Translations under genes and position numbers: made by a program
NCBI GenBank assembly: GCA_910574255.1
Contig: CAJTAK010000016.1
Span: 1-64,000, forward strand
Direction: 5' to 3'
Origin: Clostridia bacterium
GTDB lineage: Bacteria > Bacillota > Clostridia > Lachnospirales > Lachnospiraceae
DNA: 64,000 nucleotides
In this document: one piece after another, positions 1 to 64,000 of the stretch
How positions within the stretch are numbered: position 1 is the stretch's first letter
Layout of the letters: every line of letters starts with the position of its first letter
The notes under the pieces: generated by a model
What the model was told of the DNA's origin: nothing
Seen by the model: the letters and a program-made list of their open reading frames with translations, nothing else
Databases searched by the model: none

Positions 1-30
1 TTTATCCGATTTAAACTTTCTAACATTCAT
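1..30 (-). CDS. Start of a minus-strand gene running off the left edge
   Basis: On the minus strand an ATG at 30-28 is preceded six bases upstream by a Shine-Dalgarno-like GAGGTGAT, and the frame stays open for ten codons (MNVRKFKSDK) to the window edge. A TAAAAT box lies a little further upstream on the same strand. Only the first ten residues are visible, so no function can be given. It is called on the ribosome binding site alone. Confidence 0.45.
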   Translation of the reverse strand, partial: MNVRKFKSDK

Positions 31-113
31 GCTATCACCTCAGTATTATTTTACTAAGGTATATCTGAAAAGTAAATAGAAAATATTTATGTCGTTTACT
101 ATATGTACTGACA

Positions 114-791
114 TTGAGCGATGCAACGGAACATACTGCGCTGCGGATATTGCCGCTGGATGAAAGGTGCAGGGAATTAAATCGGAAATATATTTTACCA
201 ATTGGTTATGAACAAAATAATATGTTTCTTACGGATTGGAGCGAAGGAGATTTTGGGAATTTGGATTTTTATGATGTATTTGACTGCTTCTATCCCATTT
301 TGTATCAGAATCCGGTTCCCTATGTCTTAGATGAAAATCCAGAGATTGGAGCAGTTTATCAAATACCGGAGGACATATTTGAAAATGTTATTATGACACA
401 CTTTCATATAGATAGAGAAGCGCTTCGCTTAAAGACAACATATCTTTCAAAGGATGCTATGTATGAATACAGGCCCAGGGGATTTTACGAGGTTGAATAT
501 CCGGATATTCCCTACCCGGAAGTCGTAAGTTACACGGAAAATCAGGACGGAACCATTACGCTTATTATCAACGCAGTATATCCGGATGAAAATACATCGA
601 AATCCTATTCCCATAAAACAGTAATACGTCCATTGGGTGAGGAGGATTTTCAATATGTATCGAATGAAATACTTCCATCGTTTCCTTCTGGCGGCACAAA
701 GGAATCTGCAAAAGATGAGTTTGATATTTGGTGGCATTCGGACCGTTTGACAGAGGAAGAGTGGCAGGAGACGTATGGGGGAAATGAATAG
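114..791 (+). CDS. Hypothetical protein, probably 5'-truncated (DUF6070-like)
   Basis: A 225-residue acidic protein from a TTG at 114; the frame is open only back to 69 and no good ribosome binding site is seen, so the N-terminus may be missing. There is no signal peptide, although the adjacent paralog begins with a lipoprotein signal. Residues about 135-190 (around DGTITL and FQYVSNEIL) match the downstream 967-1233 frame, which makes the two paralogs. The C-terminus is rich in W, E and D (around WWHSDRLTEEEW). It resembles the Lachnospiraceae DUF6070 family from memory; this was not tested. Function unknown. It overlaps the next gene start by one base. Confidence 0.5.
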   Translation: MSDATEHTALRILPLDERCRELNRKYILPIGYEQNNMFLTDWSEGDFGNLDFYDVFDCFYPILYQNPVPYVLDENPEIGAVYQIPEDIFENVIMTHFHIDREALRLKTTYLSKDAMYEYRPRGFYEVEYPDIPYPEVVSYTENQDGTITLIINAVYPDENTSKSYSHKTVIRPLGEEDFQYVSNEILPSFPSGGTKESAKDEFDIWWHSDRLTEEEWQETYGGNE

Positions 792-1233
792 TGGGAAAAT
801 TTATTTTATTGGCAGGTATACTGAGTATTGTCTTATTTTGCTCCTGCAATAGCAGTGGGAAAGGTATGAAAGGGATATATAGCAGTGAAGCAGAAAAGAA
901 TAAACTGAAAGAAAATGCAGAAAGCACAGGCGAAGAGCCGGACACAGGCGTACAGCCGGAAATAGGATGAAGTATCAAGAAAAGTTCCAACCGGAGGTTA
1001 CGCATATCAAAGAAAACGATGACGGAACAATTACTTTGACCGTAGATGCGGTATGCCGGATGGTTTTGTGTGATGATGCAGTTATAACTCATGAACTTAC
1101 AGTTAGATTTTCTGAGAATGGCAGTTTTCAATATTTGGGAAATGAGATTTTAAATGACGGGATAAAAGGGCTTCCGGATTATCAATATCGTATCAATGAG
1201 ATGAATAATGAATATTGCTATAACAAGGAATGA
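791..1233 (+). pseudogene. Degraded lipoprotein paralog of the upstream gene
   Basis: A GTG at 791, with a GGGGG stretch 10 bases upstream, opens a 59-codon frame that begins with a hydrophobic segment and a Cys-Ser-Cys lipobox-like end, then an acidic linker, and stops at 968-970. An ATG overlapping that stop continues in another frame for 88 residues to 1233. This second part (DGTITLTVDAV, FQYLGNEIL) aligns with the C-terminal third of the 114-791 protein. The simplest reading is one lipoprotein gene that lost its middle by deletion with a frameshift. Alternatively these are two tiny genes; the matching C-terminal block argues against that. Confidence 0.5.
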
Positions 1234-1249
1234 CCATTTACCGGATTAT

Positions 1250-3091
1250 TTATTTCCAAATATTGAGCTCTGATAAGACAGACTTGGTTATCCTGGCGGC
1301 GGTGCTTCCGTCAGCGTTTGTATCATTTTGAATATTAGCGGCAAAAAAGCAGGTGTTGTCATGTGTTTCAACGAACCCAACAAACCAGCCGTTCACATCC
1401 TGATCATCTATGCGTCCGGTTCCGGTCTTTCCGTAAAAAGCCATGTCCTCAGATGAAAAAAGGCAAATGGAATCCTTTACTGCGTTTATATTTTCCGGAT
1501 CAAAGCCAAAGCGGTTGTTATACAGGTCTGTTAAAAGTTCAACCTGCTCCACCGGTGAGATTTTTAAGGAAGACTGCATCCAGAACGAAGAAACGCCTGG
1601 GTGGATGCTTTCATTTCCATATCCGATTTTCTGAATATAGTTTCTGACAGCAGATATGCCAAGCCGTTCCTCTATTTCCTGAAAATACCAGTTTACAGAA
1701 GAGGGCATTGCAGAATACAAGTCCTGCTCTCCATTCCATGCTTCAAATGGGTAATTCACACCGTTCCATGCAATGAAAGAATCATTGGGCGCAATCACGC
1801 CTTCTTCCAATCCAAACAGAGCATCGTATATCTTGTATGTAGATTCCGGAGAGGTTCTAAGCGTGGCATGCTCCATATCATAGATATGCCAGATATCGTC
1901 CCTCAAGTTATATAGAACAAAGCTCCCTTCATATTCGGAAAAATATGCGGACAGATCCATCAAAGAAATCCGTTCAGGAGATACGTTCCACTTATAATGG
2001 CTTTGGTCTGCCCCATAGGTGGACAGAATTGGGGCAAGTCCCCAAAAAATAATTGCAATGACACAAAAAGCAGCCATTCCTTTTAATTTTTTCCGGAAAG
2101 AAGGTTTCTGATAAGAAGAAATATGGAGAATCCTTTTTTGCATTTGCTTCATGCTTCCGCTGATCCCGGCGGTAAAAGGGAATGGTGTGAGTGAAGTTTT
2201 TTCCGCAAAATTGATCAGGGTATTTCCGTAATCCTCATAGTCGTTTTTATTCAAAAGCTTCAGGACAGAAGCATCACAGGCTATTTCCCTGTCGTTTTTC
2301 ATTTCTTTTAATGCATACCATACCAAAGGATTGAACCAATATAACACGCTGATAAGATTCATAAGAGAACCGGCAAGGGCATCCTTGTGCCTGTAATGCT
2401 GTAATTCATGCAATAACATGTACCGTATCTGTGAAGCATGAAAGCAGCCGTCGGGCATCTCTTTATGTCCTTCGACATTATCATAGAAATTTGATATCAA
2501 ATGGATCGGCAGATAAATGCATGGTCTGAATAATCCTGCAAGAATGGGAGACTTTAAAAATGCAGTACTGTAAATGGGAATATTCTTTTTGATTTTCAGT
2601 TCTTTTAAACAACTGCCATACAGGATACGAATCGTTTTATTTTGTAAAGGAAGAGCAGACTTTCTCAAAAGGCTTAATTGTTTGTTGGATTTTATCAAAA
2701 ACAGGAGCATTGCAAAAACACCGGTAAGCCATATCACGCATAGTATAAGGCCCAATATAGAAGATATCCCGCTGCTGACAGACAGTGTAAAATCGTCTAT
2801 TTGCTTTGCTACTCCGGAAATATTCATATTTCCGGCAGCTTTTAGGGCAGTCTCTGCCTTTGCCGGCCCGGTGCCCGGCCATTTGCCAAGCCTTAAGAAG
2901 AATTGCAAAAGCCCAATGGGGCGGACGGGCAGAAAGGGAACGGCCAGCAATCCGGCCAGCAGAAACCACAGATTAAACTGCATCCGGCCGGTCAGGTGAT
3001 TTTTCAATACACGTTTTACCATAAGAAAGATGCCTGTGATGACGCAAATGAAAATATTACATAGAAAAAAACGTATGCCAAAAGCTGCCAT
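1250..3091 (-). CDS. blaR1: BlaR1-type beta-lactam sensor/transducer
   Basis: A 613-residue membrane protein with both halves of BlaR1/MecR1. The N-terminal half has about four membrane segments and an M56 zinc peptidase with HELQH at 228-232 and a Glu near 269. A membrane segment near 338-355 leads to an extracellular class D penicillin-binding sensor domain with STYK (Ser417, Lys420), an SVN-like motif at 465-467 and KTG at 555-557. In the family, beta-lactam acylation of the serine activates the cytoplasmic protease, which leads to loss of the BlaI repressor. All these key residues are present. It follows blaI directly with two bases between them. No beta-lactamase gene is visible in the window, so its target lies elsewhere or is blaIR itself. 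Confidence 0.92.
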   Translation of the reverse strand: MAAFGIRFFLCNIFICVITGIFLMVKRVLKNHLTGRMQFNLWFLLAGLLAVPFLPVRPIGLLQFFLRLGKWPGTGPAKAETALKAAGNMNISGVAKQIDDFTLSVSSGISSILGLILCVIWLTGVFAMLLFLIKSNKQLSLLRKSALPLQNKTIRILYGSCLKELKIKKNIPIYSTAFLKSPILAGLFRPCIYLPIHLISNFYDNVEGHKEMPDGCFHASQIRYMLLHELQHYRHKDALAGSLMNLISVLYWFNPLVWYALKEMKNDREIACDASVLKLLNKNDYEDYGNTLINFAEKTSLTPFPFTAGISGSMKQMQKRILHISSYQKPSFRKKLKGMAAFCVIAIIFWGLAPILSTYGADQSHYKWNVSPERISLMDLSAYFSEYEGSFVLYNLRDDIWHIYDMEHATLRTSPESTYKIYDALFGLEEGVIAPNDSFIAWNGVNYPFEAWNGEQDLYSAMPSSVNWYFQEIEERLGISAVRNYIQKIGYGNESIHPGVSSFWMQSSLKISPVEQVELLTDLYNNRFGFDPENINAVKDSICLFSSEDMAFYGKTGTGRIDDQDVNGWFVGFVETHDNTCFFAANIQNDTNADGSTAARITKSVLSELNIWK

Positions 3092-3092
3092 A

Positions 3093-3479
3093 TTAATCCC
3101 TCATGCCTTTTTCGCCCTTCAGGAGAAGCGAGCGTAAAGAGGCTATTTCCGATTCGGAGAGTTTATCATCTTCAATATAGGCAGAAAGCATAGCGGCAAT
3201 GTTCCCATTATAATAACGCTTAAGAAAGGAATGGCTTTTTTGCCCGATATATTCTTTTTCTTCAATCAAGGGGGTGTAAACAAATACCCTGCTCTGCTTT
3301 TCATAAGAAAGCGCCCCCTTTGTTACAAGCCGTTTGATCAAAGTCTGGATCGTTTTGGGGCTCCACTTGGTGGTTTGGGTCAATCTGTCCGTCACCTCAT
3401 TGGTACTGATGGGTGCGTACTTCCATATAACTTTCATTACTTCAAATTCTGCTTCTGAAATTTGCGGTAGTGATTTCAT
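3093..3479 (-). CDS. blaI: BlaI/MecI-family transcriptional repressor
   Basis: A 128-residue winged-helix repressor of the BlaI/MecI/CopY family: it opens with PQISEAEFEVMKVIW and has the typical recognition region around TTKWSPKTIQTLIKRL, then the C-terminal dimerisation helices. It represses by binding TACA-N2-TGTA palindromes as a dimer until cleaved through BlaR1 signalling. A matching operator sits at its own start site (3500-3509), so autoregulation is expected. The ribosome binding site AAGGAGAG lies seven to eight bases before the ATG. It is first in a two-gene operon with blaR1. Confidence 0.93.
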   Translation of the reverse strand: MKSLPQISEAEFEVMKVIWKYAPISTNEVTDRLTQTTKWSPKTIQTLIKRLVTKGALSYEKQSRVFVYTPLIEEKEYIGQKSHSFLKRYYNGNIAAMLSAYIEDDKLSESEIASLRSLLLKGEKGMRD

Positions 3480-3499
3480 TTTGGGCTCTCCTTAAATCC

Positions 3500-3544
3500 T
3501 ACATTTGTAATATAGATTATAGTGTGGAGAGTTTGAAATGTCAA
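3500..3544 (-). promoter_or_regulatory. blaI-blaR1 promoter with bla-type operator
   Basis: On the minus strand TTGACA (3544-3539), a 17-base spacer and TATAAT (3521-3516) form a consensus sigma-A promoter. The palindrome TACAAATGTA (3509-3500) lies just downstream of the -10, at the expected transcription start, and extends to TATTACAAATGTA, very like known BlaI/MecI operators. Repression by occlusion of the start site is inferred. Confidence 0.85.
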
Positions 3545-3675
3545 TGAAAGTTTTGGAGTGATTTGGACGCTTTTTGTGCAGAACTGTATGTCCTTTTGTA
3601 CATGGAGGGGAAAATATAGAGAAAACATATAAGGGAGTTGAAGCTGCATAGATTGTAATAAGAATTGTTATAGCG

Positions 3676-5418
3676 GTGAATTTTATGGAAAATTCCAAAT
3701 TGGAAAATATGCTGAATTTAGCTTTGGATGCTACGGAGCAGGAGAGGGAAAAATCCCTGAATCTGGATGTGGGTTATGATCAGCAGGAGCAGACCTGGGA
3801 GCTGATTGTCAAGTATAACGGAAATTTAAGCAGTCTGGAGATGGAGGGGATTCAGGTAGTAGAACTGATGAATGAGTATGCCATCCTGACTGTTCCGGAA
3901 TCCCGGATTTCCCGTCTGGCTGAGTACTCGGAAATTGAATATATTGAGAAACCAAAGAGGCTGTTCTTCGCTGTGAATCAGGGGAGGGCAGCCTCCTGCA
4001 TTACCGGGGTGCAGAATGCGGCGTATGATTTATTTGGTGACGGTGTAATCATTGCATGCCTGGATTCCGGGGTAGATTACACCCATCCGGATTTTCGCAA
4101 TGAGGATGGAAGCACCAGGATTCTGGCTCTGTGGGATCAGACCATTTCCGGAAATCCGCCGGAGGGCTACCATATTGGAACAGAGTATACGAAGGAGCAG
4201 ATTGACGAGGCGTTGAAGGAGTATGACGCAGGCAGGGGAAGGGGGCTTGTACCCAGCGTAGATACCAGCGGTCACGGAACCCGGGTCCTTGGAATTGCAG
4301 CCGGGAACGGAAGAGCCAGCAACGGCCAATACCGGGGTGTGGCCAGCCGCAGCCCTATTCTGGTTGTGAAGCTTGGGGTTCCCCGAACGGAATCATTTCC
4401 CAGGACTACGGAGCTGATGCAGGCATTGGATTATGCACTGCGAAAGGCCATAGAATACCGGCTTCCTGTGGCAATAAATATCAGCTTCGGCAATACCTAC
4501 GGCGCCCACAACGGAACCTCTCTTCTGGAGACCTACATTACGGATATGGCAAATATCTGGAAATCGGTGATCTGTATCGGAACCGGAAATGAGGGCTATG
4601 CGGCAGGGCATACGGGAGAAGTGCTTGAAGAGGGACGGGACACGGAGATTCCTTTGGCTGTGGGAGAATATGAAGCGGCATTGAATGTACAGGTATGGAA
4701 ATCTTATCTGGATACGGTGGATTTTATGCTGACCAGTCCCGGAGGGAGAAGCGTCGGACCGATTCAGAACGTTCTGGGACCTCAGAGATTTACCATGGAA
4801 AATACGGAGATTCTCTTATATTATGGGGAACCGTCTCCTTACAGCCCTTATCAGGAGATTTATGTGGAGTTTTTACCCAGAAGAGATTATATTGATTCCG
4901 GTATCTGGACCTTTAAGCTTATTCCCAGGCAGGTAAAGGACGGAGTATACCATTTATGGCTGCCAAGCAGCGGAGCTATAAATGCAAATACCCGCTTTTT
5001 GTATCCCACTCCTTACACAACCATGACCATTCCTTCCACCGCAGGAAAAATCATTGCGGTAGGGGCCTATGACAGCAGAAGCCGGACTTATGCGGACTTC
5101 TCCGGACGGGGCGCCTCCGGAAACGAGCGCATTCCACGACCTGATTTGGTGGCTCCCGGGGTAAATATCATGACAACGGCTCCTGGCGGCGGCTATGCAC
5201 AGGCTACGGGAACCTCCTTTGCCACGCCTTTTGTGACAGGGGCGGCGGCTCTTTTGATGGAATGGGGGATTACGGACGGGAATGATCCGTTTTTGTATGG
5301 GGAGAAGGTGAAAGTGTACCTTCTGAAGGGAGCGCAGACCTTGCCGGCTTTTCAGGAGTATCCTAATGCGCAGATTGGGTGGGGGACGCTGTGTGTGAGG
5401 GAGAGCCTGCCGGGATAG
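3676..5418 (+). CDS. S8 (subtilisin-like) serine protease
   Basis: A 580-residue S8 peptidase with a complete catalytic set: Asp130 in LDSGVDYTHPDF, His200 in SGHGT, the oxyanion Asn305 in GTGNEG and Ser514 in GTSFATP. An insertion of about 130 residues between the oxyanion Asn and the Ser motif is typical of the clostridial Csp-like group. There is no signal peptide, so it is probably cytoplasmic or released by lysis or sporulation. The N-terminal 100 residues may act as a prodomain. The start is uncertain: GTG at 3676 or ATG at 3685, neither with a strong ribosome binding site. It appears monocistronic. The Csp-type link to germination is a family analogy only. Confidence 0.88.
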   Translation: MNFMENSKLENMLNLALDATEQEREKSLNLDVGYDQQEQTWELIVKYNGNLSSLEMEGIQVVELMNEYAILTVPESRISRLAEYSEIEYIEKPKRLFFAVNQGRAASCITGVQNAAYDLFGDGVIIACLDSGVDYTHPDFRNEDGSTRILALWDQTISGNPPEGYHIGTEYTKEQIDEALKEYDAGRGRGLVPSVDTSGHGTRVLGIAAGNGRASNGQYRGVASRSPILVVKLGVPRTESFPRTTELMQALDYALRKAIEYRLPVAINISFGNTYGAHNGTSLLETYITDMANIWKSVICIGTGNEGYAAGHTGEVLEEGRDTEIPLAVGEYEAALNVQVWKSYLDTVDFMLTSPGGRSVGPIQNVLGPQRFTMENTEILLYYGEPSPYSPYQEIYVEFLPRRDYIDSGIWTFKLIPRQVKDGVYHLWLPSSGAINANTRFLYPTPYTTMTIPSTAGKIIAVGAYDSRSRTYADFSGRGASGNERIPRPDLVAPGVNIMTTAPGGGYAQATGTSFATPFVTGAAALLMEWGITDGNDPFLYGEKVKVYLLKGAQTLPAFQEYPNAQIGWGTLCVRESLPG

Positions 5419-5439
5419 AGTAGATTTGGGGATAATAGG

Positions 5440-5475
5440 CACTTTATTTTATCATATATGGCATCAAATAAAGTG
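5440..5475 (+). terminator. Hairpin downstream of the S8 protease
   Basis: A 10-bp stem CACTTTATTT / AAATAAAGTG (5440-5449 with 5466-5475) with a 16-base loop and a short T-rich tail. It is AT-rich and so only a moderately strong intrinsic terminator. Confidence 0.5.
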
Positions 5476-5653
5476 TTTATATACGTATTGTTTGAATCTT
5501 GTTCTTGCAATTGATAAAGCTAAAAGATGCATTAGAACGGACAAATGGAGGAAGTCAGTCATCATATATTGATTAAAATGGTGAAAAAGGATATTATTTA
5601 AAGCATAAGTATAGGAATAGGAAGCCCGGAATGGAAAAGAAAGGATTATACAT

Positions 5654-7231
5654 ATGAAAGCGAGAAAGAAGATCTATCTGTGCTTAGTTGCGATCATAGC
5701 ATTGATTTATATCAGTCTGCTGATCATTCTTTACTGTTCGGAATCCGTTGACAGCGATGCAATGATCAGGACCTTTGGAGATGCTTTCTGGTATTCATTG
5801 GTGACATTAACTACGGTAGGATATGGTGATCTGGTGCCAGTGACACCACTGGGGCATACTATAGGAATGATATTCCTGCTTTTGTCCGCAGGTATCATGG
5901 TGACAATGCTTGGTGCTGTAGTATCCTTTATTACCAGCGAAGGATTTCCTTTTCTTATGCTTAGCCTGCAGCGGCATAAAAATTGGTACTATTTTGCAGA
6001 TTGCGGAGTGGAATCAAATACACTTGCTGCTAATATCTATAAAGAAGACTCCAATGCACTGATTATCTATGGAGAGAAAAGAAACAGCCAAAGTGAAATT
6101 CCCAATTATCCTTGTATCTATCTAAGTGCTTCACCAGCAAAGATTGTGGCGAAAAAGAAAAATATCGGAACAAAGTGTAAAGTCTTTTTGATGAAAGAGA
6201 ATGATATCGGCATCAACAGGCGGGCAAGTAATCTTCATGAATTGCCGGTAGAGGTTTATGCAAGGACTACAAACGGGCAGGATAAGCTTTCAGGTAATAT
6301 TAATTTCTTTCACAGCTATGAGTGCTGTGCTAGACAGTATTGGCGCTCCAAGCCATTATGCAGGCATGAAAATACAATTGTGCTCATCGGATTTGGAAAT
6401 TATGGAAGCAGTATTCTGGAGCGTGCTATATTAACCAATATTGTTTCTGTAGAGCAACATGTGGCATATCACATTTTCGGAAAAGCAGAAGAATTCCTTG
6501 CTATTCATTATCGGTTAGGAGAGATGTTTTCTCTGGATAAAGAATCTGAAACGAGAGATTCTTTAATCTTTCATGAGGAAGCCTGGGAAGAGAATCATTT
6601 TATTCTGGAACAGGCTGACCGCATTATTATTTGTGAGGATGATGAACAGATTGGGTGGGGGATTTTTTGGACACTGAATAGATATTATAGAATCTCCGGT
6701 CGTATAGATTTGCGCAGCAGTTGGAAGGTTCCGGAGATATCTTGCTTTGGGATAAATGAGGATATCTATACAACACAACAGATCATCCGTACAGAGCTGA
6801 ATAAAGCAGCTGTTATGATTAATGAGATTTTTCGTAAATCTGTTTCTTATCCGACCCGCTGTTGGGATGAATTGGATGATCTGCACCGACAGTCAAAGAT
6901 TGTAGCAGCAGATCACCTTCTGATGAAAACCAGGATTCTTTTAGATGACGAAACAATTACAGAGCTTACCGCATCTGTAGTAAAGAAGGCGTATGAAAGG
7001 TATTGTAAGACAAAAGATTTGGATACTGCAAAAGAAATGTATCGTAAGTTGGATCATATGCGGGGACTGCGGTTCTATACCTTTTATAATTGGAGCTATG
7101 GTCCTGTTCGCGATGATACGGCAAGGCAGCATCCAATGCTGTGTCCATATGAAGAATTGACGCCGGAACAAAAGCAGGAAAGGGATGCGGCATGGGAATT
7201 GATGGGGAATATCTCTGTTGAACTTGAGTAA
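5654..7231 (+). CDS. Two-TM potassium channel fused to Rossmann and RyR-like domains
   Basis: A 525-residue membrane protein. TM1 spans residues 5-27; the pore helix and selectivity filter TTVGYGD (about 55-62) are followed by TM2 (about 67-92), the layout of a KcsA/MthK-type K+ channel. A long cytoplasmic part follows, with a Rossmann-like GFGNYGSSI near residue 246, resembling RCK/TrkA-N nucleotide-binding units. The last about 120 residues contain two blocks (around ADHLLMKTRILL and YEELTPEQKQERDAAWELM) that look like a RyR-type repeat. A nucleotide-gated channel is inferred. The ribosome binding site AAAGGAT precedes the ATG. It sits among accessory genes next to the mobile element, so a stress or defence role is possible. 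Confidence 0.75.
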   Translation: MKARKKIYLCLVAIIALIYISLLIILYCSESVDSDAMIRTFGDAFWYSLVTLTTVGYGDLVPVTPLGHTIGMIFLLLSAGIMVTMLGAVVSFITSEGFPFLMLSLQRHKNWYYFADCGVESNTLAANIYKEDSNALIIYGEKRNSQSEIPNYPCIYLSASPAKIVAKKKNIGTKCKVFLMKENDIGINRRASNLHELPVEVYARTTNGQDKLSGNINFFHSYECCARQYWRSKPLCRHENTIVLIGFGNYGSSILERAILTNIVSVEQHVAYHIFGKAEEFLAIHYRLGEMFSLDKESETRDSLIFHEEAWEENHFILEQADRIIICEDDEQIGWGIFWTLNRYYRISGRIDLRSSWKVPEISCFGINEDIYTTQQIIRTELNKAAVMINEIFRKSVSYPTRCWDELDDLHRQSKIVAADHLLMKTRILLDDETITELTASVVKKAYERYCKTKDLDTAKEMYRKLDHMRGLRFYTFYNWSYGPVRDDTARQHPMLCPYEELTPEQKQERDAAWELMGNISVELE

Positions 7232-7312
7232 AGGTTTCTTCTGTCTGTAAATCAAATAATTGTGCAGTATTTTTAAATATGGGATTTAAATCAAGGAAAT
7301 AATTTTTAATGG

Positions 7313-7341
7313 TTGACATGTGCAATGAAAAATGCTAATAT
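7313..7341 (+). promoter_or_regulatory. Predicted sigma-A promoter for the 7442 gene
   Basis: TTGACA (7313-7318), a 17-base spacer and TAATAT (7336-7341), followed by a 100-base leader to the 7442 start. The spacer and downstream bases contain a direct repeat of AAAAATGCT, which could be a regulator site. Confidence 0.55.
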
Positions 7342-7441
7342 ATGTGTAATAAAAAATGCTGAAAATGAGTTGCTCAGATTGGCACAGCTGATTTATTTGT
7401 AAAATTGCAGATATAAGGATTTAAGTGTAAGGAGAGATTGC

Positions 7442-8149
7442 ATGAATGAAGGAATGACAATATTTTTAAATATGGATGAAAGGAAAACGGATGAGAATGA
7501 AGCGCTTATCAAAAGGATAGATGAGCTGCTGCTGAATTTCGGAATAGAATACACCGGAATCAGAAATCTATATAGACCAATAGAACAAGCAAATAGGGAT
7601 CAAGCAATATTTTCTGCATGCCGTGCACTAAGAGATACGGCCTGGCTAAAAGATATACTGGCTTATACTCCCATTATGAACCGAACAGACACATGCCCCA
7701 TGACGCAGATACGATTAGACCATATGTCGGAACCGGCTGCAGCAAAATTAAAGTATTATGAAGAATATTATCAGGAATCCCACACATTGGCCCATGGAAT
7801 CGTAGTGGATGAGTCGGGGCAGTTAAGAGATGGTTATACTTCTTATATTATTGCTAAAAAGTACGGGATTCGTCCGGATATCTATGAAGCATTTGCAGAA
7901 CAGCCTCTTAAAAAGGTTGTAAGGGGTCGGCATGTAGTATGGGATAAAGAAACATGGAAAATAAAAAGTGATAGATATTATACTTGGAACTATACCCTAA
8001 GAGATCCGGTAGTCTGCGGAGACATATTGAAGGTTCGAACGAAAAAAGGACAGGCATTCATTTGTGTGGATAAGATTGATTATGTAACAGGAAAAGGATT
8101 TTGTGAAGAACATAGAAATGTAATAAAGCATATGAAAAAGCATTTATAG
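7442..8149 (+). CDS. Unknown protein with a ParB-like motif
   Basis: A 235-residue soluble protein with a ribosome binding site (AAGGAGAG) before the ATG. No domain is recognised with confidence. The segment near residue 125 (SGQLRDGYTSYIIAKKYG) resembles the substrate-contact motif of ParB/Srx-type nuclease folds (G-x-L-x-D-G-hydrophobic-x-R-x3-A), but with Ser in place of the usual Arg, so any link is weak. Residues 1-45 look like a small alpha/beta unit. It lies between the channel gene and an AbiEi-like gene. No function is proposed. Confidence 0.6.
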   Translation: MNEGMTIFLNMDERKTDENEALIKRIDELLLNFGIEYTGIRNLYRPIEQANRDQAIFSACRALRDTAWLKDILAYTPIMNRTDTCPMTQIRLDHMSEPAAAKLKYYEEYYQESHTLAHGIVVDESGQLRDGYTSYIIAKKYGIRPDIYEAFAEQPLKKVVRGRHVVWDKETWKIKSDRYYTWNYTLRDPVVCGDILKVRTKKGQAFICVDKIDYVTGKGFCEEHRNVIKHMKKHL

Positions 8150-8180
8150 TCCACTCATTTATTAATTCAAATTGAAATAA

Positions 8181-8783
8181 ATGGAGAAGATGATGAGAAG
8201 TACTACTTATGACAAACTAAATCATTTATATCAAGAATTCGGAGGTTATGTCAGCACTCGAAAGCTGATGGAGGAAGGCTTTACCAATCGGCAGATTGCC
8301 TTTTTGATAAATGAAAATTATTTGGAAAAAGTGTGCCACGGTTATTATTGGATGTTGCAATGCGGGCATGAGAAACCCTTTGATTACAAATGCATCGAAA
8401 TATGTTTGAGCAATCCGAGAGCAGTTATATCAATGGCGAGCGCATGTTATTATCAGGGAATTATCAAACGAGAACCGGAACCATTAACCATAGCCACAGA
8501 GCGTACCGACCGCAGTGCAATGAAAGTGATGTTTCCGGTGAAAAGGCACTATTTTTCAAGCAGCAATTTTGAGATTGGTATACGTAGAATTCAGACAAAG
8601 GATGGAAGTTACAATATCTACAATATAGAACGTGCTTTATGTGATATAGTTCGCTTAAACACTCAGGATACATCTGATGAATTTATGGTAGAAATTTTTG
8701 ATCATATAAAAGAGAGAAAAGAGCAATATGAACGAATCTCCCAATATGCAAAATTGCTTAAAGTAAAGAGTTTAATACCATAA
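8181..8783 (+). CDS. AbiEi-family antitoxin-like protein, without a partner toxin
   Basis: A protein of about 200 residues with the N-terminal winged helix of AbiEi/Antitoxin_4 proteins (GGYVSTRKLMEEGFTNRQI, then CHGYYWM), followed by a domain matching the AbiEi C-terminal part (TIATERTDRSA, then NIERALCDIVR). In type IV toxin-antitoxin systems AbiEi represses its operon and counters the AbiEii nucleotidyltransferase toxin. No AbiEii follows; the gene ends at a terminator. The start may be 8193 rather than 8181, because GGAGA at 8183-8187 sits well for 8193. It may be an orphan regulator or a decayed pair. Confidence 0.8.
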   Translation: MEKMMRSTTYDKLNHLYQEFGGYVSTRKLMEEGFTNRQIAFLINENYLEKVCHGYYWMLQCGHEKPFDYKCIEICLSNPRAVISMASACYYQGIIKREPEPLTIATERTDRSAMKVMFPVKRHYFSSSNFEIGIRRIQTKDGSYNIYNIERALCDIVRLNTQDTSDEFMVEIFDHIKERKEQYERISQYAKLLKVKSLIP

Positions 8784-8812
8784 AATTAAAACAAATGTTA
8801 AACAGGGAAAAG

Positions 8813-8874
8813 AAAGTGGCTTGAAATCTTGAAAAATAGCGATTTTACAAGGGCTTAAGCCACTTTTGATTTTT
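8813..8874 (+). terminator. Stem-loop terminator after the AbiEi-like gene
   Basis: A 10-bp perfect stem AAAGTGGCTT / AAGCCACTTT (8813-8822 with 8857-8866) followed by TGATTTTT. It marks the end of the accessory block before the mobile element's left end. Confidence 0.6.
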
Positions 8875-8900
8875 AGGAGAAGTATCATAACTTATCGCAG

Positions 8901-8942
8901 AATGGTGTAGTTTGAAGAAAAATTGGTGTCAAAAATGGTGTA
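8901..8942 (+). repeat. Left-end recombinase-site candidate (TGGTGT repeats)
   Basis: Three copies of a TGGTGT-containing motif in 42 bases: AATGGTGTAG (8901), AATTGGTGTCAAA (8921) and ATGGTGTA (8935). The 13-mer AATTGGTGTCAAA recurs exactly at 28751-28763, at the 3' end of the integrase gene, also followed closely by TGGTGTA. This pairing at the two ends of the 20 kb element suggests att or integrase arm sites. Confidence 0.5.
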
Positions 8943-9112
8943 CAAATCTGACTGATGAAATGATGTATTTGTGTGAAGAAACGAATTAAAATTGTTATTC
9001 ACAGGAAGCACAATCTATGGAGAAGAATTATCTGATGTAGTGGCAGGCATACAAGTGTCTGTCATTTTTATTGAAAGCTATAAATTGGACAGCGAAAACG
9101 GAGGATGCGAAA

Positions 9113-9505
9113 ATGAGCAGAGAAAAATCAATATTTGAACAGATGGGCGGCACTTATACAGAGATAGACGGTATCTTATATCCTAATATCCTTATCGACG
9201 AAGAACAAACAGAAACAATGCAGGATGTGTTTGCAGGAAAGTACGGAGATTTATGGAAAAAGTACATGAAAGAAAACCAACCGGAAAGATATTATCATCT
9301 GGTTCGTTTAGGGCAGTTGAAACAAAAAGCGGAAGAAATCAATGAAGAAGCAAATGAATTGTTGGACAGGATTATGCAGCAGTATTTACAGAAGCATAAA
9401 CCGGAGAATCCAGATTCTACAATGGAAATGTGGCAGCTTCGGGAACAGGCTAAGGCAATGGCAGAGGAAGTCGTTCTTCATGATATTGTCTACTGCTATC
9501 ACTAA
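9113..9505 (+). CDS. TnpV family transposon-encoded protein
   Basis: A 130-residue helical protein typical of TnpV, found on many Firmicutes mobile elements: it starts with the family's EQMGGTYTEIDGILYPN-type opening and continues as a long charged helix. The ATG at 9113 is chosen because GGAGG at 9100-9104 is spaced eight bases from it. The biochemical role is unknown. Its value here is as a marker that the mobile element begins at about this point. Confidence 0.75.
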   Translation: MSREKSIFEQMGGTYTEIDGILYPNILIDEEQTETMQDVFAGKYGDLWKKYMKENQPERYYHLVRLGQLKQKAEEINEEANELLDRIMQQYLQKHKPENPDSTMEMWQLREQAKAMAEEVVLHDIVYCYH

Positions 9506-9532
9506 ATTAAAACGAAAAGAGAGGGAAAAATT

Positions 9533-10486
9533 ATGGCGAATATAAGAGAATATAACATGAATGGAACATTGATTTTAGGAATTGATCATGGATATGGAAA
9601 TATCAAAACAGCACACAGGGTATTTCCCACCGCACTGATCAAGAGTGAGAAAGCGCCAACTTTCAGCAAGGATTATCTGGAGTATGACGGATATTTCTAC
9701 ATTATCGGGGAAGGTCATAAGAGCTTTATCGCTGAAAAGCAGTCAGATGATGATAATTATATCCTGACGCTTGCAGCAATAGCAAAAGAATTGAATGCAA
9801 GGGAATTAACCTCTGCCAGAGTGCATCTTGCCGCAGGACTTCCGTTGAAATGGGTGCAGGCGCAGAGAGAATCCTTCCGCCAGTATCTTATGCAGAATAA
9901 GATTGTGAAGTTTCGTTATAAAGGCAGACAGTATGAGATTGAGATTGCCGGATGTACGGTCATGCCGCAATGCTATTCTGCGGTGGCTGAAAACCTGAAA
10001 GATTTTAAAGGGATGAATTTACTTGCCGATATTGGCAACGGAACAATGAATATCATGTATTTAAACAATGGCAGGGCGATGGAGAGTAAATCATGGACAG
10101 AGAAGCTCGGTGTTTTCCAGTGTATGCAGCGTATCCGCAATAAGGTGTTGGACGAAACGGGAACAAACCTGATGAACGAGGTCATTGAAAATTATCTGAG
10201 GACGGGGGAAACGGATATTGCAGAGCCTTATGCCTCACTTATGAAAGAAGCAGCAGTTTCCTATGTGCAGGAGATTTTTCAGAAGCTGAAGGATTATGAG
10301 TATAATGAAAGCCTTATGCATCTTCACTTTATGGGAGGCGGTGCAAGAATCGTGGAAGCTGTCGGGGAATATAACCGGGAGAGGACGCATTTCAATCACG
10401 ATATCTGTGCGACTGCAAAGGGATATGAATATTACTGTTACATGATTTTGCGCCACAGTCAAATACCCAAAAGGCGGGGTATTTGA
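9533..10486 (+). CDS. ParM/StbA-family actin-like partition ATPase
   Basis: A 317-residue actin-fold protein. The phosphate-1 motif lies at residues 13-22 (GIDHGYGNIK) and the phosphate-2 motif near 164 (ADIGNGTMNI), with an adenosine-type GGGARI near 264. Family members form filaments that segregate plasmids with a DNA-binding ParR and a centromere. The downstream 10580 gene is the likely ParR. Partition genes are unusual for an integrated element and suggest a plasmid-like circular stage. A good ribosome binding site (AGAGAGGG) precedes the ATG. Confidence 0.8.
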   Translation: MANIREYNMNGTLILGIDHGYGNIKTAHRVFPTALIKSEKAPTFSKDYLEYDGYFYIIGEGHKSFIAEKQSDDDNYILTLAAIAKELNARELTSARVHLAAGLPLKWVQAQRESFRQYLMQNKIVKFRYKGRQYEIEIAGCTVMPQCYSAVAENLKDFKGMNLLADIGNGTMNIMYLNNGRAMESKSWTEKLGVFQCMQRIRNKVLDETGTNLMNEVIENYLRTGETDIAEPYASLMKEAAVSYVQEIFQKLKDYEYNESLMHLHFMGGGARIVEAVGEYNRERTHFNHDICATAKGYEYYCYMILRHSQIPKRRGI

Positions 10487-10579
10487 CTCTTGCGGCATTC
10501 GCCAAATGCCCATGCAAGCATGGTCGGTTGGCTCATTGCTCGCGGAAATAAAAAGTGCAGCTAGAAAGAAGGTGCAGGA

Positions 10580-11038
10580 ATGACAGGAAATATCCGTAAC
10601 CGCAATGTGCGGTTTTATGAGGAAAAGGAAATTGACAGGCGGGCATGGGAAATACTTCACTCAGAAGCTGTCAGGGCATTTCCCTCGCAGAATGACTTTA
10701 TCATTCGGGCAGTCAATGATTTTTATGACCGACATCTGGCAATATCGGATGATCCGTATCTGGAAACAAGGGAAAAAGAGGATGCCTTTGCAGACAGGAT
10801 CGTGGAAAAGGTGGAACAGAAAGTGCTTGGCAACCTGTCACAGCTTATCGGGATTTACCTTTTGCAGCAGCAGAATATCTTGGCAACGGGAAATGATGCA
10901 CGAGCGGAGAATTATTTGAAAGACAATAGGGATGTGCAGGTATTAAGTTCTGGCGGTGGTATTCTGCAAAATGGCGGGGAAGCGGAAACAGAGGAACCGG
11001 AGGAGAATGAGTTCCTTGATTTCAGTTTTGGAGGATAG
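10580..11038 (+). CDS. ParR-like partner of the partition ATPase
   Basis: A 152-residue protein with a ribbon-helix-helix-like N-terminus (residues 1-55, RNVRFYEEKEIDRRAWEIL then NDFIIRAVNDFY), a central coiled segment and an acidic, low-complexity tail ending in EFLDFSFGG. Size, position after the ParM-like gene and acidic C-terminus suit a ParR centromere-binding adaptor, but it was identified mainly by context. A good ribosome binding site precedes the ATG. A candidate centromere was not recognised, though the 93-base gap before it holds short inverted repeats. Confidence 0.6.
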   Translation: MTGNIRNRNVRFYEEKEIDRRAWEILHSEAVRAFPSQNDFIIRAVNDFYDRHLAISDDPYLETREKEDAFADRIVEKVEQKVLGNLSQLIGIYLLQQQNILATGNDARAENYLKDNRDVQVLSSGGGILQNGGEAETEEPEENEFLDFSFGG

Positions 11039-11074
11039 CCGGAATGGGGGTTCTTAGGGGGCAAAGCCCCCTGA

Positions 11075-11184
11075 GCAGGTAGCACCGGTGGCGCAGACAG
11101 AGAGGAAAAAATAAAAATCGGAGTGTCCGGCAGGCACTCCGTTTTTTATTTTTGACGAACTGGCAAGCCAACGGTACTACCTGC
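11075..11184. repeat. 18-base inverted repeat flanking a terminator
   Basis: GCAGGTAGCACCGGTGGC (11075-11092) and the inverse of GCAGGTAGTACCGTTGGC (11167-11184) differ at two positions. They enclose the terminator at 11119-11150. They could be protein-binding sites for the partition or mobilisation machinery, or a larger RNA stem. Confidence 0.55.
11119..11150 (+). terminator. Intrinsic terminator after the partition genes
   Basis: CGGAGTG / CACTCCG stem (11119-11125 with 11135-11141), nine-base loop, then a run of six T and a second T-rich stretch. Strong Rho-independent form. Confidence 0.8.
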
Positions 11185-11452
11185 CTATATCATTCCCACC
11201 ACATCGGCGGCAGGTGGAAAAGTGCCTGAACGGGAAAGCGATGTGGGAAAGCCGGACGGAGCGCAGAGCGAGGGGGAGGCTTTCGTCTGGGAGCTGCGTT
11301 CTTTGCAGCGGACAGACTTATGGGAATGATGTGTCCTGCTTACGGAGCATTTCTACGATAAGGCTACAGAAAATGCGGTATATGGTATCGGATGAATACA
11401 AAGGAAAGAGGGATTGGAGCCAATATTTGAAATGAAATCATGATATTGAAAA

Positions 11453-11502
11453 TGTATCCACTACTGCAAATGTCAGTAGCCAATTCAATAAAGGTGGATA
11501 CA
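11453..11502. other. Candidate origin of transfer (oriT)
   Basis: A nested inverted repeat: the outer arms TGTATCCAC (11453-11461) and GTGGATACA (11494-11502) are perfect, and inside the left arm a hairpin CTACTG / CAGTAG (11461-11466 with 11474-11479) has a seven-base loop. It lies 110 bases upstream of mobC and the relaxase, the usual place for oriT in mobilizable elements. The nic site cannot be assigned from sequence alone. Confidence 0.5.
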
Positions 11503-11612
11503 GGAAGTGAGAATTTAGGAGCCATACACGTTGAGAAGAATGTGTCCGGTTCTTTTTTGATGGAAGGTTGTTTTAGAAGATAGGCAGACCGTTATCAGAT
11601 TGGAGGGATTTT

Positions 11613-11966
11613 ATGGGAAACAGGACAAGGGATAGAGTAATTTATATCCGAACCGATGAAAAGCTGCAGGCAGAGTTTGAAAAACAAAAAGAAGCCAGCG
11701 GATATGGTAACAATGCAGACTTTGTAGATTATCTGTTGCGGGTAAGTGAAGGAAAACAGGCAGATGGCGTTACGCTGAAGGATGTGCGCAATTTATTGTC
11801 AGAGCTTTCGGCGGAACTAAAAAAACAGGGAGTCAATATCAACCAGATAGCAAAGATACTCAATACCCATGGCGGTATGGATATGAAGCAGCCGCTTGAA
11901 TATACGGAATACAGATATAAACAGATTGAAAACAGCCTGCTCCGCATATGGGAGAAAATAGCCTGA
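11613..11966 (+). CDS. mobC: MobC-type relaxosome accessory protein
   Basis: A 117-residue protein with an N-terminal ribbon-helix-helix-like DNA-binding segment (RVIYIRTDEKLQAEF) and the conserved C-terminal MobC block (around GVNINQIAKILN, residues 70-85). MobC proteins help the relaxase bind and open oriT. It is spaced 34 bases from the relaxase start, a normal two-gene mobilisation unit, and the ribosome binding site TTGGAGGG precedes the ATG. Confidence 0.88.
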   Translation: MGNRTRDRVIYIRTDEKLQAEFEKQKEASGYGNNADFVDYLLRVSEGKQADGVTLKDVRNLLSELSAELKKQGVNINQIAKILNTHGGMDMKQPLEYTEYRYKQIENSLLRIWEKIA

Positions 11967-12000
11967 TCAGGAATAAAGAATAAGAGGGAGGATGTGGTCT

Positions 12001-13368
12001 ATGGCAGAGGTTTATGGGAATGTCAATGTGAATTACAGTTACTGCAAATCAGTCGCACAGTTAAAAAGTGCGGCAGATTATATTCTTGGAACGAAAAAAG
12101 AACAGATAAAAGAAGGAATACAGAAGACAAGACCGGATTTGTACGGAGCGTTTGGGTGTAACAGGGATAATTTTGCTAACAGTCTGCTGATAACAAGGAA
12201 GATGCACGATAAAAAATATTCGCGTTACAAACAGAAAGATATTCTGGCACATAAGATGTCGATTTCTTTTCATCCGGATGATAACGATAAGCTGACCTAT
12301 GAGGAAGCAGATAAGATAGCAAGGGAATTTGCGCATCAATTCTTTTGGAGCAAGGGATATGAAGCAATGTGGGCGGTGCATACGGACACAGAGCACATCC
12401 ATGTTCATTTTCTTGTGAGCAACTGTAATCTGAAGGACGGTAAATCTTTTCGCAGGGGAATGCCGAAATTGAAGGAAATGTCACAGTTTTTCGGGGAACA
12501 GTGCAGGGAGCGGGGGCTGACGCATTCAGTCAGGGATACATTTTATAATGAGGAGCGGACGCAGGAAAGGAAAAGTTTTGCGGAATGTCAGATGCAGAAG
12601 CATGATAAGCTGTCTTTTAAGGAAGAGATCAAGACTTATGTAAGACTGGCAATGAACAGCACTGGAACAAGAACACTTGAGGATGTGGTGGAGATGTTAA
12701 AGAAAATATATCTCATGGATATACGATTAAAAGGGAATACCATCAGTTATGCGCTTCCGTACCATGCGGGTAAAACAGGAAAAGCGCAGGCGGTCAGGGG
12801 AAGCAAACTTGGGAACCGTTTTACAGTGGCGGGAATCAGACAGTATATGCAGGAAAAAGAGCAGAAGCAGGTGGAATACAGGCGTACCATGCAGGATATT
12901 GAGGAAGCAAAACAGTATCTTGATGATTATGAGGAATGGCGGGAGGAGACGAAAAAAGTTGGGGATTCATTTTACGAAGCATTTGACCACTTTCAGGCAG
13001 ATCATGATGTATCTGAAAATGATGAAGAAATCTTTTACGGAAGTGTTTTTCAGGAGTTCAATGAACAATGGCAGGGGAACAGTGAAGCTGTTTCAGAGAA
13101 AAAATCAGAAGTAACCAAAGAGGAGAAAGTAGATTTTTCAAAACTTTCATTGGAAGAGCGTGCAAAGTTGCTTCCGCCGCCGACAAGTGATCAAATGGCA
13201 GAATTAAAAGAATATCAAAAACGGATGGGGTATGATGAAAGTAAAATGAAAAGTATGAAATATAAGATGACAGTCTATAATGAATTTTTGAGTGAGTATG
13301 ATTATCGGAAAAAGCATTTTGGAGTGGAGAAGGGTATTCAGAAAAAACAGAGAAATAGGGGGCGATGA
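12001..13368 (+). CDS. MobA/VirD2-family relaxase
   Basis: A 455-residue relaxase. The N-terminal about 200 residues hold the nuclease with the three-histidine metal motif in VHTDTEHIHVHF (about residues 120-132), and a candidate nicking Tyr in the first 30 residues. The C-terminal half is a charged coiled-coil region used for DNA or coupling-protein contact. ATG 12001 is chosen over 11992 because GGGAGG at 11986-11991 is correctly spaced only for it. No type IV secretion genes are present, so transfer would depend on a helper element. Confidence 0.92.
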   Translation: MAEVYGNVNVNYSYCKSVAQLKSAADYILGTKKEQIKEGIQKTRPDLYGAFGCNRDNFANSLLITRKMHDKKYSRYKQKDILAHKMSISFHPDDNDKLTYEEADKIAREFAHQFFWSKGYEAMWAVHTDTEHIHVHFLVSNCNLKDGKSFRRGMPKLKEMSQFFGEQCRERGLTHSVRDTFYNEERTQERKSFAECQMQKHDKLSFKEEIKTYVRLAMNSTGTRTLEDVVEMLKKIYLMDIRLKGNTISYALPYHAGKTGKAQAVRGSKLGNRFTVAGIRQYMQEKEQKQVEYRRTMQDIEEAKQYLDDYEEWREETKKVGDSFYEAFDHFQADHDVSENDEEIFYGSVFQEFNEQWQGNSEAVSEKKSEVTKEEKVDFSKLSLEERAKLLPPPTSDQMAELKEYQKRMGYDESKMKSMKYKMTVYNEFLSEYDYRKKHFGVEKGIQKKQRNRGR

Positions 13369-13520
13369 TTTTCTAGGCAAAATGCTTTATTTTAAAAAAT
13401 ATTTACAAAAGTGTTGGATATCAATGGTATTGTTTTTTTATGGTAAATGTAGAAAAAATGTGGTAAAATATTTATGTATTTATTTCTGAAATCGAGATGA
13501 AAACAAACTGGAGAAAAATA

Positions 13521-14234
13521 ATGAATAAGAAATATCAAATTTTTATTAGTTCTACTTATACAGATTTAGTAGAAGAAAGAAAGTATGTACAGGATGTTAT
13601 TTTGTCAATGAATCATTTTCCTGTAGGAATGGAATTATTTAGTGCAGCCAGTGAAGAACAATGGAATATAATAAAAAGAACTATAGATACATCTGACTTC
13701 TATGTATTGATAATAGGATATAGATATGGAAGTGAAATGCCAGATGGAATTGGTTATACGGAACGTGAATATATGTATGCAAAAGAAAAAGGAGTTCCAG
13801 TGATAGTGTTTATAAAACAAGAAGGACTTCCAGTTAAAGAAACAGATAGAGAGGCAAGTACATCCAAAAAGAAGAAATTGAAAGACTTTATTAATAGGGC
13901 TAAAATGGGAAGGGAAGTATCTTGGTGGTCAACAAAAGAGGAATTGGGACAGAAAGTTACAGTGTCTTTGTATAAAGAGTTTGAAAGAGTAAAGCGACCA
14001 GGTTGGGTAAGAGCAACGGAAGTTCTTGAGAAATCAAAAATGGAAGAATTGCAAAGAACAATTATGCAGTTGCGAAGTGAAAATGAAGAATTAAAAAGAG
14101 AATTATCTAAAAAGAAAGTTGGAGTCAGAGAATCATTGTTCAAAAGTACCGATTTTTTGAAAATGAAGAATAGTGGAAAAAATCCGTGTGATTCTCTTTC
14201 TGATATGCATTTTATTGATTACTTTGATGATTGA
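13521..14234 (+). CDS. DUF4062-domain protein, likely defence component
   Basis: A 237-residue protein. The N-terminal about 95 residues match DUF4062: YQIFISSTYTDLVEER at the start, then GMELFSAASEEQ and IIGYRYGS. This fold is related to TIR-like and nucleotide-processing domains and is common in prokaryotic immune proteins. The rest is a linker and a coiled coil (about 165-205). GGAG at 13510-13514 supports ATG 13521 over the 13497 ATG. It is low in GC compared with the relaxase and heads a three-gene cluster with an unknown protein and an HNH protein. Confidence 0.75.
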   Translation: MNKKYQIFISSTYTDLVEERKYVQDVILSMNHFPVGMELFSAASEEQWNIIKRTIDTSDFYVLIIGYRYGSEMPDGIGYTEREYMYAKEKGVPVIVFIKQEGLPVKETDREASTSKKKKLKDFINRAKMGREVSWWSTKEELGQKVTVSLYKEFERVKRPGWVRATEVLEKSKMEELQRTIMQLRSENEELKRELSKKKVGVRESLFKSTDFLKMKNSGKNPCDSLSDMHFIDYFDD

Positions 14235-14255
14235 ATAAAGGGGAGATAAAGTTGA

Positions 14256-14813
14256 ATGCAGGGAATTAAGAAACAAGTGTGGGAGATGTTTGTTTCAGTT
14301 GCGGAGCAAATGATGAAAGATGATTCTGAGATTGTATTGAATTATGCAGCAGTACAGCAATTTAGTGATGGTTTTGATAAACTATATATATATATCAAAG
14401 AAGTATTTATGCAAGATAGCGTAGTATATTTAGATAGGCATAAAGTGGCGGCAATAATTATAATTTCTTTTGTTAGAGCAAATGCATTAGGTTATGGAAA
14501 AAGTTTGGACAGTAGTATGTTTTGGGGGAATTATAAGTTGGCTATATCTGTTGGACTTTCTTATATGCTCGATATGTTCAATCATGAGTTGAGAGAAGGT
14601 GGTTGTCAAATAACAATAACAAAATATATTATGCCTAAAGTTCTTATGGACGATATACCCTACATAGATGTTTTGGCTAGAAATATTTATATATCCGAGA
14701 CTCAAAGAAAATCTGATTCTTATGTGATTGACCTAGCTGAGAAGTTGTTTTTAATAGAATTTATTACAATAGAAAAATATGACATTTCAACATTTGCTTT
14801 GAAACATTTCTAG
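14256..14813 (+). CDS. Unknown protein in the DUF4062-HNH cluster
   Basis: A 185-residue, mostly helical protein with no recognised domain. Residues 50-60 and 70-80 are hydrophobic but too short for membrane spans. An AAGGGGAG ribosome binding site precedes the ATG, and it starts 21 bases after the DUF4062 gene and ends 13 bases before the HNH gene, so the three are almost certainly co-transcribed. AT-rich base use matches its neighbours in the cluster and differs from the mobilisation genes. A structural or adaptor subunit is possible but unsupported. Confidence 0.6.
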   Translation: MQGIKKQVWEMFVSVAEQMMKDDSEIVLNYAAVQQFSDGFDKLYIYIKEVFMQDSVVYLDRHKVAAIIIISFVRANALGYGKSLDSSMFWGNYKLAISVGLSYMLDMFNHELREGGCQITITKYIMPKVLMDDIPYIDVLARNIYISETQRKSDSYVIDLAEKLFLIEFITIEKYDISTFALKHF

Positions 14814-14826
14814 AAGGAATAGATAA

Positions 14827-15657
14827 TTGGGAGATTTTATATATATGAATAACAGAGATGATTTTCCACAAAGGGTAAAAGATATATTATGTGAACGGGT
14901 AGGCGGAAAGTGTTCGAATCCCGGTTGTAGGCATGAAACCAAAGGCCCCCACAGTGATTCCAAAAAGCGAGTATCAATAGGACAGGCTGCACATATAACA
15001 GCGGCTTCTAAAGGGGGACCAAGATATAATCCCAATATGACTTCTGAACAAAGAAAGGATATAGAGAATGGAATTTGGTTATGTGATTCATGTGCAAAGA
15101 TGATAGACAGTGATGAAAGTCAATACCCAGTAGAGTTATTAAAAATGTGGAAAAGTATGGCTGAGTATGAACAATATCGCGCTATTAATCAGAAAGCTAA
15201 TTCGCTAGAAACAAATTGTGGATTTGAAAACAGAAAAAATGTTGCATGTAGAAAAACAAAAGAGGCATTAGATAATCTACATAATACCTTGCAATACGGA
15301 TATGAATATTGGAAATTAAATTTTGAGAATCGATTTAAAAGTTATGATTTAGAAAATGAGTTAGACAATCATTGGGAGCTCTATCGAACTAATTTGGAAC
15401 AAATATATACTTATGAGGAAAAACAAGCAGTTTTATATGCTACTATAACCGAATATGCATTAGATTTGGGTGTTGAATTGTGCGAAGAAATAAATGGATA
15501 TTGCAATTTGTTGAAATTTGTTTATCAGAGTGACAACTGTGGATTATATAACAATTATTGGAGATGTTTTTTTGAAACACTTTCAAAAAACATCAATTCA
15601 CTAATTAATCATAAAAGGACTATTGATACTTTGTTACATCAGAGATATTCAGCATAA
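14827..15657 (+). CDS. HNH-type nuclease-like protein
   Basis: A protein of about 276 residues whose first 110 residues form an HNH-like zinc-bound domain: CSNPGC, then AAHITAASKGG, then NGIWLCDSCAKMID, giving paired cysteines, the catalytic-type His after Ala-Ala and the Asn-Gly-x-Trp-Leu-Cys block. Such domains nick DNA and often serve as defence effectors. The C-terminal 150 residues are helical and unassigned. The start could be TTG 14827 (AGAAGGAA upstream) or ATG 14845. It is last in the DUF4062 cluster. Confidence 0.75.
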   Translation: MGDFIYMNNRDDFPQRVKDILCERVGGKCSNPGCRHETKGPHSDSKKRVSIGQAAHITAASKGGPRYNPNMTSEQRKDIENGIWLCDSCAKMIDSDESQYPVELLKMWKSMAEYEQYRAINQKANSLETNCGFENRKNVACRKTKEALDNLHNTLQYGYEYWKLNFENRFKSYDLENELDNHWELYRTNLEQIYTYEEKQAVLYATITEYALDLGVELCEEINGYCNLLKFVYQSDNCGLYNNYWRCFFETLSKNINSLINHKRTIDTLLHQRYSA

Positions 15658-15948
15658 ATGCTAATGAAAATATAATTAGGGAAGTAAACTAGTAGAAGAT
15701 GACATCTATCAAACTGTCTGCAAATGATGTTGAAATGCAGGTGATATTGTCAAGGTGTCTTAGTTTCCGGTGGATAAAGTTGCGTAAACCTCACAAAACC
15801 CTTAAATATGGCATTTCTTCCACTACATAGGTCTGAAAGATACATTATTTTCTTGTGTTTTAAGGGACATTTTTACATTTGAGAGTGGGTGGACTTTTGT
15901 TCTGTGGATATTTGCCGAAAAGTATAGGGTTTCGCCAAATAGTGTATG
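15658..15948. other. Non-coding stretch left of the IS element
   Basis: AT-rich, with no gene or clear signal recognised. It ends in the 8-base direct repeat AGTGTATG that flanks the insertion sequence. Confidence 0.4.
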
Positions 15949-17591
15949 GAGGGTGTAAAAAATTCTGTGTCTATGGGAAATTAAGTTCCTCTGATAAGAG
16001 TTCGATATGTAAAATTGCTTGTCGATTTTATGAATTTCTTCTTGTCGATTGTTCTTTCTATTTATAGTTTAACCACTATTGGACTTTTTATACATCTTAT
16101 TTCATTTTTTTGTACAAAAAATAAGGCATTGTACGATTACCTTCTTCGTGGGCTCTGCCCACACCCGACCTCCGGAATAAGACTGGGATTTTCTGGCAAT
16201 ACTTTAAATGCCGATGGAATAAGGTATAAGGTTAGGACAGCTGGCACTTCAGATTCAGATGCAGCTGCCCTGCCTTTTCCTTTTTATAAATACTGCGTCA
16301 GCCGTTCTCCATACAAGACAATTAGCTGATTCAAAACCTGGTCCCAGCCCCGGTATCTCTGGGTCCATTTTTTTATGATATTCTCACTGGCCAGATAGAG
16401 CATCTTCTCTAATGACTGGTCGCTGGGAAATACGCTTTTTGTCTTTGTTACTTTCCGATACTGCCGGTTTAATGCTTCTATGATATTCGTCGTATACATA
16501 ATGCGGCGGATGTCATCGGAAAACTGGAAGAAAGAACTTACGTCCTCCCAGTTGTTTTCCCAATTACTAATTGCATAAGGGTATTTCTTTCCCCATTTCT
16601 CTTTGACTGCTTCCAGTTTTGATCATGCGGCTGTTTCATTCGGGGCATTATATACCGCTTTAAAGTCACTGGAAAATTTCTTCAAATCACTGTAGTTGAC
16701 ATATTTGAATGAGTTACGCAGCATATGGATCACACACCTTTGGATTTGTGCATGAGGATAGACGGAGCTGATTGCGTCCTTAAAGCCTGTAAGTCCGTCC
16801 ACACAGAAGAACAGCACGTCCTTTACCCCTCGATTTTTCAGGTCATTGAGCATTCCCAGCCAGAACTTGCTGGTTTCGTTAGTTCCCACGGTAATACTGA
16901 GGATGTCTTTATACCCCTCCGTGGTAACCCCCAGCACCACGTAGGCTGCCCGGCTAAGGATGCGTCCCTCTTCCCGTACTTTGTAATGGATGCAGTCCAT
17001 AAAGATGAAGGGATAGATGGGGGAAAGAGGACAGGACTGCCACTCTTTGACCTGAGGGATGATTTTGTCGGTGATCTTGCTGACCATTTCAGCAGATAAC
17101 TCAATGCCGTAAAGATCCAGGAGCTGCTCATGGATATCCCTTGTGCTCATCCCTCTCGCATATAAGGAAATAACCTTTTCTTCAATACCGGAGATGTCAC
17201 GCTGGTATTTGGGAATGAGTTTGGGTTCGAACTCCCCATTGCGATCCCTGGGGACATCCACCTGGAATTCCCCATACTGGCTTTTCAAGGTCTTGGGCGA
17301 ATGGCCATTGCGTTTGTTACTTATAGGAAGGTCCCCTTTTTGATTCTTTTCGTATCCGAGGGAGGCATCCAGTTCGGCTTCCATAAGCTCCTGGAGAATG
17401 TCTTTAAAGCTTTCTTTGAGAAGGGCATACACATCAGCCACACTGGATAAGTTGTTTTGTGAAATGATTTGTCGAATTTGCTCCTTAGCTACCGCCATAA
17501 AAATACTCCTTTTCGATAAGAATTGTCATATCTGAATTCTTACCAAAAAGGAGACATTTTTTTCCAAAGACACAAACTATTTTACACTACC
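15949..17591 (-). mobile_element. IS256-family insertion sequence with target duplication
   Basis: About 1.64 kb bounded by imperfect terminal inverted repeats of about 28 bases. The ends share GTGTAAAA and TGTGTCT-x-TGG (15953-15976 left; complement at 17565-17587 right). The 8-base sequence AGTGTATG occurs directly outside both ends (15941-15948 and 17592-17599), matching the 8-base target duplication of IS256-family elements. It carries one transposase gene on the minus strand, interrupted by a stop. About 330 bases between the left end and the gene have no recognised content. Confidence 0.75.
16284..17498 (-). pseudogene. IS256-family transposase with an in-frame stop
   Basis: A 404-codon transposase frame broken by one TGA at 16625-16623. 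The upstream part is 291 residues and the downstream part 112 residues in the same frame, so one base change would restore it. Two catalytic Asp lie in FIFMDCIHYKV and FFCVDGLTGF before the stop; the catalytic Glu (NIIEALNRQ) lies after it, so the truncated product lacks its active site. The total length matches normal IS256 transposases. A sequencing error cannot be excluded. Confidence 0.88.
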
Positions 17592-17914
17592 AGTGTATGG
17601 GTAAAATGTTAAAAATATAATGGAAAAATGATAAGGATTTTTGCAGGCTCTTTTTTCAAGCAATTCATGATTTTCTTTATTTCTAAAATGTAATATTCTT
17701 ACAAAACACCTCAATGCACATAGAATCAGCTTTTTCTATTAGAAAATAAATATGATTGTCATAAATCGAGCATATTCTATAAACTGTTAATTTTTTTTGC
17801 ATTGTTAAGAATGTTAGCAATTTTTGAAAACGCATTGACAAAAGCAGGGTAAGTGTTAAAATTTTAATCATAAAATTATGAGTTAGAGTATATGGGTAGA
17901 AAAGGAGACCAATT
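17592..17914. other. Leader region of the XRE-PIN-ankyrin operon
   Basis: A 323-base gap. The first 190 bases are AT-rich with no recognised signal; the remainder carries the operators and promoter described separately and an AAAGGAG ribosome binding site for the 17915 gene. Confidence 0.5.
17783..17862 (+). promoter_or_regulatory. Promoter A with palindromic operator
   Basis: TTGACA (17835-17840), a 16-base spacer and TAAAAT (17857-17862). The palindrome ATTGTTAA, five bases, TTAGCAAT (17801-17821) lies 13 bases upstream of the -35; a weaker copy (CTGTTAA, then TTTGCATT) lies just before it. The same arrangement recurs at 21897-21975, with 27 of 35 bases upstream of the -35 identical and no gaps. 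The XRE protein encoded immediately downstream is the obvious candidate binder. Confidence 0.75.
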
Positions 17915-19177
17915 ATGGCATATTCAAAAAGCAACCCTTTTAACCAAGCAATTGGGGATAAAATAAGAACCTACAGAGAGAATGCAGGGGAAACACAAAA
18001 AGAATTTGCTGAAAAGATAGGGGTCAAAAGAGCAACATTGAGTCTGATAGAGTGCGGAGAGCAACCTCCTAGTCTGGAGGTGTTGGCAAAAGTTATTCAA
18101 ATCACAAAAATGGATATGGCTGAAATACTCAATCTACAACCCAAGAATCACATGATATTGGATACGAATATTATTATTAATTGTCCAGAACTTATGCGTT
18201 CACTGACCATATATTGTGATATGGTATACATTCCGAGAACTGTTGAGCGTGAATTAGAGCATCAAAAAAACTCAACAAGAGAAAATATAAGAAAAGATGC
18301 TAATTTAGCCTTGAATAAAATCATAGAAATGCGTAAAAGCCATCCAAAACAGTTTGTCATCGAGGAAGAAACAGGTGAAGGCAGCAATAATGATGACAGA
18401 ATTTTTTCTGTTGCATTAAAAATAGCGAGTGACAATCCAAATGATGATGTATATCTGCTGACAAATGATAAAGATTTCCAGTTGAAGGAAGCTGGAAAGA
18501 TAACAAATTTGAAAGTAATTACATCAAGGGATTTTGAAAGAATTTTCAGAAGGGACGAAAATTTTAATATTCCATTATCTCAAAAATTCTTTTCGGCAGT
18601 TTTGAAGAAAGATCTGGAAATGGTCAAACAGTTATCGGAAAAAAACATTGATGTAAATTATGTTGACACAAGATCAGGGTATACGCCATTGATTCAGGCA
18701 GTCAGGAATCGTGATTGTAAAATGGTGGGTTTTCTGTTGACACTGCCTCAGATAAAGATAAATGCTGTGGATCATAAAAAACACAGGCTGCCGGCTATTT
18801 CACATGCTGTCCAGATTTCGCATTTAGGTCTGGTGAAGCAGATGATTATGAATGGAGCAAATGTTAATGAGCCATCCCAAAGCGATAAAAATCCTTATAA
18901 CACACCTCTCATGATTGCTTCTTATGATGGAAAATTAGACTTTGTAAAGTTATTGGTTGAACATGGGGCTTGCATTAACCAGCAAGATAAGGGAAATGGA
19001 TTTACTGCATTGATCAAGGCAGCATTCCAAAACCATGCAGATATTGTTAAATTCCTTTTGGATAATAATGCAGATGCTACAATATGCTCGTTTGAAAAGA
19101 AAAAAGCAATTGATTATGCACGAGAAAAGAATGATGAGAACAGGTATAGAGCTGTGATTGATTTGCTTGAGGGGTGA
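17915..19177 (+). CDS. XRE regulator-PIN nuclease-ankyrin fusion protein
   Basis: A 420-residue three-part protein. Residues 12-72 are a Cro/CI-type helix-turn-helix (TQKEFAEKIGVKRATLSLIE). Residues 78-212 are a PIN-type RNase domain with the acidic set Asp83 (LDTN), Glu111/113, Asp160/161 and Asp185/187 (TNDKD), all present. Residues 225-420 are about five ankyrin repeats (GYTPLIQAV, NTPLMIASYDGKLDFVKLLVEHGA, FTALIKAAFQNHADIVKFLLDNNA). A DNA-binding toxin-like RNase with a protein-interaction tail is inferred. It is first in a three-gene operon, four bases from the radical SAM gene, and probably autoregulates through the upstream palindrome. I know of no named family with this architecture. 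Confidence 0.85.
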   Translation: MAYSKSNPFNQAIGDKIRTYRENAGETQKEFAEKIGVKRATLSLIECGEQPPSLEVLAKVIQITKMDMAEILNLQPKNHMILDTNIIINCPELMRSLTIYCDMVYIPRTVERELEHQKNSTRENIRKDANLALNKIIEMRKSHPKQFVIEEETGEGSNNDDRIFSVALKIASDNPNDDVYLLTNDKDFQLKEAGKITNLKVITSRDFERIFRRDENFNIPLSQKFFSAVLKKDLEMVKQLSEKNIDVNYVDTRSGYTPLIQAVRNRDCKMVGFLLTLPQIKINAVDHKKHRLPAISHAVQISHLGLVKQMIMNGANVNEPSQSDKNPYNTPLMIASYDGKLDFVKLLVEHGACINQQDKGNGFTALIKAAFQNHADIVKFLLDNNADATICSFEKKKAIDYAREKNDENRYRAVIDLLEG

Positions 19178-19181
19178 GGTG

Positions 19182-20072
19182 ATGATAGATAGAGCATGTA
19201 TTTCTTTAAATAATAATTGCAATATGCGTTGCAGATATTGTCACTTTCAAGACAAACAGAAGGATTTTGATTCTTTCAGTTTCCAACAGCTAAAGCTGAT
19301 ATTGGATAATATACATGCGTATTGTTTTAAAAGAGCGATTAAGAAATTCAAACTTGGGCTGGTAGGGTCAGGTGAGCCGATGCTTAAAGCCGATGTCATG
19401 TTGGAAGCACTTGGGTATGTATCGGCATTGGATTATTCGGAATTGTCAATATATACAATATCGAATGGTACACTATTTACTGTGGATTTATTGAGAAAGT
19501 TTTTAAGATATAGGGACAAAATAAAAATATGTGTGTCGTTAGACGGATATGAAGAGATTCATAATATTGGAAGACAGGCATTTGACAGGGTAATAGGCGG
19601 TATTGAAACGTATAAAGCTGTTTTCGGAGAATATCCAGCAATAAATGCGACGGCGACTATGGTTTCATATAAAAACAAGGAAAGGCTGGTTAACTTTTTT
19701 AAAGAAAATGGACTATATGATGTTACATTTTCCATATTAGTCGGCTGTTCTGAAAAGGATCTGTTTATCAGTTACGAGGATTTTCTTGCCTTTATGGAAT
19801 ATGTGAAGGAAACAGGGTTAAAATCCAGGCAATTCAGGGATGAGAAATGTTATGACTGCACAATGTATGGAAAACTGTGTGGGGTAGGCAGGAGTAATAT
19901 TTTTATTACACCGGAAGGAATTTACCCATGTGGTAGATTTTATAAAATGTCGGATTACTATCTGGGTGCATATGATGCGACACTTGACGAAATTGAGGAG
20001 CATATGCATCGTTTTACACCCGTGCAGGATGGAAAATGCTATTATATTGAAAATGTAGAGGTAATGAGATGA
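19182..20072 (+). CDS. Radical SAM enzyme with SPASM-like C-terminus
   Basis: A 296-residue radical S-adenosylmethionine enzyme. The 4Fe-4S motif C-x3-C-x2-C is at Cys13, Cys17 and Cys20; GSGEPM and VSLDGYEEIHN fit the SAM-binding barrel. The C-terminus has further cysteines (CYDC, KLCGVGR, YPCGRF) that suggest an auxiliary cluster of SPASM/Twitch type, often linked to peptide or small-molecule modification. ATG 19182 is chosen because of GGGGTGAGG at 19171-19179. It lies four bases after the XRE-PIN-ankyrin gene and overlaps the next gene by four bases. Its substrate is unknown; context suggests a nucleotide-like compound. Confidence 0.85.
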   Translation: MIDRACISLNNNCNMRCRYCHFQDKQKDFDSFSFQQLKLILDNIHAYCFKRAIKKFKLGLVGSGEPMLKADVMLEALGYVSALDYSELSIYTISNGTLFTVDLLRKFLRYRDKIKICVSLDGYEEIHNIGRQAFDRVIGGIETYKAVFGEYPAINATATMVSYKNKERLVNFFKENGLYDVTFSILVGCSEKDLFISYEDFLAFMEYVKETGLKSRQFRDEKCYDCTMYGKLCGVGRSNIFITPEGIYPCGRFYKMSDYYLGAYDATLDEIEEHMHRFTPVQDGKCYYIENVEVMR

Positions 20073-21832
20073 AGATTGCTATATATGGTGTCTCGAGAAG
20101 TGGAAAGGACTATCTGATAGAAGAACTGACTGAATATCTGGTACAGCGGAATGTGCCATTATATCATGTGAAGGGTTCGGAAATGCTTAATAAAATTTCC
20201 ATGTCCAAATATCAGAAGCAATTTAAGATCTTGTCTGAAGCTGAAAAAGATATTTGCAGGAAAGAATTTATTTCCGGACTATCCCAACTGGAATCCCAGT
20301 ATAAGAATATTGTTGTTGATGGACACTATTCTTTCTTTGATAGGAATATGAATTTATATGATGTTATTACAGAAGACGATTTAGATTGCTATGATCATTT
20401 TTTTTACCTTGATACAGATGCGGATAATATAATCGAAAGAATGCGGTTATCGACTGACGAGAAAAGGAATGATGTATACACCAGGGAGGATATATTACGG
20501 TGGAAGGCATATGAATTGGATGGATTGTCGTATGCACTCATTGGAAAGGGAAAGGAATTACATATCATCAATTATCGGGATGAGAGAGCATTAGAATATA
20601 TTTCAGAGGTGATAGAAGGAAAATATTCATCTCCAGATATTGCGAAACGGCTGGTTGCCTCCATTGAACTGCTGAATGAATATAATACGGTCATTCTAGT
20701 AGACTGCGACAAAACGCTTTCACTGGAAGACACGACAGACCTTGTTTTAAAAAGCAAAGGGATTGATGGTGGGACATTGAAAAATATTTATCAGGGAGAC
20801 AGATACTCCAACTATCAAGCAATGCTTGCAAAAGAATACCTGCAGCAGATGGAAGTTTCACAGATGGATTCAATTGTGTATATTAATGAGAATATAACGA
20901 TAAACAAGAAACTTATTCAAGAACTTAAATCGAAAAAAGCATCTCTTATCATAGGAATAACTGCTGGGGATAACCATGTGTGGGAAAGTATATTGAAAAA
21001 CAGCGGCTTAGAAATCATGGTGTTGAATGCTGAAATGGTAATGTCCAGATTTATTAAATATTACGTCATGAAAGAACTTCAGTTGCTCGGAAAATATGTT
21101 ATTGCAATAGGGGATTCAATGCTTGATAGTTTGATGCTTGAATACTCCAACAAATCATATATTATCTCAAACAAAGGGTATAGGGATAACATATATGATT
21201 TGCTATCTAAACATGAAAATATCCACCAGCTTTTTTATAACCAATATATATACGAAAGTATTATGATTGAGGACAGCATTAATAGCATTAAAACTTTGGA
21301 TACTGATAAGGAATTAGTAAAAAGCAGTATTGAGATTTGCAAAAGTGGTTCTGGCATTGAAGGAAAGAAACTGCGTGAGGCGCATTATCTGCTGGGCGGT
21401 GATGTAGCTGAAATGATAAAAGCAGATTTTTGTAATGCCCGATATGTGGTGGTTATAATGATGCGATCAGGATTGGCGTTTGGACAAGGCATCGCAGACT
21501 GTTTAGATTGCCCAGAGTTATTCTATGATGAATCATCAGCGGAAACATTTATAAGATCGTTTCTGGAAGATGGAAAATATAAAGGATATAAAATCATTGT
21601 ATGTGACGGGGTGATAAACTCTGGAAAAACCATAAAAAGAATTGTGGAGCAAATGGCAGGGTATGATATTATAATTGCCGCGAATGTAATTTCAAGCAAA
21701 TTTAAAACAAGCAGTCTGTATCCTATATATGCGGCCAGAATATCAAGAAATTCATTTGTTGGATCGAAACAAAGAGTTGTCTCGAATGGAAAAGGACCGG
21801 ATACTTCCGATAGGCTTTTCAGAACAATATGA
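20069..21832 (+). CDS. Single-chain P-loop kinase-HAD phosphatase-phosphoribosyltransferase
   Basis: A 587-residue fusion. Residues 1-185 are a P-loop kinase fold with GVSRSGKDY as Walker A and VVDGHYSF as a Walker B-like strand. Residues about 205-400 are a HAD phosphatase with DCDKT (motif I) and GDSMLDS (motif IV), SerB-like in spacing. Residues about 430-587 are a phosphoribosyltransferase: MMRSGL, the PRPP loop VCDGVINSGKT, and GPDTSDRLFRT at the end, which closely resembles the uracil-binding tail of uracil PRTases. Phosphorylation, dephosphorylation and base-ribosylation in one chain point to nucleotide synthesis or salvage. It starts at the ATGA overlap with the radical SAM gene and ends at a strong terminator. 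Confidence 0.82.
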   Translation: MKIAIYGVSRSGKDYLIEELTEYLVQRNVPLYHVKGSEMLNKISMSKYQKQFKILSEAEKDICRKEFISGLSQLESQYKNIVVDGHYSFFDRNMNLYDVITEDDLDCYDHFFYLDTDADNIIERMRLSTDEKRNDVYTREDILRWKAYELDGLSYALIGKGKELHIINYRDERALEYISEVIEGKYSSPDIAKRLVASIELLNEYNTVILVDCDKTLSLEDTTDLVLKSKGIDGGTLKNIYQGDRYSNYQAMLAKEYLQQMEVSQMDSIVYINENITINKKLIQELKSKKASLIIGITAGDNHVWESILKNSGLEIMVLNAEMVMSRFIKYYVMKELQLLGKYVIAIGDSMLDSLMLEYSNKSYIISNKGYRDNIYDLLSKHENIHQLFYNQYIYESIMIEDSINSIKTLDTDKELVKSSIEICKSGSGIEGKKLREAHYLLGGDVAEMIKADFCNARYVVVIMMRSGLAFGQGIADCLDCPELFYDESSAETFIRSFLEDGKYKGYKIIVCDGVINSGKTIKRIVEQMAGYDIIIAANVISSKFKTSSLYPIYAARISRNSFVGSKQRVVSNGKGPDTSDRLFRTI

Positions 21833-21850
21833 CAGTAATATTCCGTGAAT

Positions 21851-21877
21851 AACCTGTGGTATATCCGCAGGTTTTTC
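21851..21877 (+). terminator. Intrinsic terminator of the XRE-PIN/rSAM/kinase operon
   Basis: AACCTGTGG / CCGCAGGTT stem (21851-21859 with 21865-21873), five-base loop and T-run. It separates this operon from the next promoter. Confidence 0.85.
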
Positions 21878-21896
21878 TTATGCTTACAGTTGACCG

Positions 21897-21975
21897 ATGT
21901 TAAGAATTTTAGCATTGCTAATAATGTTAACAATTATTGCAAATATATTGACATAGATATAGATTGTGTTAAAAT
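21897..21975 (+). promoter_or_regulatory. Promoter B with the same palindromic operator, in two copies
   Basis: TTGACA (21948-21953), a 16-base spacer, TAAAAT (21970-21975). A perfect operator half-site pair ATTGCTAA, TAATG, TTAACAAT is at 21914-21934 and a second, weaker copy (ATGTTAA, GAATT, TTAGCAT) at about 21898-21915, roughly 18 bases upstream, on the same helix face within error. The layout matches 17783-17862. Confidence 0.75.
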
Positions 21976-22010
21976 AATTGACACAGGGCAATAAGAAAGG
22001 AGCGAAGAAT

Positions 22011-22676
22011 ATGTGCAGATATGCAGTAGTTGATCTTGAAATGTGTAGAGTTCCCGACAGTGTAAGAACAAAAAAATATTGTTGGGCAAATGAAACAATC
22101 CAGATAGGAGCAGTGCTCTTGGATGAGGTCCTAGAAGTCCAGGATAGATTTGTCACCTATGTATTTCCTCAATTTGGATACATAGACACTTATATCAACA
22201 ATCTTACTGGTATCAGCCGAAATGATGTAAGTAAAGCGCCTACGATGAAAGAGGCGTTGAATGCTTTTGTAAGCTGGCTTCCAGACGATGTGAGGGTGGT
22301 TTCATGGAGTGATAATGATAAACTTCAAATTCTCCATGAAACCGAGGCAAAGAATATTTGCATTGATAAGTTGAAGGATATCCTTAACGGTTGGATTGAC
22401 TGCCAAAAGATATTTGGGGAAAAAATGCACTCTCTCAAATGCTACAAATTATCTGAGGCGCTAATTGCGGCAGATATTTTATATGAGGAAGGCGCACATG
22501 ATGGATTAGTAGATGCATATAACACAGCTCTTTTGTTTGCGAAGATGGAACGGGAAGAGGAACTGATCTTAAATCCATATTACCAGAGTGCAGTTTCTGA
22601 AAAGGCAAGTGATGGAGGTTTTACGATTGGCAGTTTATTTGTAGGTTTAGAGTTACAAAATCTGGTAGTGGCATAG
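22011..22676 (+). CDS. DEDDh 3'-5' exonuclease (RNase T/DnaQ fold)
   Basis: A 221-residue exonuclease of the DnaQ/ERI-1-like group. The DEDDh residues are visible: Asp and Glu in VVDLEMC near the N-terminus, Asp in SWSDNDK, and His-Asp in GAHDGLVDAYNTA. IQIGAVLLDE and NLTGIS are typical ERI/exonuclease III-fold blocks. Substrates are RNA or DNA 3' ends. ATG 22011 is chosen because AAAGGAG at 21996-22002 precedes it. It is the first gene after the second copy of the shared operator, so it is likely co-regulated with the XRE-PIN operon. Confidence 0.85.
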   Translation: MCRYAVVDLEMCRVPDSVRTKKYCWANETIQIGAVLLDEVLEVQDRFVTYVFPQFGYIDTYINNLTGISRNDVSKAPTMKEALNAFVSWLPDDVRVVSWSDNDKLQILHETEAKNICIDKLKDILNGWIDCQKIFGEKMHSLKCYKLSEALIAADILYEEGAHDGLVDAYNTALLFAKMEREEELILNPYYQSAVSEKASDGGFTIGSLFVGLELQNLVVA

Positions 22677-22700
22677 TGAGAAAAGAAAGGAGAATGCGTT

Positions 22701-22847
22701 ATGAATAATTTTATGAAGGGTTTGGTAATGATGGCTGTTTTGATGTATATTGTTTCCCCAATAGATGCTTGCCCAGGACCGATCGATGATATCATAGTAC
22801 TTATGCTTGGACTTGCATCACGCAAGAAACTGGCGGACGGCAACTAA
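22701..22847 (+). CDS. Small membrane protein, YkvA/DUF1232-like
   Basis: A 48-residue protein with an AAAGGAG ribosome binding site nine bases upstream. A single hydrophobic helix (MMAVLMYIVSPIDACPGPID) contains the SPID-x-x-P-x-P-x-D-D pattern seen in DUF1232 (YkvA) membrane proteins, followed by a charged tail. It lies 24 bases after the exonuclease. The function of DUF1232 proteins is unknown. Confidence 0.7.
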   Translation: MNNFMKGLVMMAVLMYIVSPIDACPGPIDDIIVLMLGLASRKKLADGN

Positions 22848-22931
22848 AGAGAGGGCATATATCAGCATATAGGTGACAGAGATTATGTGGATTGATTTTG
22901 ACATTCATATGTTTTAAGGAGGAAGGCAGTT

Positions 22932-23855
22932 ATGGGTAAAAAAGCATTATTAGCTTGTATTATATTAATAGCAGTGAGCTTAGGTCTGACTGGATGCAAG
23001 AGTTCAGATTATAATGCGGCATTAAAGCTGGAAGAGGATAAAGATTATTCTTCCGCAGCGATGATTTATGAGGAACTTGGAGAATATAAGGATTCAAGGG
23101 ATCATTTGGAGAATTGTAATGCTATGATAGAGGCAATAGAAAAATACAATGGGGCACAGATTGAATTAGAAGAGAAGAATAATGAATTAGAAACTGCTAT
23201 TTCTGCCGCTGAGACTCTTGTATCGGAAAAGAAACCAGCATTAGATGATACATTGGCCCCCGCTTTAGAAACCGCTATTTCAGAAGCAAAGGCCGCTAAA
23301 AAGACTGTCCCTGCAATGCCTGAGACAGAAATTGAAATTAATGCATTGATTGACGAGCTTAATGCAGTAGAGTATAAAGATGTCTTGTCAAACCTTTCTG
23401 ATAAGCAGATGTCTTATGAAAAAAGCATAAAACAGTATGCATTAGTGGATGCTCCGAACGAATCATATATCATTGAATGTTTAAAGAAAGTTCCAAATGT
23501 TGTTGATATATCAGCGGTTACAGAGGACAATGATCCGAATGGACATTTGAACAAGGCAGGCGGCTATACTGCTCAAGTTTATTTTTCAAGCGATCTAGTG
23601 GATCAAGGAAAGGTACTTGGGGATACAGTTATTGAAAAAGGAACCGATTGTGGCGGGAGCATTGAGGTATATTCTACAGTTGAAGATGCAAATTCAAGAA
23701 ACGATTATTTGGCATCATACGATGGAGGAATTTTTGCTTCTGGATCACATATTGTCATTGGGACAGTATTAGTTCGTACCTCTGATAAATTGACTGCATC
23801 ACAGCAAAAAACAATGGAAGATAACATTATTACAGTTTTAACTATGATTGAGTAA
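22932..23855 (+). CDS. Putative lipoprotein
   Basis: A 307-residue secreted lipoprotein: a hydrophobic signal ends in the lipobox LTGC (Cys22). Residues 30-60 resemble a TPR-like helix pair (YNAALKLEEDKDYSSAAMIYEELGEYKDS), residues 70-175 are a helical coiled region, and residues 190-307 form a compact alpha/beta domain without a named match. A good AAGGAGG site precedes the ATG. It probably sits on the outer face of the membrane. It belongs to the unit after promoter B by spacing, though a gap of 84 bases leaves room for a separate promoter. Confidence 0.65.
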   Translation: MGKKALLACIILIAVSLGLTGCKSSDYNAALKLEEDKDYSSAAMIYEELGEYKDSRDHLENCNAMIEAIEKYNGAQIELEEKNNELETAISAAETLVSEKKPALDDTLAPALETAISEAKAAKKTVPAMPETEIEINALIDELNAVEYKDVLSNLSDKQMSYEKSIKQYALVDAPNESYIIECLKKVPNVVDISAVTEDNDPNGHLNKAGGYTAQVYFSSDLVDQGKVLGDTVIEKGTDCGGSIEVYSTVEDANSRNDYLASYDGGIFASGSHIVIGTVLVRTSDKLTASQQKTMEDNIITVLTMIE

Positions 23856-23886
23856 TAGAACTATAAATAATTGGTAGGAGGGAATC

Positions 23887-24090
23887 ATGGCAAAATTAAG
23901 ACCAGATTTATTTGCAGAGGTAGCAGCGAGTCAGGGACTGGAAGAGGCAGAAAGATGTTGGCAGGATGTTCTTCATGGCAGGTCATCAAATGAGGATATT
24001 GAACGGAAGATTAGGCACTCAAATATTGACATTCCGCCTGAGAGGTGGCAGGATTTTGAAAACGGATGGCGCCCTGAGGGATGGGACTGA
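23887..24090 (+). CDS. Small acidic unknown protein
   Basis: 67 residues, no signal peptide and no recognised domain; Trp-rich end (RWQDFENGWRPEGWD). A strong ribosome binding site (TAGGAGGG) seven bases before the ATG supports translation. It lies 31 bases after the lipoprotein gene. Function unknown. Confidence 0.6.
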   Translation: MAKLRPDLFAEVAASQGLEEAERCWQDVLHGRSSNEDIERKIRHSNIDIPPERWQDFENGWRPEGWD

Positions 24091-24210
24091 TACATAAAAG
24101 ACAATAATCATCTGAATAAGATCATTTCATTCTAAAATGAGAGTCAGTAAAAACTGACCCCTTATGTAAGCGATGTAATCAAACAAGGGGCAACATATAG
24201 ATGTTTCTGT

Positions 24211-24357
24211 TTAACTTTCGCTAACTTTCACTAAATAACAAATTTGCAATCTGCAACGATAAGAGCAATGTCAAAGCCTGATATTTCATGCGGTTTTTGA
24301 CATTGCTTTCTGTAATTTTGGAGATTTCATAGCTCTTTTAACTTTCGCTAACTTTCA
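24211..24357. repeat. Pair of 20-base direct repeats, each a tandem of GAAAGTTA
   Basis: TTAACTTTCGCTAACTTTCA occurs at 24211-24230 and exactly again at 24338-24357. Each copy contains two TAACTTTC units ten bases apart, so four GAAAGTTA units (minus strand) flank the hairpin at 24264-24307. The unit spacing of about one helical turn resembles iterons or multi-site operators. Confidence 0.75.
24264..24307. terminator. Bidirectional stem-loop
   Basis: Perfect 12-bp stem AGCAATGTCAAA / TTTGACATTGCT (24264-24275 with 24296-24307) with a 20-base loop, between convergent genes. It probably ends transcription from both sides, though T-runs are short. Confidence 0.55.
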
Positions 24358-24381
24358 TACTCATAAAATTTGGCATCAATT

Positions 24382-26700
24382 TTACTTGGAACATTCAAGA
24401 TATTTATTTTTATACGCCAAAGCCTGTTCCGGTTTCTGCCATCGGGAATACAGGTTATTCAGGTACAAATAAACCGTTTTGGCATAATCGTTATCGCTTC
24501 CCATGACTTCCGAAATAATATTCTCCGCAGATAAAAGATGAAGTTCGGCTTCTTTAGCGTTGCCCTCGGAAAGCGCAATCGCGCCATACATCATCTGGCA
24601 GACTCCGTTATCTAAAGTCTGTGTTCCCTCATTTTCCAAAACAAGATTTTCATAGGTGGAAAGAACCTGTTTTGCCATATCTGTATTTTTGGAGAGGATC
24701 AGCATATTGGTAAGGTTCAGCAACTGTTGCAGCATATCATGTGATTCTGCCAGCCCGAGATATGCATATTCCTGCCGGATGGTTAAAGCAGTATGGAGCA
24801 TTTCAGCAGCCTCTTTTGCTTTTTTCATCAGCAGGTATGTATTGGAAAGATTGTTGTACAGGTTTGAAAGCAGATTTGCTGTCCGCTGGTCAGCATCTTC
24901 CGTATGGTACGGTTCTAAGATACTGACAGCTTTTAACCGTTTCTTCAAGGCGTTTTTATAATCATTTTTGATAAGAAACAGTTCCGCTTTATAGTCAAGA
25001 AGCAACGCCCTGTCGCAGTAGGAATGCGTATCCTGTTTCATTACATGCTCTATCCGTTCTACAAGTTTTGGCAGATAGTCCGTCACAAGATATTTTTCAA
25101 GATACGGGAACATATCCTGAAGGAACAGCAGATAATCCTCTGGTATGTCCGCTAAAATGTTTTCTGTAATGCTGATAAGTGAATCAATCACATTCTGCGG
25201 TCTTTTAACTTCCAGTCCATGCACAAGGCAGATACAATGCAGGCTGTCAAGCAGCGTATGGCAGTTTGATACGGACGGCAAAGTTTCCAGTGCAACAATT
25301 TCTCTTATCAGTGGGTGCAGGCTGATTTTCCGGTTTTCTCTGTCATCATGGATAAAACCGTATTTGGCAAGATAGTTCACATCATTTAATGAGGTCAGTT
25401 TCAGCCAGTTCTTAAAGGCATTTTTTAATACGCCGGAGGCAGAAAGCAGGGAAAGATTACGGAGAACATCAAGGCAGGGATCAGACAGTTTCCCAAGCTG
25501 TAACAGTTTCTTTAAATGCTCTGCCATCAGTCCGTCGGTGTAATCTCCATCCTTATATAATTCAACAGCTTCACCGGAAGCAATACTCAGTCCGCAGGTC
25601 TGTAATTCATATAGCAGTTCTTCCGCTTCCATACCGCTTGCGGATAAGGACAACGCAGACAATACAACAGTCAGCGTATGGCTGTGTACGGTTTGTATGA
25701 TCTGCTTTGTTGCCAGTGTATCTTCTTTTGCGGAAGGGCACAGACGGTAAAACAGTTCCGACAGTTCGGTATCTGTATCCAGCTCTTTTAGTTCCATAAT
25801 GGGGTACTGCGTAGGACGGCATCTGGTTGTTATCAATAGCTGGAAATCATTCTGTGCAAATTCCTTGAAAAAGCTTTCATCCTTTGGGAGTACATTAAAA
25901 TTGTCAAGAATAATAAGGCTGTCATGGCGCAGCTTTTTTAATGTCTTATAGTGTCTGTCAAAAAGCGTTTCTTCAGTCATTTCACTGGTATCACCGTCAA
26001 ATTCTATGCCTGCAATGCTTTTCTTTAAATCTCCTGCATAATAGAGGTAAATGATATTTGTATATTTCTTACGGTTTTTGTCTGCATAATATTTCGCAAA
26101 TTCACTCTTCCCGATCCCTGCCACGCCACTGATAAATAGTGTGGGGTGTTCCTGTAACAGTTTCCCGCATTCTTTCAGTTCATTTTTACGTCCTACAAAT
26201 TCTTCCGTGATGGAGGGCAGGCGGCTGTTTTGTATAGTATCGAATAAATCAGGGGAAAATAAGCCGCTGTGTTCGTGGTCTGACAGAATGGCATAGCGGA
26301 TCGTGGCAGTAAAAAAAGCTGCATTATCGGTAAGTGCAAGCATTTCATCTGCGGTTTTGTTGCCGATGATATTGCGGCTGTCATTGATCAGTTCTTCTAT
26401 TTGGGAACGTGCCTGTGATTCATTTATCAGGTTCGGAATGATCTTGCACAGGAAATCTTCTTCCATGACCTCAAAATTATTATCCTCATAAATGCGCAGG
26501 ATCTCCATAGGTATTGGTCTTGCTCCGGTACACCAGCGGCTGTACATAGTGTTGTCTTCTGCATATATTTCACCGCTTGAAAGTTCATCGTTTAAGTATG
26601 CGGAAAATAAGCTGCGGACAAGCTGGTGCTGTTGATAGGTTTTCTTTTTATTCTCAAGAAGTATGCTTACTGTATTGGCAAAGGTAAGTCGATTTCTCAA
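24382..26700 (-). CDS. STAND NTPase with TPR C-terminus
   Basis: A 772-residue signal-transduction ATPase. Residues 1-155 are a helical N-terminal domain of unknown role. Residues about 165-400 are an NB-ARC-like NTPase with Walker A GVAGIGKSE, a Walker B (SLIILDNFNV) and an Arg in QLLITTRCRP; a winged-helix region follows, then TPR-like repeats at about 560-770. STAND proteins of this form act as sensors that oligomerise on a trigger, often in defence. Translation starts at TTG (26700-26698), supported by GGGGAG six bases before it. It is monocistronic within the mobile element and ends at a stem-loop. Confidence 0.85.
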   Translation of the reverse strand: MRNRLTFANTVSILLENKKKTYQQHQLVRSLFSAYLNDELSSGEIYAEDNTMYSRWCTGARPIPMEILRIYEDNNFEVMEEDFLCKIIPNLINESQARSQIEELINDSRNIIGNKTADEMLALTDNAAFFTATIRYAILSDHEHSGLFSPDLFDTIQNSRLPSITEEFVGRKNELKECGKLLQEHPTLFISGVAGIGKSEFAKYYADKNRKKYTNIIYLYYAGDLKKSIAGIEFDGDTSEMTEETLFDRHYKTLKKLRHDSLIILDNFNVLPKDESFFKEFAQNDFQLLITTRCRPTQYPIMELKELDTDTELSELFYRLCPSAKEDTLATKQIIQTVHSHTLTVVLSALSLSASGMEAEELLYELQTCGLSIASGEAVELYKDGDYTDGLMAEHLKKLLQLGKLSDPCLDVLRNLSLLSASGVLKNAFKNWLKLTSLNDVNYLAKYGFIHDDRENRKISLHPLIREIVALETLPSVSNCHTLLDSLHCICLVHGLEVKRPQNVIDSLISITENILADIPEDYLLFLQDMFPYLEKYLVTDYLPKLVERIEHVMKQDTHSYCDRALLLDYKAELFLIKNDYKNALKKRLKAVSILEPYHTEDADQRTANLLSNLYNNLSNTYLLMKKAKEAAEMLHTALTIRQEYAYLGLAESHDMLQQLLNLTNMLILSKNTDMAKQVLSTYENLVLENEGTQTLDNGVCQMMYGAIALSEGNAKEAELHLLSAENIISEVMGSDNDYAKTVYLYLNNLYSRWQKPEQALAYKNKYLECSK

Positions 26701-27210
26701 ATGATTCTCCCCTTCAAAAATTTCTATGTCAATGGATGGTCAAGTCTCCGTCAATGTTTTTCCACTCTCTGTATTGGTATCATAAATCCATTAAGACGTA
26801 GCCGCTTAAAGCCAACAGGCAGACAAGCCGGTTACAAAAGAATTATATCATGCCGCGGATAAATCTTGTGTCGAATTTTAAAAAATTGGAAGAAGGTTTT
26901 GAAAGCAGCAAAAGAACATTGATAAACAATCCGTCAAAACGGATTCATGAGCTGTACTTCATGCCAACAGACCTGCAAAGAACCTTTTACAGAAAAGGGG
27001 AGCAGGCAGACACTTCCGAAAGGGTGGGAATATTCCGAGCAGGGGAAGCCCACAGGCAGATTTTGATACAGAAATCGCTGCTAAAGGTCAGCAATGACAG
27101 CATGGGATACGAATGGAAGCCGACAGGAAAATTACACCGCTTATGCCAGTCTTAGTTCTTTGACGAATTTATTATGTGGAATTAAAAAGATTGTGGAAGG
27201 GGATGAAGTG
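26701..27210. other. Region between the STAND gene and the excisionase gene
   Basis: About 500 bases with no convincing gene. An open frame at 26850-27155 has no ribosome binding site and no recognisable family. The stretch should hold the divergent promoters for the STAND gene (left) and the excisionase-integrase pair (right), but no box pair is clear. Confidence 0.4.
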
Positions 27211-27429
27211 ATGCAGCAGGGAATAGACAACAGAAATGCAGATTATATTCCATTTGAGGATAAGGCATTATTGAGCGTGAAAGAGATGTGTGTATATCTT
27301 AGTATCGGACAGACAAAATGCAGGGAGCTTTTGGCTGATCCGGCAAACGGTTTTACCGTAAGGATAGGCAACCGCCTTTATGCGCACCGCAAAAACCTTG
27401 ATAACTGGCTGAAAAACCAGATATATTAA
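27211..27429 (+). CDS. xis: Excisionase (Tn916 Xis type)
   Basis: A 72-residue winged-helix DNA-binding protein of the excisionase family: LLSVKEMCVYLSIGQTKCRELL is the recognition segment and GNRLYAHRKNLDNWL the C-terminal strand-helix. It directs the integrase toward excision. ATG 27211 is chosen because AAGGGG at 27198-27202 precedes it by eight bases. It lies 137 bases before the integrase reading frame, the usual xis-int order at the right end of such elements. Confidence 0.85.
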   Translation: MQQGIDNRNADYIPFEDKALLSVKEMCVYLSIGQTKCRELLADPANGFTVRIGNRLYAHRKNLDNWLKNQIY

Positions 27430-27566
27430 AGGGATTAAAATGCGAAAAAAGTTTAACATTTTTTCAGAATCTGATTGAAGGTAAGCAGACGATTTGGTAG
27501 AATATCAGTATCAGATAATTCTTTCCAATAAATGATTTGCTTTCCTGTGTGGAAAGGAAGTGGAAC

Positions 27567-28772
27567 ATGGGAAGATCATTGGCAGGAAAAGAATTAGGGC
27601 AGGGCATAACGTAGCGTAAGGATGGACGTTATCAGGCGAGGTTTACGAACCGCTTCGGGAAGCGGCAGACTATTTATGCAAAGACGCTGAATGAAATCCG
27701 CCAGAGGCTCCGCAATGAGCAGTATGAGGATGAAAAGAATCTGAATGTTGTTTCTTCGGATATGACGTTGGATGAATGGTTTGATGTCTGGATGGATACC
27801 TGTAAGAAGAATTGCAGGAATACCACCAGAGCCAACTATACACACTCGTATAACCGTATCAGGGAAAGTCTTGGATGGCGGAAGCTGAATAACATCAATC
27901 TGATTACCATGCAGCAGGCTTTTAACGAACTGAAAACGGATATGTCCAGAAAAGACACACGGCGTATCCTCATTGATATGTACAACAAGGCGATAGATGC
28001 GGATCTCGTACTGAAGAACATACCAATGCAGGTGAATACAGTTGTGAATAAGGACAGTAATTCGGAAGAGCCGAGAGTGCTGACGCTTGAAGAAACGGAT
28101 ATATTCTTGGAAGCAGCACAGCATTACAGATATTTCAACACGTTCAGCCTTGCTCTTGAAACTGGTATGCGCATCGGAGAGCTTTTAGGCTTGAAGTGGT
28201 CAGACATTGATTTTGAAAACCAGACAATCTATGTTAATCGTACTTTGGTTTATGTGACCTGTAAGGACGAAACAAGTCCGAAGTACGGAAAGAAAATCAA
28301 TGAATTTCACGAGCCAAAGACAGAAAAGGGAAAGCGTAAAATCCCGATGACCTTAAAAGCATATCAGATTCTGAAAAGACAAAAACTCTGGAAAGCTGAA
28401 ATTGAAGCCAAAGGAAAGAAAGCACCAGAGGGATTTGAGGACTTGGTATTTGTTACTACAAGGAATGCTCCCGTCAGTCAGAATGACACGGATCTGGTCA
28501 TGAAGGTTATTTCAGACCGGATAGCCAAAGAACACGAAAAATTCAAACCATTAACACCGCATACGCTCAGACACACATTTGCGACCAGATGTATTGAGCG
28601 TGGCATGAACCCTAAAACAGTGCAGGTTATCTTAGGACATTCAAGTGTCAATATCACAATGAATCTGTACTGCCATGTGACGGAAGACACGCTCATATCT
28701 GAAATGAGTAAATTTGAAGCAGAAGAATTTGAAAAAGGTGTCAATCGTCGAATTGGTGTCAAAGTGGTGTAA
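27567..28772 (+). pseudogene. int: Tyrosine integrase with a stop at codon 16
   Basis: From the ATG at 27567 (AAGGAAG upstream) a 401-codon tyrosine recombinase frame is intact except for TAG at 27612-27614, codon 16, in the N-terminal arm-binding domain (just before RKDGRYQARFTNR); a CAG-to-TAG change would explain it. The catalytic domain is complete: Arg in TGMRIGELLGLKWSD, HTLRHTFATR, GHSS and the Tyr in MNLYCHV. Reinitiation downstream would give a protein lacking the arm-binding domain, probably unable to integrate or excise normally. It ends within the 28751 repeat. Confidence 0.88.
28751..28771 (+). repeat. Right-end copy of the TGGTGT repeat
   Basis: AATTGGTGTCAAA (28751-28763) followed by GTGGTGTA (28764-28771), inside the last codons of the integrase gene. 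It matches 8921-8942 in order and spacing within two bases, so the two could delimit a 19.8 kb element or serve as integrase arm sites. Confidence 0.5.
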
Positions 28773-28957
28773 TTTCTAAAATTCAACTCAATAAAACCCT
28801 ATTTTTCAAGGGAAATTTCCCACAATTAACATTTTAGAAACAAAAGTGAAGAACTATAAAATGAAAAACAGCCAGTATCACAGTAAGCAGCAGAGTGAAA
28901 GGAACAAGAGAGGCTAAGGCAGGCGATTGACACAAATAAATGATGATGCTAAGAAAG

Positions 28958-28994
28958 AGTATCTAAACCAATAGGAGGTTTAGGTACTTTTTTT
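28958..28994 (+). terminator. Intrinsic terminator
   Basis: AGTATCTAAACC / GGTTTAGGTACT stem (28958-28969 with 28977-28988, one mismatch) and a run of seven T. It isolates the sugar operon from transcription coming out of the mobile element. Confidence 0.85.
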
Positions 28995-29038
28995 ATGATG
29001 GAACACCAAAAAAGCAGATAGGAAGGAGGCTAGAAAAA

Positions 29039-29220
29039 ATGAAGTGAAAACTGAAAAAAATAATTCATTATGAAGTGCGGAAAATGGGGAAATTCGGAAA
29101 AATCACGATTTTGAAGTGAAAATGAGTACAAAAAATGAAGCCTAATTGGGCATAATAGCAAAAATACAGCCCAATATTTACTTCAATTTTTTAACTTGTT
29201 AAGATCAAAATGAAGTTGAA
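29039..29220 (+). promoter_or_regulatory. Cluster of WTGAAGT repeats upstream of the sugar operon
   Basis: ATGAAGTG at 29039 and 29070, TTGAAGTG at 29111, ATGAAGC at 29135, an inverse copy at 29079-type spacing (TACTTCAA, 29179-29186) and ATGAAGTT at 29210. Three more copies lie at 32460-32499 ahead of the SDR gene. Repetition in both control regions of one operon suggests a regulator site, perhaps for the RpiR protein encoded here. Confidence 0.5.
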
Positions 29221-29275
29221 AAAGCAAAAAGAAACAGGCAAAAGTAGCGTATCAAATAGTAAAGGAATGATAATT

Positions 29276-30844
29276 ATGAAGTATTACATTGGTTTGGACA
29301 ATGGGGGTACCACAACAAAAGCAGCACTCTACAATCGAGAAGGGAAAGAAATTTGTGTTTCTTCGATGGCAACGAAGATGCTTTCACCAGCTCCCGGATT
29401 TGTAGAACGTGATATGGAAGAAATGTGGGAGGCAAATTGTATTGTAGTCCGCAAGGTTTTGGAAGAAAGTGCAATTGATCCCGCAGATGTAGCAGGAGTA
29501 GCTGTATGCGGCCATGGCAAGGGCCTGTATCTTTGGGGAAAAGATGGAAAGCCTGCCAGAAATGGAATTATTTCTACAGATAACCGGGCATGGGAATATC
29601 CGCTTAAATGGATTGAAGACGGAACGGATGATAAGGCTCTGGATCGGGCATGCCAGCAGATAATTTCCTGTCAGCCGGCATCCCTTTTGGCATGGCTCCG
29701 TGATCATGAGCCGGAGTGTCTGGACAAGATTGAGTGGATATTCGAAGCAAAGGACTATGTGCGTTTTCGTTTGACAGGAGAAGCAAAAGCAGAGCTTGGA
29801 GATTATTCAGGGACAGACTTAATAAACCTTCATACGCGGGACTATGATGCGGAATTATTGCAGCTTTTTGAACTGGAGCAATACAGGGAAGCATTTCCGC
29901 CCTTGTGTCAGGCAGCTGAAATCTGCGGTTATGTGACAGACGAAGCGGCGAAGAGGACAGGACTTGTCAAAGGGACACCTGTAGCAGGAGGAATGTTTGA
30001 TGTACATGCCTGCATGCTGGCAGCTGATGTTGTGACAGAAGAGAAGCTGTGTATGATTGCAGGAACCTGGAGCGTGAATCTGTATCTTTCCAAAAAGCCA
30101 GTAACGAACAAAGAAATTCTCAAACACACTAGGAATACAATTTTTGTGCTTCCAGAATATTATCTGGCGGAAGAGGGCTCACCTACTTCAGCAGGAAATA
30201 ATGAGTGGTTTATTCAAAACCTCTTGCCGGAATTTGTACAAGAATGCAAAGAAAAAGGTAGCAGTGTTTACGGTAAAATCAATTCCTGGGTCGAGGAAAT
30301 TTCTATCGAGGAGTTTTGTCCGGTATTTCTTCCATTCTTAGTGGGCAGTAATGTTCATCCTAATGCAAAAGGCAGCTTCATAGGTATAAGCAGTTTCCAT
30401 ACAAGGAAGCATCTGCTCCGCAGTGTATATGAGGGAGTTGCGTTTTCACACAGGATGCATTTGGAACGTCTGATGAAATCTTATCAGGGACAGCCGCAAG
30501 TGATTCGTCTGACTGGTGGGGTGGCAAAATCAGAAGTATGGACACAAATGTTTGCGGATGTGATGAACATTCCGGTAGAAGTATTGGATGCAGACGAGAC
30601 GGGAGCCTTAGGATGTGCCATTGTAGCAGCAGCGGCAGTTAAAGATTATCCAAGTGTGGAAGCGGCGGCAAGGCATATGAGTAGGATATCAAGGAGAGTT
30701 ATGCCCAATCAGAGAAATGTTGAAGTTTATAATCAAAAATATGCTTTGTATTGCAAGACAATAGAGGGTCTTAACGGAGTATGGGATTCCTATCAAAAGT
30801 ATATTGACAAAACCATAAATAACAGAAAGAGAGGAATCGAGTGA
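29276..30844 (+). CDS. FGGY-family sugar kinase (L-xylulokinase-like)
   Basis: A 522-residue FGGY kinase, normal length. The N-terminal phosphate motif is GLDNGGTTTKAALYN (residues 5-19); the C-terminal domain carries MIAGTWSVN and LTGGVAKSEVWTQMFADV, the FGGY signature region. It phosphorylates a ketose or polyol with ATP; xylulose or ribulose-type substrates fit best with the epimerase gene downstream. ATG 29276 is chosen from AAAGGA nine bases upstream; the frame is open further 5' without a ribosome binding site. It starts the operon and overlaps the RpiR gene by four bases. Confidence 0.88.
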   Translation: MKYYIGLDNGGTTTKAALYNREGKEICVSSMATKMLSPAPGFVERDMEEMWEANCIVVRKVLEESAIDPADVAGVAVCGHGKGLYLWGKDGKPARNGIISTDNRAWEYPLKWIEDGTDDKALDRACQQIISCQPASLLAWLRDHEPECLDKIEWIFEAKDYVRFRLTGEAKAELGDYSGTDLINLHTRDYDAELLQLFELEQYREAFPPLCQAAEICGYVTDEAAKRTGLVKGTPVAGGMFDVHACMLAADVVTEEKLCMIAGTWSVNLYLSKKPVTNKEILKHTRNTIFVLPEYYLAEEGSPTSAGNNEWFIQNLLPEFVQECKEKGSSVYGKINSWVEEISIEEFCPVFLPFLVGSNVHPNAKGSFIGISSFHTRKHLLRSVYEGVAFSHRMHLERLMKSYQGQPQVIRLTGGVAKSEVWTQMFADVMNIPVEVLDADETGALGCAIVAAAAVKDYPSVEAAARHMSRISRRVMPNQRNVEVYNQKYALYCKTIEGLNGVWDSYQKYIDKTINNRKRGIE

Positions 30845-31698
30845 ACGAGATTGCTGTACGGCTCAAATTTTTAATTCCTACATTACCGCGGGCGGAAAGA
30901 GCAGTAGCCCAGGCATTGCTGGAAAAACCAGAGATGATTTGCTTCATGACATTGGCGGAACTGGCTCGTGCAACGGAGAGCAGTGATGCTTCAATTATTC
31001 GTTTTTGCAGAAAAATGGGTTATACAGGTTTTACGGATATGAAGCAGGCTTTTTCTCATGCATTGGATGAAAGCAGTATTGTAACGGTTGAGGAAATCAG
31101 TAAGGAAGATTCTATACTTGATAATTTGCGAAAAGTGTATAAGAGCAATATGCAAGCATTAAGTGATACGATTCTGCTTGCGAATGAAAAGGACTACGAA
31201 GAGGCGGTGCAATTACTATTGAAAGCGGAATCCATACATTTTTTTGGGGCGGGGGATGCTGCTGCAATTTGTCAATTAGCGTTTTTTAAGTTTTTGCGTA
31301 TCGGGGTTCCAGGCTCAGCACAGAGCGATCCGGTTATGCAGTTAATAGAGGCAAGCAACATGAAAGAAGATGATGTGGCAATTATCATCTCTTATGAGGG
31401 GCGTTCCAGAAATATTATTAATGCAATGCGAGTGATAAAGGAACGGGGAGCTAAGGTGATTTGCATTACAAAGCTTAATAAATCGCCTATGTTGAGGCTG
31501 TCTGATATAAATCTGTTCATAGCTACAAGCGATGTGACAGCAGGCAAGGATAAGGTGGTTCGAAGGGTAGCTGAACAAATGATTATTGACACGTTATATG
31601 TGAGCTTGATGGTCAGAAGCAATGGAAAATATGAAAGGAGGTTAAATAATACTTCTAGGTTTTTTGAGTTTAATAGGATAAAAAGGAAGCGGAATTAA
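30841..31698 (+). CDS. MurR/RpiR-family transcriptional regulator
   Basis: A 285-residue regulator: an N-terminal RpiR helix-turn-helix (about 1-75, LAELARATESSDASIIRFCRKMGY) and a C-terminal SIS sugar-phosphate-binding domain (about 115-260, IISYEGRSRNIINAM). Family members sense phosphosugars and control the operon in which they sit, as repressor or activator. GTG start with AGAGAGGAAT just upstream, overlapping the kinase stop. It probably binds the TGAAGT repeats at 29039 and 32460; this is inference. Confidence 0.9.
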   Translation: MNEIAVRLKFLIPTLPRAERAVAQALLEKPEMICFMTLAELARATESSDASIIRFCRKMGYTGFTDMKQAFSHALDESSIVTVEEISKEDSILDNLRKVYKSNMQALSDTILLANEKDYEEAVQLLLKAESIHFFGAGDAAAICQLAFFKFLRIGVPGSAQSDPVMQLIEASNMKEDDVAIIISYEGRSRNIINAMRVIKERGAKVICITKLNKSPMLRLSDINLFIATSDVTAGKDKVVRRVAEQMIIDTLYVSLMVRSNGKYERRLNNTSRFFEFNRIKRKRN

Positions 31699-31729
31699 AT
31701 TATTATATTTTGGCGTAAGGAGAGCAGAA

Positions 31730-32476
31730 ATGAATTTAGAAACATTGAAACAGGAAGTTTATGAAGCAAACATGGATCTAATGAACAAAAAGCTTGTGAT
31801 TTTAACATGGGGAAATGTTTCAGGGTATGACGAAGAGAGGGAATTAATGGTAATTAAACCCAGTGGAATACCTTACTCTGAAATGAAGCCTTATCAGATG
31901 GTGCCGGTGGATTTGAATGGAAATATTGTAGACAGCACTTATGTGCCATCTACAGATGCGCCTACACATGCAGAACTGTATAAAGCCTTTAAAGATAAAG
32001 GGATCAAAGGTATTGTGCATACACATTCTCAGTATGCAACTATGTGGGCTCAGATGGGAATGGATATTCCCTGTTATGGAACAACACATTGTGACTACTT
32101 TTTTGGCAATATTCCTTGTACTCGCTTGATGACGACAGAAGAAATTGAAGAAGACTATGAGAAAAACACAGGAAAAGTAATTATAGAGGCTTTTAAAAAT
32201 ATAGATTGTGTGGAAATGCAGGCAGTTCTTGTGCACAGCCATGCCCCATTTACTTGGGGGAGGACTGCTCATGATGCGGTAGAACATGCATTGATATTAG
32301 AATATATTTCGAAAATGGCGTTGTTTGATTATCTTGCAACACAAGGGAAGTGTCCGTTAGTAAAAGACAATATTAAAATGAAGCATTACAATCGAAAATT
32401 CGGGCCCAATGCTTACTATGGACAGCATAAACAAAATACTGCAATTTATAGAATTAAAAATGAAGTAAATGAATGA
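31730..32476 (+). CDS. Class II aldolase/L-ribulose-5-phosphate 4-epimerase-like
   Basis: A 248-residue class II aldolase/adducin protein. LTWGNVSGYD, KPSGIPY, STDAPTHAELY, the zinc-binding HTHSQYATMWA and the later VLVHSHAPFTWG match AraD/UlaF/SgbE, so interconversion of L-ribulose-5-phosphate and D-xylulose-5-phosphate is likely, with a related sugar phosphate possible. It would carry the product into the pentose phosphate pathway. Good ribosome binding site (AAGGAGAG). It lies after the RpiR gene and before a 200-base gap with operator-like repeats. Confidence 0.9.
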   Translation: MNLETLKQEVYEANMDLMNKKLVILTWGNVSGYDEERELMVIKPSGIPYSEMKPYQMVPVDLNGNIVDSTYVPSTDAPTHAELYKAFKDKGIKGIVHTHSQYATMWAQMGMDIPCYGTTHCDYFFGNIPCTRLMTTEEIEEDYEKNTGKVIIEAFKNIDCVEMQAVLVHSHAPFTWGRTAHDAVEHALILEYISKMALFDYLATQGKCPLVKDNIKMKHYNRKFGPNAYYGQHKQNTAIYRIKNEVNE

Positions 32477-32499
32477 AGTAAACAATTCAAAATGAAGTG
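32460..32499 (+). promoter_or_regulatory. Second cluster of ATGAAGT repeats
   Basis: ATGAAGTAAA at 32460 and 32473 (both within or next to the end of the epimerase gene) and ATGAAGTG at 32492. The copies are 13 and 19 bases apart. The 200-base gap that follows is AT-rich and probably holds an internal promoter for the SDR gene. Confidence 0.45.
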
Positions 32500-32677
32500 C
32501 CAAAAACTTAAAAATTGTGTAAAATAACGAAAAAATGTGCAATTTTTATAAAATATTACCAATTTTACCGTCAAAATTGTTAAAAATAAACTACAATATT
32601 TACTCCAATGCTTCGCAATGCTAAAGTTAATTATAGCAAAAGGGAATCAGAAAATGGATGAAAAAGGAGGGTGTGCC

Positions 32678-33463
32678 ATGGGAAGATTAGATGGAAAAAT
32701 AGCTCTTGTAACTGGAAGCACCAGCGGAATCGGCTATGAAATTGCAAAACTGTTTGCGGCAGAGGGTGCTCGTGTTATGGTATCTGGCCGTGATGAAAAG
32801 CGTTGCATGAATGTGGTAAAAGAGATTCAGGAACAGGGTGGTGAAGCAAAAACATTACTCTGTGATCTTTACAAAGAGAATGCTTCCCAAATAGTTCTGG
32901 AGCAAATGAATGAATCCTTTGGCGGAATTGATATTTTGGTAAATAATGCAGCTTGGTGGACAAATGAACCGTTTTTGGAGGTCAGCCGTGAGAATTTTCG
33001 AAGAGGGTTTAATGAATATTTAGAGTCGGTGTATTTTTTGACTCAGGCAGTTGGAGCCCAAATGGTAGAAAGAAAAACGCGGGGAAAAATTATTAACATT
33101 ACATCTACAGCAGCTTTTTATGGAGAGCGGGGAATGACAGTTTACTGTGCTGCGAAGGCTGCAATTGTAAATCTGACCAGGGCAATCGCTTTGGAATTGG
33201 GGGAACATGGCATTTACGTGAATGCTGTAGCACCAGGAACGACAATTACGAATAATGAGAAACGTCCGCCGCATGTGTTGGAATGTTTCCGATTGATGGG
33301 AGCATTGCCGGAATTGAATACAGCAGATAAAATTGCTCCTGCAGTTCTCTTTTTGGCAAGCAGTGAGAGTGATGGAATTACAGGAGAAACCCTGTGCGTA
33401 GATGGCGGCGGTGTTCAGATTCGAATGCCGGAAAAGCTGTTTCAGTCACCAATTTTACTATAA
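32678..33463 (+). CDS. Short-chain dehydrogenase/reductase
   Basis: A 261-residue classical SDR: TGSTSGIG nucleotide-binding motif, NNA (here NNAAWW), catalytic Ser in NITSTAAFYG and YCAAK. The Arg after the second strand (SGRDEKR) favours NADP(H). It oxidises or reduces a sugar or sugar acid hydroxyl. ATG 32678 is chosen from AAGGAGG seven bases upstream. It is followed 16 bases later by the SIS isomerase gene. Confidence 0.88.
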   Translation: MGRLDGKIALVTGSTSGIGYEIAKLFAAEGARVMVSGRDEKRCMNVVKEIQEQGGEAKTLLCDLYKENASQIVLEQMNESFGGIDILVNNAAWWTNEPFLEVSRENFRRGFNEYLESVYFLTQAVGAQMVERKTRGKIINITSTAAFYGERGMTVYCAAKAAIVNLTRAIALELGEHGIYVNAVAPGTTITNNEKRPPHVLECFRLMGALPELNTADKIAPAVLFLASSESDGITGETLCVDGGGVQIRMPEKLFQSPILL

Positions 33464-33479
33464 AGAAGAGGAAAAGGAA

Positions 33480-34094
33480 ATGGGACATAGAGAGAGATTA
33501 CGACAAGTTATAAAAGATGAAGCGGAAACCATATTAAAGATTGCAGATGAAGTAGACTATGCAGTATTAGACCAGATTACAGAACTGTTTTGTTCTGTAA
33601 AAGGTAACAGCAAGAAAGTAATTTTGGCAGGATGCGGAACTGCAGGCATGGCCGCAAAAAGAATTGCACACACATTAAGTGTGGTGGAAATCCCAGCCTT
33701 TTTTCTGTCCCCGGCAGACTCGATTCATGGCGGAATGGGGGTTATGCAGGAAGGTGACATTTTAATTCTTATCAGTAAAAGCGGTAATACAACAGAGATT
33801 TTAAATTACTTACCGGCAGCAAAGAAAAAAGGATTACGTATTATAGGTGTTACAGAAAACGAAGAATCTGGTTTGGGAAAAGGCTGCGATATCCTATTAA
33901 AAGTTAAGATTGAAAGAGAACCAGATCAATGGGGAATTGTTTCTTCTGCCAGCACGCTTGCATTTATTTCTGTTTTTGATGCTATAGCGCTTACAGCAAT
34001 GGAAGAGACACACTATACAAAAGAAGAATTTTATCTGATTCATACAGGTGGCGGCGTTGGAGATATTTTGCGGAAAGAGGGCATTGGGAAGTAA
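33480..34094 (+). CDS. SIS-domain phosphosugar isomerase
   Basis: A 204-residue single SIS-domain protein (VILAGCGTAGMAAKRIAHTL, GDILILISKSGNTTEIL) of the KdsD/GutQ or 6-phospho-3-hexuloisomerase kind, without CBS domains. Aldose-ketose phosphosugar isomerisation is the usual activity. The ATG at 33480 has a nearby AGGAAAAGG site. It sits at the end of the first catabolic block, before the transporter genes. Confidence 0.85.
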   Translation: MGHRERLRQVIKDEAETILKIADEVDYAVLDQITELFCSVKGNSKKVILAGCGTAGMAAKRIAHTLSVVEIPAFFLSPADSIHGGMGVMQEGDILILISKSGNTTEILNYLPAAKKKGLRIIGVTENEESGLGKGCDILLKVKIEREPDQWGIVSSASTLAFISVFDAIALTAMEETHYTKEEFYLIHTGGGVGDILRKEGIGK

Positions 34095-34126
34095 GCCCGG
34101 TGCTGCTTGGAGTTTTAACAGGTAGC

Positions 34127-34143
34127 ATAACCGTCACGGTTAT
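34127..34143. promoter_or_regulatory. Perfect 17-base palindrome upstream of the transporter
   Basis: ATAACCGT, C, ACGGTTAT (34127-34143), 117 bases before the binding protein gene. It could be an operator or a short mRNA hairpin; it does not match the cre consensus. Confidence 0.45.
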
Positions 34144-34259
34144 AAGGTTTAGATAAATTACCTTCAAAAATGAGGGAGTTTATAAAGAGGGAATCCTAGA
34201 AATCACAAAAAACTGGAGATTCCGGGAGCGTTCCAAAACAATTAAGGAGGAAAATAACT

Positions 34260-35354
34260 ATGAAGAAAATGAAACAAATGGCTGCATTTCTATTAACCTT
34301 AACAATGGTTTTTGCTTTGGCTGCCTGTGGCAAAAGTGAGCCTGAACCAGAAACTGCTGCACCAGCAGAAGAGTCAGTCTCTGCAGAGGAAGCTGCACCG
34401 GCAGAAGGAGCTGAAGCTGCTGCAGATGACTTTGATCCTACAAAGTATCAGCTTGGCATTGTTATGATGCTGAAAAACCATCCAGTTCATCGTATGGTAC
34501 AGCTTGGCTTTATGCAGGCTGCGGAGGATCTGGGATACACAGATGTTCAGGTGGTTGGTACCGAGGGAACTGACATGAACGAAGTCTATGCTTTAGCTGA
34601 GGCATTTGCCACTACTGGAGGCGATGCGGCCCTTCTATGGTATCTGGACGAGTCTTGTTATCCTTCTTTGAAGACTTTGAAAGAAGCTGGCATGATTACC
34701 GGTATTCCGCATTTCAAGTTTGATCCGATTCCGGAAGGACTTGACTTTGGTATGGCTTGTAATCCGGAGACTTTCGGACGTGAGTGTGCTGATTTTATTG
34801 CTGAAAGAATTGAAGGCCAGACAGGTAGTATTGCTCTGTGTCAGAATAATAAAAATGTTACGGAGAACGCTGCAACCGACGCATTCATTGCCCGTATAGA
34901 GGAATTGAATCTTGAAGGTGTAAAGTGTTTGCCTGTTGAACTTCTGGGAGCAGATGTTGATAGCGGGACAAATCTGGCGACTGCTATTATTCAAAAGAAT
35001 GATGACCTGATTGCTACTTTTTCTACAATGGGCGAAGGGTTGCAGATATGGGCAAATGCATCTGAGAAAAGCGGCATGACTCCGGATGATCTTGTGATTG
35101 TTGGTATGGACTACACAGAGGCCAATCTGGCTTTGCTTAATGACGGCAAGGTAGATGCGCTTGTTGCCCAGCCCCTCTATGACGAAGCTTATAAGACTAT
35201 GGAATACATTGATACAATGCTTCGCAGCGGAACGGTTCCGGAGTGGACTGATTTGGATGCTCCACTGGTGTATCAGGGCGGAGAAGGCGCACATGATCCG
35301 GATTACTATAATGGCCTGATTGAAGAAGTGAAGACATGGTTTGGTGAGGAATAA
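34260..35354 (+). CDS. Sugar ABC transporter substrate-binding lipoprotein
   Basis: A 364-residue lipoprotein: signal peptide ending in LAAC (Cys22), an Ala/Glu-rich linker to about residue 60, then a periplasmic-binding/LacI-like fold (YQLGIVMMLKNHPVH; VIVGMDYTEANLALLNDGKVDALVAQP). This class pairs with RbsA-type ATPases for import of pentoses, autoinducers or sugar acids; the ligand cannot be read off. A strong AAGGAGG site precedes the ATG. A hairpin after the gene (35377-35414) should raise its expression above the membrane parts. Confidence 0.9.
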   Translation: MKKMKQMAAFLLTLTMVFALAACGKSEPEPETAAPAEESVSAEEAAPAEGAEAAADDFDPTKYQLGIVMMLKNHPVHRMVQLGFMQAAEDLGYTDVQVVGTEGTDMNEVYALAEAFATTGGDAALLWYLDESCYPSLKTLKEAGMITGIPHFKFDPIPEGLDFGMACNPETFGRECADFIAERIEGQTGSIALCQNNKNVTENAATDAFIARIEELNLEGVKCLPVELLGADVDSGTNLATAIIQKNDDLIATFSTMGEGLQIWANASEKSGMTPDDLVIVGMDYTEANLALLNDGKVDALVAQPLYDEAYKTMEYIDTMLRSGTVPEWTDLDAPLVYQGGEGAHDPDYYNGLIEEVKTWFGEE

Positions 35355-35376
35355 TTGTTTTATTAATATGACATAA

Positions 35377-35418
35377 TTTAAACTTCCCACACCAAACGGT
35401 ATGGGAAGTTTAAATTTT
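35377..35418 (+). terminator. Attenuating hairpin between binding protein and ATPase genes
   Basis: A 17-bp stem with one mismatch (35377-35393 with 35398-35414), four-base loop and four T. It is typical of the partial terminator or RNA-stabilising structure after substrate-binding protein genes. Confidence 0.75.
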
Positions 35419-35478
35419 AATAGAGTCAATTCTTCAGTGTATGCGAATGCGCAACTAGAAAAAATGAAAGGTGTTTTC

Positions 35479-37035
35479 ATGGGAAAATACGTATTAGAAG
35501 CAATAGGAATTACAAAGGTTTTTCCGGGAGTTTTGGCTAATGACAACGTGAACCTGTCCGCTATGAAAGGAGAGGTGCTGGGGCTCATTGGTGAGAACGG
35601 TGCCGGAAAATCGACACTTTTAAAAATTTTGAACGGTGTTTATCCGGCAGGAACATATAAAGGGGTCTTAAAGATTGATGGAGAAGAAGTACGGCCGACA
35701 GATCCCAATCATGCATCAAAGCTTGGAATCAGCTTCGTCCCACAGGAGATTAGTGTACTGAGCAATATGAGCGTAGCAGAGAACATGTTTATCGGCGATT
35801 TGACCCTGGGGAAAAAAGGAAAAATTATAAACAGGACAAAAATGAACCAGCGTGCACAGGCGGTTCTGAAAGAGAACAACATTGCCCTTGATATGAATGC
35901 AGATGTTCGAAAACTCAGTGTAGGTCAGCAGCAGCTGTTGATGATTGCAAAAGCCTTGTCTGGCAATCCGAAGATTTTGATTCTGGATGAGCCCACAACA
36001 TCCTTGTCTTCAGCAGATGTAGAGCGATTGTTCCAGGTTGTATTGTCATTGAAAGAAAAGGGTACCTGTATTATTTTTGTTACTCATAAAATGGAAGAAA
36101 TTTTACAGCTTACGGATCGCGTCTGTGTATTGAGAGACGGAAAAAATGTGGGCTTATTCAGCAGAGAAGAGTACGATAAAGATAAAATCATTGAGGCAAT
36201 GATTGGACGCCAGATTTCAACCATGTATCCGGAACGGAATGTGGAAATTGGTGAACTTCTTTTGGAGGTAAAGGATCTATCAGTAGATCATCCGTACATT
36301 GCTAACAGGAAGTTAATTCGAGATATTTCATTTCAGGTTCACAGAGGTGAAGTAGTGGGGTTGGCTGGGTTAGTTGGTGCAGGCAGATCTGAGGTTGCAC
36401 AGTCCATTTTCGGCATGATGGGTAAAACCACAGGTACAATGACGCTGGACGGGAAGAAACTTTCCATACACAGCCCGGCGGATGCAATGAAAAATGGCAT
36501 AGCACTTGTCACAGAAGATCGGAAAAAATTTGGATTAGTGCACATCTGGAGCATTATGAAGAATATTACTCTTTCCAACTTGAAGGAGATGTCTTCCTTT
36601 AAGGTGCTGATTTCAAAAAAGACAGAGCAGACTCGTGCAAAAAAATATTTTGACTATCTGCGTATAAAAGCTCCCACTATGCGGACCCGGGTAGATACGC
36701 TTAGCGGCGGTAATCAGCAGAAGGTTGTTATTGCACGTTCTTTGAATTCGGAACCTGAACTGGTTATGCTGGATGAGCCAACGAAAGGCATTGATGTAGG
36801 AGCTAAGTATGAAATCTATAATTTTATTAATGAAATGGCCGCACAGGGGAAGGGACAAATCATGATCTCATCTGAACTGCCGGAATTAATGGCAATGTGT
36901 GACCGATTTATCGTTATGGCGGAAGGGAGAATTGTGGGTGAAGTGTCAAAAGAGGATGCGAGCACTGCAAAGATTATGGAGTATGCTGTAACTACCTTTA
37001 AGAAAAGGGGTGAGATTCGTGAAAATGAAAGCTAG
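35479..37035 (+). CDS. RbsA/XylG-type sugar ABC transporter ATPase (double domain)
   Basis: A 518-residue protein with two ABC domains. Domain 1 has GENGAGKST, the signature LSVGQQQ and ILDEPTTSL. Domain 2 has the degenerate Walker A GLVGAGRSE, normal for this family, the signature LSGGNQQK and MLDEPTKGID. It energises carbohydrate uptake (CUT2 family). ATG 35479 is chosen from AAAGG upstream. The end overlaps the first permease start by 17 bases. Confidence 0.93.
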   Translation: MGKYVLEAIGITKVFPGVLANDNVNLSAMKGEVLGLIGENGAGKSTLLKILNGVYPAGTYKGVLKIDGEEVRPTDPNHASKLGISFVPQEISVLSNMSVAENMFIGDLTLGKKGKIINRTKMNQRAQAVLKENNIALDMNADVRKLSVGQQQLLMIAKALSGNPKILILDEPTTSLSSADVERLFQVVLSLKEKGTCIIFVTHKMEEILQLTDRVCVLRDGKNVGLFSREEYDKDKIIEAMIGRQISTMYPERNVEIGELLLEVKDLSVDHPYIANRKLIRDISFQVHRGEVVGLAGLVGAGRSEVAQSIFGMMGKTTGTMTLDGKKLSIHSPADAMKNGIALVTEDRKKFGLVHIWSIMKNITLSNLKEMSSFKVLISKKTEQTRAKKYFDYLRIKAPTMRTRVDTLSGGNQQKVVIARSLNSEPELVMLDEPTKGIDVGAKYEIYNFINEMAAQGKGQIMISSELPELMAMCDRFIVMAEGRIVGEVSKEDASTAKIMEYAVTTFKKRGEIRENES

Positions 37036-38011
37036 TGGTGCAGAAATCAGGAAGCGTCTGATAAGAATTCTTTTGACTCCCGAAATTGGTATCCTGATTC
37101 CTCTTTTGTTGCTGATTTTTTATACAGGATATCAAAAACCAGCATTTTTGAGCATAAATAATTTTGCTGTTATTTTGCGATATGCAACATTTATGGGTAT
37201 CATCTGTGTGGGACAGGCTCTTGTCATTATGACAGGTGAGGTGGATATATCTCTTGGCTCTAATCTTTGTTTTTGCGGCATTGTGTTTGGCACATGTTCC
37301 ATGACACTGGGCCTGCCAGGGGCAGTATCTATCATTATAGCAATTTTGGCAGGAGCCTTCATGGGTGTGATTAACGGATTTTTAGTAGCAAAGGTCGGCT
37401 TGATCAACTTCATTGCCACATTGTCCACACAGTATCTATGTCAGGGACTTGCTACTGCCATCTCAAATGGGGCTGTGCTGGCTCCGCTGGCAGATTCATT
37501 CTATAAATTCGGCGCTATGCGCCCTCTGAAGCTTTCGTGGCCGTTTTTCATCTTTGTAGCTATTTTTATTTTTATGGAAATTATGGTCCGCAAATCAAAA
37601 GCAGGCCGTCAAATTCAGGCAGTAGGCGGAAATATGGATGCAGCTTATTGCAGCGGAATCAATGTGGTGAAAGTAAAATGGATGGTTTATGTCCTTGCCG
37701 GGGCTCTTGCTGGTGTTGCAGGCGTTCTGATGTCTATCGATCAGGCATCCTCCAGCCCTACAGCAGGTATTGGCCTGGAATTCCGCGCTGTTGCAGCTTG
37801 TGCAGCCGGCGGAATCAGTATGCAGGGCGGAACAGGAAGTATTCTAGGATGTGGCATTGGCATTCTTTTGATCTATGTATTGCAGAACAGCCTTCAGATC
37901 CTGGGGGTCCAGTCTAACTGGCAGATGATAGCAATGGGCGTTATTCTGGTTATGTCAGTATTGTTTGATTTAACAAAGAAAAAATTAGTTGCTGCGGACA
38001 GCATAAATTAA
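37019..38011 (+). CDS. CUT2-type ABC transporter permease 1
   Basis: A 330-residue integral membrane protein of the RbsC/XylH family with about eight to ten membrane segments and the conserved MTGEVDISLG and AVGGNMDAAYCSGINV blocks. GTG 37019 is chosen from AAAAGGGG eight bases upstream; GTG 37010 and ATG 37025 are alternatives. It is paired with a second, distinct permease, so the channel is probably a heterodimer. Confidence 0.9.
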   Translation: MKMKASGAEIRKRLIRILLTPEIGILIPLLLLIFYTGYQKPAFLSINNFAVILRYATFMGIICVGQALVIMTGEVDISLGSNLCFCGIVFGTCSMTLGLPGAVSIIIAILAGAFMGVINGFLVAKVGLINFIATLSTQYLCQGLATAISNGAVLAPLADSFYKFGAMRPLKLSWPFFIFVAIFIFMEIMVRKSKAGRQIQAVGGNMDAAYCSGINVVKVKWMVYVLAGALAGVAGVLMSIDQASSSPTAGIGLEFRAVAACAAGGISMQGGTGSILGCGIGILLIYVLQNSLQILGVQSNWQMIAMGVILVMSVLFDLTKKKLVAADSIN

Positions 38012-38023
38012 GGGGTATAGGAT

Positions 38024-39007
38024 ATGAATGAAAAGATAAAAATGAAAAGGCCGTGGCAGAAGCAGTTGGAAAAAATGAATTTTGGAGATTTCAGTGTTGT
38101 AATTCCTCTTTTACTTATTATGATCGTTACAACGGTCATGAATCCTAAATTTCTTGCATGGAGTAACTTTTCTTCCACATTGCAGCTAATGCCGTTTCTG
38201 GCTTTTACAACTTTGGGATTGAGCTTTGCTCTGATCACGGGTACTACCGATCTTTCTGTGGGCCGTGTAACCGGTCTGGCGGGCATGGTATTTGCCTTCT
38301 TTTTAATCAAAAAGGGATGGTCAGTTGCTCCGGCTTTACTGATTTCGCTTTTTATTGGTGCGGTTTTTGGATTTGTTAATGGCTTTATGATTTCGAAAAT
38401 GAATATTCCAGATTTTATTATGACTCTGGGTACGATGTATATTGCAGATGCCATTCGCTATTTGATTACCAATGGTTATCCATTGACCCCGTTGCCTTAT
38501 AATCTTGGTGAATTTGGTGATGCTTCTGTGTTAGGCATGACATGGCCTTTCTGGCTGATGATAATAGCATTTGCTATCGTATTTTTTATACAAAAGAAAA
38601 CGGTATTTGGGAGAAGACTTTATGCCATTGGCGGAAATAAAGAAGTTGCAGCCCTTGCAGGAATCAACGTGGTACGTATGAAAGTTATTGCTTACACCAT
38701 ATGTGGTATTCTGGCAGCAATTGCGGGTGTATTATTGACCATTGATTTGAACAATGCACTGCCACAGAATGGTGACGGCTGGGAATTTAAGGCGGTAGCA
38801 AGCTGTGCGGTGGGCGGAGTTAGCCTGCGGGGAGGAACAGGAACGGCATTAGGAGTGTTTGTAGGTGTATTTATAATCAGGATTCTGGATAATGCTCTGA
38901 TTATGGTTGGCGTTCCGGCGGAATACCAAAAGTGTGCAACAGGCATTGTCTTGGCTACAGCGGTTATGTATGACCTTGCCAAGCAAAAGCGTAAGATTAG
39001 AGAATGA
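38024..39007 (+). CDS. CUT2-type ABC transporter permease 2
   Basis: A 327-residue paralog of the preceding permease with the same family blocks (ITGTTDLSVGRVTGL, AIGGNKEVAALAGINVVRMK, GGVSLRGGTGTALGV). It starts 12 bases after permease 1 with AAGGGG upstream. Two permease genes with one double ATPase and one binding protein make a complete CUT2 importer. Confidence 0.9.
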   Translation: MNEKIKMKRPWQKQLEKMNFGDFSVVIPLLLIMIVTTVMNPKFLAWSNFSSTLQLMPFLAFTTLGLSFALITGTTDLSVGRVTGLAGMVFAFFLIKKGWSVAPALLISLFIGAVFGFVNGFMISKMNIPDFIMTLGTMYIADAIRYLITNGYPLTPLPYNLGEFGDASVLGMTWPFWLMIIAFAIVFFIQKKTVFGRRLYAIGGNKEVAALAGINVVRMKVIAYTICGILAAIAGVLLTIDLNNALPQNGDGWEFKAVASCAVGGVSLRGGTGTALGVFVGVFIIRILDNALIMVGVPAEYQKCATGIVLATAVMYDLAKQKRKIRE

Positions 39008-39093
39008 ACAATGTTGCTGTAGATGAGATTGAGGATAAGAGAATAGAGCTTTTAAATTGATGTTTTGCCAAAAGAATAGGAGAGCAAGGATTC

Positions 39094-40080
39094 ATGAAGA
39101 CGAAAATTTGTATTTATATGCCGGATTTTGGACAAGATTACAGCCGTCAAATGAAGGATTTAGAGGAAGCGGGTTTTGAAGTTGTATGGAAAAAGGAGCA
39201 TGCACAGACTCAGGATCCCAAGATACTGATTGAGGATGTGAAGGGGTATAACTGTGTAGTAGCTGCATCAGAAAATTGGGGAAGTGTTTCCTTAGAAGGT
39301 GTATCGGATTCTTTGAAGCTCATTGCGCGGCATGGTGTGGGTGTGGACAATATTGATATTCTTTATGCTACAAAAAAGGGGATTGCCGTTACCAGCGCAC
39401 CAGGACAATTATCATTATCTGTGGCAGAGGCGGCGCTTGCACTGGCTCTTTCATGCATTCGCCGAGTAACAAAATATGACAGAGAAATCCGCGGCGGTCT
39501 ATACCGCTCTGTTATGACTTCCTGTCTTAGCGGAAAGACATTTGGATTGTTAGGATTTGGGGCCATTGCACAGGAATTGGCCCGGCTGCTCCAGCCATTT
39601 CACTGCCGTTTGCTGGCTTATGATGTGTTCTTTAATCCGGAAGTGGCCGATGGATTAAATGTTGAGATGGTTGGACTTGATACTCTTTGCAGAGAAAGTG
39701 ATGTGATTAGTCTTCATATTCCGTGTAATGATGAGACACAGGGCATGATCAATGCAGAATTTTTAAATAAGATGAAGTCTACAGCATTTCTTGTAAACAC
39801 TAGCCGCGGCGGTGTGATTGTTGAAGAGGATCTATATGAAGCATTGGAGGCAGGTGTGATTGCAGGGGCAGGGTTGGATGTTTTTGCTGCGGAACATACA
39901 GAACAGCGCAGCATACTGTTTACATGTGAGAATGCAGTACTGAATCCGCATTCGGCGGCTAATACAAGAGAGGCACTTGGAGCAATCATGGATTGCTGTG
40001 TTCGCAGTATCAAGGCGTTCTTTGCTGGAGAGGAACCATTTGGTCTGCTGAATCCGGATTATAAAAAATATGTTTGCTGA
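39094..40080 (+). CDS. D-isomer-specific 2-hydroxyacid dehydrogenase
   Basis: A 328-residue NAD-dependent dehydrogenase of the SerA/GyaR group: ARHGVGVDNID, nucleotide motif GLLGFGAIAQEL (GxGxxA, Ala in place of the third Gly), catalytic Arg in NTSRGGVIVEEDLYEAL and His in NPHSAANT. It converts a 2-hydroxy acid to a 2-keto acid or the reverse. Its presence supports a sugar-acid substrate for the pathway. Good ribosome binding site. It overlaps the neighbouring open frame, but the next gene's real start is 40095. Confidence 0.88.
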   Translation: MKTKICIYMPDFGQDYSRQMKDLEEAGFEVVWKKEHAQTQDPKILIEDVKGYNCVVAASENWGSVSLEGVSDSLKLIARHGVGVDNIDILYATKKGIAVTSAPGQLSLSVAEAALALALSCIRRVTKYDREIRGGLYRSVMTSCLSGKTFGLLGFGAIAQELARLLQPFHCRLLAYDVFFNPEVADGLNVEMVGLDTLCRESDVISLHIPCNDETQGMINAEFLNKMKSTAFLVNTSRGGVIVEEDLYEALEAGVIAGAGLDVFAAEHTEQRSILFTCENAVLNPHSAANTREALGAIMDCCVRSIKAFFAGEEPFGLLNPDYKKYVC

Positions 40081-40094
40081 AGGGAGGGGATTTC

Positions 40095-41132
40095 GTGAAA
40101 AGTATGGTTGTTTATGGTCCGAAGGATATTCGGCTGATTGAAGAGCCTATGCCGGAGCCGAAGGATGATGATGTTATCACTGAGGTAAAATTTGTGGGTG
40201 TATGTGGTACGGATAAGTCAGTCTATGAAGGTACAATAGGGTATTTGAAGACCGGTCTTATGAAATATCCTATACGCCTGGGCCATGAATGGTCAGGGAT
40301 TGTATGCAGAGTTGGAAAAAATGTGACCAAATTTAAACCAGGAGACCGTGTTTGCGGTGACAATGTAGTAACATGCGGAAAATGTGAGAATTGCAAATCA
40401 GGTAATTATGCATTTTGTGAAAATCTGCGTGCTCTTGGCTCTGTGTATACCTGGCCTGGTGCATATACCCAATATATGTGTATGCCGGAAAAACATATGT
40501 ATAAGCTGCCTGATTCTGTGAAACTGGAATACGGAGCATTGATTGAACCGGCAGCTACAGGCTTATATACTGCTGTAAATGGCAGAATTAAGCCCGGATG
40601 TACAGTAGTGGTGCATGGAACAGGCCTTATTGGACTGGTAGCTGCCCAATGTGCAAAGCATCTGGGCGCCAGTACTGTTATTGTAACCGGCAGGAAACGA
40701 GAAAAATTGGAAGTGGCCAGACAACTGGGAGCAGACTATACCTTCTCTTGGATTGAGGAAGATGTAACAGCAGCGATTTTAAAAGTAACAAACAACAAAG
40801 GCGCTGACAGTGTTTTGGAGTCTACAGGTGCGGCACAGGTGCTCTGTGCCTCTCTTGAACAGGTAAAGAGTTCAGGAACTATTAGTGTAATCGGTTCTTA
40901 TGATACGTTGGTCGATGGCTTTGACGCAGATATGATGGTTTTTAAAAATATAACGCTCACCGGTCTGAATGGATGCCCTCATATGTTCCAGCCAATGCTC
41001 AATATGATGGCAGCAGGACAGATTCATATGGAACCGATGGTTACAGATATTTTCCCGCTGGAACAGGCAAAGGAAGCGCTGGAGAAGATGGATCAGGGTG
41101 AAAAAAGAATAAAGATACTTTTGGAGGTTTAA
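40095..41132 (+). CDS. Zinc-dependent alcohol/polyol dehydrogenase
   Basis: A 345-residue medium-chain dehydrogenase (sorbitol/threonine dehydrogenase-like). Catalytic zinc ligands: Cys in GVCGTDKS, His-Glu in GHEWSGIV; structural zinc cysteines in CGKCENCKSGNYAFC. NAD-binding region around GTGLIGLVAAQ. It oxidises a polyol or sugar hydroxyl. GTG 40095 is chosen because GGGAGGGG lies five bases upstream. Confidence 0.9.
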   Translation: MKSMVVYGPKDIRLIEEPMPEPKDDDVITEVKFVGVCGTDKSVYEGTIGYLKTGLMKYPIRLGHEWSGIVCRVGKNVTKFKPGDRVCGDNVVTCGKCENCKSGNYAFCENLRALGSVYTWPGAYTQYMCMPEKHMYKLPDSVKLEYGALIEPAATGLYTAVNGRIKPGCTVVVHGTGLIGLVAAQCAKHLGASTVIVTGRKREKLEVARQLGADYTFSWIEEDVTAAILKVTNNKGADSVLESTGAAQVLCASLEQVKSSGTISVIGSYDTLVDGFDADMMVFKNITLTGLNGCPHMFQPMLNMMAAGQIHMEPMVTDIFPLEQAKEALEKMDQGEKRIKILLEV

Positions 41133-41139
41133 ATACAAT

Positions 41140-41955
41140 ATGAATGCAAAATTGGAAAAAATCAGAGAAAAATTTATAAATAAGGAGCCGGTCTTTGGAT
41201 TTCACATTTTTCTTAGGGAGCCGGATATCAGTGAAGCGGTTGGCAATCTGAATTACGATTTTTTGTGGATCGAGGGTGAGCATACGGCTATTGATCGAAC
41301 GGCGATTCACAATCATATCATGGCTATGAACGGAACGAATGCGGCTTGCTTTGTGCGAGTACCCTGGAATGATCCGGTTTTAGTTAAGCCGGTAGTAGAT
41401 ATGGGACCGGACGGAATTATTTTCCCCATGATCTGTTCAGCAGAGGATGCCAGGCTGGCAGTGGCATCCTGTGAGTATCCGCCTAAAGGAATCCGCGGTT
41501 TTGGCCCTCTTCGTGCAGCTAAGTATGGGCTTATTGGAAATACGGACTATGTTGCATCTGCCTCTCGTGACTGCTTTAAAATTATTCAAATTGAACATAT
41601 TAATGCTTTGAAGGAAATTGATGCGATTCTTGAAGTGGAGGGAATAGATATGGTCGTTTTCGGACCAAATGATCTTTCCGGATCTATGGGTAAGCTGACA
41701 CAGGTGCGCGATCCGGAAGTGATGGATGTTCTGGACCAGTTTGCGGCAGCTTGTGTACGGCATAACATGCCATTTGGCGTATCCATGGGCAGTATTCCGG
41801 AAAATATGCAGGATTGGGTACGCAGAGGGGCCAATTTCCTCTCCCTGGATGGAGATATCTCATCCATTATGGCTGGTGCGCAGGCTACCTTCGCCAAAGC
41901 ACAGGCAGCCTATGGCCTTCAGAGTGACTTGGAGATTAAAAGAGGTGCATATTAA
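41140..41955 (+). CDS. HpcH/HpaI-family aldolase
   Basis: A 271-residue metal-dependent aldolase: FLWIEGEHTAID, the GIIFPMICSAEDAR and RGFGPLRAA blocks, IQIEHINALKEID and VFGPNDLSGSMG with the metal-binding Glu/Asp. It cleaves 2-keto-3-deoxy acids to pyruvate or glyoxylate plus an aldehyde. With the hydroxyacid dehydrogenase and lactonase it points to sugar-acid breakdown. GGAGG precedes the ATG. It overlaps the next start by one base. Confidence 0.9.
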   Translation: MNAKLEKIREKFINKEPVFGFHIFLREPDISEAVGNLNYDFLWIEGEHTAIDRTAIHNHIMAMNGTNAACFVRVPWNDPVLVKPVVDMGPDGIIFPMICSAEDARLAVASCEYPPKGIRGFGPLRAAKYGLIGNTDYVASASRDCFKIIQIEHINALKEIDAILEVEGIDMVVFGPNDLSGSMGKLTQVRDPEVMDVLDQFAAACVRHNMPFGVSMGSIPENMQDWVRRGANFLSLDGDISSIMAGAQATFAKAQAAYGLQSDLEIKRGAY

Positions 41956-42725
41956 TGAATGAAATTATAAAAGAGATCCGAGCTTATACACCGCAAGAAC
42001 AGGAACTGTTAATCTGTTGGACATCGGGGGCAGGATTTATAATTAAAACGGCAAATTGTACTTTGGGAATTGATCTTTTTTTGTCTGATTCTGTACGGGA
42101 GGGGGATACGTATAAACGATTAACGTTGGCGCCTTTTACAGCAGAGGATGTGGAGCTTGATTTTTTGATTATATCCCATGAGCATCCGGACCATTTGGAT
42201 TACGGCAGTGTAAAGCATTTACTGCAAAATGAGAAGACAAAGGTTTTGGCGCCCTCCTGTGTCATAGCGGAGCTTGAAAAGCTGGGTATTTCAAAGGAGC
42301 AGATGGTAAAAATTGACCGAGGTGCTCGTTTCCAGTGTGACCAATTTCAACTGCGAGCAGTGAAGGCAGATCATGGAGAACTGTCACCTCAGGCTATCGG
42401 TGTATTGCTAAGCTTACAGGAGAAAAATGTACTTTTTACTGGGGACACGTGCTATCGAGAGGATTATCGGGAGATGATTCAGCTGCAGGAGAAAATCCAT
42501 GTATTGCTGGTACCGATCAATCCGACTTATGGAAATCCGGGGCCGGAAGGTGCAGCAGCCCTCGCAAGAGATGTAAAGGCAGATGTGGCAATTCCCTGTC
42601 ATTACTGGCTGTTTAAAGAACATGGCGGCGATCCGGGGGCTTTTCTTGAAGCATGCGGTAAGATTGCACCAAAGACCAGATGCAAGATATTGGCAGTAGG
42701 TGAAAGTTTTATATACGGAAATTGA
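41955..42725 (+). CDS. UlaG-like metallo-beta-lactamase-fold lactonase
   Basis: A 256-residue MBL-fold hydrolase with HEHPDHLDYG (the HxHxDH zinc motif), later His in ADHGE, Asp in TGDTCY and the terminal PCHYW. UlaG opens L-ascorbate-6-phosphate lactone; a lactone of the operon's sugar acid is a fair substrate here. It is the last gene before a strong terminator and overlaps the aldolase stop. Confidence 0.82.
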   Translation: MNEIIKEIRAYTPQEQELLICWTSGAGFIIKTANCTLGIDLFLSDSVREGDTYKRLTLAPFTAEDVELDFLIISHEHPDHLDYGSVKHLLQNEKTKVLAPSCVIAELEKLGISKEQMVKIDRGARFQCDQFQLRAVKADHGELSPQAIGVLLSLQEKNVLFTGDTCYREDYREMIQLQEKIHVLLVPINPTYGNPGPEGAAALARDVKADVAIPCHYWLFKEHGGDPGAFLEACGKIAPKTRCKILAVGESFIYGN

Positions 42726-42753
42726 GATAGAAATAATGTTATAGATTATGAAT

Positions 42754-42793
42754 AAAACGCTCCTGGCAGCTCTTAAGCCAGGAGCGTTTTTTT
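42754..42793 (+). terminator. Terminator of the sugar operon
   Basis: A 14-bp perfect stem AAAACGCTCCTGGC / GCCAGGAGCGTTTT (42754-42767 with 42777-42790) and a T-run. Confidence 0.92.
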
Positions 42794-42820
42794 GACTAAA
42801 TGGGACAACCTATTTATAAT
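42792..42820 (+). promoter_or_regulatory. Predicted promoter of the hybrid kinase gene
   Basis: TTGACT (42792-42797), 17-base spacer, TATAAT (42815-42820), directly behind the sugar operon terminator. Confidence 0.7.
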
Positions 42821-42972
42821 ACAGAGTATTTTGCGAATATGCAGGTAGAATTCTTAAAGATATTAAACGGGCAATTGGAAAAAGCAGAGCATCTATTGAT
42901 CCAAAAGAAAAAATAAAGTATGATAATAAAGAATGACTATTTATCATATGGAAAGCACAGGGGGAATAGGAG

Positions 42973-45900
42973 ATGTACCATTGCCATCTTAAGTTTTATC
43001 TTATAGGTAATTCTTGCGGGATATTTGAAGTTATAAAGGAAATGGCTCCATTTGAGCACTTTACCCATACGTTTTGGGAAAGTGAGAAACCGGAGATCTC
43101 TCTGGCAGAAAAAGCCGATGTGATTCTGGTGAGTACACAGGGATTGGAATCAGAGGAAACGCTTAAGCTTTTGCTTGCTCATAAGCAGAAGTATGCTGAG
43201 CTGCTTTTGCTTGCGGATAAAAGCCAGATAGAAATGCTGTCCGACTGTATGCAGGAGATAAAGGATATTTGGACAATGCCTATGTCTGAGGAAGAGATCC
43301 GTTTTCATTTCTTAAGGTGGCAGCAAACCTGCAAGATGAGTAAGGACTTCTGGCAGACCAGCCATTATCTGGAGGCGACGATAAATAATGTGCCCAATCT
43401 TATCTGGTATAAGGATAAGGATGGTATCCATGAAAAGGTAAATGACAGCTTCTGCAAGACAGTCAATAAGACAAAGCAGCAGGTTGAAGGCCGGGGACAT
43501 GCTTATATCTGGGATGTGGAAGAGGATGATCCTGCTTGCATTGAGTCAGAGCGAATCGTGATGACAAAGAGGGAAACCTGTGTTTCAGAAGAGGTTGTGA
43601 AAGCCGGAGAGGACACAAAGCTTCTAACTACATACAAATCTCCATTGTACGACCTGGACGGAAGCGTTATGGGAACCGTGGGAGTTGCTATTGATGTGAC
43701 TCAAGAGCGAGCCTATGAGCAGGAGGTTATACAGAAGAATAAGACGTTGGAAACGATTTTTACTACTATGGACTGCGGAATCATGTGTCATACGGTAGAT
43801 GGTACTCGTATTTTAAGTATCAATCGGGCAGCCCTGGAGATTTTAGGCTATAAATCCCAAAAGGAAATGGAGGAAGCCGGATTTGATATGGTGGCTGCTT
43901 CTGTGGTGGAAGAGGATAAGGAAAAGCTTCGGACATGTATACGGGAACTGGATAAAGAGGGCGACAGTGTCAGTGTGGAGTACCGTGTGTATTCCAGAGA
44001 GGGCAAAGTCCGCCACATAATGGGGAATATCAAGCTTCTAAGAGAGAATGGAGAACTTCTTTATCAGCGCTTTCTTTTGGATTGCACGGCGCAGAAGCTT
44101 CGGGAAAAAGAAAAAGAACAACGTCATATGGAGCTTCTTCATGCCTTGACCATTGATTATAACCTTGCCTGCTTTTTCGATTTGGATACGGGCCGGGGAA
44201 TGCCTCTGCGCATGGAGAATTATGCAGATGTTGTCTTTGAAACGATCTTTGATGAGAGATCAACTTTAAAAGAAAGCATGGAGCGCTATATAGATCAGTT
44301 TGTTTACGAAGAGGACAAAGAAATGCTGCGGCGGACACTGTCTGCAGAAAGATTAGAAAAAGAACTGGCAGAAAGAAACCAGATATATATTAATTATCGT
44401 GCGGTTTTAGCCGGCAAGATGAAATATTATCAGATAAAAGTGGTACGTGCAGGAGAATGGAAGGAAAGCCATGGCATTGTTCTGGGACTTCACAGTGTAG
44501 ATGAGGAAATTCGTCATGAGATGGAGCAGAAAAGTCTTCTGGAGGATGCGCTTTTACAGGCAAATCGGGCGAGTAAAGCCAAAAGCATATTCCTTTCCAA
44601 TATGTCTCATGACATCCGCACACCTATGAATGCGATTGTCGGCTTTACGGCATTGGCGATTACCCACATAGAGCAGAAGGAACGGGTGGAGGAATATCTA
44701 AATAAAATAATGACTTCAGGAAACCATCTGCTGAGTCTTATCAATGATGTTCTGGATATGAGCCGGATTGAGAGCGGAAAAATGCGCTTGGATGAGAAGC
44801 CCTGCCGCCTGCCGGATATACTTCAGGGTCTTCGTAATATTCTTCAGGGAGATATACGTGCAAAGCAGCTGGAGCTTTACATGGATGCGGTAGATGTGTT
44901 AAATGAAGATATTTACTGTGATAAGCTGCGCCTAAACCAGGTACTTTTGAACTTGCTCAGCAATGCAGTGAAATATACGAAAGCGGGCGGAATCGTCAGC
45001 ATTCGGGTTACGGAAAAAACAGGAGCTCCCGCCGGAATGGCCAATTATGAATTTTGTATTCGGGATACCGGCATTGGCATGAGTGAGGAGTTTGTGGCTC
45101 ATATTTTTGAGCCATTTGAAAGGGAAAAAAATTCAACTATCAGCGGAATCCAGGGAACCGGTCTGGGAATGGCGATTACAAAAAATATTGTGGATATGAT
45201 GAACGGCACGATTCAGGTGAGCAGTGAGCAGGGAGCTGGTACAGAGGTGAAGGTTTCTTTTGCATTTCGTCTTCATAGAGAAGCGTCGAAAGAGCCTCAG
45301 GATATTCCTGAATTAAAGAACTGCAGAGCTTTGGTCGTGGATGATGATTTCAACACCTGCGACAGCGTGTCCTATATGCTGGGGCAGATTGGAATGAGGG
45401 CAGAGTGGACACTATCCGGAAAAGAGGCGGTGCTTCGCACCCGGCAGGCAGTGACGCGCGGGGATACTTACTGTGTTTATATTATTGACTGGCTGCTGCC
45501 TGATATGAATGGTGTAGAGGTGACAAGAAGAATCCGTAAAGAAATGCGGGAGGATGTTCCGGTAATCGTTTTGACGGCCTATGACTGGACCGATATTGAG
45601 GAAGAGGCAAAGGAGGCAGGAGTCACTGCATTCTGCAGTAAACCTTTGTTTTTATCAGAGCTGAGAAGCTGCCTGAAGTCCATTGTAAGCGCAGAAGAGG
45701 AAGAAGAGAAACCAGAAGAAAATACCAGAATCGTAAATGGCCGAAAAGGCCGCATTCTGCTGGCTGAGGACAATGAGCTGAATCAGGAGATAGCCGTTGC
45801 AATTTTAGAGGATGCCGGTTTTACGGTAGAGGTTGCGGATAATGGACAGATAGCCGTGAATATGCTGAAAAGATCAGCGCCGGGATACTATCTGCTGGTG

Positions 45901-46122
45901 CTTATGGATGTGCAGATGCCGGTTTTGAACGGATATGAGGCAACGAAACAGATTCGCGGGTTTAGCAATCGGAAACTGGCTGACATTCCTATCCTTGCGA
46001 TGACTGCCAATGCTTTTGAAGAGGATAAACAGGAAGCAGTAAAATCTGGGATGAACGGTCACATTGCAAAGCCTATCGATATTGATAATCTGTTTGACAC
46101 TTTAAGCCAGGTACTGCTCTAA
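42973..46122 (+). CDS. Hybrid histidine kinase with two receiver domains
   Basis: A 1,049-residue soluble kinase. Residues 1-110 are an uncharacterised N-terminal domain; two PAS-like domains follow (about 130-250, with a second about 260-375). HisKA has the phosphorylated His546 in MSHDIRTPMNA; HATPase has GTGLGMAITKNIVDMM (about 735). Receiver 1 (about 775-895, phospho-Asp in YIIDWLLPDMNG) and receiver 2 (about 920-1049, LMDVQMPVLNG) follow. No HPt and no DNA-binding domain, so it must signal through a separate phosphotransfer protein. No membrane segments, so a cytoplasmic signal is likely. Monocistronic. Confidence 0.9.
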   Translation: MYHCHLKFYLIGNSCGIFEVIKEMAPFEHFTHTFWESEKPEISLAEKADVILVSTQGLESEETLKLLLAHKQKYAELLLLADKSQIEMLSDCMQEIKDIWTMPMSEEEIRFHFLRWQQTCKMSKDFWQTSHYLEATINNVPNLIWYKDKDGIHEKVNDSFCKTVNKTKQQVEGRGHAYIWDVEEDDPACIESERIVMTKRETCVSEEVVKAGEDTKLLTTYKSPLYDLDGSVMGTVGVAIDVTQERAYEQEVIQKNKTLETIFTTMDCGIMCHTVDGTRILSINRAALEILGYKSQKEMEEAGFDMVAASVVEEDKEKLRTCIRELDKEGDSVSVEYRVYSREGKVRHIMGNIKLLRENGELLYQRFLLDCTAQKLREKEKEQRHMELLHALTIDYNLACFFDLDTGRGMPLRMENYADVVFETIFDERSTLKESMERYIDQFVYEEDKEMLRRTLSAERLEKELAERNQIYINYRAVLAGKMKYYQIKVVRAGEWKESHGIVLGLHSVDEEIRHEMEQKSLLEDALLQANRASKAKSIFLSNMSHDIRTPMNAIVGFTALAITHIEQKERVEEYLNKIMTSGNHLLSLINDVLDMSRIESGKMRLDEKPCRLPDILQGLRNILQGDIRAKQLELYMDAVDVLNEDIYCDKLRLNQVLLNLLSNAVKYTKAGGIVSIRVTEKTGAPAGMANYEFCIRDTGIGMSEEFVAHIFEPFEREKNSTISGIQGTGLGMAITKNIVDMMNGTIQVSSEQGAGTEVKVSFAFRLHREASKEPQDIPELKNCRALVVDDDFNTCDSVSYMLGQIGMRAEWTLSGKEAVLRTRQAVTRGDTYCVYIIDWLLPDMNGVEVTRRIRKEMREDVPVIVLTAYDWTDIEEEAKEAGVTAFCSKPLFLSELRSCLKSIVSAEEEEEKPEENTRIVNGRKGRILLAEDNELNQEIAVAILEDAGFTVEVADNGQIAVNMLKRSAPGYYLLVLMDVQMPVLNGYEATKQIRGFSNRKLADIPILAMTANAFEEDKQEAVKSGMNGHIAKPIDIDNLFDTLSQVLL

Positions 46123-46280
46123 AGCCAGAATACCAGAATCATAAACTTTTTATTCAATGATCACACTTTGAACACAATTTGTTGCTAGACTAAAAGCAGA
46201 TTAATTCATATTGGCATAAGTTCAGCATATACAGATTAAGTAAATGGAGAACCATGTACCAAGGAAGGAGTTTTTGACTT

Positions 46281-47678
46281 ATGTATGAATATGGCAGCGG
46301 AAGTTCGGATTCTTCCAAAAGTTCATCAAGTGAGTATCGATACAGCGGTCCTTTTTATCAGGATAATATTGGGTCCGGTTCCGGGCACAGAACCACTTTA
46401 GAAGTTTCGGAGGGGAAAAAGAAAAGCTTTCCGAGGCTGATGTTTAAGGCGGTCTGTGTGGCATTGGTATTTGGTATTGTGGCAAGCGTTGCTTTTCAGG
46501 CAACGAATTATGTGGGGGTTCAGCTTCGCGGCGAGAATGCGGCGGCAGTAACAGGGGAAGAGCCTGCAATAGTGCCGGAGATTGAGACGGTAGCACCCCA
46601 GATAGGAGATATCCAGAGGCCGGGAAGCGGCGATGTTACTGCTATCGTGCAGGAGTGTATGCCTTCTCTGGTAGCTATTACGAATGTAAGTATTCGGGAG
46701 GTGGAGAACTTCTGGGGTTTTGGTTGGTATAATATGCCCCAGCAGAGAGAGCAGACTTCTACAGGCACGGGAATTGTTATTGGCCAGAATGATACAGAGC
46801 TTTTGATTGTCACGAACAATCATGTAATTGCAGGAGCGACCAATTTGACAGTGCTTTTCAGTGTGGATGAAGGCAGAGACGGTGCCAGCGCTGTTGAGGC
46901 ACAGATCAAGGGTACGGATGCAAGTAAGGATGTAGGCGTGATTGCAGTTCCGTTAAAGGATATCCCGGCAGAAACCTTAAACGAGATTAAGGTGGCAACC
47001 ATAGGGGATTCTTCCCAGCTGCAGGTGGGCGAGCAGGTGGTAGCCATTGGGAATGCATTAGGCTATGGACAGTCAGTAACCACCGGAATTATCAGTGCCT
47101 TGAACCGGGATGTAACCCTGCAGAATGATGATGGAAGCCTGATTAATAATAGCCTGATACAGACAGATGCAGCAATCAATCCGGGAAACAGCGGCGGAGC
47201 TTTGCTGAATATGAATGGAGAGGTTATTGGGATCAATGAGGCAAAGTATTCTTCCAGCTATGTGGAGGGCGTGGGCTATGCCATTCCCATTTCGGATGTG
47301 GAGGGAATTATCGGAGACCTGAAAACCATGACGATTCGTCCGGAGGTGGATGCAGAAAAGATAGGATATCTGGGGATTAACTGCCAGGATGTGACAGAAG
47401 AGATTTCCAAGCAGTATGATATGCCTGTGGGTATTTACCTTAAGTCTGTAGTGAGCGGTTGCGCAGCGGACAATGCAGGGTTGAAGAGAGGCGACATTCT
47501 TACCAGATTTGACGGAATCGGCGTGAGTACCTATGATTCCCTTCGGGAGCGGCTGCAGTATTATGAGGCGGGCGAGACCGTAGAAGTGACAGTGATGTCA
47601 CCAGAGAATGGGGAATATGTAGAGAAGACGGTTACGGTGACCTTGAGCAGCAAAGAAGAAGTGGAGGCAGCTTCCTAA
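46281..47678 (+). CDS. htrA: HtrA/DegP-family membrane serine protease
   Basis: A 465-residue trypsin-like protease. A Ser-rich cytoplasmic head (1-50), one membrane segment (about 55-77), the protease domain with His181 (VTNNHV), Asp217 (SKDVGV) and Ser304 (NPGNSGGALL), then one PDZ domain (about 365-460). It degrades damaged envelope proteins. Good AAGGAAGGAG site before the ATG. It is followed by its own terminator, so it is separate from clpX. Confidence 0.93.
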   Translation: MYEYGSGSSDSSKSSSSEYRYSGPFYQDNIGSGSGHRTTLEVSEGKKKSFPRLMFKAVCVALVFGIVASVAFQATNYVGVQLRGENAAAVTGEEPAIVPEIETVAPQIGDIQRPGSGDVTAIVQECMPSLVAITNVSIREVENFWGFGWYNMPQQREQTSTGTGIVIGQNDTELLIVTNNHVIAGATNLTVLFSVDEGRDGASAVEAQIKGTDASKDVGVIAVPLKDIPAETLNEIKVATIGDSSQLQVGEQVVAIGNALGYGQSVTTGIISALNRDVTLQNDDGSLINNSLIQTDAAINPGNSGGALLNMNGEVIGINEAKYSSSYVEGVGYAIPISDVEGIIGDLKTMTIRPEVDAEKIGYLGINCQDVTEEISKQYDMPVGIYLKSVVSGCAADNAGLKRGDILTRFDGIGVSTYDSLRERLQYYEAGETVEVTVMSPENGEYVEKTVTVTLSSKEEVEAAS

Positions 47679-47701
47679 TCAGGAGACGGTGTAGAATAGA
47701 A

Positions 47702-47752
47702 AAGGCCGGACACCGGGAAAGAAGGTATTTTTTTCCCGGTGCTTGGTCTTTT
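47702..47752 (+). terminator. Terminator after htrA
   Basis: CACCGGGAAA / TTTCCCGGTG stem (47711-47720 with 47732-47741) extended by pairing of AGGCC with GGTCT and followed by a T-run. The loop is short and T-rich. Confidence 0.85.
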
Positions 47753-47771
47753 TTCAAATCTGTGTTATACT
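47743..47771 (+). promoter_or_regulatory. Predicted clpX promoter
   Basis: TTGGTC (47743-47748), 17-base spacer and TATACT (47766-47771), overlapping the htrA terminator tail. The -35 is weak. Confidence 0.5.
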
Positions 47772-47790
47772 CGTAGAAAGGAGTGGATGT

Positions 47791-49209
47791 ATGGACGAAA
47801 AGGATTATTTGGAAGAAGTGGAAGTAGAAGAAACAAAAGAACAGGAACAGAGAGAGGATAAGGACAATGATTATGAAGATGTCTGCTTTCTCTGTCATAG
47901 GCCGGAGAGTAAAACCGGAAAGCTGATCACCCTTGCAAAGGGAATCTGTATCTGCTCAGAGTGTATGCAGAAGACCATGGATACCTTTCAGAACAGCAAT
48001 CAGGATTTTTCTAAGATACCAGGATTTAGTTTTATCAATCTGGCGGATCTGCAGAATATGATTCCCCAGAGGCAGAAGGTAAAAAAGAAAAAGCCTAAGG
48101 AAAAAGAACCCGTGAAGGAGTTGGATATCCGAAGCATTCCTGCTCCCCACAAGATTAAAGCGAGCCTGGATGAATATGTGATTGGACAGGAATATGCCAA
48201 GAAGGTTATGTCGGTAGCTGTTTACAATCATTACAAACGGGTGGCAACGGGAACCCAGGACGAAATTGAGATTGAAAAGTCCAATATGCTGATGATTGGC
48301 CCTACCGGAAGCGGAAAAACTTACTTGGTGAAAACGCTGGCCAGACTTTTGGATGTTCCCCTGGCCATTGCAGATGCCACCTCTCTTACTGAGGCCGGCT
48401 ATATCGGCGATGACATTGAGAGCGTGCTGTCAAAGCTTCTGGCTGCGGCAGACAATGATGTGGAGAAGGCGGAGCGAGGGATTGTTTTCATTGATGAGAT
48501 CGATAAGATTGCTAAGAAGAAGGATACGCATCACCGGGATGTAAGCGGAGAATCCGTGCAGCAGGGGATGCTGAAGCTTCTGGAGGGCGCAGAGGTAGAG
48601 GTTCCGGTAGGGGCTAACAGCAAGAATGCCATGGTGCCTTTAACTACAGTCAATACCAGGAATATTCTCTTTATCTGCGGAGGTGCATTTCCGGAGCTGG
48701 AGGATGTAATTAAGGAACGGCTGAACAAGAAGTCTTCCATGGGCTTTCAGGCAGATTTGAAGGACAAGTATGATAAGGAGAAAAATCTGTTGCAAAAGGT
48801 GACAGTGGAGGATCTGCGTAATTTCGGTATGATTCCGGAATTTTTAGGTCGGCTGCCCATTATATTTTCTCTGGAGAGTCTCACAAAAGAGATGCTGGTG
48901 CGTATCTTAAAAGAGCCGAAGAATGCTATTTTAAAGCAGTATCAGAAGCTGCTGGCATTGGATGAGGTGCAGCTGCAATTCAATGAGGGAGCTCTGGAAG
49001 CAATAGCAGAGAAGGCCATGGAGAAAGATACCGGAGCCAGAGCTCTTAGGGCAATTATTGAGGAATTTATGCTGGATATTATGTATGAGATTCCCAAGGA
49101 TGATAACATTGGCCGTGTAACCATTACACGGGAGTATATTGAACATACGGGAGGCCCAGTGATTACTATGCGAGGAGTTCTTGAACTGGAAGAACGGGAT
49201 GAAAAATGA
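47791..49209 (+). CDS. clpX: ClpX ATPase, long form with acidic N-terminus
   Basis: A 472-residue ClpX. Residues 1-30 are a highly acidic extension (Glu/Asp over half) not seen in most ClpX. The zinc finger has CFLC and CSEC; then Walker A GPTGSGKT, pore loop AGYIGDD (GYVG in standard ClpX), Walker B VFIDEID and the MGF loop that docks to ClpP (IGF in others). It unfolds proteins for ClpP. ClpP is not adjacent, and length and residue choices suggest a second, specialised ClpX. ATG 47791 is supported by AAAGGAG seven bases upstream. Confidence 0.9.
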   Translation: MDEKDYLEEVEVEETKEQEQREDKDNDYEDVCFLCHRPESKTGKLITLAKGICICSECMQKTMDTFQNSNQDFSKIPGFSFINLADLQNMIPQRQKVKKKKPKEKEPVKELDIRSIPAPHKIKASLDEYVIGQEYAKKVMSVAVYNHYKRVATGTQDEIEIEKSNMLMIGPTGSGKTYLVKTLARLLDVPLAIADATSLTEAGYIGDDIESVLSKLLAAADNDVEKAERGIVFIDEIDKIAKKKDTHHRDVSGESVQQGMLKLLEGAEVEVPVGANSKNAMVPLTTVNTRNILFICGGAFPELEDVIKERLNKKSSMGFQADLKDKYDKEKNLLQKVTVEDLRNFGMIPEFLGRLPIIFSLESLTKEMLVRILKEPKNAILKQYQKLLALDEVQLQFNEGALEAIAEKAMEKDTGARALRAIIEEFMLDIMYEIPKDDNIGRVTITREYIEHTGGPVITMRGVLELEERDEK

Positions 49210-50173
49210 ATGTTTGAATGTTTGGAAAGGGATAGCTGCCTTTTTCATTGTGTTTATTCATTGTAATTTTCCAAGTCCTATAGGCGGTATGATGAATGGA
49301 CTGGCTCGTTTTGGGGTTCCCCTGTTTTTTATGGTCAGCGGCTGCTTTTCTTATGGGAAAGGACCGGATACCATAAGAAGGCGCATCCGAAAGATTTGGA
49401 AGCTGTTTCTTACGGCTAATGGGGTATACTTTATCTGGAAGCTGTTTCATCTCTGGCTAAAGAGAGAAATCACTGCAGGTGCAGCGGCGGCCCTTTTTGC
49501 TCCGGACAGTTTGATTGACTGGCTGCTTTGGAATGAGTCTCCATTTATGGGACATCTCTGGTTTTTAGGAGCCTTGCTTTACTGTTACATTTTCTATTGG
49601 ATTCTGGTAAAAGTAGGGTGGGAGGAACGTCTGTATTTCCTGATTCCTGCCTGTCTGACTGCCAATCTCCTGTTGGGAGAGGGGCTTTCCATACTGGGAA
49701 AGGAAATCTCCTTTTTATATGTGCGGAATTTTTGGCTGACAGGTTTGCCGTTTTTTCTTTGGGGTCACTGGATGTTCCGGGAGGAGTCTCAGGAAAAATT
49801 AAAAATTCGGCCCGGCATTTGTCTGGTGGGAACAGTTATAGGCGCTTGCCTTTCCATGGGAGAAATGCTGTTGTCCGGGGGCGGCGAGCTGTACTTAGGA
49901 AGTGTTTTGATGACAGGGGGAATCTTTTCGTTGGCTTTGCGGAAGCCTTCTTTTGGAAAAGGGAGTCTTTTGGCACATGTTGGGGAGAAAACAGCCCTGC
50001 ACATTTATCTTTGGCAGATGATTGTATTTGACGTGATAGAGAAGCTTGGGTATATGTGCGAGGTTCATGAGCATATGGTATATCAATGGATGATGCCGCT
50101 GGGAGTCGGGGCTGCTTCCTGGCTTTTGGCAGAGGCGCTGCTTGGTATGAAGAAAGGAGTTATGAGACAATGA
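49199..50173 (+). CDS. Acyltransferase-3 family membrane protein
   Basis: A 324-residue protein with about ten membrane segments and the N-terminal pattern of acyltransferase 3 (WKGIAAFFIVFIHCN, then GVPLFFMVSG). These enzymes O-acetylate cell-surface sugars or peptidoglycan. ATG 49199 overlaps the clpX stop, with GGAAG eight bases upstream, so translation is coupled. It overlaps the next gene by four bases. Confidence 0.85.
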   Translation: MKNECLNVWKGIAAFFIVFIHCNFPSPIGGMMNGLARFGVPLFFMVSGCFSYGKGPDTIRRRIRKIWKLFLTANGVYFIWKLFHLWLKREITAGAAAALFAPDSLIDWLLWNESPFMGHLWFLGALLYCYIFYWILVKVGWEERLYFLIPACLTANLLLGEGLSILGKEISFLYVRNFWLTGLPFFLWGHWMFREESQEKLKIRPGICLVGTVIGACLSMGEMLLSGGGELYLGSVLMTGGIFSLALRKPSFGKGSLLAHVGEKTALHIYLWQMIVFDVIEKLGYMCEVHEHMVYQWMMPLGVGAASWLLAEALLGMKKGVMRQ

Positions 50174-50463
50174 ACAGAGAAGTATTGGATGACATTGGGA
50201 GAGTAATCTCGGGGGCAGCAGACACAGTCAGTCGGAAGACAGGAGAGCTGGTAGAGCTGACGAGGCTGAAGAATCAGGTTTTCAATCTGGAGCGGGAGAT
50301 CAAGCGGGATTACGCAGATTTGGGAAAAATGATTTATGAGCAGTATTTAAAAACTGGCGTTGCGGATGAATCTCTGCAGCCAATCTGTCAGGGCATTACC
50401 AAAAAGGAAAGACTGGTGGAGCAGTATGAAGGTGAGATCGAATGCCTGAAAAAAGAGCATTAA
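50170..50463 (+). CDS. Small coiled-coil protein
   Basis: A 97-residue helical protein with a coiled coil at about 30-60 and 75-97. The ATGA overlap with the acyltransferase gene and AAAGGAG upstream set the start at 50170. It has no membrane segment and no cysteine pairs. Similar short proteins occur beside envelope genes, but no function is known. Confidence 0.75.
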   Translation: MNREVLDDIGRVISGAADTVSRKTGELVELTRLKNQVFNLEREIKRDYADLGKMIYEQYLKTGVADESLQPICQGITKKERLVEQYEGEIECLKKEH

Positions 50464-51524
50464 AACTCCTGCCCTGGGGAATTATGCTTTGTGTCACTTT
50501 GCTTTTGCATCTGGCTGCCCGCTTATGGCCTGGGTTTGCAGAATGGTATGCAGTTCAGGTATATCCAATCTTTGTGGGAACATTAGGGCGCTTTTGCTCC
50601 CTATTCCCATTTTCAATGATTGAGATTTCCCTTTATGTGGGAATTATCTTGATTTTAGCCGGTATTGCAGCGGTTTTGATGAAAAAACTGTCTTTGAGAC
50701 GTGCTTTGTGGATTTTGGGAAGAACCTTGGTTGCGATTTTTTTTGTGTTTACGCTTAACTGTGGGATTAACTATCAGAGACTGCCTTTTTCTGAACGAGC
50801 AGGTTTTAACATTCAGGAATCTACAGAGGAAGAGCTGATTGCTCTCTGTGAGCGTCTGGTGGATGAGATTAATGAGGCGGCAGAAGAGATTGCATTGGAC
50901 GAGGAAGGGTACTGCATGCTGCAGGGCAGCCCTGTGGAGACGGCAAGGGAAGCTATGGCGGCGGCAGCATTGGAATATCCGGAGCTTAGGGGATACTATC
51001 CCAAGGCTAAGCCAGTGCTTAGCACCTGGTATCTGTCCAGCCAGCTTTTACAGGGAGTGTACAGTCCCTTTACGGTGGAGGCCAATTATAACAATGGAAT
51101 GCCGGATCAGGACAAGCCTTCTACTATTTGTCATGAATTGTCCCATTTAAAGGGATTTATGCGTGAGGATGAGGCAAATTTTGTGGCTTATCTGGCCTGC
51201 AGAGCTTCAGAGGATGCACAGTTTCGTTACAGCGGAAGTATACTGGCCTATATTTACAGCGGCAATGCCCTGTATGCACAGAATCCGGCGGCTCTTCGCC
51301 AAGTGAGAGAGAAGCTTTGTGAACAGGCTGTGAAGGATCTGCTTAATCATAATGCATATTGGGATACATACAGGGGTAAAATTTCGGAAGTTTCGGATAA
51401 GATGAATGATATGTATTTAAAGGCCAATGCGCAGAGGGCAGGGACAAAAAGCTATGGGCGTATGGTGGACTTGCTTCTGGCTTGGAATCGGGAGCAGGGA
51501 GTTGAAGAATTGGAATGGAAATAA
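50442..51524 (+). CDS. DUF3810 membrane zinc peptidase-like protein
   Basis: A 360-residue protein with three N-terminal membrane segments (to about residue 110) and an outer domain carrying HELSH in ICHELSHLKGFMREDEANFVAYLAC, a gluzincin-like HExxH with a downstream Glu. It matches DUF3810. A role in envelope protein processing is inferred from the zinc motif only. It overlaps the coiled-coil gene at its start and the Nudix gene at its end. Confidence 0.85.
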   Translation: MPEKRALKLLPWGIMLCVTLLLHLAARLWPGFAEWYAVQVYPIFVGTLGRFCSLFPFSMIEISLYVGIILILAGIAAVLMKKLSLRRALWILGRTLVAIFFVFTLNCGINYQRLPFSERAGFNIQESTEEELIALCERLVDEINEAAEEIALDEEGYCMLQGSPVETAREAMAAAALEYPELRGYYPKAKPVLSTWYLSSQLLQGVYSPFTVEANYNNGMPDQDKPSTICHELSHLKGFMREDEANFVAYLACRASEDAQFRYSGSILAYIYSGNALYAQNPAALRQVREKLCEQAVKDLLNHNAYWDTYRGKISEVSDKMNDMYLKANAQRAGTKSYGRMVDLLLAWNREQGVEELEWK

Positions 51525-52198
51525 TTATGGAATATATTGATCTGCGTAATGAGGACGGAAGCCTGACAGGGGAAGTTAAAGAGCGAAGCTTGATACATAG
51601 AGACGGGGATCTCCATGGAACCTCCCATGTATGGCTGATTCGTTATCAGGAGGATATGCATTCGGCAGAAGTGCTGTTGCAAAAAAGAAGCAAAAACAAG
51701 GATTCTTTTCCCGGAAGCTATGATATCTCATCCGCAGGGCATATTCCGGCAGGAGTGGATTTTATAGATTCCGCCCTGCGGGAGCTTGAGGAAGAGCTTG
51801 GGATAAAAGCTAAGGCAGAGGATTTACACTACGGCTTTACACATATTGGATATCATGAGGAGGAGTTTTACGGAAAGCTCTTTAAAAACCATGAATACAG
51901 TAAGGTCTATCTGTATGAATGTAATTTATCCCCGGAGGAAATGAGGCTTCAGGACGAAGAAGTGGAAAGTGTGCTCTGGATAGACTATCGGGAGTGTCTG
52001 GAGCATATACGGAAAGATGATTTGAAGCATTGCATTTTCAAGGATGAGTTTGAACGTCTTGCGTTGGAGATTGAGACTTATTTTGCCGGGACTGGGCGCC
52101 CTCTTTGGAAGAAGGAATTGACAGAAACCTGGGCGGAGGATGCTCAGAATGAGCTGGAGGACTGGATAGAGGAACAGGGAATTTACATTCGGCAGTAA
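51515..52198 (+). CDS. Nudix hydrolase, IPP-isomerase-like group
   Basis: A 227-residue protein whose N-terminal 165 residues are a Nudix domain. The box GHIPAG-V-x7-RELEEELGI is present, but the first Glu of the consensus (G-x5-E) is Val; the REUxEE core is intact. The group hydrolyses nucleoside diphosphate-linked compounds or, in the isomerase-like branch, acts on isoprenyl diphosphates. Start either 51515 or 51527. The C-terminal 60 residues are an acidic extension. Confidence 0.85.
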   Translation: MEIIMEYIDLRNEDGSLTGEVKERSLIHRDGDLHGTSHVWLIRYQEDMHSAEVLLQKRSKNKDSFPGSYDISSAGHIPAGVDFIDSALRELEEELGIKAKAEDLHYGFTHIGYHEEEFYGKLFKNHEYSKVYLYECNLSPEEMRLQDEEVESVLWIDYRECLEHIRKDDLKHCIFKDEFERLALEIETYFAGTGRPLWKKELTETWAEDAQNELEDWIEEQGIYIRQ

Positions 52199-52235
52199 GC
52201 GGCAGGATTGTGAGCATGGGGAAAGGCCATAAGGC

Positions 52236-52934
52236 TTATTCCCCGATCATTTCACTTTTGCTTCCCTTTGGCGGAAGCGCTGAGGGCTGTGTCTTTTGGC
52301 ACAGCAGGTTATTAAACAAGGCTTTTTCATATCTGCGTCTGGCCTCCGTCCAGTTGATGATGTGGAACCAGTTGTGGATGTATTCTCCCCGAAGATTCTG
52401 GTATTCCAGATAGTAGGCGTGTTCCCACACATCAAGGTTCAAAATGGGGTTAAGGTTCTTGGGAAGCGGGGTATCCTGATTGGGCAGAGGAAGGATCACC
52501 AGCTTGCCCCTTTCGTCGGCTGCAAGCCACAGATTGCCGGAACCGAAAAGGTCCAGGGCCATTTGGAAGAAGGTCTCATAAAAACTTTCCCAGGTTCCGA
52601 AATCCAGCAGAAGGGCATCTTTCAGCTTGCCTGTGAGCTGGGTGGAGTTGGGGGACATTGCGGCAAAATAGAGCTGATGGTTATAGACACCCCCGGCATT
52701 GTTCCAGACCTTTTTGCGGATATCCTCCGGAAGAGCCTGGTTTTCCAGAATCAGCCGTTCCAGAGTCCACTCATGAAACTGGGGATATGGCCTAAGCAGG
52801 GTATTGAGATTGTCTACATAGGCTGCAAGATGCTTGGAATGATGAAAAAACATGGTTTCCATATTGATATAAGGCTCCAGGGAATCATAAAGATAAGGGA
52901 GCGGCAGTACTTCAAAGGGGTAATGCTGTATCAT
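52236..52934 (-). CDS. Fe/Mn superoxide dismutase-like protein
   Basis: A 232-residue SOD-fold protein. The metal ligands are visible: His31 (METMFFHHSKH), His86 (YNHQLYF), and Asp and His in LNLDVWEHAYYLEY. It dismutates superoxide in the cytoplasm. The usual KHH is KHL and the loops are longer than in standard SodA/SodB, so activity may be altered. AGGAGG precedes the ATG. Convergent with the Nudix gene, monocistronic. Confidence 0.88.
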   Translation of the reverse strand: MIQHYPFEVLPLPYLYDSLEPYINMETMFFHHSKHLAAYVDNLNTLLRPYPQFHEWTLERLILENQALPEDIRKKVWNNAGGVYNHQLYFAAMSPNSTQLTGKLKDALLLDFGTWESFYETFFQMALDLFGSGNLWLAADERGKLVILPLPNQDTPLPKNLNPILNLDVWEHAYYLEYQNLRGEYIHNWFHIINWTEARRRYEKALFNNLLCQKTQPSALPPKGSKSEMIGE

Positions 52935-52994
52935 AGGTGTACCTCCTAATGGGTGTCGCTTTCATTATATGTGTTGATAATATAAAATATGCAC

Positions 52995-53023
52995 TTGACA
53001 AATGGCGCAAAATCGCATACAAT
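52995..53023 (+). promoter_or_regulatory. tRNA-Pro promoter
   Basis: TTGACA (52995-53000), 17-base spacer, TACAAT (53018-53023), 16 bases ahead of the tRNA. Confidence 0.85.
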
Positions 53024-53038
53024 AATATTCGCACGTAA

Positions 53039-53112
53039 CGGAGTATGGCGTAGCTTGGTAGCGCGCTCGGCTGGGGGCCGAGAGGTCGCAGGTTCAAATC
53101 CTGTTACTCCGA
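53039..53112 (+). tRNA. tRNA-Pro (anticodon GGG)
   Basis: A 74-base cloverleaf: acceptor CGGAGTA with TACTCCG, D arm with GGTAGCGC, anticodon stem CTCGG / CCGAG around the loop CTGGGGG (anticodon GGG), T stem GCAGG / CCTGT around TTCAAAT, discriminator A. CCA is not encoded. Promoter and terminator flank it closely. Confidence 0.95.
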
Positions 53113-53123
53113 TCTAAAGGCAG

Positions 53124-53154
53124 GAGCTGTAGCAGACATTGCAACAGCTCTTTT
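53124..53154 (+). terminator. Terminator of the tRNA-Pro gene
   Basis: GAGCTGT / ACAGCTC stem (53124-53130 with 53144-53150), 13-base loop and TTTT. Confidence 0.8.
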
Positions 53155-53212
53155 GTATTATACAGCGTTCTGATTTTTCCTGCAAGGAGTAAGATGGGGC
53201 CGGATCTTTCTA

Positions 53213-53241
53213 TTGACAAAGTCCCCGGCAACTGCTATATT
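53213..53241 (+). promoter_or_regulatory. glnA promoter
   Basis: TTGACA (53213-53218), 17-base spacer, TATATT (53236-53241); transcription is expected near 53248, giving a leader of about 90 bases. Confidence 0.75.
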
Positions 53242-53253
53242 TTGAAACAGAGC

Positions 53254-53289
53254 AAAGGCGTTCAATATAGGGAAAGAGCGCCTTTTTTT
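53254..53289 (+). terminator. Terminator-like hairpin in the glnA leader
   Basis: AAAGGCG / CGCCTTT (53254-53260 with 53279-53285), an 18-base loop and seven T, ending 52 bases before the glnA start. An intrinsic terminator inside a leader, with an ANTAR protein gene downstream, fits transcription antitermination control. Confidence 0.7.
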
Positions 53290-53340
53290 GCATCTTAAAA
53301 GCTTTATGTAAAAAAGCACGGATAGGAAAGGAGAGATGAA

Positions 53341-54687
53341 ATGAGCCGTTATTCAAAAAAAGATATTCTCAGGCTGGTAGAGGAGGAAGACGTGGAGTTT
53401 ATTCGCCTGCAGTTTACGGATCTATACGGCAATCTGAAAAATGCGGCTATCACTGTGAGCCAGCTGGAACGAGTGCTGGATAATAATTATGTATTTGACG
53501 GTTCCTGTGTAGATGGATTTGTGGATGATAATGATACGGATATGTTTCTGTGCCCGGATCTGGATACCTTTGTAATATTTCCATGGAGGCCTCAGCAGGG
53601 GAAGGTTGCCCGTCTGATCTGTGATATAAAAAGACCGGACGGAACTCCCTATGAGAGTGATCCCAGGTATATTTTAAAAAAGGTTTTAAAAGAAGCGGAA
53701 GATATGGGTTATCAGTTCGATGTGGGGCCGGAATGTGAATTTTTTCTGTTTCATACGGATGATAATGGGGAGCCTACGACCTTCAGCCATGAACGGGCCG
53801 GATATTGTGATATGAGCCCCATTGATCTGGGTGAAAATGCAAGGCGTGATATGGTTATGACCCTGGAGGAAATGGATTTCGAGGTAGAATCCTCTTTCCA
53901 TGAGGTAGCCTCTGCTCAGCATGAGATTGATTTTCGTTATGGCGAGGCAATGCTGACGGCGGATCACATTATGACCTTTAAACTGGCGGTAAAGGCTATC
54001 GCAAGACGGTTCGGACTTCACGCTACCTTTATGCCGAAGCCGAAAACCGGTGAGAATGGTTCCGGTATGCATACCAATATGTCTCTGTCCAGAAACGGGA
54101 GAAATATGTTTCAGGATGACAAGGATCCCAATGGCTTAAGCAAAGAGGCGTACTATTTTATCGGCGGAATTATGAAGCATGCCAAGGGGATTACGGCAAT
54201 CACCAATCCCTTGGTAAATTCCTACAAGCGCCTGTTTCCGGCCCAGCAGGCATCGGGCTATATGGCTCCGGGCTATGTGGCATGGTCTGCGGTAAACCGT
54301 GCGCAATTGATTCGGATTCCTGCTCAGCGGGGTGAGAACGTAAGGATTGAACTGCGCAGTCCGGATCCCTCCTGCAATCCCTATCTGGCGCTGGCCGTAT
54401 GTCTGGCAGCAGGATTAGAGGGAATTCGGGAGCATATTATGCCGCCGGAACCGGTGGATCGAAACAGCCGCCGGATGGCAGAAGAGGAACGGAAGGCCAA
54501 AGGAATTGAGGCGCTGCCCCGAAGCCTGGAGGAAGCTCTTGATGCCATGGAAGCGGATGCTTTGGTGATGAAGGTTTTAGGAGAAAAAGTCAGCCGCAGT
54601 TACATTCAGGCAAAGCGCAGGGAGTGGGAGGAATATTGTACTCAGGTATCTGCCTGGGAGCTTGACAGCTATCTGTATCGGATTTAA
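53341..54687 (+). CDS. glnA: Type I glutamine synthetase
   Basis: A 448-residue GSI, normal length for the short alpha form. The start is typical (YSKKDILRLVEEEDVEFIRLQFTDLYG) and the active-site blocks FDGSCVDGF, GPECEFFLF, NGSGMHTNMSL, and NPLVNSYKRL are present. It makes glutamine from glutamate, ammonia and ATP. AAAGGAGAG precedes the ATG. An ANTAR regulator follows by 33 bases, and the leader carries a terminator-like hairpin, so control by nitrogen through antitermination is likely. Confidence 0.97.
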   Translation: MSRYSKKDILRLVEEEDVEFIRLQFTDLYGNLKNAAITVSQLERVLDNNYVFDGSCVDGFVDDNDTDMFLCPDLDTFVIFPWRPQQGKVARLICDIKRPDGTPYESDPRYILKKVLKEAEDMGYQFDVGPECEFFLFHTDDNGEPTTFSHERAGYCDMSPIDLGENARRDMVMTLEEMDFEVESSFHEVASAQHEIDFRYGEAMLTADHIMTFKLAVKAIARRFGLHATFMPKPKTGENGSGMHTNMSLSRNGRNMFQDDKDPNGLSKEAYYFIGGIMKHAKGITAITNPLVNSYKRLFPAQQASGYMAPGYVAWSAVNRAQLIRIPAQRGENVRIELRSPDPSCNPYLALAVCLAAGLEGIREHIMPPEPVDRNSRRMAEEERKAKGIEALPRSLEEALDAMEADALVMKVLGEKVSRSYIQAKRREWEEYCTQVSAWELDSYLYRI

Positions 54688-54720
54688 TGCTTTACAAAAC
54701 GAGATTAGGAGGGGCGCATA

Positions 54721-55266
54721 ATGAATATCATTGTATTGTTTCCAAAGGCAGAGGATGCCGGAAATGTGCGCAGCCTTCTGGTGCGGCATGGATTTCAAGT
54801 GTCAGCGGTCTGCACTACGGGGGCGCAGGCATTGACACAGGCCAATGCTCTGGATGATGGAATTCTGGTCTGTGGTTATAAATATCCGGATATGATTTAT
54901 TCAGAACTGAGGGCCGCCCTTCCCTCCCATTTTGAGATGCTGCTGGTAGCTTCGCAGCGGGTATTGGGTGAATGTTATGATCCCTCTCTCATGTGTGTTG
55001 CAATGCCGATCAAGGTGCGGGAGCTTTTAAATACGCTGGATCTGATGGGGGAGCAGATTGCCCGACGGAAAAAGCGTCTTCGGCTGAAACCCAAAGTGCG
55101 CTCAGAGGAAGAGAAAAAGATACTTTGGGAGGCCAAGCACCTGCTTATGGAACGAAATCATATGAGTGAGGAAGAGGCCCACCGATATATTCAAAAATGC
55201 AGCATGGACAGCGGCACCAATCTGATAGAAACGGCGCAGATGGTATTAAGTATTATGAACTTTTAA
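54721..55266 (+). CDS. ANTAR-domain antiterminator
   Basis: A 181-residue protein: a receiver-like N-terminal domain (about 1-120) that lacks the usual phospho-Asp setting (DDGILVCGYKYP), and an ANTAR RNA-binding domain (about 120-180: AKHLLMERNHMSEEEAHRYIQKCSMD). ANTAR proteins bind paired hairpins in leader RNA and stop terminators from forming. The likely target is the hairpin at 53254-53289 ahead of glnA. AGGAGG precedes the ATG. In clostridia such proteins sit next to nitrogen genes. Confidence 0.9.
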   Translation: MNIIVLFPKAEDAGNVRSLLVRHGFQVSAVCTTGAQALTQANALDDGILVCGYKYPDMIYSELRAALPSHFEMLLVASQRVLGECYDPSLMCVAMPIKVRELLNTLDLMGEQIARRKKRLRLKPKVRSEEEKKILWEAKHLLMERNHMSEEEAHRYIQKCSMDSGTNLIETAQMVLSIMNF

Positions 55267-55335
55267 AGTTCTGCGGAACTGGAATATTTAAAACAGCGGA
55301 ACTTAGACAGTGCACTGTATAAGTTCTGCGGAACT
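55266..55335. repeat. Direct repeat of a small hairpin before dapF
   Basis: AAGTTCTGCGGAACT occurs at 55266-55280 and exactly again at 55321-55335; each copy folds as AGTTC / GAACT with a TGCG loop. The palindrome ACAGTGCACTGT (55307-55318) lies between, and a partial copy (GCGGAACTTAG) at 55296. The block is the whole gap between the ANTAR gene and dapF. Confidence 0.75.
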
Positions 55336-55351
55336 AAAAATGGAGAGAAAA

Positions 55352-56215
55352 ATGAAGTTTACAAAAATGCATGGAATCGGCAATGATTATGTCTATGTTG
55401 ACTGCACAAAGGAACCCTTAAAGAATCCGGAGGAAACAGCCCGGCTGGTGAGTGATCGGCATAAAGGCATCGGAGGAGATGGTTTGATTCTTATTCAGCC
55501 TTCACAAGAAGCGGACTTTGAGATGGCTATGTACAATGCGGACGGTTCCTACGGAAAAATGTGCGGCAATGGAATCCGCTGTGTGGCAAAATATGTGTAT
55601 GATCACGGCTTGACGGACAAGACGGACTTAAAAATTCTTTCCGGAGGTGCAGTGAAGTATCTGAAGCTGACGGTGACGGATGGAAAGGTATCACAGGTAC
55701 GGGTGAATATGGGAGAACCTATCTTAAAACCGGCACTGATTCCGGTAGTCGGGGAGGGGGAACGGCTGGTGGCGGAACCTGTCTGTGTTGATGGAAAGTC
55801 CTACAAAATGACTTGTATATCTATGGGAAATCCTCATGCAGTTGTTTTTATGGAGGATGTAAAGGGCTTGGAGTTGGAAAAGCTAGGTCCAAAGTTTGAG
55901 AAACATGAGCGTTTTCCGGACCGAGTGAACACAGAATTCGTGCGTATTATTGATAGAGCAACCCTGGAAATGCGTGTGTGGGAACGAGGCTCCGGCGAAA
56001 CCATGGCCTGTGGAACAGGAGCTTGTGCGGTAGCGGTGGCTGCGGCTTTGAACGGCTTTGCAGGACGCAGCGTTACGGTCCGGCTTCTTGGGGGAGACTT
56101 ACGGATTGATTGGAGTGAGGAGGATAACTGTGTATATATGACAGGCCCTGCGGCAGAGGTCTTTCAGGGAGAGATTGATTTGGAAATGCTGCGGAACCAG
56201 TGCGTAGCAACTTAA
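55352..56215 (+). CDS. dapF: Diaminopimelate epimerase
   Basis: A 287-residue DapF with both catalytic cysteines, in MYNADGSYGKMCGNGIRC and GETMACGTGACA. It interconverts LL- and meso-diaminopimelate for lysine and peptidoglycan. ATG 55352 is chosen from GGAGAG close upstream; the frame is open further 5' through the repeat region. The next gene is dapL, which makes LL-diaminopimelate in one step. Confidence 0.96.
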   Translation: MKFTKMHGIGNDYVYVDCTKEPLKNPEETARLVSDRHKGIGGDGLILIQPSQEADFEMAMYNADGSYGKMCGNGIRCVAKYVYDHGLTDKTDLKILSGGAVKYLKLTVTDGKVSQVRVNMGEPILKPALIPVVGEGERLVAEPVCVDGKSYKMTCISMGNPHAVVFMEDVKGLELEKLGPKFEKHERFPDRVNTEFVRIIDRATLEMRVWERGSGETMACGTGACAVAVAAALNGFAGRSVTVRLLGGDLRIDWSEEDNCVYMTGPAAEVFQGEIDLEMLRNQCVAT

Positions 56216-56219
56216 TCAG

Positions 56220-56309
56220 TAATATCCCATCAATGCACAAATCAATTTACAGACGCATGCATCTGCGGCTGGGAATTGATTTAGATTGGGGTGTATTGAT
56301 GGGATATTA
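56220..56309. repeat. 90-base nested inverted repeat between dapF and dapL
   Basis: Outer arms TAATATCCCATCAAT (56220-56234) and ATTGATGGGATATTA (56295-56309) are perfect over 15 bases and extend four more with one G-T pair. Inner arms AAATCAATT / AATTGATTT (56239-56247 with 56274-56282) continue the stem around a 26-base loop. It fills the gap between the genes and could be a palindromic repeat element or mRNA stabiliser. Confidence 0.8.
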
Positions 56310-56335
56310 CGGAACTTAGAATAGGAGGAAATACC

Positions 56336-57550
56336 ATGTATAAAATTAATGACAATTACTTAAAACTGCCGGGCAGCTATCTTTTTTCTACTATTGGCAA
56401 GAAGGTGGCGGCTTACTCGTCAGAGCACCCGGAAAAGAGCATCATTCGTTTGGGCATAGGAGATGTGACCCAGCCTTTGGCTCCGGCGATTCTGGAGGCT
56501 ATGCATAAGGCTGTAGACGAGATGGGGGATGCAAAGACCTTTCGGGGTTATGCGCCGGATTTGGGCTATGAATTTTTAAGAAATGCCATTGCCAGGGAAG
56601 ACTATCAAGCCCGGGGAGCGGACATCAAAGCGGACGAAATCTTTGTGAGTGATGGCGCAAAATGTGATTCCGGTAATATTCAGGAGATTTTCAGCCTGGA
56701 TAATAAGATTGCGGTCTGCGATCCCGTGTATCCCGTTTATGTGGATACCAATGCCATGGCAGGCAGAACAGGAACCTACGATGCCAAAACGGAAATGTGG
56801 AGCGACGTGATCTATATGCCCTGTTTGGAAGAGAATGGCTTTGCTCCGGAGCTTCCAAAGGAGACACCGGATCTTATTTACCTGTGTTTCCCCAATAATC
56901 CCACCGGTTCCACTATCACAAAGGAGCAATTGCAGGTATGGGTAGATTATGCCAACCGTGCAGGGGCCGTGATTATCTACGATGCAGCATATGAAGCGTA
57001 TATTTCCGAGGAAAATGTGCCCCATACCATCTACGAATGCCAAGGAGCTTTGAACTGTGCCATTGAGCTGAAAAGCTTTTCCAAGAATGCAGGCTTTACA
57101 GGAGTGCGTCTGGGTTATACAGTCATCCCCAAGGACTTGAAATGCGGAGATGTGTCTCTTCATGCATTGTGGGCAAGACGTCATGGAACCAAATACAATG
57201 GGGCTCCCTACATCATCCAGCGGGCGGGAGAGGCTGTCTACTCCGAGGCGGGAAAAGCTCAGCTAAAGGAACAGGTGGCCTACTACATGAAGAATGCCAA
57301 AACCATCCGGGAGGGTCTTAAGAGTGCCGGCTACACTGTATCCGGAGGAATTAATGCCCCCTATATCTGGTTGAAAACACCGGGCAATATGACCTCCTGG
57401 GAATTCTTTGACTATCTTCTGGAAAAAGCCGGTGTAGTAGGAACGCCTGGCTCCGGCTTTGGTCCTAGCGGAGAAGGATATTTCCGGCTGACAGCCTTCG
57501 GCTCCTATGAAAATACACTGGCGGCGCTGGAGCGGATTAAGAAGATGTAG
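56336..57550 (+). CDS. dapL: LL-diaminopimelate aminotransferase
   Basis: A 404-residue class I/II aminotransferase with the DapL features: [14 protein letters not shown] early, [15 protein letters not shown], the PLP lysine in [15 protein letters not shown], and [17 protein letters not shown] near the end. It converts tetrahydrodipicolinate directly to LL-DAP with glutamate, the variant used by many clostridia. AGGAGG precedes the ATG. It works directly with dapF upstream. Confidence 0.96.
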
Positions 57551-57576
57551 ATAGGAATAAAGAATTTTTTGAATTT

Positions 57577-57630
57577 AAGCCATAGGAAATGTCAATACAG
57601 ATTGTATTTGACAGATTCCCGTGGCTTTTT
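57577..57630 (+). terminator. Terminator after dapL
   Basis: A long interrupted stem from AAGCCA / TGGCTT (57577-57582 with 57622-57627) through TGTCAA / TTGACA-type inner pairs, with a T-run. Confidence 0.8.
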
Positions 57631-57866
57631 AGGTATTATAAAAAAAGCCGGATTGCAGTTATGGATGTAATTTTCTATTTGATATTGCAATAGCTGTATT
57701 TTTGAATTTGAATATTGGAGAAACTATTTCTTGCATAAGGTTTAAGAACAAAAGTCATTTTTCAGACCTGCGCTAATCACTTTGCCGATTGATATGGGGC
57801 TATATGGTTAAGATATTAAAATTAACAAGCTTAAAATTTTGTATAGAAGTTTCCCGTAGAAAAACA

Positions 57867-57895
57867 TTTACATTGAAATCAGATTTTACTATAAT
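57867..57895 (+). promoter_or_regulatory. Promoter of the FtsA-like gene
   Basis: TTTACA (57867-57872), 17-base spacer, TATAAT (57890-57895), about 60 bases ahead of the ATG. Confidence 0.75.
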
Positions 57896-57957
57896 GGTGT
57901 GTAGAAAAGCTGTGAGGGCAGGCAAAAGGCCTGCTCCAATGACGCAGGAGGGAAAGC

Positions 57958-60225
57958 ATGGCGGCAGTACAGGTAAAAAAGGCACAGATACAGGCGGAAC
58001 AGACTATTTTTGCTCTGGATATCGGAACCCGGAGCATTATCGGAATGGTGGGAACCGTGGAGAATGAAAAGGTCCGGATCATTGCGATTGAAAGGGAAGA
58101 GCATGCGGAACGGGCGATGATCGATGGACAGATCGAGAATATAGATAAGGTAGCGGCTCTGGCCGGAAAGGTGAAGCAGAGGCTTGAGAGCAAGCTTCAT
58201 TTTAAGCTGGAGCGTGTGTGCGTGGCGGCGGCTGGAAGGGCTCTTCGGACCAAACGGGCGGAATTTGAGATGGAGGTTTCGGGAAAGGAGCTTATTGATG
58301 ACGAGATCATCAGCCGTTTGGAGGCAGGAGCCATCAGCAAGGCAGAGGAAGTTTTTGATGCGGAGAACCGGGCTATGGAGGACAACCGCCGGTTTTATCT
58401 GGTGGGTTATACGGTGTGTCAGTATTATCTGGATAAATATATGATTTCCAGTCTGAAGGATCACCGGGGAAAGAGCGTGAAGGTGGATCTCATAGCCACC
58501 TTCCTGCCAAGTGAGGTAGTGGAAAGTCTCTATACTACTATGAACAAGATCGGGCTGGAGGTGGCGAGCATCACCCTGGAGCCTATTGCTGCTATCAATG
58601 CGGCGATTCCGGCCAATCTGCGGCTTTTAAATCTGGTAATGGTGGATATTGGCGCCGGGACCTCGGACATTGCGGCCTGCACGGACGGAAGTGTGACCGG
58701 CTATACTATGGCTACCGTGGCAGGTGACGAGGTGACGGAGACCTTGATGAAGGAATATCTGGTGGATTTTCAGATGGCGGAATCTATGAAGGCTCAGGCG
58801 GACCAGGAGGAGGAAATCACCTTTACGGATATTCTGGGCTTTGAGCAGACGATTTCCAGGGATGAGCTTTTGGAGTGTATACAGGACACCTCGGATCTTC
58901 TTTGCAGGGAGATTGCGGAGAAGATATTGGAAATTAATGGGAATCCGCCCTCGGCGCTGTTTCTGGCAGGAGGCGGCAGTAAGCTTACGGGGCTTAAGGA
59001 GGGCTTGACGGCGGCTTTGCAGATGGATGCCAAGCGTGTAGCCATTGCGGGCAATAATTTCCGGACCAGTGCATTTTCCGATGAATATGACCTGAACAAT
59101 CCGGAATATGCGACACCTCTTGGGATTGTGGTTTCTTCGGGCTTGAATCTTATTAATGCCAGCTTCCGTGTGCTTTTAAATGGCAGACCGGCGAATCTGT
59201 TCCGAAGCGGCAGTTTTACGGCCCTCAATCTTTTGATGATGAACGGCTACAGCTTTTTGGATATTATGGGACGCAGCGGTGCGAATCTGGTTGTGACAGT
59301 GAATGGAAAGCGGAAAGTGTTCTACGGAACACCGGTGGAGCCTGCTGCGCTGTTTATTAATAAAAAGGAAGGGCGGCTGTCAGAGATTATCCAGGCAGGG
59401 GATGAGATTGATTTTACTCCGGCTGTTTCGGGAGTGTCCGCTAAGGCGAGCCTTGGAGATATTGACGGGGCGGCGGATGCTGTGGAGCTGACCCTCAATG
59501 GAATACCTGCGGATCTGGAAACACAGCTGAAAATGGGCGATGTGATTGTGATGAGGTGTCCGGGTGAGGATGCGGAGCCGGAGGAAGCTGCAGAAACCGA
59601 AGGAACTGTGGAATCGGATGCTGTGCCTGAGCCGGAAGAAGGAACGGAGCCGGAAAGGGCGGTTGCGTCAGAGAAAGCAGCAGAGCCGGAAAAGACAGTT
59701 GTGCCAGATAGAGCAGCAGAGCCGGAAAAAACAGTTGTGCCAGAGCGGGCAGCAGAACCAGAAAGGATAGCTGTGCCAAGGAGGGCGGCAGAGCCGGACA
59801 TGACAGTCGTACCGGAGCCGGCGGAAGCCGTTGAAAAATCCGGTGAACCGTTAAGTGGGGGAGAAGCGACCAAGACAGCGGATGATGTGAAGCCGGAAGA
59901 GGCACCGAAGCCGGTGCTGAATCCTCAGGGGAATTTTGCGCAGCGCTCTGTTTTGGAGGCGGTATCTTCCGGCTCTGAGGCTGCAAAAGGGGAAAAAGCG
60001 CCTGTGCAGCCTCCGGAGATACATTTTCATCTGAATGGCCTGCCCATTACTCTGCCCAGAAAAGCGGATGGGACGCCTTATTTTCTGATGGATATGATTC
60101 AGTATTCCGGAATTGATTTGAAGCAGCCTAAAGGACGGATTGTTCTTATGGTCAATGGGATTCAGGGATTGTTTCAGCAGGAGCTTAAGGACGGAGATAA
60201 TATTCGGATTGAGGAAGAGATGTAA
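57958..60225 (+). CDS. FtsA-like protein with a long Glu/Pro-rich C-terminal extension
   Basis: A 755-residue actin-like protein. Residues about 15-385 are an FtsA-type core (FALDIGTRSIIGMVG; VDIGAGTSDIAAC; FLAGGGSKL), normal FtsA size being about 420. Residues 400-540 are extra alpha/beta units. Residues about 540-640 are low complexity with a repeating AAEPE/VVPE pattern, and the last 70 residues form a beta-grasp-like domain (HFHLNGLPITLPRK to VLMVNGIQG). No terminal amphipathic helix is seen. The role in division or envelope assembly is inferred from the core. AGGAGGG precedes the ATG. Confidence 0.82.
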   Translation: MAAVQVKKAQIQAEQTIFALDIGTRSIIGMVGTVENEKVRIIAIEREEHAERAMIDGQIENIDKVAALAGKVKQRLESKLHFKLERVCVAAAGRALRTKRAEFEMEVSGKELIDDEIISRLEAGAISKAEEVFDAENRAMEDNRRFYLVGYTVCQYYLDKYMISSLKDHRGKSVKVDLIATFLPSEVVESLYTTMNKIGLEVASITLEPIAAINAAIPANLRLLNLVMVDIGAGTSDIAACTDGSVTGYTMATVAGDEVTETLMKEYLVDFQMAESMKAQADQEEEITFTDILGFEQTISRDELLECIQDTSDLLCREIAEKILEINGNPPSALFLAGGGSKLTGLKEGLTAALQMDAKRVAIAGNNFRTSAFSDEYDLNNPEYATPLGIVVSSGLNLINASFRVLLNGRPANLFRSGSFTALNLLMMNGYSFLDIMGRSGANLVVTVNGKRKVFYGTPVEPAALFINKKEGRLSEIIQAGDEIDFTPAVSGVSAKASLGDIDGAADAVELTLNGIPADLETQLKMGDVIVMRCPGEDAEPEEAAETEGTVESDAVPEPEEGTEPERAVASEKAAEPEKTVVPDRAAEPEKTVVPERAAEPERIAVPRRAAEPDMTVVPEPAEAVEKSGEPLSGGEATKTADDVKPEEAPKPVLNPQGNFAQRSVLEAVSSGSEAAKGEKAPVQPPEIHFHLNGLPITLPRKADGTPYFLMDMIQYSGIDLKQPKGRIVLMVNGIQGLFQQELKDGDNIRIEEEM

Positions 60226-60347
60226 TCATTCCGTTATCTGAATGAATGATATGTTTTCGTAAATGCAGTTATGGCAAATGTGTTAATAAGGTCACGGACG
60301 AAAAGGGACTTGTTTTATCCTCTGTGGCAGAGAAGGAAGAAACATTT

Positions 60348-61154
60348 ATGAAGATAGCAGATATTCATATACACGTATTTCCAGATAAGCTGGCGGAAAA
60401 GGCGGCGCATTCCATCGGTGAATTTTACGACAAAACTGCTTATACTATTGCGAGTACGGAGCGTCTGGTCAATGAGCTTGCAGAGGCCGGCATCAGCCGT
60501 TGTGTGATAAGCAATTCCGCCACCACGCCCAAGCAGGTTCGCAATATTAATACCTTTTTGGCCCAGGCAGCCCATGAGCATCCCGGTTTTATGGGCTTTG
60601 GCTCTCTCTATCCGGGGATGGAGGGCTATGAGGAGGAGTTGGACCGGATGGAGGAGCTGGGGCTTCGGGGGCTTAAGATTCATCCGGATTTTCAAAGGGT
60701 TCCCATTGATGCTTCCTGTGGAATTGATATGTATCGTTCCATAGCCAGAAGAGGACTTCCGGTGCTGTTCCATATGGGGGATGACCGCTATGATTATTCC
60801 TCACCCAAGCGCCTGACGAATCTCCTTAGAAAGGTGCCGGATTTGAAGGTGATTGCCGCTCATTTCGGGGGATGGACCATCTGGGAGCGATCGTTGAATC
60901 ATCCCCAGCCGGAGAATGTTCTCTATGATACCTCCAGTACGATTCCGCTGGTATCTGAGGAACTGGTATACCGCATGTTTGACCGCTTCGGTCCGGAACG
61001 GTTCCTCTTTGGCTCGGACTTTCCCATGTGGAAGCCTAAGGATGCGGTGGAGCAGCTCTTGCGCTTTGATCTGGGAGAAGACGTAATGGAGAAGATTTTG
61101 TATGGGAATTTCTGCAAGCTGCTGGGGCTGGATGCGGAGGAGGCAAGCAGCTAG
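60348..61154 (+). CDS. Metal-dependent amidohydrolase (TIM barrel)
   Basis: A 268-residue amidohydrolase of the ACMSD/PF04909 group: DIHIHVF near the start, KIHPDFQ, AAHFGGW and the terminal GSDFPMW supply the metal ligands. Substrates are usually small acids or amides; this one cannot be named. ATG 60348 is chosen from GAAGGAAG upstream. Weakly linked to the FtsA-like gene by 122 bases. Confidence 0.88.
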   Translation: MKIADIHIHVFPDKLAEKAAHSIGEFYDKTAYTIASTERLVNELAEAGISRCVISNSATTPKQVRNINTFLAQAAHEHPGFMGFGSLYPGMEGYEEELDRMEELGLRGLKIHPDFQRVPIDASCGIDMYRSIARRGLPVLFHMGDDRYDYSSPKRLTNLLRKVPDLKVIAAHFGGWTIWERSLNHPQPENVLYDTSSTIPLVSEELVYRMFDRFGPERFLFGSDFPMWKPKDAVEQLLRFDLGEDVMEKILYGNFCKLLGLDAEEASS

Positions 61155-61281
61155 TAGTCCGTTATGTCCCATCTTCTGAACTTGCACACACAAGAAAATA
61201 TCCTCGAAAATTTGCACGGGAACTTCAAGTATGGACTACGAGAAGACAGGTATAAGAGTGTGGAAAGAGCATAGAATAGAT

Positions 61282-61326
61282 ATATGCCTTATATGCTTCT
61301 GTGATAAGGAGCCATATAAGGCATAT
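61282..61326. terminator. 14-bp stem-loop after the amidohydrolase gene
   Basis: ATATGCCTTATATG / CATATAAGGCATAT (61282-61295 with 61313-61326), perfect, 17-base loop, short T-rich tail. A terminator or operator. Confidence 0.55.
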
Positions 61327-61387
61327 TGTTTGCAAGTCAAAAATTACTAATGTGTAATTTGGTAATGTATAAATTACTAAAATGTAA

Positions 61388-61416
61388 TTGACTAAATAAA
61401 AACGGTATGTTATAGT
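61388..61416 (+). promoter_or_regulatory. Predicted promoter of the AAA ATPase gene
   Basis: TTGACT (61388-61393), 17-base spacer, TATAGT (61411-61416), 33 bases ahead of the ATG. Confidence 0.65.
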
Positions 61417-61448
61417 ATAGGCAGGAAAGAATCTTGGGAGGTTAGGGG

Positions 61449-62861
61449 ATGTTTATTGGCAGAGATCGTGAACTGGCTTCTTTAAATCGATTGTACGCTT
61501 CAGATAAATTTGAGTTTGCGGTGCTCTATGGCCGCCGGCGGGTGGGAAAAACTGCCCTTATTAATCAATTTATCAAGGACAAAAAAGCGATCTATTTTAT
61601 GGGAGTGGAGAGCAACGTCAAGCAGAATCTGGAGAACTTTAGTAAAAATGTCATGGAGTTTGGGGCAGGCATTGAAGCGGAAACCGCTTTTGTATCTTTT
61701 CAGGCAGCTTTGGAGTATGTTTTTAAGCTGGCAGAAAAGGAGCGCCTGATACTTGCCATAGATGAGTATCCCTATGTGGCCCGCTCTTCCAAAAGTCTTG
61801 CTTCCACCCTGCAGCTTTTAATTGATAAATACAAAAATAATTCAAGATTGATGCTGATTCTCTGCGGATCTTCTATGTCCTATATGGAGGATCAGGTACT
61901 GGCCTACAAAGCGCCGCTTTATGGCAGACGAACAGCGCAGATGAAGATATTGCCCTTTGATTTTGCAGATACTTGCCGGTATTTCAAGAACTTTACCCAT
62001 GAGGATGTGGCTCTGATTTACGGCATTGCAGGCGGAACACCTCAGTATCTTTTGCAAATGAACGACAGGCTGAGTGTGGAGGATAACATTAAGAATACGT
62101 TTTTAAATTCCGCCTCATCACTTTTTGAAGAAACGGAAAATCTGCTGAAGCAGGAGGTCCGGGAGCCTGCCCTTTATAACGCCATTATTACTGCGATTGC
62201 CAACGGCGCATCCCGAATGGCAGAGATCTCTACAAAAGTAGGAGAAAATACGAGTGTCTGCACTGCCTATCTGAAAAATTTGACAGCGCTGGGGCTGCTC
62301 AAAAAGGAAACACCTTACGGTGAAAAGACATCTCGAAAATCAATCTATACAATTGATGATAACATGTTTCGGTTCTGGTATCGGTTTGTGCCGGAGAACC
62401 AATCCATTATTGTTCGTGGAGCGGTGGAGCTGGCTTATAAGCGGATAGAGCCGCATTTGTCAGATTATATGGGAAATGTGTTTGAAGAGATCTGCAGGCA
62501 GTATCTCTGGAAGCTGCTTCTGAATGGAGAATCGCAGGTGGAGTTCAATGATCTTGGCCGTTGGTGGGGAACCGATCCGTCCACGCACAGCCAGACGGAG
62601 ATTGATATTATGGGAGAGCAGGACAAGGATTGTGCTCTGTTTGGGGAATGTAAATGGACAAATGAGAAAGTGGATGTGGGAGTTCTTGAGAAGCTGGAAA
62701 AAAGAAGCCGGCTGTTCCATTACCATAAGGTCTGGCTTTATTTGTTTGCAAAGACCGGATACACGAAGGGCTGCAGGGATAAGGCGAATGAATTGGGGAA
62801 TGTGACGCTGGTTACGTATCCTGATATTTTTGAATATATGGTTCCGGGGCTATATTCTTAA
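61449..62861 (+). CDS. AAA ATPase with DUF234 nuclease-like C-terminus
   Basis: A 470-residue protein of the archaeal/bacterial ATPase-DUF234 family. It starts with FIGRDRELASLNRLY; Walker A is YGRRRVGKTAL, Walker B is LAIDEYPYVA. A winged-helix region follows, then a C-terminal restriction-endonuclease-like part with EIDIMG and FGECKW (a D-x-n-ExK pattern). The biological role is not settled; a DNA-related or selfish function is often suggested. Good ribosome binding site (GGAGG). Monocistronic. Confidence 0.88.
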   Translation: MFIGRDRELASLNRLYASDKFEFAVLYGRRRVGKTALINQFIKDKKAIYFMGVESNVKQNLENFSKNVMEFGAGIEAETAFVSFQAALEYVFKLAEKERLILAIDEYPYVARSSKSLASTLQLLIDKYKNNSRLMLILCGSSMSYMEDQVLAYKAPLYGRRTAQMKILPFDFADTCRYFKNFTHEDVALIYGIAGGTPQYLLQMNDRLSVEDNIKNTFLNSASSLFEETENLLKQEVREPALYNAIITAIANGASRMAEISTKVGENTSVCTAYLKNLTALGLLKKETPYGEKTSRKSIYTIDDNMFRFWYRFVPENQSIIVRGAVELAYKRIEPHLSDYMGNVFEEICRQYLWKLLLNGESQVEFNDLGRWWGTDPSTHSQTEIDIMGEQDKDCALFGECKWTNEKVDVGVLEKLEKRSRLFHYHKVWLYLFAKTGYTKGCRDKANELGNVTLVTYPDIFEYMVPGLYS

Positions 62862-62932
62862 AGGGTATCGGCAGATGTGCTGGCACTTCCGTTTGAACGG
62901 CACAGCAAAATCCAAAATGGAAGAGGCACGGA

Positions 62933-64000
62933 CTACTCCGTCCGTACCTCCCCGTCCTGGGTGCTTAGCAATAACTGACACTGGTTCAGATAAGCATCCA
63001 TCTGCCCTTTCCACTGGCTGAAGATTTCCTCGTTATAGGGAATCCGATCCTGGTCAAAGGTAAAGGAGCTGCCGGCAATCTGAAGAATCTCCCCCTGTTC
63101 GCCCAGGCGGAACACCTGATAATCATACCCGCCATAGGTATCCCGATCCTCTATATGCACTCTCATGAGAAACGGCGTTCCATTAAGTTCCCCCAGATAA
63201 ATATTGTTCCATCCGGCCCGGGCGGTGTGGGCGCCCTCTGAGTAGAGAATGTCTCCGTTTTCATTTTTAAAAAGTACGATTCCGCTGTCACCGTCCCCGA
63301 TATTCCCCGTATATACCTCCGCCGTTTCCGTTCCGGCGCCATCCCCAAAGTCTTCCTTTACATTGTACGCCTGGGTATAATAGGTTTCCAGAGGATCAAT
63401 TCCCTCCATTTCCGGAAAGCTTAAGATGTCCTCATACCAGGTATCCGGGACAAATGGCTCATAAGTAATGCCAGAGCCGTACCATGCGCTTTCCAGAATT
63501 GCATAAGTAATTACATTATCCTGAAAATGCAGGGTGCACAGAGGATTGATCCAGGAAAATCCATCCTCAGCAAGCTTTACGAATTCGTCAAAGTCCACAT
63601 CTTCGTAACGGATAGAATTCATCTCCCGGTTTACCCGGAAAACACAGTCCTCTGAAAATGCAAGAAAGGGAAGCTCGTCTATGGAATCCTCCGTAAACAT
63701 ATCGATCACATAGCGGTCAATTCCCCGGGCACTCCGGGCAATGCTTTGGATGTTCAGCCGGAATGTCCCGTTCAAATCTGCCCTTGCCAGAAGCGTTTCC
63801 AGATCCGACCGGGACAGATAGGGAACGGACATATCTAACAGCATTTCATCTTGGGATCCGGGGGAAGAACTCTCGCTGCCAGAAGGCTTTGCCTGTCCCT
63901 GCGTCTCTTCCGAATCCTGCTTTATAAGCTCGCACCGAAGCCCAAAGCCAAATTCCGATAAAAATCCCTCCACTTCCTCAGGTGACATATTCACCCAGAT
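62933..64000 (-). CDS. Unknown protein, 5' end probably beyond the right edge
   Basis: At least 353 residues; the frame is open to the window edge, so the true start may lie outside (GTG 63994 and ATG 63988 are possible inside). No named domain is recognised. A low-complexity Ser/Glu/Gln linker occupies about residues 25-50; the rest is a secreted-looking or extracellular-type mixed alpha/beta protein rich in aromatic and acidic residues. No signal peptide is visible in the part present. Confidence 0.7.
   Translation of the reverse strand: MWVNMSPEEVEGFLSEFGFGLRCELIKQDSEETQGQAKPSGSESSSPGSQDEMLLDMSVPYLSRSDLETLLARADLNGTFRLNIQSIARSARGIDRYVIDMFTEDSIDELPFLAFSEDCVFRVNREMNSIRYEDVDFDEFVKLAEDGFSWINPLCTLHFQDNVITYAILESAWYGSGITYEPFVPDTWYEDILSFPEMEGIDPLETYYTQAYNVKEDFGDGAGTETAEVYTGNIGDGDSGIVLFKNENGDILYSEGAHTARAGWNNIYLGELNGTPFLMRVHIEDRDTYGGYDYQVFRLGEQGEILQIAGSSFTFDQDRIPYNEEIFSQWKGQMDAYLNQCQLLLSTQDGEVRTE

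Follow-up and report, generated by a model that had tools for sequence, protein, structure and literature searches.

The window, the whole 64,000-nucleotide stretch from a Clostridia bacterium that we analysed, contains three genes on the + strand in a single-operon arrangement (17915-21832). These encode an XRE-PIN-ankyrin protein (17915-19177, 420 aa), a radical SAM protein (19182-20072, 296 aa) and a fused kinase-HAD-PRTase (20069-21832, 587 aa). The first two genes are separated by four bases (19178-19181), and the second and third share an ATGA overlap (20069-20072). On the same strand, a promoter-like site (TTGACA-16-TAAAAT, 17835-17862, 11 of 12 matches) precedes the operon and a terminator-like stem-loop with a T run (21851-21873) follows it. 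Since the promoter scan yields 32 promoter-like sites in the region versus 22.8 in shuffles, the promoter match alone is weak evidence. An earlier, sequence-only reading had described a three-gene operon with this gap and overlap, a promoter and a terminator, and we recovered each of these elements at the coordinates given here, the last two as promoter-like and terminator-like sites. The residues and motifs that it named (D83, C13 and a PRPP-type loop) are present as well.

The first protein combines a DNA-binding XRE domain (about residues 13-75; Pfam HTH_3 at 17-70, 3.4e-10), a predicted PIN RNase domain (about 78-210; PIN_4 at 80-191, 1.3e-16) and an ankyrin block (about 222-415; Pfam ankyrin repeats, 1.8e-26). 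The acidic active-site residues D83, E113, D160 and D185 of the PIN domain are present in the window protein and are largely kept among 59 homologues (D83 in 54, E/D113 in 59, D/E160 in 56 and D185 in 59). Within the ankyrin block, 19 positions are invariant in all 59 homologues, several of these positions being generic ankyrin consensus positions, and the stretch NQQD-NG-TALxK is near-invariant. Matches of this protein in PADLOC-DB 2.0.0 (2023) cover HTH or ankyrin parts, with a capH match reaching residue 130. PIN catalytic residues and an XRE domain are also found in XRE-regulated and VapC-type PIN toxin-antitoxin modules. Unlike in these modules, the protein here is a single polypeptide, its PIN domain matches PIN_4, and enzymes take the place of a protein antitoxin; an identity as a VapC-type toxin-antitoxin is unsupported.

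The radical SAM protein matches Pfam Radical_SAM at residues 8-171 (6.2e-13). Its CxxxCxxC motif (C13/C17/C20) is kept in 55-56 of 57 homologues, and so are four C-terminal cysteines (226, 233, 250 and 286). This C-terminal set resembles the auxiliary-cluster cysteines of SPASM/twitch domains, as in anaerobic sulfatase-maturating and RiPP radical SAM/SPASM enzymes, which likewise join a radical SAM core to C-terminal cysteines; cluster binding is putative. Among the nearest relatives with a solved structure, maturases of peptides or proteins prevail (best 4k37, 3.5e-14), with roles in sulfatase and RiPP maturation, and presumably only MoaA and, at 0.0097, Cfr work on nucleotides or RNA. The best NCBIfam match is PapB, at 70 bits versus a cut-off of 340, and the protein falls under the cut-off of every NCBIfam model among the 25 matches listed. 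In PADLOC the best match is pVip (2.1e-14), and the viperin model gives 50.2 bits with a cut-off of 180. Prokaryotic viperins (pVip) make ddh-nucleotides from NTPs, and some adjoin nucleotide kinases; the radical SAM gene here similarly adjoins a P-loop kinase. It differs from pVip, however, in its four conserved extra C-terminal cysteines, in its HAD, PRTase and PIN partners and in scoring below the viperin cut-off. By model scores, the set belongs neither to the viperins nor to any other PADLOC system.

In the third protein, a P-loop kinase part (about residues 1-175; Pfam AAA_17 at 6-135, 1.4e-9) is followed by a HAD phosphatase part (about 195-375; Hydrolase_3 at 180-368, 1.2e-4, just over the cut-off) and a PRTase part (about 413-587; UPRTase at 455-586, 2e-5, just below the cut-off) with the PRPP-type loop VCDGVINSGKT. 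Among 54 kinase-HAD homologues, the P-loop GK is conserved in all, and the HAD motifs DxD, Lys and GDxxxD are each conserved in 53, with one gap. The PRTase homologues keep the PRPP-loop D (51/51) and G (50/51) and a C-terminal motif of their own, GPDTxxRLF (50-51 of 51). Their Pribosyltran and UPRTase Pfam scores lie just below the cut-offs, and the resemblance to UPRTases is weakly suggested. The separate kinase-HAD, PRTase and NERD proteins (the last from neighbouring genes, see below) have no match at 1e-3 in PADLOC-DB 2.0.0 (2023), and the fused window protein gave two matches only, at 0.01-0.02. The kinase-HAD order is that of phage Pnkp, which together with phage-borne copies would fit a role in repair or salvage, with the kinase-HAD acting as a polynucleotide kinase-phosphatase or the PRTase and kinase rebuilding a nucleotide that other defences have depleted (as in NARP pathways). 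We consider this very improbable: no polynucleotide-phosphatase model matched, no ligase was recognised among the recurrent neighbours at 57 loci, and such a role would account neither for the linkage to a PIN domain nor for the operator logic. PNKP-type repair is unsupported.

The set of XRE-PIN-ankyrin, radical SAM, kinase-HAD and PRTase recurs in 57 non-duplicate loci including the window, where the last two are fused. These remain from 69 loci with a radical SAM match after leaving out 12, namely nine duplicates (L030, L032, L035, L041, L063 and L078-L081) and three weak matches (L077, L082 and L083); L010 and L026, which carry a near-identical element, were both retained. A PIN-ankyrin protein of at least 300 aa is found in 55 of the 57 loci (in L033 and L069 cut at the contig end), the gene being absent or mostly absent in L038 and L052 owing to contig ends. 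The kinase-HAD is found in 54 loci (in L045 as a 112-aa fragment) and the PRTase in 51. Missing members are explained by contig ends, save two decayed copies and one further case. Conversely, all ten loci found via fused-protein or kinase-HAD queries contain the radical SAM and PIN-ankyrin genes. Two candidates are not members: G186 has 24% identity over the PRTase part and, by eye, a 191-aa PyrE-like PRTase at its locus, and G552 is a 727-aa frame that matches in the HAD part only. Recurrence in dozens of loci rules out chance adjacency, and the comparison of loci shows that the four predicted activities travel as one unit. The homologues co-occur nearly always, rather than never, and the proposal of an undescribed linked set has thus held up.

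Across these loci, the three enzymes co-vary (rho of 0.78 for radical SAM and kinase-HAD, 0.83 for kinase-HAD and PRTase, and 0.68 for radical SAM and PRTase; each 0/500 permutations). This was computed with the PRTase part cut from fused proteins, and leaving it in gives nearly the same result. The PIN-ankyrin protein has a rho of only 0.11, 0.03 and 0.03 with radical SAM, kinase-HAD and PRTase, respectively. The comparison thus shows the enzyme genes co-varying and the XRE-PIN-ankyrin gene, which lacks this co-variation, being exchanged. These correlations bear on the possibility that the enzymes modify a protein. The radical SAM enzyme would then mature a target such as the ankyrin block or a small membrane protein, to which the kinase-HAD-PRTase would attach a nucleotide or phosphoribosyl group or from which it would take one off. 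The sulfatase and RiPP maturases among the closest solved relatives, PapB as best NCBIfam match, the four SPASM-like cysteines and the near-invariant ankyrin stretch would all suit such a role. Yet the radical SAM protein co-varies with the other enzymes and hardly with the PIN-ankyrin protein. Furthermore, in contrast to radical SAM/SPASM maturases, no constant substrate peptide was found among frames of at least 60 aa: NERD, small-protein and recombinase genes recur as neighbours (by eye), but no small-protein family is constant at the 57 loci and no cluster occurs in more than 14. We thus regard protein modification as unlikely.

The regulatory region of the operon is duplicated within the window. 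A 56-bp stretch with the operator and -35 of the operon (17785..17840, + strand), in which TGTTAA-like half-sites are visible by eye, aligns without gaps to a second copy at 21898..21953 (+ strand), ahead of an exonuclease gene. The alignment score is 52, versus a maximum of 34 among 597 random and 362 AT-rich window stretches, and no third copy of the operator's 31-nt core exists in the 5.04-Mb genome. The second copy is followed by a promoter-like site (21948-21975) and a gene for a DEDDh 3'-5' exonuclease (22011-22676, + strand; RNase_T, 1.8e-9), which is thus probably co-regulated with the operon. The sequence-only reading had placed the unit at 17783..21877; this contains the operon but ends too early, as the exonuclease shares the operon's operator-promoter. 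In L010 and L026 the operon has a homologue with 58% identity upstream of it, and only in these loci and the window does the exonuclease adjoin the operon. We rejected it as a core part that is always present: among 199 other genomes of the family, 12 have homologues (E <= 1e-30), and core genes were absent from the surroundings (8.5-11 kb) of all four that were examined. The exonuclease shares with the diDNases, described in PMC11706625 as DEDD nucleases of genomic islands, its DEDD type and its location on a mobile element. Its solved matches, however, are ERI1-type (five sequences, best 9.3e-6), with no diDNase or NrnC among them. Further downstream, a putative lipoprotein (22932-23855, + strand; no Pfam family) may belong to this regulated cassette as well; in L034, a lipoprotein with 70% identity to it follows the operon and is preceded by a GTTGC array.

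Such GTTGC repeats, with 20/30 bp spacing, are found ahead of the first gene in all 25 copies that share one recognition-helix class and in none of the 27 others; this class was defined once the arrays were known, and the loci share ancestry. Some relatives also have the repeats ahead of a second unit, whose genes encode a NERD protein or lipoprotein, and arrays of at least three repeats were found both in front of the set's operon and downstream of the PRTase gene. The comparison thus shows that XRE helix class goes with operator array. It also shows that the window and some of its relatives have this operator in front of a further unit, made up of predicted nuclease or membrane genes, so that a small regulon is very probably under the control of the XRE domain. 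The genes of the second unit vary (NERD in 17, exonuclease in 3 and lipoprotein in 2 of 57 loci). Of 18 loci scored, only 7 have a first and a second promoter whose similarity exceeds that of every random stretch, and the other 11 gave a negative result. A second operator type in other helix classes (GTGCA, 33-bp spacing) is weak, occurring in 4/13 and 2/2 upstream regions. The shared operator, the co-regulated exonuclease, the NERD/lipoprotein second unit and the exchange of the XRE-PIN-ankyrin gene had not been part of the sequence-only reading.

Judging from the relaxase (11992-13368) and tyrosine integrase (27762-28772) genes that flank it, the window operon sits on an integrative element, in agreement with the mobile location proposed before. 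In two phage contigs the set lies between lysis genes and the integrase, and the contigs L019, L020 and L022 carry lysis, head or integrase genes. The fused protein has no relative in phage and plasmid searches or in a first viral scan. For the separate kinase-HAD, the phage search gave no match and the plasmid search gave six partial ones (18-21% of the query, HAD part), of which four are P-type ATPases by annotation and two are unannotated. In a broad phylum-level draw, 0 of 397 other genomes had the set, with few candidates scored per genome. The system is found mainly in Clostridia, in phages and integrative elements.

This location also fits lysogeny or transfer control. The set might then be an expression regulator of the prophage or element with nucleotide-salvage cargo, apart from defence, in keeping with the integrase-proximal site in phage contigs and with phased operator arrays that look like regulatory switches. 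We consider this quite unlikely, as the set also occurs where no phage genes are evident nearby (by eye), arrays of at least three repeats lie in front of the operon itself and past the PRTase gene, and the PIN catalytic residues are nearly invariant. A mobile location, tight gene coupling and the union of XRE and PIN in one first gene would suit an addiction module, in which the enzymes' ligand or modification keeps an XRE-autorepressed PIN toxin inactive. However, four catalytic antidote activities would be extraordinary, and addiction needs no separately promoted second unit such as that seen in some loci; a toxin with an enzymatic antidote thus appears unlikely.

When comparing the gene set to known systems, we found no Pfam, NCBIfam, PADLOC or PHROG model that describes it and, judged from result entries, no name or description in the literature searched, in line with the earlier statement that no named system has this set. 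No Ter-type PRTase model (Pfam PRTase_2 or PRTase_3) matched, the PRTase matches being Pribosyltran and UPRTase only, and none of the 20 window proteins scanned matched TerB, TerC, TerD or TelA in Pfam. For Ter systems with TerB/TerD sensors, nucleoside signals made by PRTase and HAD enzymes have been proposed (PMC7824862). As described there, Ter-associated modules resemble the set in combining PRTase and HAD with putative sensors and membrane components and in occurring also in phages, whereas the set adds a radical SAM enzyme, a P-loop kinase and the XRE-PIN-ankyrin protein. The comparison to Ter systems drawn in the sequence-only reading thus stands as a functional analogy at most.

Our preferred reading, to which we give somewhat less than an even chance, is that of a conflict system that is mobile, regulates itself and most likely acts against phages or superinfection. 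The XRE domain would hold the operon and the second unit down. Starting from a base and PRPP, the PRTase would form a product whose phosphates the kinase and the HAD phosphatase would adjust and which the radical SAM enzyme would modify, to give a nucleotide-like ligand whose level may shift on infection. The invariant ankyrin surface may read this ligand, or dock the enzymes; reading would release the XRE domain from its operator and free the PIN domain, which would cut RNA. A derepressed exonuclease, NERD protein or lipoprotein may add to the block. Both the nucleotide signal and the anti-phage role are inferences. The modified pyrimidine nucleotide that the sequence-only reading had proposed as a product or substrate of the enzymes, and as a possible control of the PIN domain, is likewise hypothetical.

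In RNase L, ankyrin repeats that read 2-5A are joined to an RNase, and the first protein here similarly joins an ankyrin block to a nuclease domain. The PIN-ankyrin protein matches 437 PDB sequences, and RNase L (1.2e-28) ranks among the best 60 of these; most of the higher-ranking entries are ankyrins and designed repeat proteins, and the match reflects ankyrin repeats in general. The set differs in that a PIN domain replaces the RNase L nuclease and no oligoadenylate synthase is present. A bolder version of the preferred reading, which we regard as doubtful, is that RNase L-like logic has been assembled from unrelated parts: a new modified-nucleotide second messenger made by radical SAM, PRTase, kinase and phosphatase, an ankyrin reader with an invariant surface, a PIN RNase set free by it, and an XRE domain released from phased operators that control swappable nucleases and membrane effectors, in phages and integrative elements of Clostridia.

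The gene set represents a conserved multi-enzyme system, mainly of Clostridia, that is absent from the libraries and literature searched. The operator code provides an immediate handle for reporters and DNA binding, and the exchanged XRE-PIN-ankyrin gene, set against co-varying enzymes, is a natural experiment that separates sensor from pathway. If the enzymes make a signal, it would add a new class to the nucleotide messengers of bacterial conflict, one that to our knowledge would be the first produced by a radical SAM enzyme.

The three genes, all on the forward strand, encode an XRE-PIN-ankyrin protein (17915-19177; Pfam: HTH, PIN_4 and ankyrin repeats), a radical SAM protein (19182-20072; Radical_SAM) and a fused kinase-HAD-PRTase (20069-21832; P-loop kinase and HAD hydrolase). 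Pfam hence bore out the domain make-up proposed in the sequence-only reading, with the UPRTase part only just below its cut-off. The proposed operon layout was also found: four bases separate the first two genes, an ATGA overlap joins the second to the third, a promoter-like site at 17835-17862 matches 11 of 12 consensus bases, and a terminator-like stem follows the operon at 21851-21873. An IS256-type transposase gene (16284-17498, reverse strand), apparently split into two frames, adjoins the operon upstream.

Among other genomes, the fused third protein as query found true relatives in 3 of 391 from the order, and a kinase-HAD profile in 5 of 396 from the family, plus four IMG/VR contigs. 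A phylum-wide draw gave relatives in 0 of 397 other genomes. All 10 loci taken from the fused-protein and kinase-HAD searches also carry the XRE-PIN-ankyrin and radical SAM genes. A radical SAM pattern scan of 84,980 species, with one genome per species, yielded 52 loci, 51 of which belong to the family of this operon. According to record titles, its hosts are Clostridia and relatives, plus one gammaproteobacterium, Anaerobiospirillum; hosts include Ruminococcus albus, R. flavefaciens, Lachnospira multipara, Pseudobutyrivibrio, Lachnoanaerobaculum and Anaerobium.

After removal of nine duplicates and three weak matches, we counted 57 loci including the window (relatives are labelled L0xx). A PIN-ankyrin protein of at least 300 aa is present in 55 (L033 and L069 are cut); the exceptions are L038, which starts at radical SAM, and L052, which keeps 199 aa. 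Kinase-HAD is present in 54 loci, once as a 112-aa fragment, and PRTase in 51. Contig ends account for the gaps at L062, L072 and L050, and the L059 frame ends at the start of the PRTase part, 82 bases short of the contig end. Real losses are seen in L045, where kinase-HAD is cut at ~103 residues and PRTase is missing, and in L075, where radical SAM is cut and both kinase-HAD and PRTase are missing. The window and 17 other loci encode kinase-HAD and PRTase as a single fused protein. The radical SAM proteins compared share 31-39% identity with that of the window. The homologues thus keep company, as the sequence-only reading implied, and the four activities constitute one unit by comparison of loci. 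Tandem PIN-ankyrin pairs lie 5' of radical SAM in L019 (4677-7180), L039 (412-2915), L034 (5397-8011) and L037 (5360-7994), and the second copy has no XRE domain in L019 and L039. L066 (3675-8840) is rearranged, with NERD followed by kinase-HAD-PRTase and then by XRE-PIN-ankyrin and radical SAM.

The catalytic positions of all five domains are almost invariant, and the active sites are, judged by alignment, intact. In PIN, D83 is conserved in 54/59 proteins, E/D113 in 59/59, D160 in 54/59 (plus two with E) and D185 in 59/59. The three cluster cysteines and four further C-terminal cysteines of radical SAM are each found in 55-56 of 57 proteins, and the P-loop G and K of the kinase in 54/54. HAD residues D212, D214, K330, G348, D349 and D353 are each present in 53/54, the remaining one being a gap. 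In PRTase, the PRPP-loop D and the C-terminal P-D-T and R-L are each found in 51/51. The UPRTase C-terminal motif is GDAGDRxFGT; here, GPDTxxRLF stands in its place, which suggests that the enzyme uses a different base. The closest solved relatives of radical SAM are mainly sulfatase and RiPP maturases, and its substrate is therefore possibly a protein.

To estimate co-variation, we correlated pairwise identities between parts, with 500 permutations each. The enzymes co-vary strongly (rho 0.78 for radical SAM and kinase-HAD, 0.83 for kinase-HAD and PRTase, 0.68 for radical SAM and PRTase; 0/500 permutations as high in each case), whereas PIN-ankyrin hardly co-varies with radical SAM (0.11; 8/500), kinase-HAD (0.03; 134/500) or PRTase (0.03; 116/500). 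Taken singly, the XRE, PIN and ankyrin parts reach 0.02-0.03 against kinase-HAD. These correlations thus indicate that the XRE-PIN-ankyrin gene is exchanged between enzyme sets. Within the ankyrin block, 19 positions are identical in 59/59 proteins (including N318, N326, N329, P331-L332-M333, N355, D358, N361, G362 and K368), compared with only K118 and D185 in the rest of the protein. Some of the 19 are generic ankyrin positions. A constant ankyrin surface on an exchanged protein would fit a constant partner or ligand from the enzymes.

The sequence-only reading recognised the operon and missed its regulation, namely an operator common to the exonuclease gene. The 56 bp ending in the operon -35 box (17785-17840) align ungapped with 56 bp 5' of the exonuclease gene (21898-21953), with a score of 52; the maximum was 34 when 597 random and 362 AT-rich window stretches were scored. 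A 31-nt degenerate core, derived from the two window sites themselves, has no third site with up to three mismatches in the 5.04-Mb assembly; a reversed control also gave zero. In relatives, GTTGC direct repeats occur 5' of the first gene, with spacings that alternate between 20 and 30 bp to give a 50-bp unit; the 54 upstream regions contain 43 pairs at spacing 20, and a spacing of 19-21 occurs in 25 loci. In 8 of 9 promoters read by eye, the -35 and -10 boxes enclose an inverted GCAAC (ACAAC in L067). Among upstream regions of at least 200 bp, the array accompanies the XRE helix pattern K-S-[ST]-[ILV]-S-R in 24/24 cases and occurs in 1/28 without it. That exception, L060, carries the same helix, giving 25/25 of the helix class versus 0/27 others; the class was picked after the arrays were seen, the counts are uncorrected for relatedness, and the 27 include two genes that come second in a tandem pair. 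Distances between XRE domains show no relation to enzyme distances. GTGCA repeats 5' of the first genes in L031, L044, L021 and L050, which have other XRE helix classes, are possibly a second operator type.

In some loci, GTTGC arrays also lie 3' of the PRTase gene, ahead of a second unit: before NERD genes in L009, L020, L022, L025, L029, L051 and L056, before a 151-aa gene that precedes NERD in L037, before a lipoprotein gene in L034 (70% identity to that of the window, 22932-23855), and with no assigned gene in L058 and L070. First and second promoters aligned better than every random stretch in 7 of 18 loci (L022, L025, L029, L031, L034, L056 and the window); the other 11 were negative, and five of these have NERD inside or ahead of the operon. 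From the shared operator, the helix-linked arrays and the arrays before the second unit, we conclude that the operon is very probably controlled by its own XRE-PIN-ankyrin protein, and so is a variable second unit in the window and in some of the relatives.

The DEDDh exonuclease gene (22011-22676), next after the operon, adjoins it only in the window and L010/L026; its relatives elsewhere were unlinked in 4/4 examined, and its solved relatives are ERI1-type. NERD-domain proteins occur in 17 of 57 loci (Pfam 2.8e-15 for one scanned), a small-protein cluster including a 100-130-aa membrane-type family in 14, and serine recombinases in 9. A family of small proteins that share the pattern MAW(D/N)..EKGN..HGG and a membrane-type segment is encoded directly 3' of the fused enzyme gene in L057, L060, L061, L064, L065, L010, L011 and L026; a relative stands 5' of the XRE-PIN-ankyrin gene in L010, L011, L026 and L057.

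In agreement with the mobile location first proposed, the operon lies among genes for a relaxase (11992-13368), an actin-like protein (9533-10486) and a tyrosine integrase (27762-28772), and is therefore most likely carried by an integrative mobilisable element. In contigs L019 and L022, lysis genes are found to one side and serine integrases to the other, and L020 has a major head protein and an integrase; the single frame scanned in L021 had no match. The phage end close to the integrase is a common cargo site. Window 13521-15657 encodes a DUF4062 protein, an unassigned 185-aa protein and an HNH-like protein with N-terminal matches to PADLOC PDC-M68A (6.8e-28) and to SAVED-HNH effectors; together they form a candidate second defence cluster on the same element. 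Close to the integrase, a 772-aa STAND-type NTPase with TPR repeats (24382-26700, reverse strand; weak LmuA match, 3.2e-4) is possibly a further defence gene. At 1250-3479 (reverse strand), a penicillin-binding transpeptidase domain is fused to a BlaR1-type peptidase, adjoined by a 128-aa reading frame.

No model in Pfam, NCBIfam, PADLOC (2023) or PHROG describes the gene set. Nor did we find a description in the open PMC literature; within these sources, the set appears undescribed. Newly validated E. coli systems reported by DefensePredictor include a PIN nuclease and a HAD phosphatase; the words "ankyrin" and "radical" are absent from its main text. A published analogue of the enzymes is the PRTase and HAD logic of Ter systems, proposed, in a passage of PMC7824862, to make nucleoside derivatives signalling an incoming threat. 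RNase L, which is among the generic matches of the ankyrin block, is an analogue as an ankyrin and RNase protein driven by a nucleotide signal, a likeness of logic and not of kinship.

At the level of sequence comparison, we thus find a unit with intact active sites, co-varying enzymes, an operator code and mobility. In the mechanism that we propose, the enzymes would make a nucleotide product that may be sensed as a ligand, ligand sensing would activate the RNase, and the system may serve in defence.
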